From: Caldifarciminota bacterium
Lineage (GTDB): Bacteria > Hydrothermota > UBA3072
NCBI GenBank assembly: GCA_016930175.1
Contig: JAFGHJ010000012.1
Span: 1 to 34,791, forward strand
Reading direction: 5' to 3'
Length of the DNA stretch: 34,791 nucleotides
How positions within the stretch are numbered: the first letter of the stretch is position 1; each line of letters opens with the position of its first letter. Positions 1 through 34,791 of the stretch are shown piece after piece. A program made the translations under genes and the position numbers. The notes below the pieces were generated by a model that searched no databases, was not told the DNA's origin, and worked only from the letters and a program-made list of their open reading frames with translations.

Positions 1-301
1 AAGACCACAGAGAAAAAAATACACACAGAGCACACAAAGGTTTTTTTATGTTGTTAAAAAACACCACACCCCGCATCCAGATTAATCCTCACACAAAGAC
101 ACGGAGAACACAAAGCCCCAACACACACCAGGTTTAATGTTGTTTTTTTAATTGCTAACTGCTCTCTGCTCCCTAATAACTAAATTTTACACAGATTGCA
201 CAAATTGTTTTCTCATAGCTGAAAACAAATAGCCAAAATTTTTTTATTAAAAGTTATATTTATTTTTTAGGTATAAATAGAAATCATTTTCGATAGCTAA
301 A
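1..301. repeat. Intergenic repeat field at window start
   Basis: No gene is seen here. The stretch holds two copies of the dispersed CACAAAG/CACAGAG motif (about 1-46 and 91-118), both trailing into T-rich sequence. From about 152 to 180 there are 7-bp-phased words (TTGCTAA, CTGCTCT, CTGCTCC, CTAATAA). A 'ttacacagattgcacaaat' motif near 187-205 recurs near 5391. It follows the 3' end of the VWA-protein operon; I found no clear terminator hairpin. Confidence 0.6.
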
Positions 302-1885
302 TCATTTTGTTCTCTTCATCCAGAGAGCCCAATCGAAGAATAAAAGCAATAAAAGAAAGATTATAAAAAACCAATTGTGACGCAGATTTATCCATATTTC
401 TTTTTCTTTAAATTCCAGATTTTCGCGCTTAAAATCTTTGTCCCATTGTCCGCCCTTGCTCACCTCGGCAATGCCTTTAAGCATCAGCGTATCTATTCCC
501 ATTTTATCGGTAGTTTCTCTTACAATCAAAACGGAGTCTTCGATGCTATGTGACGGTAAATCGATTTTGAAATGATGTAGACCGACGGTTGGTTTTTTTA
601 TTATTATAGAATCTCCCGCAATCGGTATTTTTTTCTCGTTCCAAAAGAATGCATTTATAGATTTCTTATTTCTATCGAATCTTATTATGAAATCTTCTCC
701 TTCGGATAGCTTTTTAGAATAAAATATGGGTATTTCTTCTACTATTAACTCATGCAGGATTTTATCCATTAGCTCTTTAAAAAAGTTTTCCGGATATAGT
801 TGTTCCGATCCGAGAGCGAGTTTCCATAGTTCAAGATATGTGAATTGGATAACTGTTCCTTTCCCAATAGACATCATGTATCCGACTTTTTCTTCTGTGA
901 TTTCAAGCGTTTTTGCGTTTCTTCTTAATCCGGCGGCTTTTAAATAATAACTTTCGGGTAGTTTCCCGGAATATTTACTTAAAACGGGTGCAATTACTGG
1001 TAGGAAATCCAGGTCCGGAGAGACGGGACTGACGACAATTATCTTTCCTCCTTTTTGCAAATAATTATCAATGTTCTCTCGATACTTTACCGGATCGCTT
1101 AAAAAACAGATAACATCTGAGCTCCAGATGTTTTCATTGATAATATCGTCTTTTTCATTTCTGTAGACACTCCACCCTTTATCTTCGAAATAACGTTTAA
1201 TGAATTTATGATTCCAGGTCGGAGTATCACTTATAATATGAAGCTCTCTCCTTTTCTTGACATCGAGTGACCAGTTGATTTTGTCCGCGGTATCGTTCTC
1301 GATTAGTAGATTAAATTGTATGTTTTTTCTACCGGCGGAAGGTAAGTAGGAGAAATCAAATATACCTTCTCTCTTGATATCTGTTTTTCTGATTTCGCTT
1401 TCATAATGTATCGTAAGACAGGCTGTGTTGGGTGTTTTGTAATGTACGGTGATTTTGGCGGAGTCTCCCTCTTCAACCGAATTGGGGCCATAAACCGAAA
1501 TAAACCCTTTGTTAGTTACTTCCGTTAGTTCGGGAACTATAAAATATACCGGAATTCCGATTTCACTTGCTGCCTCGATAGGATTTTTACCCTTGGTATT
1601 TGAACCATCGGAGTATAAAACTATGAAGCTTGCGTTCGGGTTTGTTTTGACTGCGGCAAGAATTGCCTCTCCGATATCTGTTCCTTTTTTGTCTGCCCCG
1701 AAGTAAAAATTTTTTAGTGGGAAATCAGATTCGGGTTTTATTCTATTTGCCTCTTTCATCGATTCGCTCTGATCTATTAATAAAATTCCGTAAGGAGAAA
1801 CTTTTTTCTTGAAATAAAAAATGGGATGAAAAATCATAAGAATAATTAAACCCAATATGATCCACTGGGTGATTCGCGGTTTCAT
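302..1885 (-). CDS. Membrane-anchored VWA-domain protein with glutamine-amidotransferase-like region
   Basis: This 527-residue protein starts with a transmembrane helix (about residues 8-25) and ends with a second one (about 503-522), so the bulk is probably extracytoplasmic. Residues 33-120 look like a von Willebrand A domain with a complete MIDAS metal site: D38-x-S40-x-S42, T69 and D93 in 'YSDGS'. The middle (about 215-375) resembles the class I amidotransferase-like fold found in large VWA membrane proteins; a catalytic cysteine is not evident. The start ATG overlaps the stop of the upstream gene by 4 bases, so the two are translationally coupled. It is last in the operon with rpe and guaA. 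Function unknown; BatA-like or envelope-assembly proteins are the nearest comparison, by architecture only. Confidence 0.75.
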   Translation of the reverse strand: MKPRITQWIILGLIILMIFHPIFYFKKKVSPYGILLIDQSESMKEANRIKPESDFPLKNFYFGADKKGTDIGEAILAAVKTNPNASFIVLYSDGSNTKGKNPIEAASEIGIPVYFIVPELTEVTNKGFISVYGPNSVEEGDSAKITVHYKTPNTACLTIHYESEIRKTDIKREGIFDFSYLPSAGRKNIQFNLLIENDTADKINWSLDVKKRRELHIISDTPTWNHKFIKRYFEDKGWSVYRNEKDDIINENIWSSDVICFLSDPVKYRENIDNYLQKGGKIIVVSPVSPDLDFLPVIAPVLSKYSGKLPESYYLKAAGLRRNAKTLEITEEKVGYMMSIGKGTVIQFTYLELWKLALGSEQLYPENFFKELMDKILHELIVEEIPIFYSKKLSEGEDFIIRFDRNKKSINAFFWNEKKIPIAGDSIIIKKPTVGLHHFKIDLPSHSIEDSVLIVRETTDKMGIDTLMLKGIAEVSKGGQWDKDFKRENLEFKEKEIWINLRHNWFFIIFLLLLLFFDWALWMKRTK

Positions 1886-2817
1886 TCTGTTACAGCGCTT
1901 TCGGGGAAGAGTTTCTGTATTCTTTTTGTCTGATAGGAGTCAAGTGAGGCTACGAAGCCGTCTATTAAATATTTTTCCCAAACTTTATGAACTTTAATGT
2001 TTTCTAATTCTTTGAGTTCCTTAAGCCAGTCTCCGAGAGTGTTTTTTTCTATTCCCATAGAATAAGTCAGGATTAAAAACCGGCTTCTGTTATTTTCATG
2101 AGCTAGAGCCGTAAGCCAGTTTGAAACATCCTGTACAGCTTTCTTAATTTCACTGCTCTTGGGACTAACAAAAATCTTGCTGCTTTTATCTTTTGAAACA
2201 TAAATAAGGAAAGGAGAAGGAGCTGTTTCCGGCGAGAATTTAACCTTGAGATTTCTGTTATTCATAAGCCTTAAGAAAACAAGAAAAGCGCAAAAATCTT
2301 CTGAGAATGGGGAAGGAGAAATATTTGCTATAAAGTTTTCTCTTCCAGGGTAGATATGTTTACCTATAACCCTTTTTAATTTATAATATGAATTAGAATT
2401 CGAAATCATTGAATCGGGAATCATGTTAACTATGTCGATTATTTCGTTTTCATTTATTCTTCCCGTAATCCCCAGGGTTATATTAATAACAGGTGAAGAA
2501 TTACCGTTTACATCATTGAGTGCTAAACGAAGTAAATTTGTGGGGCCGTTTTCATTGGTGTTATAGAAAATCCTATTCTGGGAAAGCAGTTTTACAAATC
2601 GGTCAAGTTCACTAAGAGAATCTATATCTTTCAAGTAAAAATAATTATAGCCGCTTCTTTCAAAAAAACTTCTTTCGTTGTGGTTTATTTTTGCTGAAGG
2701 GCTTAATTCAATACCTACTGAAATTTTTTTAGTTTTACATTTTTCATCCTTCAGGATTTGAATGCCCGAGGGTAAAAGCAATTCAGATATTGATAGAAGA
2801 AAAAGAACTACTCCCAT
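1882..2817 (-). CDS. Hypothetical membrane-anchored protein, partner of the VWA protein
   Basis: I do not recognise this 311-residue protein. Its first 17 or so residues are strongly hydrophobic (VVLFLLSISELLL) and could be a signal peptide or an anchor; the rest is soluble with no cysteine pattern or obvious catalytic motif. The start ATG lies inside the end of guaA (10-base overlap), and the stop overlaps the start of the VWA protein by 4 bases. This argues that it is co-translated with, and works with, the VWA protein rather than with guaA. A role in the cell envelope is inference from topology and coupling. Confidence 0.65.
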   Translation of the reverse strand: MGVVLFLLSISELLLPSGIQILKDEKCKTKKISVGIELSPSAKINHNERSFFERSGYNYFYLKDIDSLSELDRFVKLLSQNRIFYNTNENGPTNLLRLALNDVNGNSSPVINITLGITGRINENEIIDIVNMIPDSMISNSNSYYKLKRVIGKHIYPGRENFIANISPSPFSEDFCAFLVFLRLMNNRNLKVKFSPETAPSPFLIYVSKDKSSKIFVSPKSSEIKKAVQDVSNWLTALAHENNRSRFLILTYSMGIEKNTLGDWLKELKELENIKVHKVWEKYLIDGFVASLDSYQTKRIQKLFPESAVTE

Positions 2818-4325
2818 TCGATAGTTGCCGGAGGCTTAGAACTAACATCGTATACTACTCTATTAACTCCGGAAACCTCGTTCAATATACGATTTGCGAT
2901 CTTTGCAAGGTCTTCACTTTTGAAGGGGAACCAATCTGCTGTCATGCCGTCCTCACTTATAACAGCTCGAAGTCCAATAACATTTGAGTATGTTCGAGTG
3001 TCTCCCATCACACCGACGGTCTTAATGGGTATAAATATCGCGAATGCCTGCCATATCGAATCATATAAATTAAATTCTTTTAAAGTATTTGTAAATATAT
3101 GGTCTGCTTCTTTTAAAATATTTATTCTTTCTTCCGTAACCTCACCCAGAATTCGAACAGCCAGACCGGGCCCGGGGAAAGGGTGTCTTTGATAGACTTT
3201 TTTCGGAATATTCAATAGTTTTGCGATTTCTCTGACTTCGTCTTTAAAGAACTCCTTTAATGGTTCTATTAATTTAAGTTCCATTTTTTCGGGAAGGCCT
3301 CCAACATTATGATGTTTTTTTATTGTATGGGAAGGTCCGACATCGGAAATACTCTCGATTATATCCGGATATAAAGTTCCCTGTATCAGATATTCCGCTC
3401 CTATTTCTTTTGCTTCTTTTTCAAAGACCCGTATAAATTCTCCGCCGATTATTGTTCTTTTCTTTTCGGGGTCGGTTATGCCTTTTAACGCGTTTAAGAA
3501 GCGTTCTTGAGAGTTTATAATTTTTACTCCTAGTTTAAGTTTTTTGGATGTTTCCTTTATTTCTTGGGCTTCTCCTTTTCTCATGAGTCCTGTATCGACA
3601 AATATTGGTATGAAATTACTTTTTAGAATTTTCTTTGCGAGAACTGCGGATACTGTGGAGTCGACTCCCCCGCTGTATGCTAAAACAGCCTTTCCTTTAT
3701 CCCTGTATTTATTCTTTATTTCGTTTTGCGCGATTTCCAAAAGAGAAGTAGGTGTCCAATCGCCTTTTACTTTGCATACTGAATAAAGAAAATTACTCAA
3801 TATTTTTTTCCCTTCGGTAGTGTGAGTTACTTCAGGGTGAAATTGAATACCGTAAATATTTTCTTTTTTTATTGCGGCGAATTCCGAATTGGGGGTTTTT
3901 CCTATAACTTCAAAACCGGGCGGCAGTTTTGTTAGTTTATCACCGTGGCTCATCCAGACTGTAGTTCTTTTTGAGACTCCCTTAAAAAGAGTATCGTTAA
4001 CCGGATGGAAATCCGCATTACCGTATTCTCTTTTCGGCGAGCACAAGACGTCCCCCCCGAAAATATTTCCGATTAGCTGTAAACCGTAGCATATACCCAG
4101 AATTGGAATACCTAATTCAAATATGTCTTTATCCGGTATTGGCGCGTTATGTTCGATTACGCTCCAGGGACTTCCGGATAGAATTATACCTTTGGCGTTT
4201 GCTAAATCCTTCGCGGGAGTTTTTGGTGAGAAAACGAGAGCATGGGTTTTAAGTTCTCTGATTCTTCTTGCTATAAGATGGGTATACTGGGAACCAAAAT
4301 CTAATATTGCTATTTTTTCACTCAT
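2808..4325 (-). CDS. guaA: GMP synthase (glutamine-hydrolysing)
   Basis: Converts XMP to GMP using ATP and glutamine in cytoplasmic purine synthesis. The N-terminal class I glutamine amidotransferase domain shows the nucleophile C79 in 'GICYGLQ' and the H163/E165 pair in 'QFHPE'. The ATP-pyrophosphatase P-loop 'SGGVDS' is at residues 218-223, and the protein ends with the typical dimerisation-domain tail 'KPPATIEWE'. At 505 residues it is normal length for the fused, single-chain enzyme. Its start overlaps the end of rpe by 8 bases. No purine riboswitch is visible; it lies inside an operon, so transcription probably starts upstream of the gene at 4961-5242. Confidence 0.97.
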   Translation of the reverse strand: MSEKIAILDFGSQYTHLIARRIRELKTHALVFSPKTPAKDLANAKGIILSGSPWSVIEHNAPIPDKDIFELGIPILGICYGLQLIGNIFGGDVLCSPKREYGNADFHPVNDTLFKGVSKRTTVWMSHGDKLTKLPPGFEVIGKTPNSEFAAIKKENIYGIQFHPEVTHTTEGKKILSNFLYSVCKVKGDWTPTSLLEIAQNEIKNKYRDKGKAVLAYSGGVDSTVSAVLAKKILKSNFIPIFVDTGLMRKGEAQEIKETSKKLKLGVKIINSQERFLNALKGITDPEKKRTIIGGEFIRVFEKEAKEIGAEYLIQGTLYPDIIESISDVGPSHTIKKHHNVGGLPEKMELKLIEPLKEFFKDEVREIAKLLNIPKKVYQRHPFPGPGLAVRILGEVTEERINILKEADHIFTNTLKEFNLYDSIWQAFAIFIPIKTVGVMGDTRTYSNVIGLRAVISEDGMTADWFPFKSEDLAKIANRILNEVSGVNRVVYDVSSKPPATIEWE

Positions 4326-4968
4326 TTATACCTTTTAACCGCCTTACTGCTTTTGCTCGGTCTTTTGATGAAAAGATATAAGAATTTGCAATTATGACGT
4401 TTGCACCCGAGTTTAGTACGGAATCGATTGTTTCATCATTAATGCCGCCGTCTACGGCTATGTCGATTTTTGGGGAAATTTCCCTTATTTTTTCTATTTT
4501 TGAAAGAACTTCGGGAATGAATTTCTGACCGGAAAAGCCCGGATATACGCACATTATAAGAACCGAGTCTATTTTTTCTAAATAAGGAGTAACTGTATCT
4601 GCAGAGGTATCGGGATTAAGAACTATTCCGCATTTAGCTTTCATGCTGTGTATTTTATTTATTATATTTTCAGGGTTTCCTTCGGATTCAAGATGGAAAT
4701 AGATTTGAGAACAGCCTACGTTTATGTAGTCTGCAAGATATTTTTCAGGATATTGTATCATTAAGTGTGCGTGAAGGGGAAGATGGGTTAGCTTCCTTAT
4801 TCCTTTAATAACAACTGGTCCGAAAGAAAGATTCGGTGCGAAAACGCCGTCTAAAATGTCTAGATGAACGGAATCTCCTCCCGCATCTTCTATGGTTTTT
4901 AAGACTTCTCCGAGGATAGAAAAATCTTCGGCGAGAATCGACACTGAAACTTGAATTTCTTTATTCAT
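4318..4968 (-). CDS. rpe: Ribulose-phosphate 3-epimerase
   Basis: Interconverts ribulose 5-phosphate and xylulose 5-phosphate in the pentose phosphate pathway. The 216-residue TIM barrel has the family's landmarks: 'SILAEDF' near residue 10, metal ligands H35 and D37 in 'HLDILDG', H68 in 'HAHLM', and 'VDGGI' near residue 175. The product supplies pentose phosphate, consistent with its place next to guaA. The start overlaps the preceding gene by 8 bases and its end overlaps guaA by 8 bases, which indicates translational coupling. Confidence 0.96.
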   Translation of the reverse strand: MNKEIQVSVSILAEDFSILGEVLKTIEDAGGDSVHLDILDGVFAPNLSFGPVVIKGIRKLTHLPLHAHLMIQYPEKYLADYINVGCSQIYFHLESEGNPENIINKIHSMKAKCGIVLNPDTSADTVTPYLEKIDSVLIMCVYPGFSGQKFIPEVLSKIEKIREISPKIDIAVDGGINDETIDSVLNSGANVIIANSYIFSSKDRAKAVRRLKGINE

Positions 4969-5242
4969 TTCTGCAAATTTCCATAGTTACGGTACCGCCG
5001 TCCGTCAAATCGTGCGGATCCATACATTGAATAAAAATACTTTTCCCTTTACCCAAACCAAGCTCTTTTGGAGAAACTCCTTTTGCGAAAGCATTGTAGT
5101 AAGGCATTAAAGAAGATAGGGAATGCATGCACAGGGGTATTTCGCTCTGGACTTTGTATCCTTCTTTTATAATAAATTTGTCGCCTACTTCATATACCGG
5201 ACAGTTGCCGCATATTCTTATTATTTTTACTGTTAAATCCAT
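4961..5242 (-). CDS. TIGR04076-like small protein
   Basis: A 93-residue protein that resembles the TIGR04076 family of unknown function: an early 'CGNCPVYEVGDKF' segment, a central 'CMHSLSSLMPYY' segment and a C-terminal 'GGTVTMEI' strand. Four cysteines (two in CxxC spacing near residues 12-15) could bind metal, but this is not established for the family. It is the first gene of the rpe-guaA operon. The ATG lies only 6 bases after a -10 box with no Shine-Dalgarno in between, so the mRNA is probably leaderless. Confidence 0.75.
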   Translation of the reverse strand: MDLTVKIIRICGNCPVYEVGDKFIIKEGYKVQSEIPLCMHSLSSLMPYYNAFAKGVSPKELGLGKGKSIFIQCMDPHDLTDGGTVTMEICRNE

Positions 5243-5248
5243 AGGATT

Positions 5249-5276
5249 ATATTAGAAATTATTTGCGATATGTCAA
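5249..5276 (-). promoter_or_regulatory. Sigma-70-type promoter for the rpe-guaA operon (leaderless)
   Basis: On the minus strand, TTGACA (5271-5276) is followed after 16 bp by TAATAT (5249-5254). The -10 ends 6 bases before the ATG at 5242, so transcription should begin at or next to the start codon. An overlapping TATAAT three bases further downstream is an alternative with a poorer 19-bp spacer. Confidence 0.75.
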
Positions 5277-5575
5277 GCCACCCCGTACTTCAATATTAAT
5301 CTCACACGGGGTCACAGAGAACACAGAGAAAACAACAAATTATATTTATTTTGTTTACCTCCAACCCAAAAACAAAGAGAAACAACAAATTACACAAATA
5401 GCACAAATAGTTTTTTGTTTTTAATAAATCCTTACCCCCAACTAAAATGTTGTCACAAAGACCGCAAAGAAAGTAATTAGGATTAGAAGCTGAGCAAATT
5501 CTCACACAAAGTACCCGAAGGATGCAAAGAAGAGAGTGGTTAAGTTGTCTTGTGGTTTAAATTTGGGTTTTGTCC
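5277..5575. repeat. Intergenic repeats between divergent operons
   Basis: This gap holds three copies of the dispersed CACAGAG/CACAAAG motif (about 5303-5335, 5453-5475 and 5501-5533). A 'ttacacaaatagcacaaat' plus T-run segment lies near 5390-5420. The 67-codon reading frame that crosses it on the minus strand is translated repeat, not a gene. Divergent promoters flank it on both sides. Confidence 0.6.
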
Positions 5576-5604
5576 TTGACATATGTGGTTTTTTTTCTTA
5601 TAAT
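5576..5604 (+). promoter_or_regulatory. Consensus sigma-70 promoter (leaderless)
   Basis: TTGACA (5576-5581), a 17-bp spacer and TATAAT (5599-5604) form a perfect consensus. The -10 ends 8 bases before the ATG at 5613 and no Shine-Dalgarno fits between, so the transcript should carry almost no leader. Confidence 0.85.
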
Positions 5605-5612
5605 TATACTAT

Positions 5613-5873
5613 ATGGTAGAATTTGAATGTAAGGGTTGCGGAACCTCTATTTGTATTCCTTCAAATAGATCTAAAAATCCGGTATGTCCGGTTTGTCGCG
5701 GTGTAATGTTATTAATCGGAAACACAGGAGACCAAGCAGATCTTAAAGAATTTGTATGTTCAGAATGTGGAGAAGTATTCTTTATGGAAAAGGATAAGCT
5801 CCCTTATAAATGTCCTTTCTGTAACTATACTTTTTCCGTATCACCAAGGTTAAAGCAGCAAGAGAGGTTATAA
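5613..5873 (+). CDS. Tandem zinc-ribbon protein
   Basis: An 86-residue protein with four CxxC knuckles: CKGC (6-9), CPVC (25-28), CSEC (49-52) and CPFC (69-72). Read as two consecutive four-cysteine zinc ribbons, they occupy nearly the whole chain. The second half has the 'CxECGEVFF' look of ribbon proteins of the FmdB/rubredoxin-like sort. No catalytic domain is present, so a structural, RNA/DNA-binding or protein-binding role is likely. It is followed after 25 bases by a lipoprotein gene that has its own strong ribosome binding site; co-transcription is likely because only one promoter and one terminator bracket the pair. Confidence 0.75.
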   Translation: MVEFECKGCGTSICIPSNRSKNPVCPVCRGVMLLIGNTGDQADLKEFVCSECGEVFFMEKDKLPYKCPFCNYTFSVSPRLKQQERL

Positions 5874-5898
5874 AAAACCATAAAAAAGGAGGTTTTTT

Positions 5899-6873
5899 AT
5901 GAGGATTTGTAAAGTATGTGCGATGGTAGCAGTGCTTGGGCTTTTGTTAATGTTGTCTTCTTGCAGCGGTGGAGAAGTTACTAAAAATGATACCGAAACG
6001 TTCCTTGCCGGTTTGTCTACGATGTTCGCCGAGGCTGCCATGGATGAATCTTCTCAGGTTATTAATGATTTTATGGCGACCGAGCCTCCTGGCCCGGAGC
6101 TTCCGGAGCTTATGAGCTTTACTGGAATGAGTTTGGCGTCGGCAGAAAAACTCAGAAATCCTGACCCCTACGGTCTCGATACATTATACGGTACCTGGGG
6201 GTACTATCCTGCGCAAGGATGGGTGCTTATCAGTCCGAATAACCCAGCGAATGCTGTTCTGTTTGAATGGGAATACTTGGATACTGCTTATGTTGAACAT
6301 GATGTTTATATGCGACTTGATTCACTCAATTTTTATCAGGATTCACTGCCTACCAAATTATGGGCGGGTGTCGGAATGGATGGCAGCTTGCTCGCCTGGT
6401 TGAAACTCGAGGCAGGATATCTTTCACTTGATGAGGTGAATGAGGTGAGTTTAGTCTATGAGGTTGTCAATCAATTACAGGTAGGGATCTCTTTATCTTC
6501 TGCTACTGCAATCGACACGATTTTTGTAGGAACCGTAAGTTTATGGGCGATTAATTTAACCAATGATTACCGGGTTGATCTTGATATTACCGTGGATGAG
6601 GATTTCCCCGAAGAAATAGTTTTGTCGGATTCGGAAGGTTGGAGAATGGAAGTGAATTTTTCAGACGTTGTTGAGACCGATAGTGATGAATACGATGAAT
6701 ATGAAAGACGAAACGTAAGCGGAGAAATAACAAGCGACGGGAACCATGCAGCGGATATAAGCGGTTATGTATGGGAGCCTGACGACGGGGATGAGCATTC
6801 CTCTGAAATAGTTATCACCTTCTCTGATGACACAGAAGGGGATCTGGCGGATTATATACCCATTGTACCCTGA
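5899..6873 (+). CDS. Hypothetical acidic lipoprotein
   Basis: This 324-residue protein begins with a lipoprotein signal peptide: a hydrophobic run to about residue 20 and a lipobox 'LSSC', with the cysteine at about residue 23 followed by SGG. The mature part is acidic, and several segments alternate polar and hydrophobic residues as beta-strands do. I see no catalytic motif and do not recognise a family. The start is set by a strong Shine-Dalgarno AAGGAGG (5886-5892), 6 bases before the ATG. It is probably anchored in the outer or inner membrane, facing the periplasm. It is the last gene before a strong terminator. Confidence 0.8.
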   Translation: MRICKVCAMVAVLGLLLMLSSCSGGEVTKNDTETFLAGLSTMFAEAAMDESSQVINDFMATEPPGPELPELMSFTGMSLASAEKLRNPDPYGLDTLYGTWGYYPAQGWVLISPNNPANAVLFEWEYLDTAYVEHDVYMRLDSLNFYQDSLPTKLWAGVGMDGSLLAWLKLEAGYLSLDEVNEVSLVYEVVNQLQVGISLSSATAIDTIFVGTVSLWAINLTNDYRVDLDITVDEDFPEEIVLSDSEGWRMEVNFSDVVETDSDEYDEYERRNVSGEITSDGNHAADISGYVWEPDDGDEHSSEIVITFSDDTEGDLADYIPIVP

Positions 6874-6921
6874 CTATTAGGCGTTATTTATAGTAAACGT
6901 TAGCAGTTAGTTGTATGAATA

Positions 6922-6955
6922 AAAGAGGCGGGATTATTCCCGCCTCTTTATTTTT
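6922..6955 (+). terminator. Rho-independent terminator after the lipoprotein gene
   Basis: A perfect 12-bp stem (6922-6933 pairing with 6938-6949, core GAGGCGGGA) closes a 4-base TTAT loop and runs into T-rich sequence. The stem ends are A/T runs, so it could also work on the other strand. Confidence 0.85.
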
Positions 6956-7015
6956 CAGAAAAAAACAAACCGCAAATCCCACAAAAAGTCTGCAAAGTTA
7001 TATTCTTCTTGTCTT

Positions 7016-7139
7016 TGTAGGGCACAGCTTTAGCTGTGCGACCATATTGATAACGAGGTATTTTGCAAACCTGAAGGTTAGCCAAATGGAATGTGAAACT
7101 ATTCCATCGAGGGTTTGCCCTACACAAGAAATCTTGTGT
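7016..7139. repeat. Compact multi-hairpin REP/MITE-like element
   Basis: An outer inverted repeat TGTAGGGCA (7016-7024) and TGCCCTACA (7116-7124) encloses three smaller ones. These are GCACAGCT/AGCTGTGC (7022-7039), AACCT/AGGTT (about 7068-7080) and TGGAAT/ATTCCA (7087-7106). A further hairpin ACACAAGA/TCTTGTGT follows at 7122-7139. No coding capacity is visible; the reading frame across it is an artefact. The TGGAAT...ATTCCA module recurs at 30993-31012 and 30770-30791, so pieces of this element are dispersed. Confidence 0.65.
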
Positions 7140-7229
7140 TAATCTGCCTGCCCTGCCTGTCCCGTAGGGAAGAATGACCGTATCCGTATAGTGAGGAAAG
7201 ACCGTTCAGGGTGTAATCTGTGGTTCCTG
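7140..7229. repeat. Dispersed repeat copy (inverted relative to 29947-29980)
   Basis: Read on the minus strand, this contains ACACCCTGA, CGGTC, TTCCTC and then an ACAGGCAGGGCAGGCA tail. The same order of words occurs on the plus strand at about 29947-29980. No gene is seen. Confidence 0.5.
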
Positions 7230-7257
7230 TTGACTTTTAATAAAAAGAGCGTAAAAT
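7230..7257 (+). promoter_or_regulatory. Sigma-70-type promoter (near-leaderless)
   Basis: TTGACT (7230-7235), 16-bp spacer, TAAAAT (7252-7257). The -10 ends 10 bases before the ATG at 7268 and there is no Shine-Dalgarno, so the expected leader is only 3-4 bases. Confidence 0.7.
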
Positions 7258-7267
7258 AAAAGTTATA

Positions 7268-9544
7268 ATGGCTGTCAAAATTTTTAAGCGTTTACCTGTG
7301 GCTTTTATTTCGACTTATCCTCCGAGAGAGTGTGGTATAGCTACTTTTACCAGGAATCTTACAAATGCTATTTTTAAACTATACGGTAATCCCTTAGGGG
7401 AGGGAAAAGATGTGCAGATTGTTGCTCTTTCCGATGAAAGAGAAGAATATCATTATGGTAAGGAAGTACTTTTTGAGATAAGATCGTATAATCGCGGAGA
7501 TTACCGGAAAGCGGCGGATTTTCTGAATTTATCTGATGTCGATATCGTGTGTATACAGCATGAGTTCGGTATTTTTGGAGGTGATGACGGTAGCTTTATA
7601 TTATCTCTGGCGGAAAATCTTAAGAAACCGATAGCTTTAGTTCTTCATACCGTTCTGAGCGAGCCGTGGGAAAATCAAAGGAAAACTTTGATACAACTCT
7701 GTTCCCTTTCAACAAAAATTATAGTACTAGCGAATAAAGCTGTCGATATGTTAAAAGATGTTTATGGAATTCCCGAAGAAAAGATTAAAGTAATACCTCA
7801 TGGCGCTCCCGATGTTCCATTCCTTGATCCCTCTTATTACAGGGATGATTTCCAGATGGGGGGTCGTGAAGTCATGATGACGTTTGGTCTTATTGGTCCC
7901 GGTAAGGGTATCGAAGTCGCTATAAAAGCGATGGGCGAGGTTGTAAAAGAATTTCCTGAAGCCATATACCTTATAGTGGGCGAGACACACCCTGTTATAA
8001 AAAGGGAGAGGGGAGAAGAATACAGGATTTCTTTGAAAAGACTCGTAAATAAATTGAATCTTGAGAAAAACATAATTTTTCACAACAGGTTTGTCACCTT
8101 AGAAGAGTTAATAAAATATCTGGTTATGGCGGATATATATGTTACCCCTTACTTATCAAAAGAGCAGATTTCTTCGGGTACTCTTTCTTACGCGGTCGCC
8201 TGCGGTAAAGCCACAGTATCGACGGATTACTGGTACGCTGAAGAATTGCTTTCGGATGAGCGTGGAATAATTGTTCCTATAGGAGATGAGAAAGCTCTGA
8301 CAGAAGCTATTTTGAAATTACTCCGAGATGAGCAATTGAGAGATCAGATAAGAAAAAGAGCCTATCAGTACGGAAGAAGTATGACATGGAAAGAAGTGGC
8401 TTCTTCGTATATTAATTTATTTGAAAATATTCAGGAAGAATTTAGAATTCGGATTAAAGCAGGATTGATCCAGAGGAAAGCGGAAGACGCTGTAAAAGTC
8501 CAGGAATTGCCCGAAGTTAATCTTGACCATTTGAGGAGACTTAGCGATAGTACGGGTATTCTTCAGCATGCGACTTTTTTTATTCCCAATAAAAATCACG
8601 GTTACACGACTGATGATAACGCAAGAGCTTTAATTGTGGCTTTAAAGTATTGGACCCTATTCAAAGAGTATTCTGTTTTATCTTTAATAGACACCTATCT
8701 TTCTTTTCTACTTTTTGCATATGATTCCGGAAACGGAAAGGTTAAAAATTTCCTTTCGTACGACAGGAAATGGCAGGATGATGAAATTTCTGAAGATTCT
8801 CACGGCAGGTTTCTCTGGGCTCTGGGGAAAATCATAACGGTGAATCTCGATGAAAGCATTACCGGTTGTGCCACACAACTTTTTCAGCAGGCTCTGGGAA
8901 CCGCCTATTCTTTTAAATCTCCGAGAGCGTGGGCTTTTACCGTACTCGCACTCATTGATTATTTGAAAATGTTTCCCGGAGATGTAAATGCGAGGAATCT
9001 GAAATCGAAATTAGGAGAAAAACTTTTAAATTCCTTCAAGGATAATTGGTCCGATGACTGGTTGTGGTGTGAAAACATTGTAAGTTACGAGAACGGAAGG
9101 TTGCCTCAAGCTTTAATAGCGCTGGGATTAGATGCCGCTTCTGAAGAGATGAAAGAGTGTGGATTGAAAACATTAAATTGGCTTTTGAAGTTACAGACCG
9201 ACAGCGAGAAGGGACATTTATCTTTGATTGGAAATAACGGATGGTTGAAAAGAGAGGGCAAAAAAGCGAACTTTGACCAGCAGCCCGTGGAGAGCGCGGC
9301 GCTCATTGATGCCTGTTACGAAGCGTATAAAGCCACTGGCGAGAAAGATTTTTTGGAAAAAATTAAATGGTGCTATAACTGGTTTCTTGGCGATAACGAT
9401 ATAAATGAAACACTTTATAATTTTAAAACCGGGGGTTGCAGGGACGGAATACATTCATCCAGATTGAATCATAATGAGGGAGCAGAATCTCTGCTTTCCT
9501 GGCTTTCTGTACTTCTCCTTATGTACGAAATTTCGGAAAAATAA
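7268..9544 (+). CDS. GT4 glycosyltransferase fused to a helical (six-hairpin-like) domain
   Basis: A 758-residue protein. The first ~400 residues form a GT-B glycosyltransferase of family 4: N-terminal 'FISTYPPRECGIATF', nucleotide-sugar loop 'GPGKGIEVAIKAM' near 210, and the donor-binding segment 'SSGTLSYAVACGKA' near 300 ending in an E-rich stretch. From about 415 to 758 is a second, mostly helical region with the conserved 'TTDDNARAL' motif near 447, like an (alpha/alpha)6 barrel. Its neighbour is a GH130 phosphorylase, a pairing I know from other genomes and which points to beta-mannoside metabolism. No signal peptide or membrane helix, so cytoplasmic. Whether the C-terminal domain is catalytic cannot be told from the sequence. 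Confidence 0.85.
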   Translation: MAVKIFKRLPVAFISTYPPRECGIATFTRNLTNAIFKLYGNPLGEGKDVQIVALSDEREEYHYGKEVLFEIRSYNRGDYRKAADFLNLSDVDIVCIQHEFGIFGGDDGSFILSLAENLKKPIALVLHTVLSEPWENQRKTLIQLCSLSTKIIVLANKAVDMLKDVYGIPEEKIKVIPHGAPDVPFLDPSYYRDDFQMGGREVMMTFGLIGPGKGIEVAIKAMGEVVKEFPEAIYLIVGETHPVIKRERGEEYRISLKRLVNKLNLEKNIIFHNRFVTLEELIKYLVMADIYVTPYLSKEQISSGTLSYAVACGKATVSTDYWYAEELLSDERGIIVPIGDEKALTEAILKLLRDEQLRDQIRKRAYQYGRSMTWKEVASSYINLFENIQEEFRIRIKAGLIQRKAEDAVKVQELPEVNLDHLRRLSDSTGILQHATFFIPNKNHGYTTDDNARALIVALKYWTLFKEYSVLSLIDTYLSFLLFAYDSGNGKVKNFLSYDRKWQDDEISEDSHGRFLWALGKIITVNLDESITGCATQLFQQALGTAYSFKSPRAWAFTVLALIDYLKMFPGDVNARNLKSKLGEKLLNSFKDNWSDDWLWCENIVSYENGRLPQALIALGLDAASEEMKECGLKTLNWLLKLQTDSEKGHLSLIGNNGWLKREGKKANFDQQPVESAALIDACYEAYKATGEKDFLEKIKWCYNWFLGDNDINETLYNFKTGGCRDGIHSSRLNHNEGAESLLSWLSVLLLMYEISEK

Positions 9545-9588
9545 CCAAAAGTCAATTTCTTATCGCCAGTCTCCTTCTATCTTGAATA

Positions 9589-9617
9589 TTGACTTTTCAC
9601 CGGTTTTATATTAAAAT
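9589..9617 (+). promoter_or_regulatory. Sigma-70-type promoter of the GH130 gene
   Basis: TTGACT (9589-9594), 17-bp spacer, TAAAAT (9612-9617). Predicted transcription start is near 9624, downstream of the in-frame ATG at 9616. That excludes the ATG as start for this transcript and supports the TTG at 9658. Confidence 0.7.
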
Positions 9618-9657
9618 GGCTACATTATTTGAACTTTATAATAAAAGGAGGGTTAAT

Positions 9658-10605
9658 TTGGGTTTTTCGGAAGTTGGCGGTTCAACTTTGTTTCGTAGAT
9701 ATGAGGGGAATCCTATATTAACTGCTGCTGGCTGCACTTACCCGGCTCATTCCGTGTTTAATCCGGGAGCCGCTCATATGGATGGAGAAACTTTGCTTTT
9801 GGTTAGAGTTGAGGATTTGCGGGGTTTTTCGCATCTCACGCTTGCAAGAAGCAAAGACGGTCTTACAAATTGGAATATCGCATCCGTTCCTACTTTAGAG
9901 TATCACGAGGGCCATCCTGAGGAAAAATGGGGACTCGAGGATCCGAGAATAGTGTGGCTCGAGGATTTCAAAAAGTACGCTATAGTTTACGTTTCCTATT
10001 CTTCGGTCGGTCCGAAGGTTTCCCTTGTTTTAACGAAGGATTTTAAGACATTCGAAAAGTTAGGAGAATTGTTGCCTCCTGAAGATAAAGACGCGTCTCT
10101 TTTTCCGAGAAAGTTCGGAGGCAGGTATGCTCTGATTCACCGTCCCATAGTGAGTGGCGAGGCGCATATCTGGATTTCTTTTTCCCCTGATCTTATTCAT
10201 TGGGGAGAACATCGTGTTCTTCTGCATAGGAGGGGTGGTTCTTGGGATAGTAACAGAGTAGGGTTGGGACCTCAACCCCTCGAAACTTCAGATGGATGGC
10301 TTATAATTTATCATGGAGTTCGTAAGACCGCTTCCGGTAGTCTTTATCGTGTTGGTCTTGCTCTTCTCGATCTCGAAGAGCCATGGAGAGTGGTTAAACG
10401 CAGCCAGGAATGGGTTTTCGGACCTAAAGAGCCGTATGAATTTATTGGGGATGTTCCCGGAGTTGTTTTCCCTACAGGTGCGATAATTAATAAAGAAAAT
10501 AATGAGCTGAGATTGTATTACGGTGCAGCCGACTCTTCAGTCTGTGTTGCTTTTGCAAAAATAGACCAGCTTCTCGATTATTTAAAGAACTGTCCGGGTG
10601 AATGA
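9658..10605 (+). CDS. GH130 beta-mannoside phosphorylase
   Basis: This 315-residue protein matches family GH130, five-bladed propeller enzymes that phosphorolyse or hydrolyse beta-mannosides to mannose 1-phosphate and a shortened sugar. Visible landmarks are the start 'RRYEGNPIL', 'HSVFNPGA', the catalytic-Asp segment 'WGLEDPRI' near residue 90, 'FPRKFGGRYALIHRP' near 150, 'WISFSPDL' and 'WDSNRVGLGP'. I chose TTG at 9658 because AAAGGAGG (9644-9651) sits 6 bases upstream and the protein then begins where the family begins. An ATG at 9616 overlaps the -10 box. It has its own promoter yet directly follows the GT4 gene, suggesting paired synthesis and recycling of a mannose-containing oligosaccharide. 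The exact linkage cannot be assigned. Confidence 0.88.
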   Translation: MGFSEVGGSTLFRRYEGNPILTAAGCTYPAHSVFNPGAAHMDGETLLLVRVEDLRGFSHLTLARSKDGLTNWNIASVPTLEYHEGHPEEKWGLEDPRIVWLEDFKKYAIVYVSYSSVGPKVSLVLTKDFKTFEKLGELLPPEDKDASLFPRKFGGRYALIHRPIVSGEAHIWISFSPDLIHWGEHRVLLHRRGGSWDSNRVGLGPQPLETSDGWLIIYHGVRKTASGSLYRVGLALLDLEEPWRVVKRSQEWVFGPKEPYEFIGDVPGVVFPTGAIINKENNELRLYYGAADSSVCVAFAKIDQLLDYLKNCPGE

Positions 10606-10636
10606 TTTCAGGGAGAGGATTCTTATTAGAATACTT

Positions 10637-11236
10637 TTAATTCTTTGATATCAAAAAGATACCGACAAGTGCAAAAAAATTGGGAAATAAATATGCTCTT
10701 TTTTTTGTCCCCAGGTAGGTTGCTTTTTCTATTTTTATTTTTCTTCTTTTGCAATATTCTATAAAGTCGGATATACTCAAAAAGTGAAGGTTAGGAGTAT
10801 CGTACCATGAATAGGGAAGAGAAGGGGTTATAGGCGTTTTTCCTTTAAGGAAAATCTGGAGCCGCGCTCTGTAGTGAACGAAGTTCGAAAAGCTTATTAT
10901 TACTTTTCTGCCGACTCTTAAGGCTTCCGCTATTACTTTATCCGGCTGTTTTACTACTTCCGAGAGACTTTGCTGAAGGACAATATAGTCGAATGAATTA
11001 TCTTTATATTCTGAAAGACCGTATTCTATATCTTCGTGAAGTACGGAAACCCCTTTTTTTACGCATTTATAAATTTCCTTCTCGTCGATTTCTATCCCTT
11101 GAGCCCTTACATTTTTATTCTTGATAAGGCGGTAAAGAAGCTCGCAATCTCCGCAGCCCAGATCGAGAACCGAGGCACCTTCTTTAACGTAATTGCATAT
11201 TGTTTGAAATTCTATTTCTCTAATATATCTAAACAT
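10637..11236 (-). CDS. metW: Methionine biosynthesis protein MetW
   Basis: A 199-residue class I methyltransferase-fold protein with the SAM-binding motif 'VLDLGCGD' at residues 23-30 and the MetW-typical segments 'DYIVLQQSLSEV', 'GRKVIISFSNF' and 'PYSWYDTPNLHFLSI'. MetW commonly accompanies MetX in homoserine activation and is thought to modulate it. It starts 2 bases after metX ends, and it is the last gene of a metY-metX-metW operon. It converges with the GH130 gene, with only about 30 bases between stops. Confidence 0.92.
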   Translation of the reverse strand: MFRYIREIEFQTICNYVKEGASVLDLGCGDCELLYRLIKNKNVRAQGIEIDEKEIYKCVKKGVSVLHEDIEYGLSEYKDNSFDYIVLQQSLSEVVKQPDKVIAEALRVGRKVIISFSNFVHYRARLQIFLKGKTPITPSLPYSWYDTPNLHFLSISDFIEYCKRRKIKIEKATYLGTKKRAYLFPNFFALVGIFLISKN

Positions 11237-11238
11237 CT

Positions 11239-12366
11239 TTACCCAGCTTGAACTACTTTTTCTAAGAAGTGTTTTATAAGTTGAGTTTCTTCATCTATTT
11301 CAAGAAGAAATGCATCGTGTCCGTATGTGGATTCTATTTCGCAGAAGGTGGTATCGATTCCTGCAACTTTGCAGGCTTTTACAATCTCTTTCGACTGGTA
11401 TTTCGGATAAAGCCAGTCAGATTTAAAAGCCAGTACCATTACTTTTGCTTTTGTACCGTATAAAAGTTCCGAGAGATTTTTTCCTTCCGATGCATCGTAG
11501 CAGTCTATGGCTTTTGTTATATAGAGATAAGAGTTGGCATCGAACCTTTTGACGAAATTGCTTCCCCTGTAATGGAGATAATTTTCTATTTCAAAACCTG
11601 TATTGAATTTGTGCCTTTCTCCCACATCCCTGATTCGCCTGCCGAATTTTTCCATCATTGATCTATCACTCATGTATGTAATGTGACCCACCATTCGAGC
11701 AAGAGCGAGTCCGTTTGCAGGGGTTTTTCCCCCATAGTAATCTCCGCCGTTCCATGCGGGATCCGAAATGATTGAAACTCTTCCCACTTCATCGAAGGCA
11801 ATTTGCTGTGGTGAGTGTTTGATTGCTGAGGCTACTATTATTGCGCTTTTTATTTTATCAGGATGCTTGATTAGCCATGATAATGCCTGCATGCCACCCA
11901 TCGAACCACCCGCGACTGTCAGAAGTTTTTCTATTTCTAAGTGTTCGATTAGTTTGCTTTGTGCTTTAACCATATCATTTATGCTTATGAGGGGGAAGTC
12001 TAAACCGTAAGGTTTGCCAGTTTTGGGATTTACAGAAGAAGGTCCGGTAGTACCGCTGCATCCTCCAAGAACATTGGCACATAACACGTAGTATTTATCT
12101 GTGTTGAAGGCTTTTCCCGGACCAATCATGCTATCCCACCAGCCCGGTTTATCATCTCCTTTGTGATATCCTGCGGCGTGGGCATCACCGGAAAAAGCAT
12201 GAGTTATAAGAACGGCATTCGTTCTTTTTTTATTCAGCTTTCCGTATGCCTCGTAGGCAACAGTAATGGGTCCGAGTTTCTCCCCGCTTTCCAGTTCCAG
12301 TTCATGCGGCGGTTCTGCAAAATTGAAGTATTTTGTTTCGACTATGCCCAGATTTTTATCTTTCAT
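11239..12366 (-). CDS. metX: Homoserine O-acetyltransferase
   Basis: Transfers an acyl group, normally acetyl from acetyl-CoA, to homoserine in methionine synthesis. The 375-residue alpha/beta hydrolase shows the nucleophile elbow 'GGSMGGMQ' (S155), an Asp in 'SDWLYP' near 315 and the His in 'YGHDAFLLE' near 350. The '[14 protein letters not shown]' block near 98-111 is typical of MetX. Length is normal. It follows metY by 8 bases and precedes metW by 2. Acetyl rather than succinyl donor is inferred from the family and the MetY neighbour; acyl specificity can differ within the family. Confidence 0.94.
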
Positions 12367-12374
12367 TTATTGAA

Positions 12375-13658
12375 TTATTTGACGGCCTTTTTTAAAGCCT
12401 GATCAATATCGCACTCGATGTCTTCTATGTTTTCCAATCCGATTGATAATCGAATGTAATCCTCGGTTACTCCTGTTGCTTTCTGTTCTTTTTTTGTAAG
12501 TTGTTGATGCGTCGTTGAAGCAGGATGAATTACAAGGCTTTTCGCATCTCCTATATTGGCAAGATGTGATAGTAATTTTACGGATTCAATGAATTTCTTA
12601 CCGGCTTTTAGTCCGCCTTTTATTCCAAATCCTACAAGACCGCCGTATTTATCCTTCAAATATTTTTTTGCGGTTTTATAGCTTGGATGATTGGATAATC
12701 CCGGGTAATTTACCCAGCTTACATGGGGATGCTTTTTTAAAAATTTAGCAACAGCGAGAGCGTTTTCACAGTGCCGTTCGACTCTCAGGTGAAGTGTTTC
12801 AAGCCCTTGCAGGAATAAAAAAGCATTGAACGGACTTAAACATGAGCCAAAGTCTCTCAACATATGACAGCGTATTTTAGTTATAAATGCGATGTTTCCT
12901 ATGCCTTTAACGTTTCCGTATTTTTTCCAGTAGCTTATTCCATGGTAACTAGGGTCAGGATTAACAAGCTCGGGAAACTTTCCGTTATTCCAGTTGAAAT
13001 TTCCCGAGTCCACAATGACGCCTCCGATGGAAGTTCCGTGCCCTCCTATCCATTTGGTAGCAGACTGTACTATTATGTCTGCGCCATATTCGATAGGGCG
13101 CACAATCCCGACACCGACTGTATTATCCACCACTAAGGGTAATCCCGCTTTATGAGCTATTTTTGAGATTTTATCGAAGTCCGGAACATCGAGTTTCGGG
13201 TTGCCTATTGTTTCAATATATATTATTTTCGTTTTCTTGGTTATTGCCTTCTTGAATTCTTCAACTTTCGAAGAATCGACAAAAGTCGTTTTTCTTCCCA
13301 ATTTCGGCAGCGAATGGTTAAGTAACTGATAGGTTCCGCCGTATAAATTGTTACCGGCTACTATCTCATCTCCTAACTCTGTTATTCCCAGTATAGCAAG
13401 TGCTTCTGCAGCCTGACCGGAAGAAACTGCAAGTGCGCCAGTTCCACCTTCTATATCGGCTATTCTTTTTTCAAAGGCTTCTACCGTTGGATTGGAGATG
13501 CGGGAATAAATATGTCCTTCTTCTTTCAGCGAAAAAAGGTCGGCTGCGTGTTTTGTATCTTTAAAAACGAAAGACGTAGTCTGGTAAATCGGTACAGCCC
13601 TTGCGCCTGCCTCTTTATCGACTTTCTCCTGTCCCGAATGTAAATTGATTGTTTCGAT
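12375..13658 (-). CDS. metY: O-acetylhomoserine sulfhydrylase, full length but no recognisable start codon
   Basis: Makes homocysteine from O-acetylhomoserine and sulfide using PLP. The frame is open from 13685 to the stop at 12375. It reads through the family's normal N-terminus ([10 protein letters not shown], then [11 protein letters not shown], then YSRISNPT) to the PLP lysine in '[10 protein letters not shown]'. The first in-frame ATG/GTG/TTG is an internal TTG at 13301, which would cost about 120 conserved residues. A good Shine-Dalgarno GGGAGG (13679-13684) precedes the N-terminus, but codons 5-9 bases downstream are AAA and ACA. The end given here is an ATC at 13658, used only as the N-terminal limit. 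One missing A in the adjacent A-runs, an erased ATG, or a rare start are the options. Confidence 0.88.
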
Positions 13659-13698
13659 TTTCTTTTTTGTTTTATTTTCCTCCCTTTATTAATCATAT

Positions 13699-13726
13699 AT
13701 ATTAGCGGTTATCGGTTAATTAGCAA
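13699..13726 (-). promoter_or_regulatory. Putative promoter of the metYXW operon
   Basis: On the minus strand TTGCTA (13721-13726), a 16-bp spacer and TAATAT (13699-13704). Transcription would start near 13692, just upstream of the GGGAGG ribosome binding site. This rules out the out-of-frame ATG at 13694-13696 as the start. No S-box or other SAM riboswitch fold is visible. Confidence 0.5.
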
Positions 13727-13986
13727 GCCCCATTGTTTATACTATTGCGATCGGCTTTTAACTCTTTTTTTGCATAAAAAATATCTTAGTTTATTTCGTT
13801 TCATTTGGAATTTAAACATTAAAAATAAAAATGCAAAATTACATATGCAAATGTAAAAATTATTCCTTACTCCACCCACAGGAATTAAAAAAGTTTATTT
13901 TTTCTTATAAAATTTTGATGTTTTTGACTTATCTTTGAACTTTGATTTGTATTTTTACAATTTGATATTTGATTTTTAAATTTTCT
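13727..13986. other. AT-rich intergenic stretch upstream of metY
   Basis: About 260 bases without a gene, between the end of yggS and the metY promoter. It is strongly AT-rich, with loosely repeated TTTGAT/ATTTGA words at 13920-13980 and a small palindromic ACATATGCAAATGT near 13842-13855. No riboswitch, RNA gene or convincing terminator was recognised. Confidence 0.5.
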
Positions 13987-14667
13987 TTACTCTCTTTTCC
14001 CAAATATCAAAGACCCTATTCTAATCATATTTGCGCCTTCTTGAATAGCCACTTTATAGGAATTGCTCATTCCCATTGATAAGATTTCCATTTTAGAATT
14101 GATTGTGTTAACATCTTTTAGTTTTTCAAAAATTTTTCTTGTTAGAGTGAAGTATGGTTTTGCGTCAGCCGGATTACCTTCTTGAGGACCCATTGTCATA
14201 AGACCTCTGATTTCAATATGTTTTAAATCTTCCATTTGAATTAAAGCTTCTTTAATTTTCTTTATAACAGGTAGAAACCCGGTTTTCGTTTTTTCTTTTC
14301 CGCTGTTTATTTCTAAAAGAACAGGCATGTATATTTTTCCGGCGTTTTCAACTCTTTTGTCGATTTCCTTTGCCTTATCTATCGAATCTACTGTCTGGAT
14401 TAAATCAAAGATAGGAATGGCTTTATTTATCTTGTTGCTTTGAAGATGTCCTATCAGATGCCATTTTAATTTAATCGATATGTCTCCCAGTTCTTCGTAC
14501 TTTTGAGCTGCTTCAGGATAAACATAATTCTCTCCGATATGTTCTGCACCGGCTTCGATTACTTCCGTTATTTCATTAAAGCTTCTTGTTTTTGTGGCTA
14601 CGACTATTGTTACATCATCTTTTATAGAATCGCGTAACTTTTTGTAATTATCTCTTATTTTCCCCAT
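13987..14667 (-). CDS. yggS: YggS/PROSC family PLP-binding protein
   Basis: Cytoplasmic pyridoxal-phosphate homeostasis protein with an alanine-racemase-like TIM barrel. In its 226 residues I see the PLP lysine K26 in 'VATKTRS', 'HIGENYV', 'WHLIGHLQSNK', 'TMGPQE' and the phosphate-binding end 'MSNSYKVAIQEGANMIRIG'. No racemase partner domain is present, as usual for the family. It lies 1 base after the radical SAM gene and is the last gene of the polX-to-yggS operon. Confidence 0.95.
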   Translation of the reverse strand: MGKIRDNYKKLRDSIKDDVTIVVATKTRSFNEITEVIEAGAEHIGENYVYPEAAQKYEELGDISIKLKWHLIGHLQSNKINKAIPIFDLIQTVDSIDKAKEIDKRVENAGKIYMPVLLEINSGKEKTKTGFLPVIKKIKEALIQMEDLKHIEIRGLMTMGPQEGNPADAKPYFTLTRKIFEKLKDVNTINSKMEILSMGMSNSYKVAIQEGANMIRIGSLIFGKRE

Positions 14668-14668
14668 T

Positions 14669-15622
14669 TTAAATATTCCTTTTAAAACTCCGCAGGAAAA
14701 ACTTATTTTTCCCGAAATTTACCATTTTTAATTCTCCTTTATTTACAAGGTCTTCTACTGTTTTCCAGCTTTTACCCGCCTTGTCCAGGATATTTTTTAC
14801 ATCTTCTTCACGCATTGGATGAACAGAGGTTATATTTAGTATTTCGTCACTAACGTTTTTTGTCGCAGGGAATTCTGTTGCGGAGTAGCCGATTAATAGT
14901 TCAGTATTTAAATTCCTTTCCGTGAATAAATTGTAAGCCATATTGGTTATCTCTTCGTCAGGTACTTCTACAGATTTGCTTGCTGGCGGTCTTGTGGGAA
15001 TTGAAAGGTAAGCTTTCTTTATTTTTAAAGTACGTATGAATTCGGCGATTTCTTTTATGTTTTTTTTATCTGTGTTTATGTCCTTTATCAACATTGTTTC
15101 GGTATAAAGATTACCTTTATATTCTTTACTGAATTTAACGATTCCTTCGAGTATATCTTTCAGTGATAAATCTGGGTGGGGTCGGTTGATTTTTTTCCAA
15201 ACTTTTTCGCTGACTGCGTCGATTTTAACGGAAACCCAATTGGCTTTACTTAAATCTCTTCTAACATCGGCCCTGTCTATTAAAGAGCCGTTCGTGATAA
15301 CTGCAATAGGAATACCGTGGTCCTTTAATATTTCTATTTCTTTCCCCAGATTTATATCCAATGTTGGTTCGCCGTCCGGAACAAAACTCAAAAAATCTAT
15401 TTTTTCTTTTTGCTTATTTAGCTCATTTATTTTTCTTAAGACCTGATCTTTGATTTCTTCTACTTTGTAGAATTCCTTCCTTTCATTTGAAAGACTATAA
15501 GTTTTTCCGACCTGACAATACACACAGGAGTACGTACATATTTTAGGGGGTATATTGTTTATTCCCAGGCTTTTTCCGAGTCTTCTTGAAGGAACTGGTC
15601 CGAAAGGTATATTACTCTTCAT
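14669..15622 (-). CDS. Radical SAM protein (COG0731-like)
   Basis: A 317-residue radical SAM enzyme. The 4Fe-4S-binding motif is C29-x3-C33-x2-C36 ('CTYSCVYC'). Before it comes 'FGPVPSRRLGKSLGIN', characteristic of the COG0731 group related to wyosine synthesis enzymes. 'GEPTL' and 'ITNGSL' give the SAM-binding surface. The last ~70 residues form a separate small helical domain, possibly a winged helix. It overlaps hprK by 11 bases. The substrate is unknown; proteins of this kind in bacteria are not proven tRNA modifiers. Confidence 0.85.
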   Translation of the reverse strand: MKSNIPFGPVPSRRLGKSLGINNIPPKICTYSCVYCQVGKTYSLSNERKEFYKVEEIKDQVLRKINELNKQKEKIDFLSFVPDGEPTLDINLGKEIEILKDHGIPIAVITNGSLIDRADVRRDLSKANWVSVKIDAVSEKVWKKINRPHPDLSLKDILEGIVKFSKEYKGNLYTETMLIKDINTDKKNIKEIAEFIRTLKIKKAYLSIPTRPPASKSVEVPDEEITNMAYNLFTERNLNTELLIGYSATEFPATKNVSDEILNITSVHPMREEDVKNILDKAGKSWKTVEDLVNKGELKMVNFGKNKFFLRSFKRNI

Positions 15623-16592
15623 CTTCTTCTAATCGCATGTACTTTTTTCTTTTTTTCTGGAGCTTTTTTACCAGTTCGTGCTCAAATATTTCGGCGGAAT
15701 AAAAACCGACACTCTTACCCAGATAATCCATGGCAACCACTTCGGCAATAGTGGCTATGTTTTTTCCGGGTACGAGTGGTACACTTATTTTGGGTATTGG
15801 GACGCCTAATATTTGTACTTCTTCCGTTTCAAGTCCGGTTCTCGTGTAATCCTTGCTTTTTTCCCATTTTACCAACTCTAATTGCAATTCCAGTCTTTTT
15901 TGCATTCTAATAGCCTTGATGCCGAAAAGTGCCGCGACGTTCAGGATACCCACTCCGCGTATTTCGATATTGTGCATAAGGATATCTTCCTTTTCTTTTT
16001 CCTCTCCGACCAATACGTCTCTTTTCCTTTTTACGCAAACTATATCATCAGCAACCAGACGGTGCCCTTTGGTAATTAAATCCAGCGCTAGTTCGCTCTT
16101 TCCCATTCCGCTTTCTCCTGTTATCAAAAGACCGATGCCGAAAACATCTACTAAATTTCCGTGTATGTAAATAAAGTCAGCCATTTTTTCTTCAAGATAA
16201 AAGTGGATTACCTCTGATATCTGTGAGGAAGTTGCTTCGGTCTTTACAAGAGGTATATTTAACTTATTGCAGCCTTCAACTAATATTTTTGGCGCCTTAT
16301 AATTACAGGTTATAACTATTGCTGGTGGTTCGAATGAAAGAAACTTGTCTATCCTTTTCTTTAACGCGTCCTTTGAAAGGGTAGACATATAACCTATATC
16401 ACGGTTGCCTATTACCTGGATCGCATCGGAAGGGAAATCTTTATCGTAGCCAGCGAGGGTGTATCCCGGTCTGCTTATATATTTTTTGCCAATCTCACGG
16501 TTAAGCCCCTTTCTCCCGGCAATTAAATCCAGGGAAAAATAGCCTTTTATTCCTTCTATTAAATCTTTAACTTTTATTTTATCACCTTCCAT
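15612..16592 (-). CDS. hprK: HPr kinase/phosphorylase
   Basis: Phosphorylates and dephosphorylates a serine of the phosphocarrier HPr. The 326-residue chain has the N-terminal HprK domain, then 'IHGNLVDVFGIG' with H144, the P-loop 'GESGMGKS' (159-166), acidic D182-D183 and the family signature 'IEIRGVGILNVAALFG' near 208. The C-terminal tail is lysine- and glutamate-rich. It overlaps hpf upstream by 11 bases; hpf-hprK adjacency is widespread. No HPr or other PTS gene is in the window, so the target is not shown here. In non-Firmicutes the enzyme may act in nitrogen/carbon regulation rather than sugar uptake. Confidence 0.94.
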   Translation of the reverse strand: MEGDKIKVKDLIEGIKGYFSLDLIAGRKGLNREIGKKYISRPGYTLAGYDKDFPSDAIQVIGNRDIGYMSTLSKDALKKRIDKFLSFEPPAIVITCNYKAPKILVEGCNKLNIPLVKTEATSSQISEVIHFYLEEKMADFIYIHGNLVDVFGIGLLITGESGMGKSELALDLITKGHRLVADDIVCVKRKRDVLVGEEKEKEDILMHNIEIRGVGILNVAALFGIKAIRMQKRLELQLELVKWEKSKDYTRTGLETEEVQILGVPIPKISVPLVPGKNIATIAEVVAMDYLGKSVGFYSAEIFEHELVKKLQKKRKKYMRLEEDEE

Positions 16593-16878
16593 GATGGTTG
16601 GTTACTTTCTCCTCAAATTTTTTAACCTGTCTTTCGACTTTATTAAAAGCTTCGGCGAGTGTTTTAAAAGCATCCTCACCTTTCGCTTTTGCGTTTATTT
16701 TTTTATGATTCATAGAGACATTAATTTCAGCGTCTCTTCTGTTGCCTTCTCCGTCAATTATAATTTCAACATGTTTTATCCATTTCGAGAATCTCGCAAG
16801 CTTGTTCATTTTTTTTGAGATAAGTGATTCGAGCTCGTCCGAAGACTCAAAATGCCGCGTTATGAGTTTATAATCCAT
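16582..16878 (-). CDS. hpf: Short ribosome hibernation promoting factor
   Basis: Binds the 30S decoding region and inactivates ribosomes under low growth. The 98-residue protein has the YfiA/HPF fold: 'ITRHFESSDELESLISKKM', 'VEIIIDGEGNRRDAEINVSM' and 'AEDAF'-like 'GEDAFKTLAEAFNKVERQVKK'. It lacks the C-terminal dimerisation domain, so it is the short form. The start codon shares a base with the nadB stop (TAATG), giving tight coupling, and its end overlaps hprK by 11 bases. Confidence 0.93.
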   Translation of the reverse strand: MDYKLITRHFESSDELESLISKKMNKLARFSKWIKHVEIIIDGEGNRRDAEINVSMNHKKINAKAKGEDAFKTLAEAFNKVERQVKKFEEKVTNHHGR

Positions 16879-18455
16879 TATTCCTCCTTTTTTAAAAAAG
16901 TATGTTTGTTAAATTCTTCCTTTTCTGCCGGATGATCTTTGTTGTAATGAAGTCCCCTGGACTCTTTCCTTTTGAGCGCAGATTTCGTTATAAGATAAGC
17001 TACGGTCACAAGAGAGCGGAGTTCCGCAATATCTCTTGAAAGGTTACTGTTTTTATATAACTCTTCGATTTCGCCCAGGTAAAGTTCAAACCTTCTCACG
17101 GCTCTGTTTAGAAGATAATCTCTGCGTACTATACCGACGTAATCCCACATTGTTTGTTTGATTTCTTTTCTTGTGTGAATAGCTAATACGCTTTCTCCGA
17201 TTTTAGTTCTTTTTTTATCGAGCAATTTAGCTTTTTTGTGATTGCTATCGGTGACCTGCCAATTTTCGGCGATGCTGGCAGCCCTTGTTGAGAAAACAAG
17301 AGCTTCTAATAAAGAATTACTTGCCAGTCTGTTTGCTCCATGAACGCCGGTAAAGGCTACTTCTCCTGCCGCAAGCAGCCCTTTAAGGTCTGTTCTTCCG
17401 TATAGGTCTGTGTAAACTCCGCCGCACATGTAGTGAGCTGCCGGTACTACGGGGATAGGTTCCTTTGTAATATCTATAGAGTGCTTGAGACATTCCTTAT
17501 AAATGTTTGGGAATGTTTTTTTTATCAAATCTGAATCTTTATGTGATATGTCGAGTAATACGTAATCATATCCTTTTTCCTTTAGCACGGAATCACAGGC
17601 GCGAGCCACAATATCCCTTGAGGCAAGCTCCAGCCTTGAATCAAAATCCTTCATAAATCTATTACCGTTGCCGTCCGAGAGAATTGCCCCTTCTCCGCGA
17701 ACAGCTTCTGAAATAAGGAATTGCCTTTCGGTATGTTGTGGAGTCCAGAGAGTAGTCGGGTGAAACTGGAAAAATTCCATGTCTACGATTCTGCATCCGG
17801 CATTGTATGCAAGAGTAATGCCGTCTCCGGTCGCGACCGATGGGTTAGAAGTATGCTGGTAAACCTGACCCGCACCACCCGTGGCAAGTAAAGTAACTTT
17901 CCCAAAAACTCTAATAAGTTCACCTGTAGAAACGTCTAAAGCTGATATTCCATGAACTTCGCCGTCTCTCGAGATTAGTTCAAAAGCGATATGATGTTCG
18001 AATATTCTTATATTTGGGTGGTGTTTTATTGCCGACATCAAGTTTTTCTCGATTTCTCTTCCGGTAAAATCTCCTGAGTGAACTATTCTCCTATTTGAAT
18101 GTCCTCCTTCTTTCCAGAGTTCCAATCGAGAAGTTTTATCTTTTGTAAACTCAACACCCCATTCGATCAGGTCTTCGATTAGAGACGGGCCTTCTTTAAC
18201 CATTATTTCTACGGCTTCTTTTACACAGAGCCCCGCTCCTGTTTTAAGTGTATCCTGGATGTGGGAAGCAAAAGAGTCTTTTTTATCTAAGACAGCAGCT
18301 ACTCCTCCCTGCGCGTAGTTTGTATTGGTTTCGGTTCTTTCTTTTTTTGTGAGAATTAGTACGTTTCCTTTGTCAGAGACCCTGAGGGCGAAATTTAAAG
18401 CTGATATTCCGCTACCTATTATAAGAAAATCTGTGTCTATTCTTCTTGTCTCCAT
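16878..18455 (-). CDS. nadB: L-aspartate oxidase
   Basis: FAD enzyme that oxidises L-aspartate to iminoaspartate, the first step of de novo NAD synthesis. The 525 residues show the Rossmann dinucleotide motif 'IIGSGISALNFAL' near 11-23, 'TNTNYAQGGVAAV' near 43-55, 'FFQFHPT' near 240, 'HYMCGGV' and 'EVAFTGVHGANRLASNSLLE', then the helical C-terminal domain. nadA and nadC are not in the window. Its start overlaps the end of murA by 19 bases and its stop overlaps the hpf start, so it is embedded in the operon. Confidence 0.96.
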   Translation of the reverse strand: METRRIDTDFLIIGSGISALNFALRVSDKGNVLILTKKERTETNTNYAQGGVAAVLDKKDSFASHIQDTLKTGAGLCVKEAVEIMVKEGPSLIEDLIEWGVEFTKDKTSRLELWKEGGHSNRRIVHSGDFTGREIEKNLMSAIKHHPNIRIFEHHIAFELISRDGEVHGISALDVSTGELIRVFGKVTLLATGGAGQVYQHTSNPSVATGDGITLAYNAGCRIVDMEFFQFHPTTLWTPQHTERQFLISEAVRGEGAILSDGNGNRFMKDFDSRLELASRDIVARACDSVLKEKGYDYVLLDISHKDSDLIKKTFPNIYKECLKHSIDITKEPIPVVPAAHYMCGGVYTDLYGRTDLKGLLAAGEVAFTGVHGANRLASNSLLEALVFSTRAASIAENWQVTDSNHKKAKLLDKKRTKIGESVLAIHTRKEIKQTMWDYVGIVRRDYLLNRAVRRFELYLGEIEELYKNSNLSRDIAELRSLVTVAYLITKSALKRKESRGLHYNKDHPAEKEEFNKHTFLKKEE

Positions 18456-19699
18456 ATATGAGCACCCAGATTTCTTAACCTTTCTTCGATATTTTCATAT
18501 CCTCTGTCTATGTGATAAATTCTTCCTACTTCTGTAGTTCCGGATGCGGATAGACCGGCCAGGACTAGCGCTGCTGAAGCTCTTAAATCGGAAGCCATAA
18601 CTTTAGCTCCATAAAGACAGGGTACCCCCTTAATTATCACGTAGTCGTTTTCCCTTTTTATATCTGCCCCCATCCTCACAAGTTCCAGGACGTGCATAAA
18701 TCTTTCCTCAAAAATTTTTTCTCTTACAATTGAAACACCATTCGAGAGGCATAGTAAAGCTGTGAATTGAGCTTGCATATCTGTTGGAAATCCTGGGAAA
18801 GGGGCGGTTTCGATATCCGTACTGCCGATATCTTTGTCCATTTTTACCGCAAATCCATCCTTTTCCGAAAAAACATCTACTCCCACTTCTTTAAGTTTGC
18901 TAATGAATTCTTCGAGATGTTCTGTCTTAGCCCCTTTCAAGAAAATTTCTCCTCTGGATATAGCGGCTCCGACAGCAAGCGTTCCAGCTTCAATTCTATC
19001 CGGAATAATTTCGTATTCGCAACCATGTAACTTTTTTACTCCTCTTATTTCTATACTTCTTGTTCCCTGCCCTTTTATTTTTGCACCGCATTTATTTAAG
19101 AAATTTGCGACGTCGGTTACTTCTGGTTCCATTGCCGCTCCTTCTATAACTGTGACGCCTTTTGCGAGAGTGGCGGCGGCCATAACGTTTATTGTGGCTC
19201 CGACAGAAGGTCCATTCTGACCTTCAAGAAATATGTGTGAACCCTTCAAATTATTTCCGTACGCATCTATATATCCGTGTGTGATTGAAATATCTGCTTT
19301 TAATTTTTTGAGTCCCCTGAGGTGAATATCGATAGGTCTTGTTCCAATTGCGCATCCTCCGGGTAATGAGACCAGAGCCCTTCCAACTCTGGCGAGAAGC
19401 GGCCCCAGCACATAATAGCTTGCTCGCATCTGCTTTACGAGTTCATAAGGGGCTTCATAGCCTACGGCACCTCTTGTGTCGACTATTGCTTTGTTACCGT
19501 CAAGAGTTACAGAAGCACCTAGGACCTCAAGGACTTTTTTTATGGTAAAAATATCGCGGAGTAAGGGTACGTTTTCTATTGTGAATTCGTCTTCGCAGAG
19601 CAATGTGGTTGCGAGTATCGGAAGGGCGGAATTTTTTGCGCCCTTAACTTTTACCTCGCCTTTTAAACTGTGTCCGCCTTCGATTAAAAATTTATCCAT
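18437..19699 (-). CDS. murA: UDP-N-acetylglucosamine 1-carboxyvinyltransferase
   Basis: First committed step of peptidoglycan synthesis: transfers enolpyruvate from PEP to UDP-GlcNAc. In its 420 residues I see K22-N23 in 'VKGAKNSALPI', the catalytic C116 in 'PGGCAIGTRPIDIHL' (the cysteine attacked by fosfomycin), and 'FPGFPTDMQAQF' near 310. Length is standard. It overlaps polX by 8 bases. Presence of a normal MurA says the organism makes peptidoglycan. Confidence 0.97.
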   Translation of the reverse strand: MDKFLIEGGHSLKGEVKVKGAKNSALPILATTLLCEDEFTIENVPLLRDIFTIKKVLEVLGASVTLDGNKAIVDTRGAVGYEAPYELVKQMRASYYVLGPLLARVGRALVSLPGGCAIGTRPIDIHLRGLKKLKADISITHGYIDAYGNNLKGSHIFLEGQNGPSVGATINVMAAATLAKGVTVIEGAAMEPEVTDVANFLNKCGAKIKGQGTRSIEIRGVKKLHGCEYEIIPDRIEAGTLAVGAAISRGEIFLKGAKTEHLEEFISKLKEVGVDVFSEKDGFAVKMDKDIGSTDIETAPFPGFPTDMQAQFTALLCLSNGVSIVREKIFEERFMHVLELVRMGADIKRENDYVIIKGVPCLYGAKVMASDLRASAALVLAGLSASGTTEVGRIYHIDRGYENIEERLRNLGAHIWRQEE

Positions 19700-21410
19700 T
19701 CCTCTTAATAATATTTAACAGGTCGGCAAGAACGTAAGTATTTATTACAGAATTACTTGGTATCCATGCTCTTCTTGCTATTCCTACGCCTAAATTCATC
19801 CATTTAAACATATCGAAATTATGTGCGTCTGTACTTATGCAGAGTTTAATTCCTTTTTCGTTAGCCTCTCTTGCATTAAACTCATTCAGGTCTAATCTAT
19901 CATAATAAGCGTTTATTTCAAGTATCTTTTTTTCCTCTTTTGCTTTTTCCATTACTTTTTCTAAATCGACTTCATAGCCTACTCTGCTGGATATCAATCT
20001 GCCCGTAGGATGAGCTAATATTGTAAGATAAGGGTTTTCTAAAGCCTTTTCCATTCTCCTGGTTACGTTTTTTTTGAAGCCCGAGTGTATTGCGCCAATG
20101 ACAAAATCGAGTTTTTCCAGGATTTCGTCTTTGAAATCGAGAGAACCATCTGGCAAAATGTCGCTTTCTGTGCCCTTTAGTATTCTAAAATCTTTCAAAT
20201 TTTCATTTAAAGCGTCTATTTCATCTATTTGTTTTTTTAAATCATCTTCTTTTAGCCCGTTTGCATAGGCGGCTTGGGCGGAATGATCGGTAATGCCTAA
20301 ATAAGAGTATCCGAAATCTTTTGCAAAAGAGGCGAGTTCCTTAATGCTGTTCTTTCCGTCCGAATATTTTGTATGTGTGTGTAAATTGCCTTTAATATCA
20401 TTGTAATCTATTAAATCAGGAAGTTTTCCTTCGAGGGCTAATTCGACTTCTCCTCTATTTTCCCTGAGTTCGGGAGGTATGAAATCCATACCCAGGAGAT
20501 TATATATTTCCTTTTCGCTTTTTCCTGCTACCATCTTTTCCTTTTTAAAAACCCCATATTCGTTTATTTTCAAGCCCTTTTTTATTGCCAGACCTCTTAA
20601 CTTAACATTGTGGTCCTTTGAACCTGTGAAATATAAAAGAGCCGCGCCGTAAGATTCTGCCGGAAGAACTCTAATGTCCATTTGTATATCAATGTCTTTC
20701 AGCATAACCGAGACTTTGGTTTTTCCTGCTTCTAAAACTTTTTTTATTTCCGGAAAAGAAATAAATTCTTTTATCGCCTTTTCGGAATGCGCTGTTTCTA
20801 TGAGAATGTCGATGTCTCCCACGGTTTCTTTCATTCTCCGCAAGGAACCGGCGGTAGAAAATCTTTTAACCGATTTTGATTTCTTTAAATTTGCCAGTAT
20901 TTCTTCTACCATTGGCATTACTTCTCCGATAGTGAAACGGCGATCTTTCCCTGTTCTCTCTTCATAGAATTTTATGTTCTCAAGGATCTTTTCTGCTTTT
21001 TTATCTCCCAAACCCTCAATTTCTGAAAACGAACCGTTTTGTATGACTTTTTTTAAATCCTGCAGGTCATTAACTCCTAATTTCTTATGGAGTAAGTGAA
21101 TGGTTCTGGGGCCTAAATCTCTGATATTTAAAAGATTGAAAAGGGATTCGGGAACATCTTTTGTAACTTCTTCGAGTTTTGTCATCTTGCCGGTTGTTAA
21201 ATATTCCTCTATTTTTTTTGCAATGCCGGAGCCTACACCTTCAATATTTGTGAGATTGCCGTCTTTGTAAATCTTTTCGATATCTTCCGGTAAATCTTTT
21301 ATTACGTTTCCCGCTTTTCTGTAAGCGCGGATTTTAAAGAAGTTTTCACCCGACAGGTCTAAGCCGTCAGCGATTTTGAATAGCAAATCTGCAACCTCAC
21401 GGTTTCTCAT
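19692..21410 (-). CDS. polX: Family X DNA polymerase with PHP exonuclease domain
   Basis: Bacterial PolX, a gap-filling repair polymerase joined to a metal-dependent PHP 3'-5' exonuclease. Order in 572 residues: helix-hairpin-helix repeats near 55-140, nucleotidyltransferase core with 'GSLRR' (188-192), catalytic D199 and D201 in 'GDIDIL' and D245 in 'DIQMDIRV', then the PHP domain from about 340 with 'NLHTHTKYSDG' and 'ISTDAHN' near 530. All expected catalytic residues are present. It is the first gene of a seven-gene operon and its ATG lies 7 bases after a -10 box, so the mRNA is predicted to be leaderless. Confidence 0.95.
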   Translation of the reverse strand: MRNREVADLLFKIADGLDLSGENFFKIRAYRKAGNVIKDLPEDIEKIYKDGNLTNIEGVGSGIAKKIEEYLTTGKMTKLEEVTKDVPESLFNLLNIRDLGPRTIHLLHKKLGVNDLQDLKKVIQNGSFSEIEGLGDKKAEKILENIKFYEERTGKDRRFTIGEVMPMVEEILANLKKSKSVKRFSTAGSLRRMKETVGDIDILIETAHSEKAIKEFISFPEIKKVLEAGKTKVSVMLKDIDIQMDIRVLPAESYGAALLYFTGSKDHNVKLRGLAIKKGLKINEYGVFKKEKMVAGKSEKEIYNLLGMDFIPPELRENRGEVELALEGKLPDLIDYNDIKGNLHTHTKYSDGKNSIKELASFAKDFGYSYLGITDHSAQAAYANGLKEDDLKKQIDEIDALNENLKDFRILKGTESDILPDGSLDFKDEILEKLDFVIGAIHSGFKKNVTRRMEKALENPYLTILAHPTGRLISSRVGYEVDLEKVMEKAKEEKKILEINAYYDRLDLNEFNAREANEKGIKLCISTDAHNFDMFKWMNLGVGIARRAWIPSNSVINTYVLADLLNIIKRNG

Positions 21411-21417
21411 TTATATT

Positions 21418-21446
21418 ATTATAAAAATTTTTTAACTAAAAGTCAA
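21418..21446 (-). promoter_or_regulatory. Sigma-70-type promoter of the polX-murA-nadB operon (leaderless)
   Basis: On the minus strand TTGACT (21441-21446), 17-bp spacer, TATAAT (21418-21423). The -10 ends 7 bases before the ATG at 21410 with no room for a Shine-Dalgarno. Confidence 0.8.
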
Positions 21447-21530
21447 GCGGGAAAATAGCCACAAAGACACGAAGGCACAAAGATTTTAGGACGCAGATTT
21501 AAAAGGATTATTTTTTTGTTTAAGTATATT
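21447..21530. repeat. Dispersed intergenic motifs
   Basis: Contains the CACAAAGACACGAAGGCACAAAG motif type at about 21459-21483, followed by ACGCAGATTT...GGATTA and a T-run (21491-21519). The same two-part order recurs near 33163-33285. Confidence 0.5.
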
Positions 21531-21532
21531 AC

Positions 21533-21559
21533 AAAAAAAAGGCGGAGTTGCCTCCGCCT
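21533..21559 (-). terminator. Rho-independent terminator of microprotein gene copy A
   Basis: GGCGGAG (21541-21547) pairs with CTCCGCC (21552-21558) around a 4-base loop, with one more A-T pair outside. Read on the minus strand the stem is followed by eight T residues, so it terminates leftward transcription from the microprotein gene. Confidence 0.85.
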
Positions 21560-21583
21560 CGATTTTTGTTTTTTGGGGGTATT

Positions 21584-21658
21584 TTAATCTAAGCTTATGT
21601 TTTTTGCTATCTGGTACTCTTCTCTGTAGTTTTCGAATCTTTTATTCGTTAGTTTCAT
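21584..21658 (-). CDS. 24-residue microprotein, copy A
   Basis: A short gene of 25 codons. The product begins MKLTNKRFE, continues YR and EYQIA, and ends in a variable tail (ISLD). It has a strong Shine-Dalgarno CGGAGG (21665-21670) 6 bases before the ATG, an upstream ECF-type promoter and a downstream terminator, so it is a complete transcription unit. A second copy lies at 33027-33095 on the same strand: 16 of the first 18 residues are identical while 6 codons differ only synonymously. This is evidence of selection on the protein. The peptide is charged, without a hydrophobic segment or signal peptide, so it is probably cytosolic. I know no family for it. Confidence 0.75.
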   Translation of the reverse strand: MKLTNKRFENYREEYQIAKNISLD

Positions 21659-21683
21659 TTCTAACCTCCGTTCATTTATTAAG

Positions 21684-21712
21684 TTAGACGCAGGAAAGAG
21701 GATTTTGTTTCA
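21684..21712 (-). promoter_or_regulatory. ECF-sigma-like promoter of microprotein copy A
   Basis: On the minus strand TGAAAC (21707-21712), 16-bp spacer, CGTC (21687-21690) continuing TAACTT. Copy B has the same boxes at the same spacing although the spacer itself differs. TGAAAC-N16-CGT(A/C) is the pattern of ECF promoters such as Bacillus sigma-W/sigma-M; use of such a factor here is inference. Confidence 0.55.
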
Positions 21713-21747
21713 AGGTATTCATATTTTAGCATATATTTTAAAAGATC

Positions 21748-22236
21748 CTACTCGAGATGCCATACAAGAGAAAAGTCTACGAGCTGACTACCGAAAGAGG
21801 TGAGAGTTGTGCTATAACCGTAATCCGAAGATGAGTGCCAGATACCAGATAGGGCGCCGACATTTACAGAAAAATTGTCGTTAATAAAATGCTCAATTCC
21901 AAGCCCGAAAAGAAGAGCGTAACTGTGAGAACCTTCACCGCCAAGTATTAATCCGCCCAGTTTTAGTAAAAGATTCGATTTCTCCTTTCTTATAGGTTTG
22001 AAGTTGGCTAACATTGAGGCAGCAAAGAAGTCGGAAGAATAGTAATCCTCCGATATTTTATAAAAACCGAAAGACGGTTCTAAGCTCACATACTCAGATG
22101 CGCCGATTTGGACGTTAGTAAACGTAATTATAGGGGACCCCCAGAATCGGACACCCATACCGAATTTTCCTGCAGTGTTATAAGCGCCGAGACTCAAGGA
22201 AAAAACTACTATACCGAGCATAGAAAACTTTTTCAT
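21748..22236 (-). CDS. Small outer-membrane beta-barrel protein, paralogue 1
   Basis: A 162-residue protein with a signal peptide (about residues 1-18, ending LSLGA). The rest is alternating polar/hydrophobic strands rich in G, S, Y and F, as in small 8-stranded barrels ('SLEPSFGFY', 'LLKLGGL', 'LLFGLGIEHFINDNFSVNVGALSG'). It ends in 'FSLVWHLE', a strand-like C-terminus. The Shine-Dalgarno AAGGAGG just upstream fixes the start. It is a tandem paralogue of the next gene. The N-terminal 40 codons are nearly identical in DNA while the rest has diverged. The specific function is unknown; OmpW/OmpA-like barrels are comparable in size. Confidence 0.75.
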   Translation of the reverse strand: MKKFSMLGIVVFSLSLGAYNTAGKFGMGVRFWGSPIITFTNVQIGASEYVSLEPSFGFYKISEDYYSSDFFAASMLANFKPIRKEKSNLLLKLGGLILGGEGSHSYALLFGLGIEHFINDNFSVNVGALSGIWHSSSDYGYSTTLTSFGSQLVDFSLVWHLE

Positions 22237-22346
22237 ATTACCTCCTTTAGTTAAACCGCTAGAAATTTTACACTTATCTTATCATCCATTTTTTTGTTTT
22301 CTCCGTTGGTGGCATTTTAGTTTTTTGCAAGTTATAGAGAAGATTA

Positions 22347-22913
22347 CTAAAGATGCCATATAAGAGAGAAATCCACAATTTGGCTGCCAATGCCTGTTAG
22401 AGAAAAATTTTCGGAGTACACATCTTCTTCGGATTTGCTGCGCCAGTAACCGGATAGAGCGCTTACATTAACTGAAAAATTGTCGTTTATAAAATGTTCT
22501 ATGCCCAATCCGAACAAAATAACATAGTTGTTGGTTGTAGACGAATAAGCATAGGAATAGTCGTCATACAAATAAGAGTAAGAGTGAGAATTCCTGGCGT
22601 ACAAACCGCCGAATTTTATTAAAAGATTAGACCGCTCTGTTTTGATGGGTTTAAAGTTTGTGAGAAGTACTGCGAACAATATATTCTCTTCGGAATCGCG
22701 GAACCCTCCGTCGAATTCATCTTCACTCTTTGTTGTATAATAACCTATAGAAGGTTCAATTTCAATTAAGTTGCTTATACCGTATTTTACAGTAGAAAAC
22801 GTAATTATAGGGGACCCCCAGAATCGGACACCCATGCCGAATTTTCCCGCTGTGTCATAAGCCCCGAGACTCAAGGAAAAAACTGCTATACCGAGCATAG
22901 AAAACTTTTTCAT
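22347..22913 (-). CDS. Small outer-membrane beta-barrel protein, paralogue 2
   Basis: A 188-residue paralogue of the gene at 21748-22236. I start it at the ATG at 22913, preceded by AGGGAGG and aligning with the paralogue's MKKFSML signal peptide; an in-frame ATG at 22982 would add 23 residues ahead of the signal peptide. It shares 'GKFGMGVRFWGSPIITF' and 'LFGLGIEHFINDNFSVNV' with its twin. It differs by a Tyr/Ser-rich insertion in the centre (about residues 110-130), probably an extracellular loop. The chain ends 'FSLIWHL'. The two probably form one transcription unit, with about 110 bases between them. Confidence 0.75.
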   Translation of the reverse strand: MKKFSMLGIAVFSLSLGAYDTAGKFGMGVRFWGSPIITFSTVKYGISNLIEIEPSIGYYTTKSEDEFDGGFRDSEENILFAVLLTNFKPIKTERSNLLIKFGGLYARNSHSYSYLYDDYSYAYSSTTNNYVILFGLGIEHFINDNFSVNVSALSGYWRSKSEEDVYSENFSLTGIGSQIVDFSLIWHL

Positions 22914-23078
22914 ATTACCTCCCTTTTTAAGATTATAAAATTTTTCACTTACCATATCATCTATTCTACCGTCAATAAACAAAGTACTTTGTTATATAAA
23001 GTAATATAATAATATTTTTTATTTTGTCAAGGGGTTTTTTATTTTTTTTATGCCAAGAAGACACTGAGTCGCAAAATC

Positions 23079-23118
23079 GTTAGAGGGTTAGAGCGTTAGA
23101 GTGTTAGGGTGTTAAAAT
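23079..23118 (+). repeat. 8-bp-phased GTTA tract (5 units)
   Basis: Units GTTAGAGG, GTTAGAGC, GTTAGAGT, GTTAGGGT, GTTAAAAT run without a break. The first four bases are invariant and the last four drift. Confidence 0.8.
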
Positions 23119-23141
23119 TTCAAATACTTGGATGAGAGGAG

Positions 23142-23181
23142 TGGTTAACGCATTAACGCTTCTACGCTTTTACGCAATAAC
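23142..23181 (-). repeat. 8-bp-phased GTTA tract, inverted (5 units)
   Basis: On the plus strand the units are TGGTTAAC, GCATTAAC, GCTTCTAC, GCTTTTAC, GCAATAAC, in exact 8-bp register. It faces the tract at 23079-23118 across 23 bases. Confidence 0.7.
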
Positions 23182-23292
23182 TGCAATTAAATTCTCACAC
23201 AAAGACACAGTGCGCACAGAGGATATAAAGATTTTTTATTAATTAACAAATATTTAAATTAACCGATTAACGGATTCGAAGAATCCAATGTA

Positions 23293-23952
23293 TTAAAATA
23301 GATTTTTTAAAGTGCTTACGTTTAAAGAATCGTAATTTTCGACAATTAAATCGGCTTTTCCTAAATCCTGTTTGCCGCTGTTTGGATTTTTAAAACCCAC
23401 GCATTTCATTCCGGCGGTTTTTGCAGCCAAAACACCATTTTTTGAGTCTTCTATTACGATACAGTCAGATGGTTTAGAGTTAAGACGTTTTGCGGCTTTA
23501 AGAAAGATGTCCGGTGAAGGTTTACCTTTTTTAATTTCTTCTCCGCCTACAATTGCCGAGAAATAATTGCTGATTCCGAGTTTGTTTATTACCAGTTCTA
23601 TTACCTCGGTAGGCGATGAAGAAGCAATTCCTATTTTGATATTCTCTTGGGCTATTTTGAAGAGTAAATCTGTCACTCCTTTTATTTTTATTGGTTCAAT
23701 CTCTTCGTTTTTGATATAGTCGATATTTCCGCTGACCTGCATATTTACAAGTTCCGGAACGCTTTGAGGAAGGTTGTATCTTTTCTTTATTGTACTCCAC
23801 ATATCTTTATGGGTGGTTCCTATAAAACTGTGGTATTCTTCTTCGCTTAAATTTATTCCTAAATTAGCAAAGATCTTTTCGTTGACGACCAGATGAAACG
23901 GTTCGCTATCTATAAGAACTCCGTCCATATCAAAAATTACCGCTTCTAACAT
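23293..23952 (-). CDS. HAD-superfamily phosphatase/phosphomutase
   Basis: A 219-residue HAD subfamily I hydrolase with a helical cap, like beta-phosphoglucomutase and phosphoglycolate/sugar phosphatases. Motif I is 'FDMDGVLIDS' with nucleophile D8 and acid/base D10. Motif II is 'IASSSP' near 110, motif III K in 'KKGKPSPDIF' near 147, motif IV 'VIEDSKNG' near 168. The substrate cannot be set from sequence. The ATG at 23952 has a GAGGT ribosome binding site. It lies downstream of the GNAT gene on the same strand, 41 bases away, so the two are probably co-transcribed. Confidence 0.88.
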   Translation of the reverse strand: MLEAVIFDMDGVLIDSEPFHLVVNEKIFANLGINLSEEEYHSFIGTTHKDMWSTIKKRYNLPQSVPELVNMQVSGNIDYIKNEEIEPIKIKGVTDLLFKIAQENIKIGIASSSPTEVIELVINKLGISNYFSAIVGGEEIKKGKPSPDIFLKAAKRLNSKPSDCIVIEDSKNGVLAAKTAGMKCVGFKNPNSGKQDLGKADLIVENYDSLNVSTLKNLF

Positions 23953-23993
23953 TGTTTACCTCGGTGTATAACTTATTGGTTTTTCCGAAAATT

Positions 23994-24794
23994 TCAAGTA
24001 TTGACAGAACTCCTTTTTATTTCTTGATTTAACGTTTCTTGTAATTCATCTTGTGGTGCTGAATATCCCCAGTTTTTATACTTTCCGTTAAAGAATAAAG
24101 CTCGTTGGGTCTGATATTTTTCAAGGATTTTTTTATTACCGCAATTATACTCGTTTAGAATTACTTTATCTCCATATTCGGTGCAGACTTCTCTAACTCT
24201 TTGTATTTCGATAATAGACGTTAAACAAATCGGAGTCCAGAGAGCGTCGACCACGACTTTACCCTTGACTGGCTTAAATTTATAGTTCAACTTATGCATA
24301 ACGGGTGGGTCAACATTACTCCATGCCTTTATGGCAATGACAGTATCGTTTTGTCTCTCTATTTCCTTGTATCCGAGTTTCTTGAAAAAAGCGGAAGGCA
24401 TAAAAAAAGAATCATTGTCGTAACACAGAACTGCAACACCGTTCTTCTTACTTTCTTTTGCTTCTTCCTCTACCGCTTTTATAAGTGCTCTGCCTATACC
24501 GCTGCCCCTCGCTCTATTGTAGATTCGTCTATACTGAACTGCCAGACAGGGAATTGTCATTAAATCCTTTCCTGACACGCCCCAACTTCCAAGTTCGATA
24601 GGCAAACAATGTGCGGATCCGACCGGCTTACCTTTATCAACAGCTACTTTAATTTTAAGACCCTTCGCTATAGTATCTTTTATCCATTTTTCTCTAATAG
24701 AAGCCGCGTATTTCATTTCTTCATTGAGGTCGTCAATGTGGGTGCAGACTGAGACAAAATGCATGTATTTTTCTGTTAAATTGATCACTTCCAT
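23994..24794 (-). CDS. GNAT-family N-acetyltransferase
   Basis: A 266-residue protein whose residues 30-150 form a GNAT domain. The acetyl-CoA pyrophosphate loop is 'ARGSGIGRALIKAVEEEA', a variant of RGxGxG/A with a preceding 'PCLAVQYRRI' strand. It is followed by 'VLCYDNDSFFMPSAFFKKLGYKEIE', the usual end of the fold. The C-terminal ~100 residues are an extra region of unknown role, containing 'ALWTPICLTSI' and several cysteines. The acetyl acceptor is unknown. A Shine-Dalgarno AAGGAG precedes the ATG, and a candidate promoter lies at 24856-24885. Confidence 0.85.
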   Translation of the reverse strand: MEVINLTEKYMHFVSVCTHIDDLNEEMKYAASIREKWIKDTIAKGLKIKVAVDKGKPVGSAHCLPIELGSWGVSGKDLMTIPCLAVQYRRIYNRARGSGIGRALIKAVEEEAKESKKNGVAVLCYDNDSFFMPSAFFKKLGYKEIERQNDTVIAIKAWSNVDPPVMHKLNYKFKPVKGKVVVDALWTPICLTSIIEIQRVREVCTEYGDKVILNEYNCGNKKILEKYQTQRALFFNGKYKNWGYSAPQDELQETLNQEIKRSSVNT

Positions 24795-24855
24795 TTATCT
24801 CTCCTTTTCCTATTGCTATATTCTTCGTTCTCTAATAATTTAAACTTGATTAGTT

Positions 24856-24885
24856 AGAATATTAATCGAACAAGCCAAAAGTCAA
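24856..24885 (-). promoter_or_regulatory. Putative promoter of the GNAT-HAD pair
   Basis: On the minus strand TTGACT (24880-24885), 18-bp spacer, TATTCT (24856-24861). An overlapping TAATAT would give a 15-bp spacer. The leader to the ATG at 24794 is about 55 bases, unlike the leaderless genes. Confidence 0.45.
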
Positions 24886-25065
24886 GGATATCAAACCAAC
24901 GTTCTTTGCTTATACCTGAAAACCAGATTTCTTTCTTTGCTTACTATAATAGTGTCTACATGTTAATTGCTGGGGGTAGTAGAGTTTTGAACAAACCTGT
25001 CTTTTTACTTTGTGTTCTCTGTGAATTCTTTTTTCTCCGTGTCCTCTGTGGTTCATTCTCTTTCC
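24886..25065. other. Intergenic region upstream of the two-component locus
   Basis: No gene is seen. At about 25009-25060 lies an inverted copy of the dispersed CACAGAG family (CTTTGTG, CTCTGTG, CTCCGTG, CTCTGTG words). The operators and promoter of the plus-strand operon follow. Confidence 0.5.
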
Positions 25066-25101
25066 TTCGACAAAATTGTCGAATATTACAAGATTGTCGA
25101 A
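25066..25101 (+). promoter_or_regulatory. Tandem 18-bp operators, candidate enhancer sites for the NtrC-type regulator
   Basis: Site 1 is a perfect palindrome: TTCGACAA-AA-TTGTCGAA (25066-25083). Site 2 follows at exactly one 18-bp period: TATTACAA-GA-TTGTCGAA (25084-25101), right arm perfect and left arm degenerate. They lie about 140-165 bp upstream of the predicted transcription start, a normal distance for upstream activating sequences of sigma-54 activators. Binding by the regulator at 28593-29930 is inference. Confidence 0.65.
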
Positions 25102-25212
25102 AAGATACAGTTTTAAGAATCAAAAGCATAATGTAAGGTATTTGTTATATGTTATTGTTAATCAGGTATATATATTAATTATGATTTTAATTTTGGTATT
25201 AGAAAGAAAAAG

Positions 25213-25228
25213 TGGAACGGTAATTGTA
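25213..25228 (+). promoter_or_regulatory. Putative sigma-54 (-24/-12) promoter
   Basis: TGGAACG-N4-TTGTA against the consensus TGGCACG-N4-TTGCA, with GG and GT exactly 10 bp apart. There are two mismatches, one in the usually conserved -12 GC. Transcription would start near 25239. A sigma-54-dependent regulator is encoded by the last gene of the operon it would drive. Confidence 0.5.
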
Positions 25229-25304
25229 TTAAGTAGAATAGGAGTTAAAAATGAAAAAGGTTGAAATCGTAAAAGAAAAGGTTAAAATAAAAAAGGAGGC
25301 AAAA

Positions 25305-26102
25305 ATGAAAAAGCCGTTAACCTTACTTATGTTGATTGTTCCGTTATTCATCTTAGCGCAGACTGATGCTGGTGTTGCCGATGAAGAAGTCGTAATCGAG
25401 GGTGAAGTTGTCGAAGTGGAGGAAGTTTTACCTCCCAATGGTAAAGTGAATGTTATTCAGGCGAAAATCAGAACTCAAAATCAGGAAACGATTCAGGCCC
25501 ATCTTGGTCCGAAGTGGTTTTTGGATGATGAAATCGAGATAGGTGACAAGTTAAAGCTTCAGGGTGCTTTCAAAGAGAATAAGCTTCAGGTAAGAGTCAT
25601 GGTCAGGGATACGAATAGATATAATATCAGAAATGAGGCAGGAGAGCCGCTCTGGATACGAAGCAGACTTCAGGAAAAGAAGTGTATCTATAACCCTGTT
25701 AAAGAGAAAACCATGAAGGGCAAAATCGAGGAACTTTATTTGACCGGAGAAACTCATAATTTAGAAGCGCAGGTACAGACCGGAGAAAATGAAAGGGTGA
25801 GGGTTCAACTGGGTCCCGAATGGTTCCTTCAAAACAGAATTAGAGTCGGAGATGAGATAGAATTCAGGGGTGCGAACGCAGATGTCGACGGCGGTCAGAT
25901 GCTGCTGGTCCGCGAGATGAGGAATCTCAGAAATAAGGAAGAGTTGAAGCTCAGAAATAAGCAGGGGTTTCCCGAATGGGCAGGAGAAGGGGGAGAACAG
26001 CTACAGAAAAGAATACAACAGCAAAAAAGAGATGGGAGCCAGGCTGGCGAGATGCAGCAGAAAAGGTTAAACGAAGAGCCAACTCAGGGTAAAGGTCGAT
26101 AA
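25305..26102 (+). CDS. Secreted protein with two OB-like 'LGPxWFL' domains
   Basis: A 265-residue exported protein. Signal peptide at about 1-18, ending FILA. Two homologous domains follow (about 28-118 and 137-226). Each has a strand-rich start, 'LGPKWFL' (67-73) or 'LGPEWFL' (169-175), then an 'I..GD' turn, and closes with an 'RNEAGEPLW' or 'RNKQGFPEW' signature. The tail (227-265) is Gln/Lys/Arg-rich and probably unstructured. The pattern recalls small periplasmic OB-fold proteins of unknown function. I start at 25305, with AAGGAGG 6 bases upstream, because the signal peptide begins there; an in-frame ATG at 25251 adds a charged 18-residue lead. First gene of the operon with a beta-barrel, kinase and regulator. 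Confidence 0.75.
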   Translation: MKKPLTLLMLIVPLFILAQTDAGVADEEVVIEGEVVEVEEVLPPNGKVNVIQAKIRTQNQETIQAHLGPKWFLDDEIEIGDKLKLQGAFKENKLQVRVMVRDTNRYNIRNEAGEPLWIRSRLQEKKCIYNPVKEKTMKGKIEELYLTGETHNLEAQVQTGENERVRVQLGPEWFLQNRIRVGDEIEFRGANADVDGGQMLLVREMRNLRNKEELKLRNKQGFPEWAGEGGEQLQKRIQQQKRDGSQAGEMQQKRLNEEPTQGKGR

Positions 26103-26112
26103 TGGTGAATCT

Positions 26113-27120
26113 ATGAAAGTTAGAAATCTCGGGATGGCAGGAGGAGCAATTATTTTGCTCCTCCCCTTTCTTTTATTAGGTTATACCGGTATTTCGGTGT
26201 CTAATTCGTACACGGATAATTTGTATTTTATAGGCGAAATTGAAAAAGCCGGTAATAAAACGAACGTCTCACCGTTTTTAAGCTATTCAGGTTTTTTGGA
26301 TTTTGATTATTCGGGAGATGCAACAATTATCGATTTCGATGAAGAAGATATATTTATTGGCAATCGAGTGGGTATACAGAAAAGATTTAATCTCCCGGGT
26401 CTTGGCAGCAGAAATTATTTGTATCTGAATGGCTATAATTTCATCCCTCTTAAATACGAGAATTATGGACTGAACGAAATATACGGAGGAGATTCCCTGT
26501 CTTTTTATATTGGTAATTTTTTATTGGGAGTGGGAATTGGAGCTGGTTATGTTGACTTTAGTTCCGATTCAGTCGAAGATTATTTTAAACCGGAAATAAC
26601 AGCCGACTTATCGATACCGATGCCTTATTTTTATTTTGTTCCCGGTGCAGGTGCCGGTTTGATGATTTATGAAGATGATCGGCTGCCTTATTACAATTTT
26701 TCTCTTTCTTTAGACTTTCCCTTAACAGGGGACTTTACAATGTCTTTTGGGGGTAATTACTCCCGATTATCGGAACCCGGAAACGATTATCCTATTTCAG
26801 ATTCACTCCTTCTGGATCCTTTTTTTGAGAATGAAGGGATTACAAGAAGTGTCGATCTCGATCTTTCAGTAAACAAGACTTTTGTTGAGCAGAAGGCTTA
26901 TTTGAGCTTATATTTGACTCTCTTTGAAAAAGACTTCTTTGAGGTTAGCAATATACGGCGGAATGATTCGGGATTTTTTGCTGGCTTGCGATATACTAAG
27001 ATAATAAACAATAACACTTCATTCTTCGTCAGCTTTAGTTCGGAAATTAATAACTCTACAATAGAAGATTTAAATTATACAAAAAACAGCATTGGCGGAG
27101 GAATCCGATTGATTTTCTGA
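26113..27120 (+). CDS. Outer-membrane beta-barrel protein
   Basis: A 335-residue protein with an N-terminal hydrophobic signal (about 8-23, 'MAGGAIILLLPFLLLGY') followed by many amphipathic strands. These are rich in Tyr, Phe, Gly and Asn with Asp/Ser turns ('SFYIGNFLLGVGIGAGYVDF', 'FTMSFGGNYSRL'). It ends in 'GGGIRLIF', with the terminal Phe used by the BAM machinery. About 14-16 strands are plausible. No porin family was recognised. It lies 10 bases after the secreted protein gene and 22 before the kinase, so it is co-expressed with them. A sensing or export partner of the system is inference. Confidence 0.75.
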   Translation: MKVRNLGMAGGAIILLLPFLLLGYTGISVSNSYTDNLYFIGEIEKAGNKTNVSPFLSYSGFLDFDYSGDATIIDFDEEDIFIGNRVGIQKRFNLPGLGSRNYLYLNGYNFIPLKYENYGLNEIYGGDSLSFYIGNFLLGVGIGAGYVDFSSDSVEDYFKPEITADLSIPMPYFYFVPGAGAGLMIYEDDRLPYYNFSLSLDFPLTGDFTMSFGGNYSRLSEPGNDYPISDSLLLDPFFENEGITRSVDLDLSVNKTFVEQKAYLSLYLTLFEKDFFEVSNIRRNDSGFFAGLRYTKIINNNTSFFVSFSSEINNSTIEDLNYTKNSIGGGIRLIF

Positions 27121-27142
27121 AAAATTTTGTTAGATTAATACA

Positions 27143-28591
27143 ATGAAATCTAAATCAGTAATACTGTTTTCTATATTTGTAGTTATAGGGGTACTGGCTT
27201 TCTTTACAGTCCAAATAACCAATAGAAGTATCGAGCGTATATATAAAAACAGCCACACGACGACTTTTCAGTTGTTGTCTGAGATTGCCGACAATTATGT
27301 GAAGAGAGATCTGGAGCTTAATAGAATGGAAATTGGCAAACTAAAGAACAAAGGTAAAGATATCCTGCGAGATTATTTTGAAAATAATTATATTGCCTTA
27401 AGTGAAAATCTCTATGGTATCTGGATTTTTAGTGATTCTCTTTTGAAAAGTTCGAGCAGATTTCCCGGGCAGGAAGAAATTATACTGGATTTTTACCGCA
27501 GGGAATTGAAAGATAAAGATTATGGAACCCTGGTGAATTTAGAAGGAGAACCATTTTATCTGGTTAATATAATTTCTGAGAGTTACAGTATCCTTCTTTT
27601 GTCTAAGAGTGTCTATGGTGAGACAGAAAATATTACACAGGTTCTGGATTCTCTTGTTTCTACATCGAATCTTGTTTACTTTGCGATAGTTGATGAGGAT
27701 GAATCTCCTATAATTTACAGCTCTATTTATGAGGGTTTTTTGCCGGTGGAAGGAGAGGGAAGCCATATTATTGAAACACCTGACGGTAAAATATTCCAGC
27801 TTGAAGAAGCAAATAACGAAAAGACTGTTATCGCCGGTTTTTCAATGCGTCCGCTTGAACGTGTTATTGCGTTTAACGGGGTATTTCTATTAATAGTTAT
27901 AGCTGGTTTTTCGGTTTTTCTTGGATTCCTTATATTTAATTTGACAAGGACCGAAAGATATAGAATAGACAAACAAAGAGAAATTCGTCATCTTGAAGAA
28001 ATTGGCGCTCTTTCTTCGGGCTTTTCTCACGAAGTGCGGAATTCTCTTAACACACTTTCTTTGCTTGCCAGAAGTATGGAAGGTGAACAGGGAAATATTC
28101 TTAAACAAGAAGTTAAAAGAATGAATCTTGTTATGGATTCAATAAAGTTATTGATACTTTCCGAAGTTGATAAAGAAGATATCGATATCGATAATACAAT
28201 CGTTGAGGCTATCTCTTTGACTGATAATAAGAATAATAAAGTAGAGATAAAATTGGAGTCTGCGGTCAAGTTGAAGATACAGGCGAATAGGGCTTTGTTA
28301 GTATCCGCGTTTTCAAATATCTTTAAAAACGCCGTTGAAGCAGATGCCGATAAAGTTAGAATTCTAATGCGAAAAGTGGGAAATATTGTAAGAATTGTTA
28401 TTATCGATAACGGAAAAGGAATAGAAAAAGACAGTATCAAAAGAGTTTTTGAGCCTTTTTATTCTAGTAAGAGACAAAGCGGAATTGGACTTTATTTGGC
28501 ACGTAAAATTATCGAATATCACGGCGGCAGTATAAAACTTGAGAGCGGTAAAGAAACCAGGGTAGATATACTTTTGCCTATAAAGGATTAA
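27143..28591 (+). CDS. Membrane sensor histidine kinase
   Basis: A 482-residue kinase. Transmembrane helices at about 7-25 and 245-267 bracket a ~215-residue periplasmic sensor region that may be double-PAS/Cache-like. After a short linker, the H-box 'GFSHEVRNSLNTL' places the phosphoaccepting H296. The ATPase domain has the N-box 'NIFKNAVEA' (N396), G1 'DNGKGI' (422-427), 'FEPFYSSK' and 'GIGLYLARKI'. It belongs to the NtrB/AtoS-like type that pairs with sigma-54 activators. The next gene, 1 base downstream, is such a regulator. The sensed signal probably concerns the envelope, given the two exported proteins encoded ahead of it. Confidence 0.93.
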   Translation: MKSKSVILFSIFVVIGVLAFFTVQITNRSIERIYKNSHTTTFQLLSEIADNYVKRDLELNRMEIGKLKNKGKDILRDYFENNYIALSENLYGIWIFSDSLLKSSSRFPGQEEIILDFYRRELKDKDYGTLVNLEGEPFYLVNIISESYSILLLSKSVYGETENITQVLDSLVSTSNLVYFAIVDEDESPIIYSSIYEGFLPVEGEGSHIIETPDGKIFQLEEANNEKTVIAGFSMRPLERVIAFNGVFLLIVIAGFSVFLGFLIFNLTRTERYRIDKQREIRHLEEIGALSSGFSHEVRNSLNTLSLLARSMEGEQGNILKQEVKRMNLVMDSIKLLILSEVDKEDIDIDNTIVEAISLTDNKNNKVEIKLESAVKLKIQANRALLVSAFSNIFKNAVEADADKVRILMRKVGNIVRIVIIDNGKGIEKDSIKRVFEPFYSSKRQSGIGLYLARKIIEYHGGSIKLESGKETRVDILLPIKD

Positions 28592-28592
28592 A

Positions 28593-29930
28593 TTGAATAT
28601 CTTAATTGTCGAGGATGAGGTAAATCAGCGAAAATTACTTAAAAAAATTCTTTCAAAAGAAGGATATACTGTCGAAGAGGCAGGAAACGGGGTAGAGGGG
28701 ATCGATTTATTTTTTAGGGGAAATTTTGACCTTGTGCTTCTGGACCGGAAATTACCCGATAAGGAAGGTGTCGAAGTTTTACGAGATATAAAAAAAATAA
28801 ATCCAATTATCCCGGTTATAATAATTACCGCTTTTGCCAATGTCGCTAACGCCGTGGAAGCCATGAAAGAAGGCGCTTTTCATTATTTGACAAAGCCCAT
28901 AGACCCGGAAGAGCTTATATTAATAATTAAAAATTCTCTCGATAATCTTAATTTGAAAAGAGAAAATATAGAATTGAAGGAATCTTTAAGGGAAAAGTTT
29001 AGGTACGATAAGATTATATATAACTCCGGGATTATGGAGGATTTGATGTCCCTTATATTCAGGGCATCCAAGAGTGACGCGAATGTTCTTATAACGGGTG
29101 AGAGCGGTACCGGTAAGGAGCTTATTGCCGGTGCTGTCCATAATCTTTCTTTGCGAAACGAGAAACTTTTTGTTACCGCGCACATCGCGTCTCTAGCCGA
29201 GACGCTTATAGAGGCGGAATTATTCGGGCATGAAAAAGGAGCTTTTACAGGAGCGGATAAAAGGCGAATAGGCAAGTTCGAGTTTGCCTCAGGCGGCACG
29301 ATATTTCTGGATGAGATAGGAGAATTGCCTAATTCGGTGCAGGTCAAGCTGCTGCGGGTAATTGAGGAAAAGAAAATAACGAGGATTGGTTCGAATGAAG
29401 AAATTCCTATCGATATAAGATTGATCTGCGCTACAAACAGGGATATAGAGAAAGAAGTCGAAAAAGGAACGTTTAGAGAAGATTTGTATTACAGGCTGAA
29501 CGTAATCAGAATCCATGTTCCGCCTCTTAGAAAGAGAAAAGAAGATATTCCTTTGCTCGTGTCTAATTTTATAAAGACTCAAGGTAAAAAAGAGAAAAAG
29601 GATGTTAAAGGGATTACGGATGAAGCCCTGAAAAAAATTCTTAAATATGATTTTCCGGGCAATGTCCGGGAACTAGAGAACATAATTAAGCGGGCTGTTG
29701 TTTTTTCCCGCGGTGATTATCTTACCGGTGAAGATATTTCTGTACCGGTGGATAAGAGATTAAAATACAGCGGCAAATTAAATGATGGAGTTAGAAACCT
29801 CGAAAGAGGTATGATAGAAGAAGCGCTTAAAAAACATGACTGGAACCAGAGTAAAGCCGCTAAGGAATTGGGTATCTCCGAGCGGACGATAAGATATAAG
29901 ATAGGGAAATACAAGATTAAAAAAAGCTAA
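28593..29930 (+). CDS. NtrC-family sigma-54-dependent response regulator
   Basis: A 445-residue activator with three domains. The receiver (1-115) has acidic E7-D8, phosphoacceptor D51 in 'LLDRKLPD', T79 and K101. The AAA+ domain (about 140-375) has Walker A 'GESGTGKE' (169-176), the sigma-54-contacting 'GAFTGA' (216-221) and Walker B 'TIFLDEIGEL'. A Fis-type helix-turn-helix lies at the end ('WNQSKAAKELGISERTIRYK'). The family's usual 'NC' after Walker A reads 'AH' here. The start is TTG, 1 base after the kinase stop, with AAAGGA upstream. Operators at 25066-25101 are candidate targets, so the operon may be autoregulated. Confidence 0.95.
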   Translation: MNILIVEDEVNQRKLLKKILSKEGYTVEEAGNGVEGIDLFFRGNFDLVLLDRKLPDKEGVEVLRDIKKINPIIPVIIITAFANVANAVEAMKEGAFHYLTKPIDPEELILIIKNSLDNLNLKRENIELKESLREKFRYDKIIYNSGIMEDLMSLIFRASKSDANVLITGESGTGKELIAGAVHNLSLRNEKLFVTAHIASLAETLIEAELFGHEKGAFTGADKRRIGKFEFASGGTIFLDEIGELPNSVQVKLLRVIEEKKITRIGSNEEIPIDIRLICATNRDIEKEVEKGTFREDLYYRLNVIRIHVPPLRKRKEDIPLLVSNFIKTQGKKEKKDVKGITDEALKKILKYDFPGNVRELENIIKRAVVFSRGDYLTGEDISVPVDKRLKYSGKLNDGVRNLERGMIEEALKKHDWNQSKAAKELGISERTIRYKIGKYKIKKS

Positions 29931-30021
29931 ATTCACCACAGAGAACACCCTGAGCGGTCGTTCCTCTCTACAGGGCAGGCAAATAGCAAAAATAGTTTTG
30001 AAGATTGAACCATAAAAATAT
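29931..30021. repeat. Dispersed repeat copy between convergent genes
   Basis: Holds 'CACAGAGAACACCCTGAGCGG', TTCCTC and ACAGGGCAGGCA words that recur inverted at 7140-7229 and in part at 30790-30800. No hairpin terminator is evident for either convergent gene. Confidence 0.5.
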
Positions 30022-30384
30022 CTATTTCTTATAACTTATATTAAGTTTGGCAGCTATGCCGTGAAGTTTTCGGTCGTAAGTAAAAATAGGAGTTTCGCTT
30101 AACATTGCCGAAGAAAGAAGATGGACATCGACATAACGCAACCCTTTACCCATCAGATACCGCAAATCGATAAATTCCATTACCTCTTCGTGAGTGGCAA
30201 CTTTCGCAAAAGGCAAAGCATTGAGTAAAGTAAGTATTTCCGAACGTTTATTCAGATTTCCACAGGCAAGTTCGCCGACGACAAAAGGATGACACACTAC
30301 CATACCGCGATTTAGTAAGTCCTCAAGCAGAGAATCTCCATCTCGAAGATGCGAAACCCAAACAGAAGTGTCGACAAGAATCAT
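30022..30384 (-). CDS. vapC: VapC-type PIN-domain toxin
   Basis: A 120-residue PIN ribonuclease. The four acidic active-site residues are in place: D5 in 'LVDTSVWV', E39 in 'VVGELACG', D86 in 'YVDVHLL' and D104 in 'TYDRKL'. VapC toxins cleave specific RNAs (often tRNA or rRNA); the target here is unknown. It follows its antitoxin gene by 3 bases, the usual arrangement. No sign of decay. Confidence 0.93.
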   Translation of the reverse strand: MILVDTSVWVSHLRDGDSLLEDLLNRGMVVCHPFVVGELACGNLNKRSEILTLLNALPFAKVATHEEVMEFIDLRYLMGKGLRYVDVHLLSSAMLSETPIFTYDRKLHGIAAKLNISYKK

Positions 30385-30387
30385 TTA

Positions 30388-30585
30388 TTAATTCTTTTCC
30401 GAACTTCTTCTGGGTATAGCGTTTAGTTTTTTCTCCGTTCCGCCCAATTTAGCAAGCCTCTTTGCACTCTCAAGAGAAATCAAAGCTTCAAGCCCCAGGT
30501 TTACCAGAGATGTTTTTTCTTTTACTCCGGTTAACCTGGATGCCTTTTCTACAAGCTCATTGTTTATATTTAATGTAGTCCTCAT
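30388..30585 (-). CDS. vapB: VapB-type antitoxin
   Basis: A 65-residue protein with an N-terminal ribbon-helix-helix-like DNA-binding segment ('MRTTLNINNELVEKASRLTGV...LVNLGLEALI') and a basic C-terminal tail that would wrap the toxin. This matches the VapB group commonly paired with PIN toxins. It is first in the pair. Upstream lies a TTGACA promoter surrounded by repeated GCAT words, likely autorepression sites. Confidence 0.88.
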   Translation of the reverse strand: MRTTLNINNELVEKASRLTGVKEKTSLVNLGLEALISLESAKRLAKLGGTEKKLNAIPRRSSEKN

Positions 30586-30600
30586 TTATCCCCCTTTTAT

Positions 30601-30646
30601 ATGCAATATTATATGTATAAATATGCATAAAAGATGCATTTGTCAA
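30601..30646 (-). promoter_or_regulatory. vapBC promoter with GCAT-type operator
   Basis: On the minus strand TTGACA (30641-30646), 17-bp spacer, TATTTA (30618-30623). The spacer contains ATGCAT-CTTTT-ATGCAT and a further TGCAT sits downstream at 30601-30605, forming inverted repeats suited to a dimeric VapB. Confidence 0.55.
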
Positions 30647-30829
30647 GTGCTAAATATTAAACCACGAAACACACGAAAAAAACGTAAAAGTTATCATTGC
30701 GAATTCTTCTTCTTGCCTGACTTATGTGAAGCAATCTCAAGGGTACTTGCACCGCAAAGCCGCCCCGCATGGAATAGAATTTGTCATTCCACAGGGCAGG
30801 CAAAGTACGCAGAGGTTTTTTGTTTTTCC

Positions 30830-30861
30830 CACTCAACTATTAAACAACTTAACCATTTAAC
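30830..30861 (-). repeat. 8-bp-phased TAAC tract (4 units)
   Basis: Units CACTCAAC, TATTAAAC, AACTTAAC, CATTTAAC in strict register; the reverse complement is the GTTA-type octamer seen at 23079-23118. Confidence 0.65.
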
Positions 30862-30878
30862 TAATCCGAAGGATTTAT

Positions 30879-30927
30879 AAGCCGTAAGCAGTAAGCCGAA
30901 AGCCGTTTCTGACTAATGACTGGTGAC
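30879..30927 (+). repeat. 7-bp-phased tract (7 units)
   Basis: Units AAGCCGT, AAGCAGT, AAGCCGA, AAGCCGT, TTCTGAC, TAATGAC, TGGTGAC follow each other without a gap, so two related heptamer words join in one register. TGACTGA-type heptamers recur at the right end of the window (34779-34791). Confidence 0.7.
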
Positions 30928-31018
30928 TAAGTCCTCTTTTCAAAAAAAGGACTGCCCATATTAGCATTTATAATGTCACAGTGTTTACCCCGTGGAATGT
31001 GGAACTATTCCATAAAGG

Positions 31019-31034
31019 GTCAAGCACCGTCCCC
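31019..31034. repeat. GTCAAGCACCGTCCCC repeat, copy 1
   Basis: Identical 16-mer at 34119-34134. On the minus strand it reads GGGGACGGTGCTTGAC, a sequence I associate with elements mobilised by REP-type Y1 transposases; that link is recollection, not shown here. Confidence 0.6.
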
Positions 31035-31072
31035 GAATATTTGCCAACCAAAAAGTTTACATAATACAATTA

Positions 31073-31115
31073 CCAAATTTCACATTTTCGTTACGGACAA
31101 AAATGTGAAATTTGG
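31073..31115. repeat. Perfect 16-bp inverted repeat
   Basis: CCAAATTTCACATTTT (31073-31088) pairs exactly with AAAATGTGAAATTTGG (31100-31115) across an 11-base loop. There is no T-tract after either arm, so it is not a standard terminator. It sits between the 16-mer repeat and the remnant coding stretch. Confidence 0.75.
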
Positions 31116-31123
31116 AGTTGAGG

Positions 31124-31203
31124 TTATTTATTGTGGGGGAATTTTTTCTCCAATTCTTTAATCTTATCCAGGACTTCCTGGCTGAAATTTTTGTTTCTTT
31201 TCC
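31124..31203 (-). pseudogene. Possible 3' remnant of an unidentified gene
   Basis: Minus-strand frame ending in TAA at 31124-31126 reads like a natural protein tail ('KNFSQEVLDKIKELEK', then 'KFPHNK'), with codon use similar to the neighbours. No start codon or upstream body exists; the frame runs back into an octamer repeat and then a stop. It may be the end of a decayed mobile-element gene, but too little remains to identify. Confidence 0.3.
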
Positions 31204-31235
31204 TTCCTAACTTCCCAACGCTCCAACCCTATAAC
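31204..31235 (-). repeat. 8-bp-phased TAAC tract (4 units)
   Basis: Units TTCCTAAC, TTCCCAAC, GCTCCAAC, CCTATAAC; reverse complement GTTATAGG, GTTGGAGC, GTTGGGAA, GTTAGGAA. Confidence 0.65.
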
Positions 31236-31260
31236 TTTAAGAATTAATTCTTATGAGCTG

Positions 31261-32070
31261 TCAGCGGTATGCATATTTTTCCTTGATTGCTTTTCTAATA
31301 AACATAAAAACATTTGACGAAAACAAACCGTAAAATAAAAGATTCTCAAAAAATCCTAAATATAGCCAGAACATCAAACCGGATACAACAAGAATGAAAA
31401 CAAGAGCAATGACTATTGGTGTAGCTTTTAAAGTGTTTTTAAATAATCTTTTAAAATATTCAACGACGGAAGTTTCCAATAATTTTTTGCATTTTACGCA
31501 GAAAATACGTGTAGGATAGTTTTTAGCTCCACAGTGTTTACAAATATGAGTTTTTTTACTTTCTTCTTCGTTGATTTGGTGCTCCAGGGATTTGATTTCT
31601 CTTTCGGTTACAGTAAGAACATCTTCATTTGTAAGCTCACGTGCTTTTTTAAAACTTTTTAAAGCGTTTCTGACATCCCCGAGGTCTTTATACAAATATC
31701 CCAATCTCATATAAAGTCCGACGTCGGCACCTTCTTTTTCGAGATATTTAAGTATATTTCTAATTTCTTCGTTGTCTTTACTGATTCTCCTTTCTTTAAG
31801 TTCACCTTCCTCTACACTCAAAGAATTTATAGCATAAGGAAAACCAAGCAGCGCTAAGAAAGCTATTATTCCTACACCAGGAATGTCACTAAAAATAGCA
31901 AGTACAAATACTATGATTACACAAAATAGAGCGATGAATAGTCTTGTGTCTTCGAACAATTGACCAAAGTAAAAATCTTCCCACAAAAAAAAGATATATA
32001 AGAGATATAGCGCTATGACCTCAACAAACCACAAGGCATAGATAATTATAACAAAAATAGTAAATTCCAT
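31261..32070 (-). CDS. Membrane protein with TPR-like and zinc-ribbon segments
   Basis: A 269-residue protein of unusual make-up. Two or three N-terminal membrane helices (about 4-29 and 43-80) are followed by a soluble middle with a TPR-like helical pair ('GLYMRLGYLYKDLGDVRNALKSFKKA', 118-143). Next is a zinc ribbon with C177-x2-C180 and C191-x2-C194. Two C-terminal membrane helices lie at about 217-238 and 241-258. The TPR and ribbon would lie together on one membrane face, most likely cytoplasmic. I know no named family. No partner gene is adjacent and no clear Shine-Dalgarno is seen; the start at 32070 is the first ATG before the hydrophobic helix. Confidence 0.7.
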   Translation of the reverse strand: MEFTIFVIIIYALWFVEVIALYLLYIFFLWEDFYFGQLFEDTRLFIALFCVIIVFVLAIFSDIPGVGIIAFLALLGFPYAINSLSVEEGELKERRISKDNEEIRNILKYLEKEGADVGLYMRLGYLYKDLGDVRNALKSFKKARELTNEDVLTVTEREIKSLEHQINEEESKKTHICKHCGAKNYPTRIFCVKCKKLLETSVVEYFKRLFKNTLKATPIVIALVFILVVSGLMFWLYLGFFENLLFYGLFSSNVFMFIRKAIKEKYAYR

Positions 32071-32166
32071 TTCTTATATTGTAAGAATTTTGATACTTTA
32101 AGTCAATATGGTGATTCTCACACAGAGACACGGAGAACACGGATTTTTTGTTGTTTTCTTAATGAA

Positions 32167-32571
32167 TCAACAATATTGTTTTAAAAAATCGGCTGGTTTT
32201 AATATTTTTATTTTTCGAAATTCGGAAAGTTCCAGTAAATGAGCATCTCCGGATATAATGAAATCAGCTTCCGATTCGATTGCGCATTCAAGTAGCGTAT
32301 TATCTTGAGGGTCTTTTTTTATTATATCTAATTTGATCTTCGGACTAACAAGTTCTGCAATCGAATCAAGAGAGGAAATTATGTAACGTATGTTTTCTTC
32401 TGCAATATTAAACTTTTCCCGTGCTAAAACTCCTTCAATTTCACTAATAATCTCTTTTGAAATGTATAATTCTATTTCGCCCTCTATTGCGAGTTCTAAA
32501 CATTTTCTGGGAGAGCCGCCGAATAAAATAGCAGAAATTAAAACGTTAGTGTCAAAAACAACTTTAAACAA
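32167..32571 (-). CDS. PIN-domain toxin of the COG1569 / PIN_3 type
   Basis: A 134-residue protein of the 'putative toxin-antitoxin system, PIN family' group. Acidic active-site candidates are D7 in 'VFDTNVLISAI', E44 in 'IISEIEGVL', D90 in 'DPQDNTLLECA' and D109 in 'SGDAHLL'. The 'KDPQDN' and 'ISGDAHLL' segments distinguish this group from VapC proper. It starts 1 base after its antitoxin gene. RNA target unknown. Confidence 0.9.
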   Translation of the reverse strand: MFKVVFDTNVLISAILFGGSPRKCLELAIEGEIELYISKEIISEIEGVLAREKFNIAEENIRYIISSLDSIAELVSPKIKLDIIKKDPQDNTLLECAIESEADFIISGDAHLLELSEFRKIKILKPADFLKQYC

Positions 32572-32572
32572 G

Positions 32573-32812
32573 TTACTGCTCTTTTCTGTAAGCTTCTATT
32601 TCTTTTTCCACATCCGCTTCAGAAAGCCCTTTGTCCCGGTTAAGGATGTCTCCGTAAGAAAAAATCTTTTTCCATCTTTCTTTTCTATCGATGTAAATTC
32701 TCGCCGCTTCACGTACAAGTTCAGACCTTGAACGGGATTCTTCTTTCGCTATGTCGTCAATTTTCTTTAATAAATCCTTCTTAAACGATATATTTACAGT
32801 TTTATTCTTCAA
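32573..32812 (-). CDS. Ribbon-helix-helix antitoxin (CopG-like)
   Basis: A 79-residue antitoxin. The N-terminal strand 'NKTVNISFKKDLLKKIDDIA' and helix 'SRSRSELVREAARIYI' form a ribbon-helix-helix; the acidic C-terminus ('LSEADVEKEIEAYRKEQ') probably binds the PIN toxin. I start at TTG 32812: GGGAGG (32818-32823) lies 5 bases upstream and the RHH strand begins immediately. The in-frame ATG further upstream (32872) would place the promoter inside the gene and add a Tyr-rich lead. Pair partner is the toxin at 32167-32571. Confidence 0.85.
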   Translation of the reverse strand: MKNKTVNISFKKDLLKKIDDIAKEESRSRSELVREAARIYIDRKERWKKIFSYGDILNRDKGLSEADVEKEIEAYRKEQ

Positions 32813-32823
32813 TTTAACCTCCC

Positions 32824-32872
32824 ATATACAATATATGTATCTATAATATATACAATTTTTGTATTTTGGCAA
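32824..32872 (-). promoter_or_regulatory. Promoter/operator of the RHH-PIN pair
   Basis: On the minus strand TTGCCA (32867-32872), 18-bp spacer, TATTAT (32843-32848). Copies of ATTGTATAT flank the -10 on both sides (near 32824-32832 and 32848-32856), suitable as RHH half-sites for autorepression. Confidence 0.5.
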
Positions 32873-32975
32873 GAATGAATTAGCCGCAAAGGCACCAAGT
32901 CACAAAAGTAGTCATGAGTCTTGTGTTGTGAGTCAAAAACAATAAGGGAAGACCGTGGTTGGTAAAGTGTAAACG
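32873..32975. repeat. Short intergenic stretch with dispersed motif
   Basis: Contains CGCAAAGGCACCAAGTCACAAAAG words (about 32882-32906), a degenerate copy of the CACAAAG family. No gene is seen. Confidence 0.4.
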
Positions 32976-33004
32976 AAAAAAGGCGGGGAATACCCGCCTT
33001 TTTT
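32976..33004 (-). terminator. Terminator of microprotein gene copy B (bidirectional)
   Basis: A perfect 12-bp stem (32976-32987 with 32993-33004, core GGCGGG) around a 5-base loop, with A/T runs at both feet so that either strand ends in six T residues. It lies 22 bases beyond the microprotein stop, like its counterpart at copy A. Confidence 0.85.
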
Positions 33005-33026
33005 ATCCTTCTTAAGTTTTTGCTTT

Positions 33027-33095
33027 CTACTTTAACTCGTTTGCTATCTGATATTCTACTCTATATTGCTCGAATCTTTTATTTGTTAATTTCAT
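33027..33095 (-). CDS. 22-residue microprotein, copy B
   Basis: A 23-codon gene whose product starts MKLTNKRFE, continues YR and EYQIA like copy A (21584-21658), and ends in a different tail (NELK). The Shine-Dalgarno GGAGG lies 7 bases upstream of the ATG, and the ECF-like promoter and terminator are arranged as in copy A. Compared codon by codon with copy A over 18 positions, 6 differ silently and only 2 change the residue (N10Q, E13V). No hydrophobic segment. The gene stands alone between two toxin-antitoxin pairs, so the two copies share no flanking gene. Confidence 0.75.
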   Translation of the reverse strand: MKLTNKRFEQYRVEYQIANELK

Positions 33096-33122
33096 TTTTA
33101 AAACCTCCGTTTATTTATAAAG

Positions 33123-33151
33123 TTAGACGCGAAGGGGAGAGATTTGTTTCA
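33123..33151 (-). promoter_or_regulatory. ECF-sigma-like promoter of microprotein copy B
   Basis: On the minus strand TGAAAC (33146-33151), 16-bp spacer, CGTC (33126-33129) continuing TAACTT. Boxes and spacing equal those of copy A while the spacer sequence has drifted. Confidence 0.55.
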
Positions 33152-33300
33152 ACTTTTATTAACCACGAAACACACAAAATACACTAAATTTTTTATTTGT
33201 TTTTACTAAATGCCAATCCCTAAATCCCAAATCCTAAAATTTGGACGCAGATTTTCAGGATTAAGAGGATTTTTTGTTTTTGTTTTCTTCTAACTACTAT
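33152..33300. repeat. Dispersed intergenic motifs
   Basis: CACGAAACACACAAAATACAC words (33163-33185) followed by ACGCAGATTTTCAGGATTA and a T-run (33243-33285), the same two motifs found together at 21459-21519. No gene is seen. Confidence 0.5.
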
Positions 33301-33606
33301 TTACTTGTTACCAACAGTCGCTTTTTTCGGAAAACTAATTATATTAGCCGGCTTATGCTGCATGGCCTTCCACAAATCGAGCTTAATTTGCATATTAAGC
33401 CAGCTCTCAGGACTGGTGTTGGTTGCTTCACCAATTCTTACCGCCATTTGCGGACTTAATGACGTTTTTCCGTTAATAAGCTCATAGAGAGCTTTCCGAC
33501 TAACCCCTAAATCTTTTGCCGCTTCGGCGACCGATAATCCTGAAGGTTTTATTACATCCTCTAACAAAACTTCGCCCGGATGTGTCGGCTTTCTTTTGTT
33601 TACCAT
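33301..33606 (-). CDS. higA: HigA-type antitoxin
   Basis: A 101-residue HTH protein of the HigA/VapI group: 'THPGEVLLEDVIKPSGLSVAEAAKDLGVSRKALYELINGKTSLSPQMAVRIGEATNTSPESWLNMQ' is close to the family consensus (quoted features: HPGE start, HTH at about 24-46, SPESWLNMQ). It binds its own promoter and neutralises HigB. It has a Shine-Dalgarno (GAGAGGTGA) and follows higB by 15 bases, toxin first as usual for this system. Confidence 0.93.
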   Translation of the reverse strand: MVNKRKPTHPGEVLLEDVIKPSGLSVAEAAKDLGVSRKALYELINGKTSLSPQMAVRIGEATNTSPESWLNMQIKLDLWKAMQHKPANIISFPKKATVGNK

Positions 33607-33621
33607 TTTTTATCACCTCTC

Positions 33622-33900
33622 TTAATGATAATCCTTGTAGTCAACCATAATCGCATCTTCACCTGTAAATTTAAAAGTTATCCTCCAATTTCCGCTTACC
33701 CATACCGAGTAAACATCCCTGCTTTTCCCTGATAATTTATGTAGTTTATAACCCGGAAGATTCATATCTTTTGGACTAGTAGATGCATCCAAACGGTCCA
33801 ATATTCTCGCAAGCTTTTTCGCATGTTCCGGATTTATTCCTTTCTTATTCCCGTCGTTAAAAAACTGCTCGAGCCCTTTATGCTTGAATTCCTTTATCAT
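33622..33900 (-). CDS. higB: HigB-type RelE-fold toxin
   Basis: A 92-residue mRNA-interferase-like toxin. 'IKEFKHKGLEQFF' opens the chain, 'LDRLDASTSPKDMNLPGYKLHKL' leads to the core strand 'VYSVWVSGNWRITFKF', and it ends 'VDYKDYH', all typical of the HigB/YgiT-associated plasmid-maintenance killer family that cuts mRNA on the ribosome. First gene of higBA. The ATG lies 7 bases after the -10 box, so translation is predicted to be leaderless. Confidence 0.93.
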   Translation of the reverse strand: MIKEFKHKGLEQFFNDGNKKGINPEHAKKLARILDRLDASTSPKDMNLPGYKLHKLSGKSRDVYSVWVSGNWRITFKFTGEDAIMVDYKDYH

Positions 33901-33907
33901 TGTTTAT

Positions 33908-33936
33908 AATATAATATGTAACCTGTTACGTGTCAA
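33908..33936 (-). promoter_or_regulatory. higBA promoter with palindromic operator in the spacer
   Basis: On the minus strand TTGACA (33931-33936), 17-bp spacer, TATATT (33908-33913). The spacer contains the inverted repeat GTAAC-AG-GTTAC, with a further GTAAC just upstream of the -35, so HigA bound there would block RNA polymerase. Confidence 0.7.
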
Positions 33937-34210
33937 GTTACAAATATTATTTTCTCAAATTACTTTGCGAAGAGGAACGGAGATTTTTCCGTCGTCGGTC
34001 TTCGGTCAATAGTTTATTTGTTTTCTTTGACTGATAACTATATTTTCTAAAACCTAAAACCTAATTTCTCACACAAAGCCGCAAAGAACTCAGAGATTTT
34101 TTTATTCGTTGTCACAATGTCAAGCACCGTCCCCCAATAGTTGCATTTACTAATATACTGATTCGAAGAATCTATGTATTTACAATTTAAGGTCTGACCT
34201 GTTAATACTG
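33937..34210. repeat. Intergenic repeat field between higBA and the last gene
   Basis: No gene is seen. It holds CACAAAGCCGCAAAGAACTC words followed by a T-run (34070-34107), the second copy of GTCAAGCACCGTCCCC (34119-34134) and a GATTCGAAGAATC palindrome (34151-34163). Confidence 0.55.
34119..34134. repeat. GTCAAGCACCGTCCCC repeat, copy 2
   Basis: Identical to 31019-31034; similarity continues loosely as an AATA...TTGC segment on the right in both copies. Confidence 0.6.
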
Positions 34211-34630
34211 TTATTTAAACATTTGGCCCTGGATTGTAATAAACTGTGGTTGTGAATCTTCTTTGTTTACAAATGCCTGGCCTTTTTTCCCTTTTACTGT
34301 TATCCGGGAAATTTTCATTACCAGATCGCTGATTTCTTCCTTTTTGAGTTTTTTTGCGCCGTACAAAAATGCGGTTCTCGAATCGGCATTACACCATACA
34401 GTGAAGCCCCAATCCATAAAACGTTTTACTAACTTATCTACGTCATTCAGAGGTATCCATGTGCCAAATTCAAAATCGGCTTTTAAATCGTAAAACCTAT
34501 TATATTGATCTATTTGAGTCAAAGGAGGCATAGCAGACAGATATTGTTTTAATAGAGTTAACTCTAAATTGTCCAGGAAGTGAGCTTCCTTCTTGCCTCT
34601 TGTCTTTTTAAAAAAATCAAATAATCCCAT
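34211..34630 (-). CDS. Hypothetical protein, 139 residues
   Basis: Not recognised. The chain begins 'MGLFDFFKK', an amphipathic opening seen in many small cytosolic proteins, then a basic patch. A compact soluble region contains 'FGTWIPLNDVDKLVKRFMDWGFTVWC' and 'NADSRTAFLYGAKKL'. No signal peptide, membrane helix or metal site. The start is well supported by AGGAGG in the leader (about 34642-34648), although the gap to the ATG is longer than usual. It stands alone after the higBA region; a single regulatory or stress-related gene is possible but unsupported. Confidence 0.6.
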   Translation of the reverse strand: MGLFDFFKKTRGKKEAHFLDNLELTLLKQYLSAMPPLTQIDQYNRFYDLKADFEFGTWIPLNDVDKLVKRFMDWGFTVWCNADSRTAFLYGAKKLKKEEISDLVMKISRITVKGKKGQAFVNKEDSQPQFITIQGQMFK

Positions 34631-34741
34631 TTTTTTATTACCTCCTAAAGTTTATGAAATTATACCGAAAAAAGAAATAAATGTCAAGAAGCAAATAGCC
34701 ACGAAGACACTAAGACACGAAGTTTTTTATTTGTTTTTTAC

Positions 34742-34765
34742 ACACCAACGCACTAACACACTAAC
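34742..34765 (-). repeat. 8-bp-phased TAAC tract (3 units)
   Basis: Units ACACCAAC, GCACTAAC, ACACTAAC in strict register. It follows a CACGAAGACACTAAGACACG motif (34698-34720), itself roughly 8-bp periodic. The window ends in TGACTGATGACTG, a 7-bp-phased word. Confidence 0.65.
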
Positions 34766-34791
34766 TTTAATTATTTTTTGACTGATGACTG

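Follow-up and report, generated by a model that had tools for sequence, protein, structure and literature searches.

The window, a 34,791-nucleotide stretch from an uncultured Caldifarciminota bacterium of the WOR-3/Stahlbacteria type, holds on its minus strand two members of a real, previously unnamed microprotein family, of 24 and 22 residues. We consider it probable that both are under the control of a single autoregulated ECF sigma factor and that the N-terminal half of the product binds a partner in an envelope-stress module. The copies, the promoter that they share, the coding constraint, the gene context and the co-occurrence with the sigma factor are read directly from the sequence. 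Promoter, coding pattern and sister-genus neighbourhood agree independently, which gives the case for the family a footing other than length or chance.

Two window genes and their family

The ORF of copy 1 (MKLTNKRFENYREEYQIAKNISLD, 24 aa) occupies 21584..21658 and that of copy 2 (MKLTNKRFEQYRVEYQIANELK, 22 aa) 33027..33095, both on the minus strand with the stop included, and both are intact. A sequence-only reading of the window had placed the genes there and had described for each a Shine-Dalgarno sequence, a conserved promoter-like block and a terminator, all of which are present on the same strand. The Shine-Dalgarno GGAGG, invariant across the four home copies, lies at 21665..21669 and 33104..33108. 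The promoter-like block, which that reading had not identified, is an ECF-sigma-type promoter, TGAAAC-N16-CGTCTAA, at 21684..21712 and 33123..33151. The intrinsic terminators lie at 21539..21560 (a 9-pair stem and a T run) and 32976..33004 (near-palindromic, so that it reads on both strands). The comparison over 18 codons is likewise reproduced, with six silent differences (codons 3, 4, 9, 11, 14 and 15) and two replacements (codons 10 and 13). The resemblance between the two copies is more than chance, and with a 24-aa query against the home genome the second copy scores E = 7e-6.

Searching the whole home genome (G000; 2.34 Mb, 48 contigs, 94% complete), a check that the same reading had proposed, returns exactly four stand-alone copies, 4/4 of them intact; a profile built on the wider family reveals no broken ones either. 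Copy 3 (MKLINKRFEQYRAEYQIAKNLN) lies at C23:53116-53181 and copy 4 (MKLTNKRFGHYRAEYEIASNLN) at C28:3483-3548, both beyond the window; these two and a long form of the protein had been overlooked. Similarity among the copies starts at the -35 element and reaches no farther than the terminator. In copies 2 and 4 about 35 further upstream bases are also alike, inside a common intergenic repeat. There is no common flanking gene, as claimed, the neighbours being different at every copy. The same-strand gene beyond the terminator is PolX-like at copy 1 (from 21410) and encodes a ribbon-helix-helix protein at copy 2 (from 32872), and at copies 3 and 4 convergent genes come next. A ribbon-helix-helix/PIN pair lies downstream of copy 2, and toxin-antitoxin-type genes are found near copies 2 and 3. 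In the congener, G001, other genes stand upstream of the polX-like gene, so there is no clean empty site for comparison.

The family core reads M-x(1-3)-[LITF]-N-K-R-F-x(3)-[KR]-x-x-Y, usually with [PI]-[SA] within two residues after it, in proteins of 22-43 residues whose copies are dispersed in the home genome. A profile search gathers 13 ORFs at E <= 2.4e-8, the two of the window and 11 more, and the next match is at 0.006; weak profile matches in other families (E 0.006 and above) were left out, as were L014 and L016. Both window ORFs combine a match to the A7 family profile (E 5.8e-12 for copy 1 and 9.1e-10 for copy 2) with an intact reading frame and a ribosome site. Against Pfam, NCBIfam, PHROGs and PDB the peptides give no match above cut-off; the single sub-threshold match, YqiM at E 0.045, is to the G122 copy only.

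Promoter, sigma factor and relatives in other genomes

Across the 2.34 Mb the exact motif TGAAAC-N16-CGTCTAA has four matches, one in front of each microgene and none elsewhere. In the four-copy alignment the variable columns are 0/6 in the -35 box, 13/16 in the spacer and 0/7 in the -10 box, with 29/30 just upstream of the -35; invariant boxes with a variable spacer and variable upstream columns indicate that selection maintains the boxes as a promoter. The motif has the same form as the promoters of SigW/SigM/RpoE-type ECF sigma factors, and CGTC is documented as an ECF sigma -10 element (PMC3397946). Allowing one mismatch adds a site immediately upstream of the gene for an ECF sigma (L009:1534-2094, 186 aa), where it reads TGAAAC-N16-CGTCAAA, with N17 in three orthologs. 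The sigma gene is thus preceded by the promoter of its putative targets, the arrangement taken here as autoregulation. Its product carries PF04542 and PF08281 above gathering score and TIGR02937 (sigma70-ECF) above cut-off, that is, region 2 and region 4 only, as in the ECF type. Directly downstream, in four genomes, lies a gene for a 125-135-aa protein with hydrophobic helices (135 aa in the home genome) that matches no model in Pfam or NCBIfam.

A looser consensus (N16/17, CGTCWAA) yields eight sites in the home genome and 3, 2 and 5 in three sister genera (G002, G003 and G004, respectively; the names on their records, in no stated order, are Candidatus Stahlbacteria, candidate division TA06 and candidate division WOR-3), with near zero for a reversed-pattern control. 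None was found in G001, G005, G006, G007 or G009, and G008 has one stray. The home sites precede the four microgenes, the ECF sigma/anti-sigma-like operon, a 38-aa ORF with DUF6249, a TPR protein and a MacA/RND-adaptor-like gene; the stand-alone copies have CGTCTAA with 16 bp, and most other sites CGTCAAA with 17 bp. A LiaG-like gene stands at a further promoter site in G004. Orthologs of the sigma factor (54-61% identical to P0001) were found only in G000, G002, G003 and G004, and DUF6249 is confined to the same four within the home GTDB family; in the congener the sigma ortholog, DUF6249, the microproteins and the promoter sites are all absent. That this sigma factor reads the microgene promoters is suggested by the identity of the motif and by co-occurrence, seen in a few genomes from a single family. 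The home genome gave 11 ECF sigma candidates at a loose first look and one at E <= 1e-20, and may have other ECF sigmas. The dispersed copies form one predicted ECF regulon.

The long form of the home genome (MLKYKFRYRFKHFEEKLYPSSDLGYFEIYEPKTLFFYN, 38 aa), a relative of the microprotein, shares an operon with DUF6249 about 2.3 kb from the sigma gene. In the sister genera the sigma ortholog has its own promoter, and divergently from it comes a 39-43-aa protein (MIKFNKRFSQFKEEYYPSNDLGYFERY..., MIKINKRFKKLREEYLPSKVLGYYEEY... and MIKLNKRFNRYKELYHPSSDLGFDESY...), then DUF6249, so that the long form sits between an ECF-type promoter and DUF6249 in 4/4 genera. Stand-alone 24-aa copies with promoter and terminator recur in G004 (n = 2) and G002 (n = 1), with the sequences MRLNKRFSQFK[RK]YYNPSIDIINIR and MRLNKRFAQFKMKYRPSSDLAIIR. 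DUF6249 is a domain of unknown function (PF19762) present in 37/147 genomes of the phylum; it scores above the gathering score in four genera in one search and three in another. A literature search turned up nothing about what it does, nor about Stahlbacteria small proteins.

Not every member of the family is paired with DUF6249: relatives also occur in two other settings. G005, without the home-type sigma factor, encodes a 37-aa relative inside a different ECF/anti-sigma-like operon, where the gene that follows has weak similarity, below gathering score, to the heavy-metal-resistance family PF13801. In G122, from another family of the phylum, the relative MKLNKRFEKFKRDYQISNNISII lies on a phage-like contig without an ECF promoter; tblastn of this copy against phage records gave no match, nor did the leader-DNA pattern in viral contigs. 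No microprotein turned up in the DUF6249 loci read from other families, a scan whose motif rule picked out the DUF6249 gene in some of the loci only. Among them, that of G036 has a different small ORF, of 31 aa, in the microprotein's place.

Coding constraint and other readings of the units

Across the four home copies, variable sites number 3/18, 3/18 and 7/18 at codon positions 1, 2 and 3, and 8 of the 16 substitutions found in 17 codons leave the residue unchanged, where 2.8-4.1 would be expected. This excess, which rests on these 16 substitutions, has p 0.003-0.03 according to the transition bias that is assumed. Pairwise dN/dS between home copies, another check proposed from the window, runs from 0.05 to 0.4, and comparison of the long forms between sister genera shows synonymous sites saturated or nearly so, with the N-terminal motif retained. 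The transcript bodies are predicted to fold no more stably than shuffled sequences (z -0.98 to +1.10), the consensus fold has almost no covariation term (-0.06) and an Rfam search gave no match. The synonymous excess and the null results for RNA structure make the peptide the likelier product, and the family is probably translated. An undescribed microprotein family, as the sequence-only reading had it, is thereby upheld by intact copies, synonymous excess, folding no better than that of shuffles and the lack of a library match; neither decayed copies nor an RNA structure explaining the conservation, the two findings that it had named as counting against it, came to light.

The transcripts could instead work as regulatory RNAs under ECF control, in the manner of E. 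coli MicA/RybB or Fusobacterium FoxI/FoxJ, with the ORF incidental or secondary. Short monocistronic sigma-dependent units with strong terminators, present more than once per genome, have the shape of sigmaE sRNAs (FoxI/FoxJ, PMC11005410). Unlike in those sRNAs, the conserved product here is a peptide and no RNA structure is supported; the codon-position pattern with its synonymous excess, the shuffle-like folds, the covariation term and the empty Rfam search, together with protein-level homologs of 37-43 aa in operons with different DNA, leave this reading improbable, and the RNA itself may play a side role. It is less probable still that the units are small MITE-like mobile elements that carry the promoter by descent: the dispersed copies, the relative on the phage-like contig of another family (G122) and the toxin-antitoxin-type genes near copies 2 and 3 would suit such elements, but the similarity is confined to the stretch from promoter to terminator, no flanking element being common to the copies, and the ORF is under purifying selection with no decayed copies. 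Attenuator leader peptides controlling the downstream genes (PolX-like; ribbon-helix-helix/PIN pair) would account for both window copies, at which a terminator and then a same-strand gene follow, but this explanation is hardly credible, being largely refuted by the convergent genes next to copies 3 and 4 and at odds with DNA similarity that runs only from the -35 to near the terminator while the neighbours differ at every copy.

Candidate function in envelope stress

In the reading that we favour, a microprotein made under an ECF sigma factor and binding an envelope-stress partner, a membrane-anchored anti-sigma would let the sigma factor go, and polymerase would start at TGAAAC-N16/17-CGTCWAA. 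Transcription would end at the terminator, giving an RNA of about 140-150 nt whose leader spans some 20 nt and whose ribosome site is strong, and its active product would be a soluble, basic, diffusible peptide acting in trans. To the arrangement of the sister genera, in which the gene for a 38-43-aa protein immediately precedes that for a DUF6249 membrane protein in the vicinity of the sigma gene, the window would add shortened stand-alone extra copies, raising the dose of the N-terminal half during envelope stress. The N-terminal NKRFxx[YF]xxxY segment, possibly a helix, would most likely bind a partner in the sigma/DUF6249 envelope module.

The peptides are basic and, by inspection, have no signal or transmembrane segment. 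Since the stand-alone genes keep only the N-terminal half, this half would be the minimal unit and would have to act in trans. AlphaFold gives a helix at residues 2-16 with a pLDDT of about 60 (low confidence) and no fold beyond it. A membrane-binding amphipathic helix was considered and rejected, hydrophobic moments being no higher than those of shuffles. The RND-type adaptor and the LiaG-like, DUF6249 membrane and TPR proteins point to envelope stress, which is most likely what the regulon serves, judging by its gene content; the scattered copies with the same ECF promoter look like a main output of the stress response. We propose DUF6249 as the first candidate partner because of its operon linkage in four genera; the sigma factor or anti-sigma comes second, since the peptide gene is linked to two different ECF systems.

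The second candidate leads to a rival, in which the peptide exerts feedback by binding the ECF sigma or anti-sigma and does not act on the envelope. Its gene lies close to the sigma gene in each of four genera, and also in the different ECF/anti-sigma-like operon of G005, and the peptide looks soluble and is basic; but no anti-sigma or other Pfam/NCBIfam model matched, and the peptide was not seen in the readable ECF-DUF6249 loci of other families, as far as the partial scan went. We regard this as rather unlikely, though the most plausible of the rivals. A bolder form of the favoured microprotein reading, on which we stand close to evenly divided and lean slightly against, is that the envelope-stress sigma factor works in large part by way of a single diffusible microprotein, about 22 residues long and produced in parallel by several dispersed stand-alone genes, a protein counterpart of the sigmaE sRNAs, and that a phage-like element picked up a related gene.

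ECF regulons and stress-induced small proteins are established kinds; we know of no ECF regulon in which half the recognisable promoters belong to dispersed stand-alone copies of a single 22-24-aa protein. Like the SigW/SigM/RpoE regulons, this predicted one has an autoregulated ECF sigma and a TGAAAC-N16/17-CGTC promoter, with a MacA/RND-like adaptor and a LiaG-like protein among its putative targets; a putative membrane protein lies downstream of the sigma, in the anti-sigma position. Unlike in those regulons, half of the home consensus sites precede stand-alone genes for a single microprotein. As for DUF6249 (PF19762)/ECF gene pairs, the long forms stand directly before DUF6249 near the sigma gene here, whereas the loci read in other families of the phylum gave no microprotein. 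YirB of B. subtilis, a small basic protein made during cell-wall stress, binds a partner (PMC6057675), the mode proposed for the microprotein with no claim of homology; unlike the microprotein, YirB is under CssRS/YuxN control and not that of an ECF sigma.

Proteins of 22-24 residues fall under the length limits of the usual gene callers. With these results an unnamed family gains a candidate function area, envelope stress, and DUF6249 gains a candidate small-protein partner, which suggests that sigma-promoter motifs can be used for microprotein discovery in uncultured phyla.

Gene neighborhoods in the window

Directly upstream of microprotein gene copy 1 lie two tandem paralogs (21748-22236 and 22347-22982) encoding small secreted proteins with near-identical signal peptides, possibly beta-barrel proteins. 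Three toxin-antitoxin-like pairs, judged by eye from their translations, cluster at the right end of the window: antitoxin/PIN (30022-30585), ribbon-helix-helix/PIN (32167-32872) and HigA/HigB-like (33301-33900). Two of the three flank copy 2, and MNT/HEPN-like and PIN-like genes are also found near copy 3 on contig C23. Many intergenic regions of the home and related genomes studied contain degenerate repeats of the form TTTGTGCCTTCGTGTCTTTGTGGC, which frequently adjoin ECF promoters; they occur in the window at approximately 21440-21490 and 32880-32930, and at loci L050, L051 and L052. Elsewhere in the window, an O-acetylhomoserine sulfhydrylase-like frame (12375-13685) is open for 436 codons, with no ATG, GTG or TTG in the first ~128; the gene may use a rare start codon, or the assembly may contain an error here.

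Microprotein relatives in other genomes of the phylum

The ECF sigma operon of G005 (L099:94-2612), which recalls CnrYXH-type systems, encodes the sigma factor, a membrane protein at the position usual for an anti-sigma, a TPR protein with a membrane anchor, a 37-aa microprotein relative and a Metal_resist-like protein, the last matched at E 9e-4, below the gathering score. The relative in G122 (L105:1782-1850) sits among short, closely packed genes on a 4.9-kb contig (C209), one of which matches PHROG phrog_10141 (E 7e-6). This contig may be a phage-like element with a stress-regulon peptide aboard.

Small proteins ahead of DUF6249

G036 belongs to a different family of the phylum. There, the ECF promoter preceding the gene for the membrane protein DUF6249 drives a 31-aa hydrophobic ORF, VIKLVKGLLIGIGFTVVYLFCITYTLYLIRF (L116), that differs from the microprotein. 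The slot between promoter and DUF6249 thus seems to be occupied by unrelated small proteins.

Follow-up and report, generated by a model that had tools for sequence, protein, structure and literature searches.

A probable self-activating sigma-54 two-component operon encoding an exported double OB-fold protein and an outer-membrane barrel in the uncultured phylum WOR-3

What might four adjacent genes for two exported proteins, a membrane kinase and a transcriptional activator accomplish together in a bacterium of the uncultured WOR-3 phylum? The locus lies in the window, the whole stretch of DNA analysed (34,791 nucleotides), which belongs to a genome of 2,344,829 bp (2.34 Mb; G000). The four ORFs are co-directional on the plus strand and their coordinates bear out the intergenic gaps of 10, 22 and 1 bp claimed by the first-pass annotation, whose labels for the products (a secreted two-domain protein, an outer-membrane barrel, a membrane kinase and an NtrC-type regulator) were confirmed by Pfam and AlphaFold2. 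Our main reading, to which we assign a probability of roughly 0.78, is that these genes form a dedicated sigma-54 two-component operon for an envelope response, with positive autoregulation, a single-operon regulon and the exported proteins as the response.

Table 1. Features of the locus, in positions of the window
Feature	Positions	Strand	Remarks
Operator 1	25066..25083	.	perfect palindrome TTCGACAA-AA-TTGTCGAA; genome-unique exact match
Operator 2	25084..25101	.	degenerate copy next to operator 1, TATTACAA-GA-TTGTCGAA, intact in its right half
Sigma-54 -24/-12-like element	25213..25228	+	TGGAACG-N4-TTGTA; consensus form in relatives
Secreted protein, two OB-fold domains (MamS/YgiW-like fold)	25251..26102	+	likely start ATG 25305
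Outer-membrane 16-strand beta-barrel protein	26113..27120	+	AlphaFold2 model, structure matches
Membrane sensor histidine kinase	27143..28591	+	HATPase_c; NCBIfam AtoS/ZraS; invariant His296
NtrC-type sigma-54 activator, TTG start	28593..29930	+	Pfam domains, orthologue alignment

Elsewhere in the window, a PIN-domain gene and an adjacent ribbon-helix-helix gene (32167-32872) likely form a toxin-antitoxin pair, a further PIN-domain gene (30022-30384), encoded on the other strand, follows directly after the operon, and two tandem paralogous small exported proteins without an assigned family are encoded at 21748-22982.

For the kinase (P0003), Pfam analysis revealed a HATPase_c domain (1.3e-20) and a HisKA score below the cut-off, and the best NCBIfam profiles were AtoS/ZraS. 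An extracytoplasmic domain is predicted at about residues 27-241, and the predicted phospho-acceptor His296 is the same in all 16 orthologues compared. The regulator (P0004) matched the Pfam families Response_reg, Sigma54_activat (7e-68) and HTH_8 and combines a receiver Asp51, an AAA+ domain with GAFTGA and a Fis-type HTH, as characteristic for NtrC-type regulators. Its recognition helix reads SERTIRYK, and the pattern SERxxRYK/R is conserved among the linked regulators and absent from the three other NtrC-type regulators of the genome that were aligned. When compared with equivalog profiles, all scores stayed below the cut-offs: P0004 reached 452.6 bits for AtoC (cut-off 714) and 408 bits for ZraR (cut-off 760), and P0003 reached 103.4 bits for AtoS (cut-off 646) and 96.6 bits for ZraS (cut-off 479).

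No Pfam family was found for the secreted protein. An AlphaFold2 model obtained with a 17-sequence alignment displays a beta domain at residues 47-125 and another at 152-233, for the most part with pLDDT 80-95; both match the OB folds of PriB/SSB with Z values of about 10 in a structure search; a sequence search for relatives of solved structure gave no significant match. A profile match to MamS was weak (best E 0.0016, in three of nine OB proteins), and a weak match to the OB part of RecG agrees with it; the score was 13.8 bits against the MamS equivalog cut-off of 200 bits, the OB fold alone being shared. There was no match to the Pfam family BOF at E values up to 1, and BOF/YgiW did not appear in the list of structure matches, an absence that is no evidence for a differing fold. 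The secreted protein likely starts at ATG 25305 (Shine-Dalgarno sequence AGGAGG) instead of 25251, because its homologues begin there and a typical signal peptide starts there, and the start at 25251 may belong to a small leader ORF. The stretch 25251-25304, which has a ribosome site of its own, resembles the coding sequence of a leader peptide, MKKVEIVKEKVKIKKEAK, and in the sister genome G001 a similar leader, MERVEFIKKRK, does not share the reading frame of the OB gene. Members of the exported OB-fold family were detected in 33 of 147 WOR-3 genomes and, within another phylum, in 76 of 297 sampled genomes, and no homologues were found in plasmids or viruses.

The second gene product was modelled by AlphaFold2 as a 16-strand barrel (pLDDT 89, pTM 0.80), with structure matches of Z 17-21 to solved barrels (21.2 for CdiB, 18-19 for porins). 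In the model, an N-terminal hydrophobic helix, a closed antiparallel barrel and the C-terminal Phe335 are those of a porin-like outer-membrane barrel. Type I barrels and the barrels of Hydrothermia-type loci show moderate homology (hhalign probability 77%, E 2e-5). The barrel neighbours in G070, G082 and G088 were left out as representatives of the same barrel because the hhalign probability was 4%. The barrel could also have an unrelated housekeeping role.

Upstream of these genes, two 18-bp operators had been proposed. The first (TTCGACAAAATTGTCGAA) is indeed a perfect palindrome with arms of 8+8 bp; the second (TATTACAAGATTGTCGAA) abuts it with three mismatches and is half-degenerate, so that the proposal stands in full for the first site only. 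For footprinting, the 220 bp upstream of the first gene were compared in 28 homologous loci, which span several families, and dinucleotide shuffles (200 rounds) provided the background. The palindrome was present within two mismatches in 20 of the 28 upstream regions (shuffle mean 0.005, never more than 1) and the consensus promoter TGGCAC-N5-TTGCA within one mismatch in 15 (shuffle mean 0.03), counts that are not independent events as the loci are related. In many relatives (e.g. G017, G116, G118, G119, G113, G105) a second TTGTCGAA half-site lies 17-18 bp downstream of the first one, and in others about 33 bp downstream, while in G088 and G063 the palindrome has diverged and a CGAC-centred palindrome remains. 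In the OB loci examined from the other phylum the operator was absent. Judged from these upstream sequences, the conservation of operator and promoter alongside the genes greatly exceeds what chance would give.

The TGGAACG-N4-TTGTA element of the first-pass annotation was located between the operators and the first gene as TGGAACGGTAATTGTA. Also, rpoN is present in the genome (G000:C10:43957-44424), together with five high-scoring sigma-54 activator domains. The consensus element occupies the same place in relatives, and the combination of a -24/-12 promoter and an upstream enhancer site, as expected for a sigma-54 NtrC-type system, was encountered across the loci, although the -12 box of the own genus reads TTGT instead of the near-invariant TTGC. 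In spite of this deviation the promoter in the window is probably functional, because its TGGAAC/TTGTA form is common to G001, because a relaxed pattern of the element is enriched in the own genome (18 places versus 5 for the control), and because a near-identical copy, TGGAACGATAATTGTA, lies downstream of another sigma-54 activator of the own genome. At L032:7220-7400, TGGAACGATAATTGTA is found next to the gene for a sigma-54 activator of 1540 aa, which carries a long N-terminal region as a fusion, and is preceded by repeated TTTGTCATA/TGACATA sites, which looks like a second sigma-54 circuit of the genome with its own operator. TGGAA-type sigma-54 elements also closely precede genes whose small exported products look rich in beta structure (L185, L187 and L189, on C26 and C27 of G000).

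The linkage of the four genes recurs in other genomes: the complete order OB-barrel-kinase-regulator was found in 13 WOR-3 genomes of seven families (G000, G001, G017, G032, G050, G098, G099, G100, G105, G116, G118, G119 and G128), while four further genomes (G018, G024, G029 and G042) have barrel-OB-kinase-regulator; the loci of G084, G085 and G113 are interrupted by contig ends. Among named genomes, a scan with a profile built on five OB proteins matched Candidatus Hydrothermus pacificus, several 'candidate division WOR-3' MAGs and two further MAGs identical to WOR-3 genomes of the other searches, which places the window in this phylum. At the level of sequence, the gene set, its linkage, the folds and the conservation of operator and promoter are findings of this analysis.

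Several relatives have operons to which genes for a ferritin-like DUF2202 protein and for a membrane protein of the DUF4405 family are added, and in Hydrothermia-type genomes the product of the first gene is small, exported and rich in arginine, with a D-x-D-G-I-P-D-like motif. Members of the DUF4405 family are heme b-binding relatives of the ferrosome protein FezC (PMC11334425). Because of these additions and of the arginine-rich protein, the relatives hint, not decisively, at an output tied to envelope metal/redox stress. Extended operons with DUF2202 ferritin-like/DUF4405 heme-cytochrome-like genes were seen at L026:11037-11651, L096:1897-3446 and L106:998-2807, and the DUF4405 protein of L096 gave weak HTH-like matches in its C-terminal part. 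Outside WOR-3, the arrangements OB-OB-kinase-regulator (L170) and DUF4405-OB-OB-kinase (L175; 4898-7902) were observed. Upstream of the latter, there are two tandem TGCAAA-type palindromes (TGCAAAATTTGCA and ATGCAAAAATTGCAT) and a TGGCAT-N5-TTGC sigma-54 element. L175 is possibly the same circuit with another operator and, because its tandem palindrome differs and is again combined with a sigma-54 element, the theme may be wider than the operator described here.

How would such an operon work? The kinase would sense an extracytoplasmic condition via the domain between its two membrane helices and would phosphorylate Asp51 of the regulator, which would then bind the tandem TTCGACAA/TTGTCGAA sites (25066-25101) and oligomerise, and whose GAFTGA motor would open sigma-54 RNA polymerase at the promoter element about 110 bp downstream of the operators. 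A single transcript would yield the exported double-OB-fold protein and the 16-strand barrel plus extra kinase and regulator, that is, positive feedback. The exported proteins would be the response, most likely envelope protection or repair, perhaps against metal/redox stress, and they may in addition act on the kinase in turn, in the manner of ZraP on ZraS. We infer phosphotransfer, regulator binding, the direction of regulation and the sign of the feedback, the signal and the function of the output. Positive feedback fits the anatomy of the operon, since the activator, a bEBP with GAFTGA, is encoded by the last gene behind its own operator. The label 'envelope-sensing' is plausible, as the two products without a regulatory role are exported and about 210 residues of the kinase are predicted to form an extracytoplasmic domain. 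Given that the upstream DNA switch is conserved together with the four genes across the phylum, the operon very probably switches itself on upon an envelope signal.

The uniqueness of the operator bears on two other explanations. According to one of them, the palindrome has nothing to do with the regulator, being perhaps a terminator or a mobile repeat, and the operon is under ordinary sigma-70 transcription; palindromes are common and the upstream sequence is repeat-like and AT-rich. However, the exact palindrome occurs once in the whole genome, no T-run follows it, and families throughout the phylum have kept it at this promoter jointly with the sigma-54 element, so that we consider this explanation highly improbable. 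With up to three mismatches, 25 genomic places were detected versus 20 for a control pattern, which corresponds to background, and two such sites lie side by side here. Operators at random sites genome-wide would, like a genome lacking rpoN or related genomes with the four genes unlinked, have spoken against the first-pass annotation, and none of the three was observed. The exact palindrome is unique, and each near-match inspected away from the locus either falls within an ORF or has no sigma-54 element. The regulator might instead control more genes, its own operon being just one target of a larger regulon. This idea draws on exported-protein genes elsewhere in the genome that are preceded by sigma-54-like elements and on G105, where a second OB gene (L095:6291-7016) with no kinase or regulator of its own carries tandem TTGTCGAA operators and a sigma-54 element, as our main reading also expects if the operator belongs to the trans-acting regulator. 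Yet a search of the genome found no other exact operator, and the three near-matches in the own genome (up to two mismatches) have no sigma-54 element nearby, two of them being inside ORFs. Over 27 WOR-3 genomes, the operator was matched with at most one mismatch at 19 places (control pattern: 1 place), 14 of them at this operon, leaving few off-locus sites, and a larger regulon appears unlikely.

More weight is due to a ZraPSR-type metal/envelope-stress system, in which the OB protein would mainly bind a ligand in the periplasm and serve the kinase as its sensor or repress it, with negative feedback as the result, and the barrel would be a channel for a metal or ligand. The best profile relatives are AtoS/ZraS for the kinase and AtoC/ZraR for the regulator, operon variants contain the DUF2202 and heme-binding DUF4405 genes described above, and ZraP represses ZraSR while being itself driven by ZraR from sigma-54 promoters (PMC4987338). 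On the other hand, the OB protein is, according to its AlphaFold2 model, not a helical protein of the Spy/ZraP type, a metal-binding motif would be hypothetical, and DUF2202 and DUF4405 are missing from the locus in the window. We regard this arrangement as possible, although on the doubtful side, and retain the positively autoregulated response operon as our main reading.

The circuit logic is already known and, by analogy, resembles ZraPSR of E. coli and Salmonella, where a sigma-54 regulator drives zraSR and an exported envelope-stress protein (PMC4987338). In both cases a sigma-54 response regulator and a membrane kinase would control their own genes and an exported protein, and ZraS/ZraR are among the closest curated profiles. 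The outputs differ, being a double OB-fold protein and a porin-like barrel here and a Spy-like zinc chaperone in ZraPSR; no match to the Pfam families ZraP or Metal_resist was found in the proteins of the locus, and all its genes are in one operon with one promoter and the operator TTCGACAA-N2-TTGTCGAA. AtoSC of E. coli, which uses a palindromic enhancer of two 20-bp sites (PMC3118216), provides the best NCBIfam profiles for kinase and regulator, but the scores are far below the equivalog cut-offs and the locus has no short-chain fatty acid genes. MamS, a magnetosome protein with a predicted OB fold modelled on YgiW (PMC3905215), shares this predicted fold and the weak profile match; however, the score is far under the cut-off and no magnetosome genes were seen at these loci. 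In ygiW/VisP, the gene for an exported OB-fold protein is tied to a two-component system (QseBC/PreAB or VC1639) and to envelope stress (PMC5636140; see also PMC2653508). In contrast to the locus, that set has no barrel gene, and the locus protein has two OB domains and no BOF match. The regulators of QseBC/PreAB and VC1639 are not known to be sigma-54 activators. PrsK/PrsR of the PEP-CTERM/exosortase system is likewise a sigma-54 kinase/regulator pair, and P0004 scored 410.9 bits with PrsR (TIGR02915; cut-off 502.6 bits), but the gene set differs and a PEP-CTERM protein and an exosortase are absent from the operon. The earlier statement that no system with this gene set is described agrees with our search of the open-access literature, where the absence of a description is weak evidence. 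Within that literature, what seems to be new is the union of an OB-fold protein and a barrel in one operon under one promoter, the dedicated operator and the conservation throughout a candidate phylum.

According to one proposal, control of the cell exterior is the general role of sigma-54 (PMC3162934). We tentatively suggest, at somewhat less than even odds, that the circuit is a phylum-wide, stand-alone sigma-54 circuit of WOR-3, largely confined to its own operon, for making the exported OB-fold protein and its partner barrel, and that it forms part of a broader class of operons, as yet undescribed, which combine OB-fold, kinase and bEBP genes, in some cases along with genes for DUF2202 ferritin-like proteins and DUF4405 cytochromes, and which would protect or remodel the envelope against metal/redox stress. 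The locus is a clean case in an uncultured phylum, where the sequence reveals the output genes jointly with the operator, the promoter and the recognition helix of the regulator. An unannotated exported OB-fold family has now been assigned a context, which would help to name many hypothetical genes.
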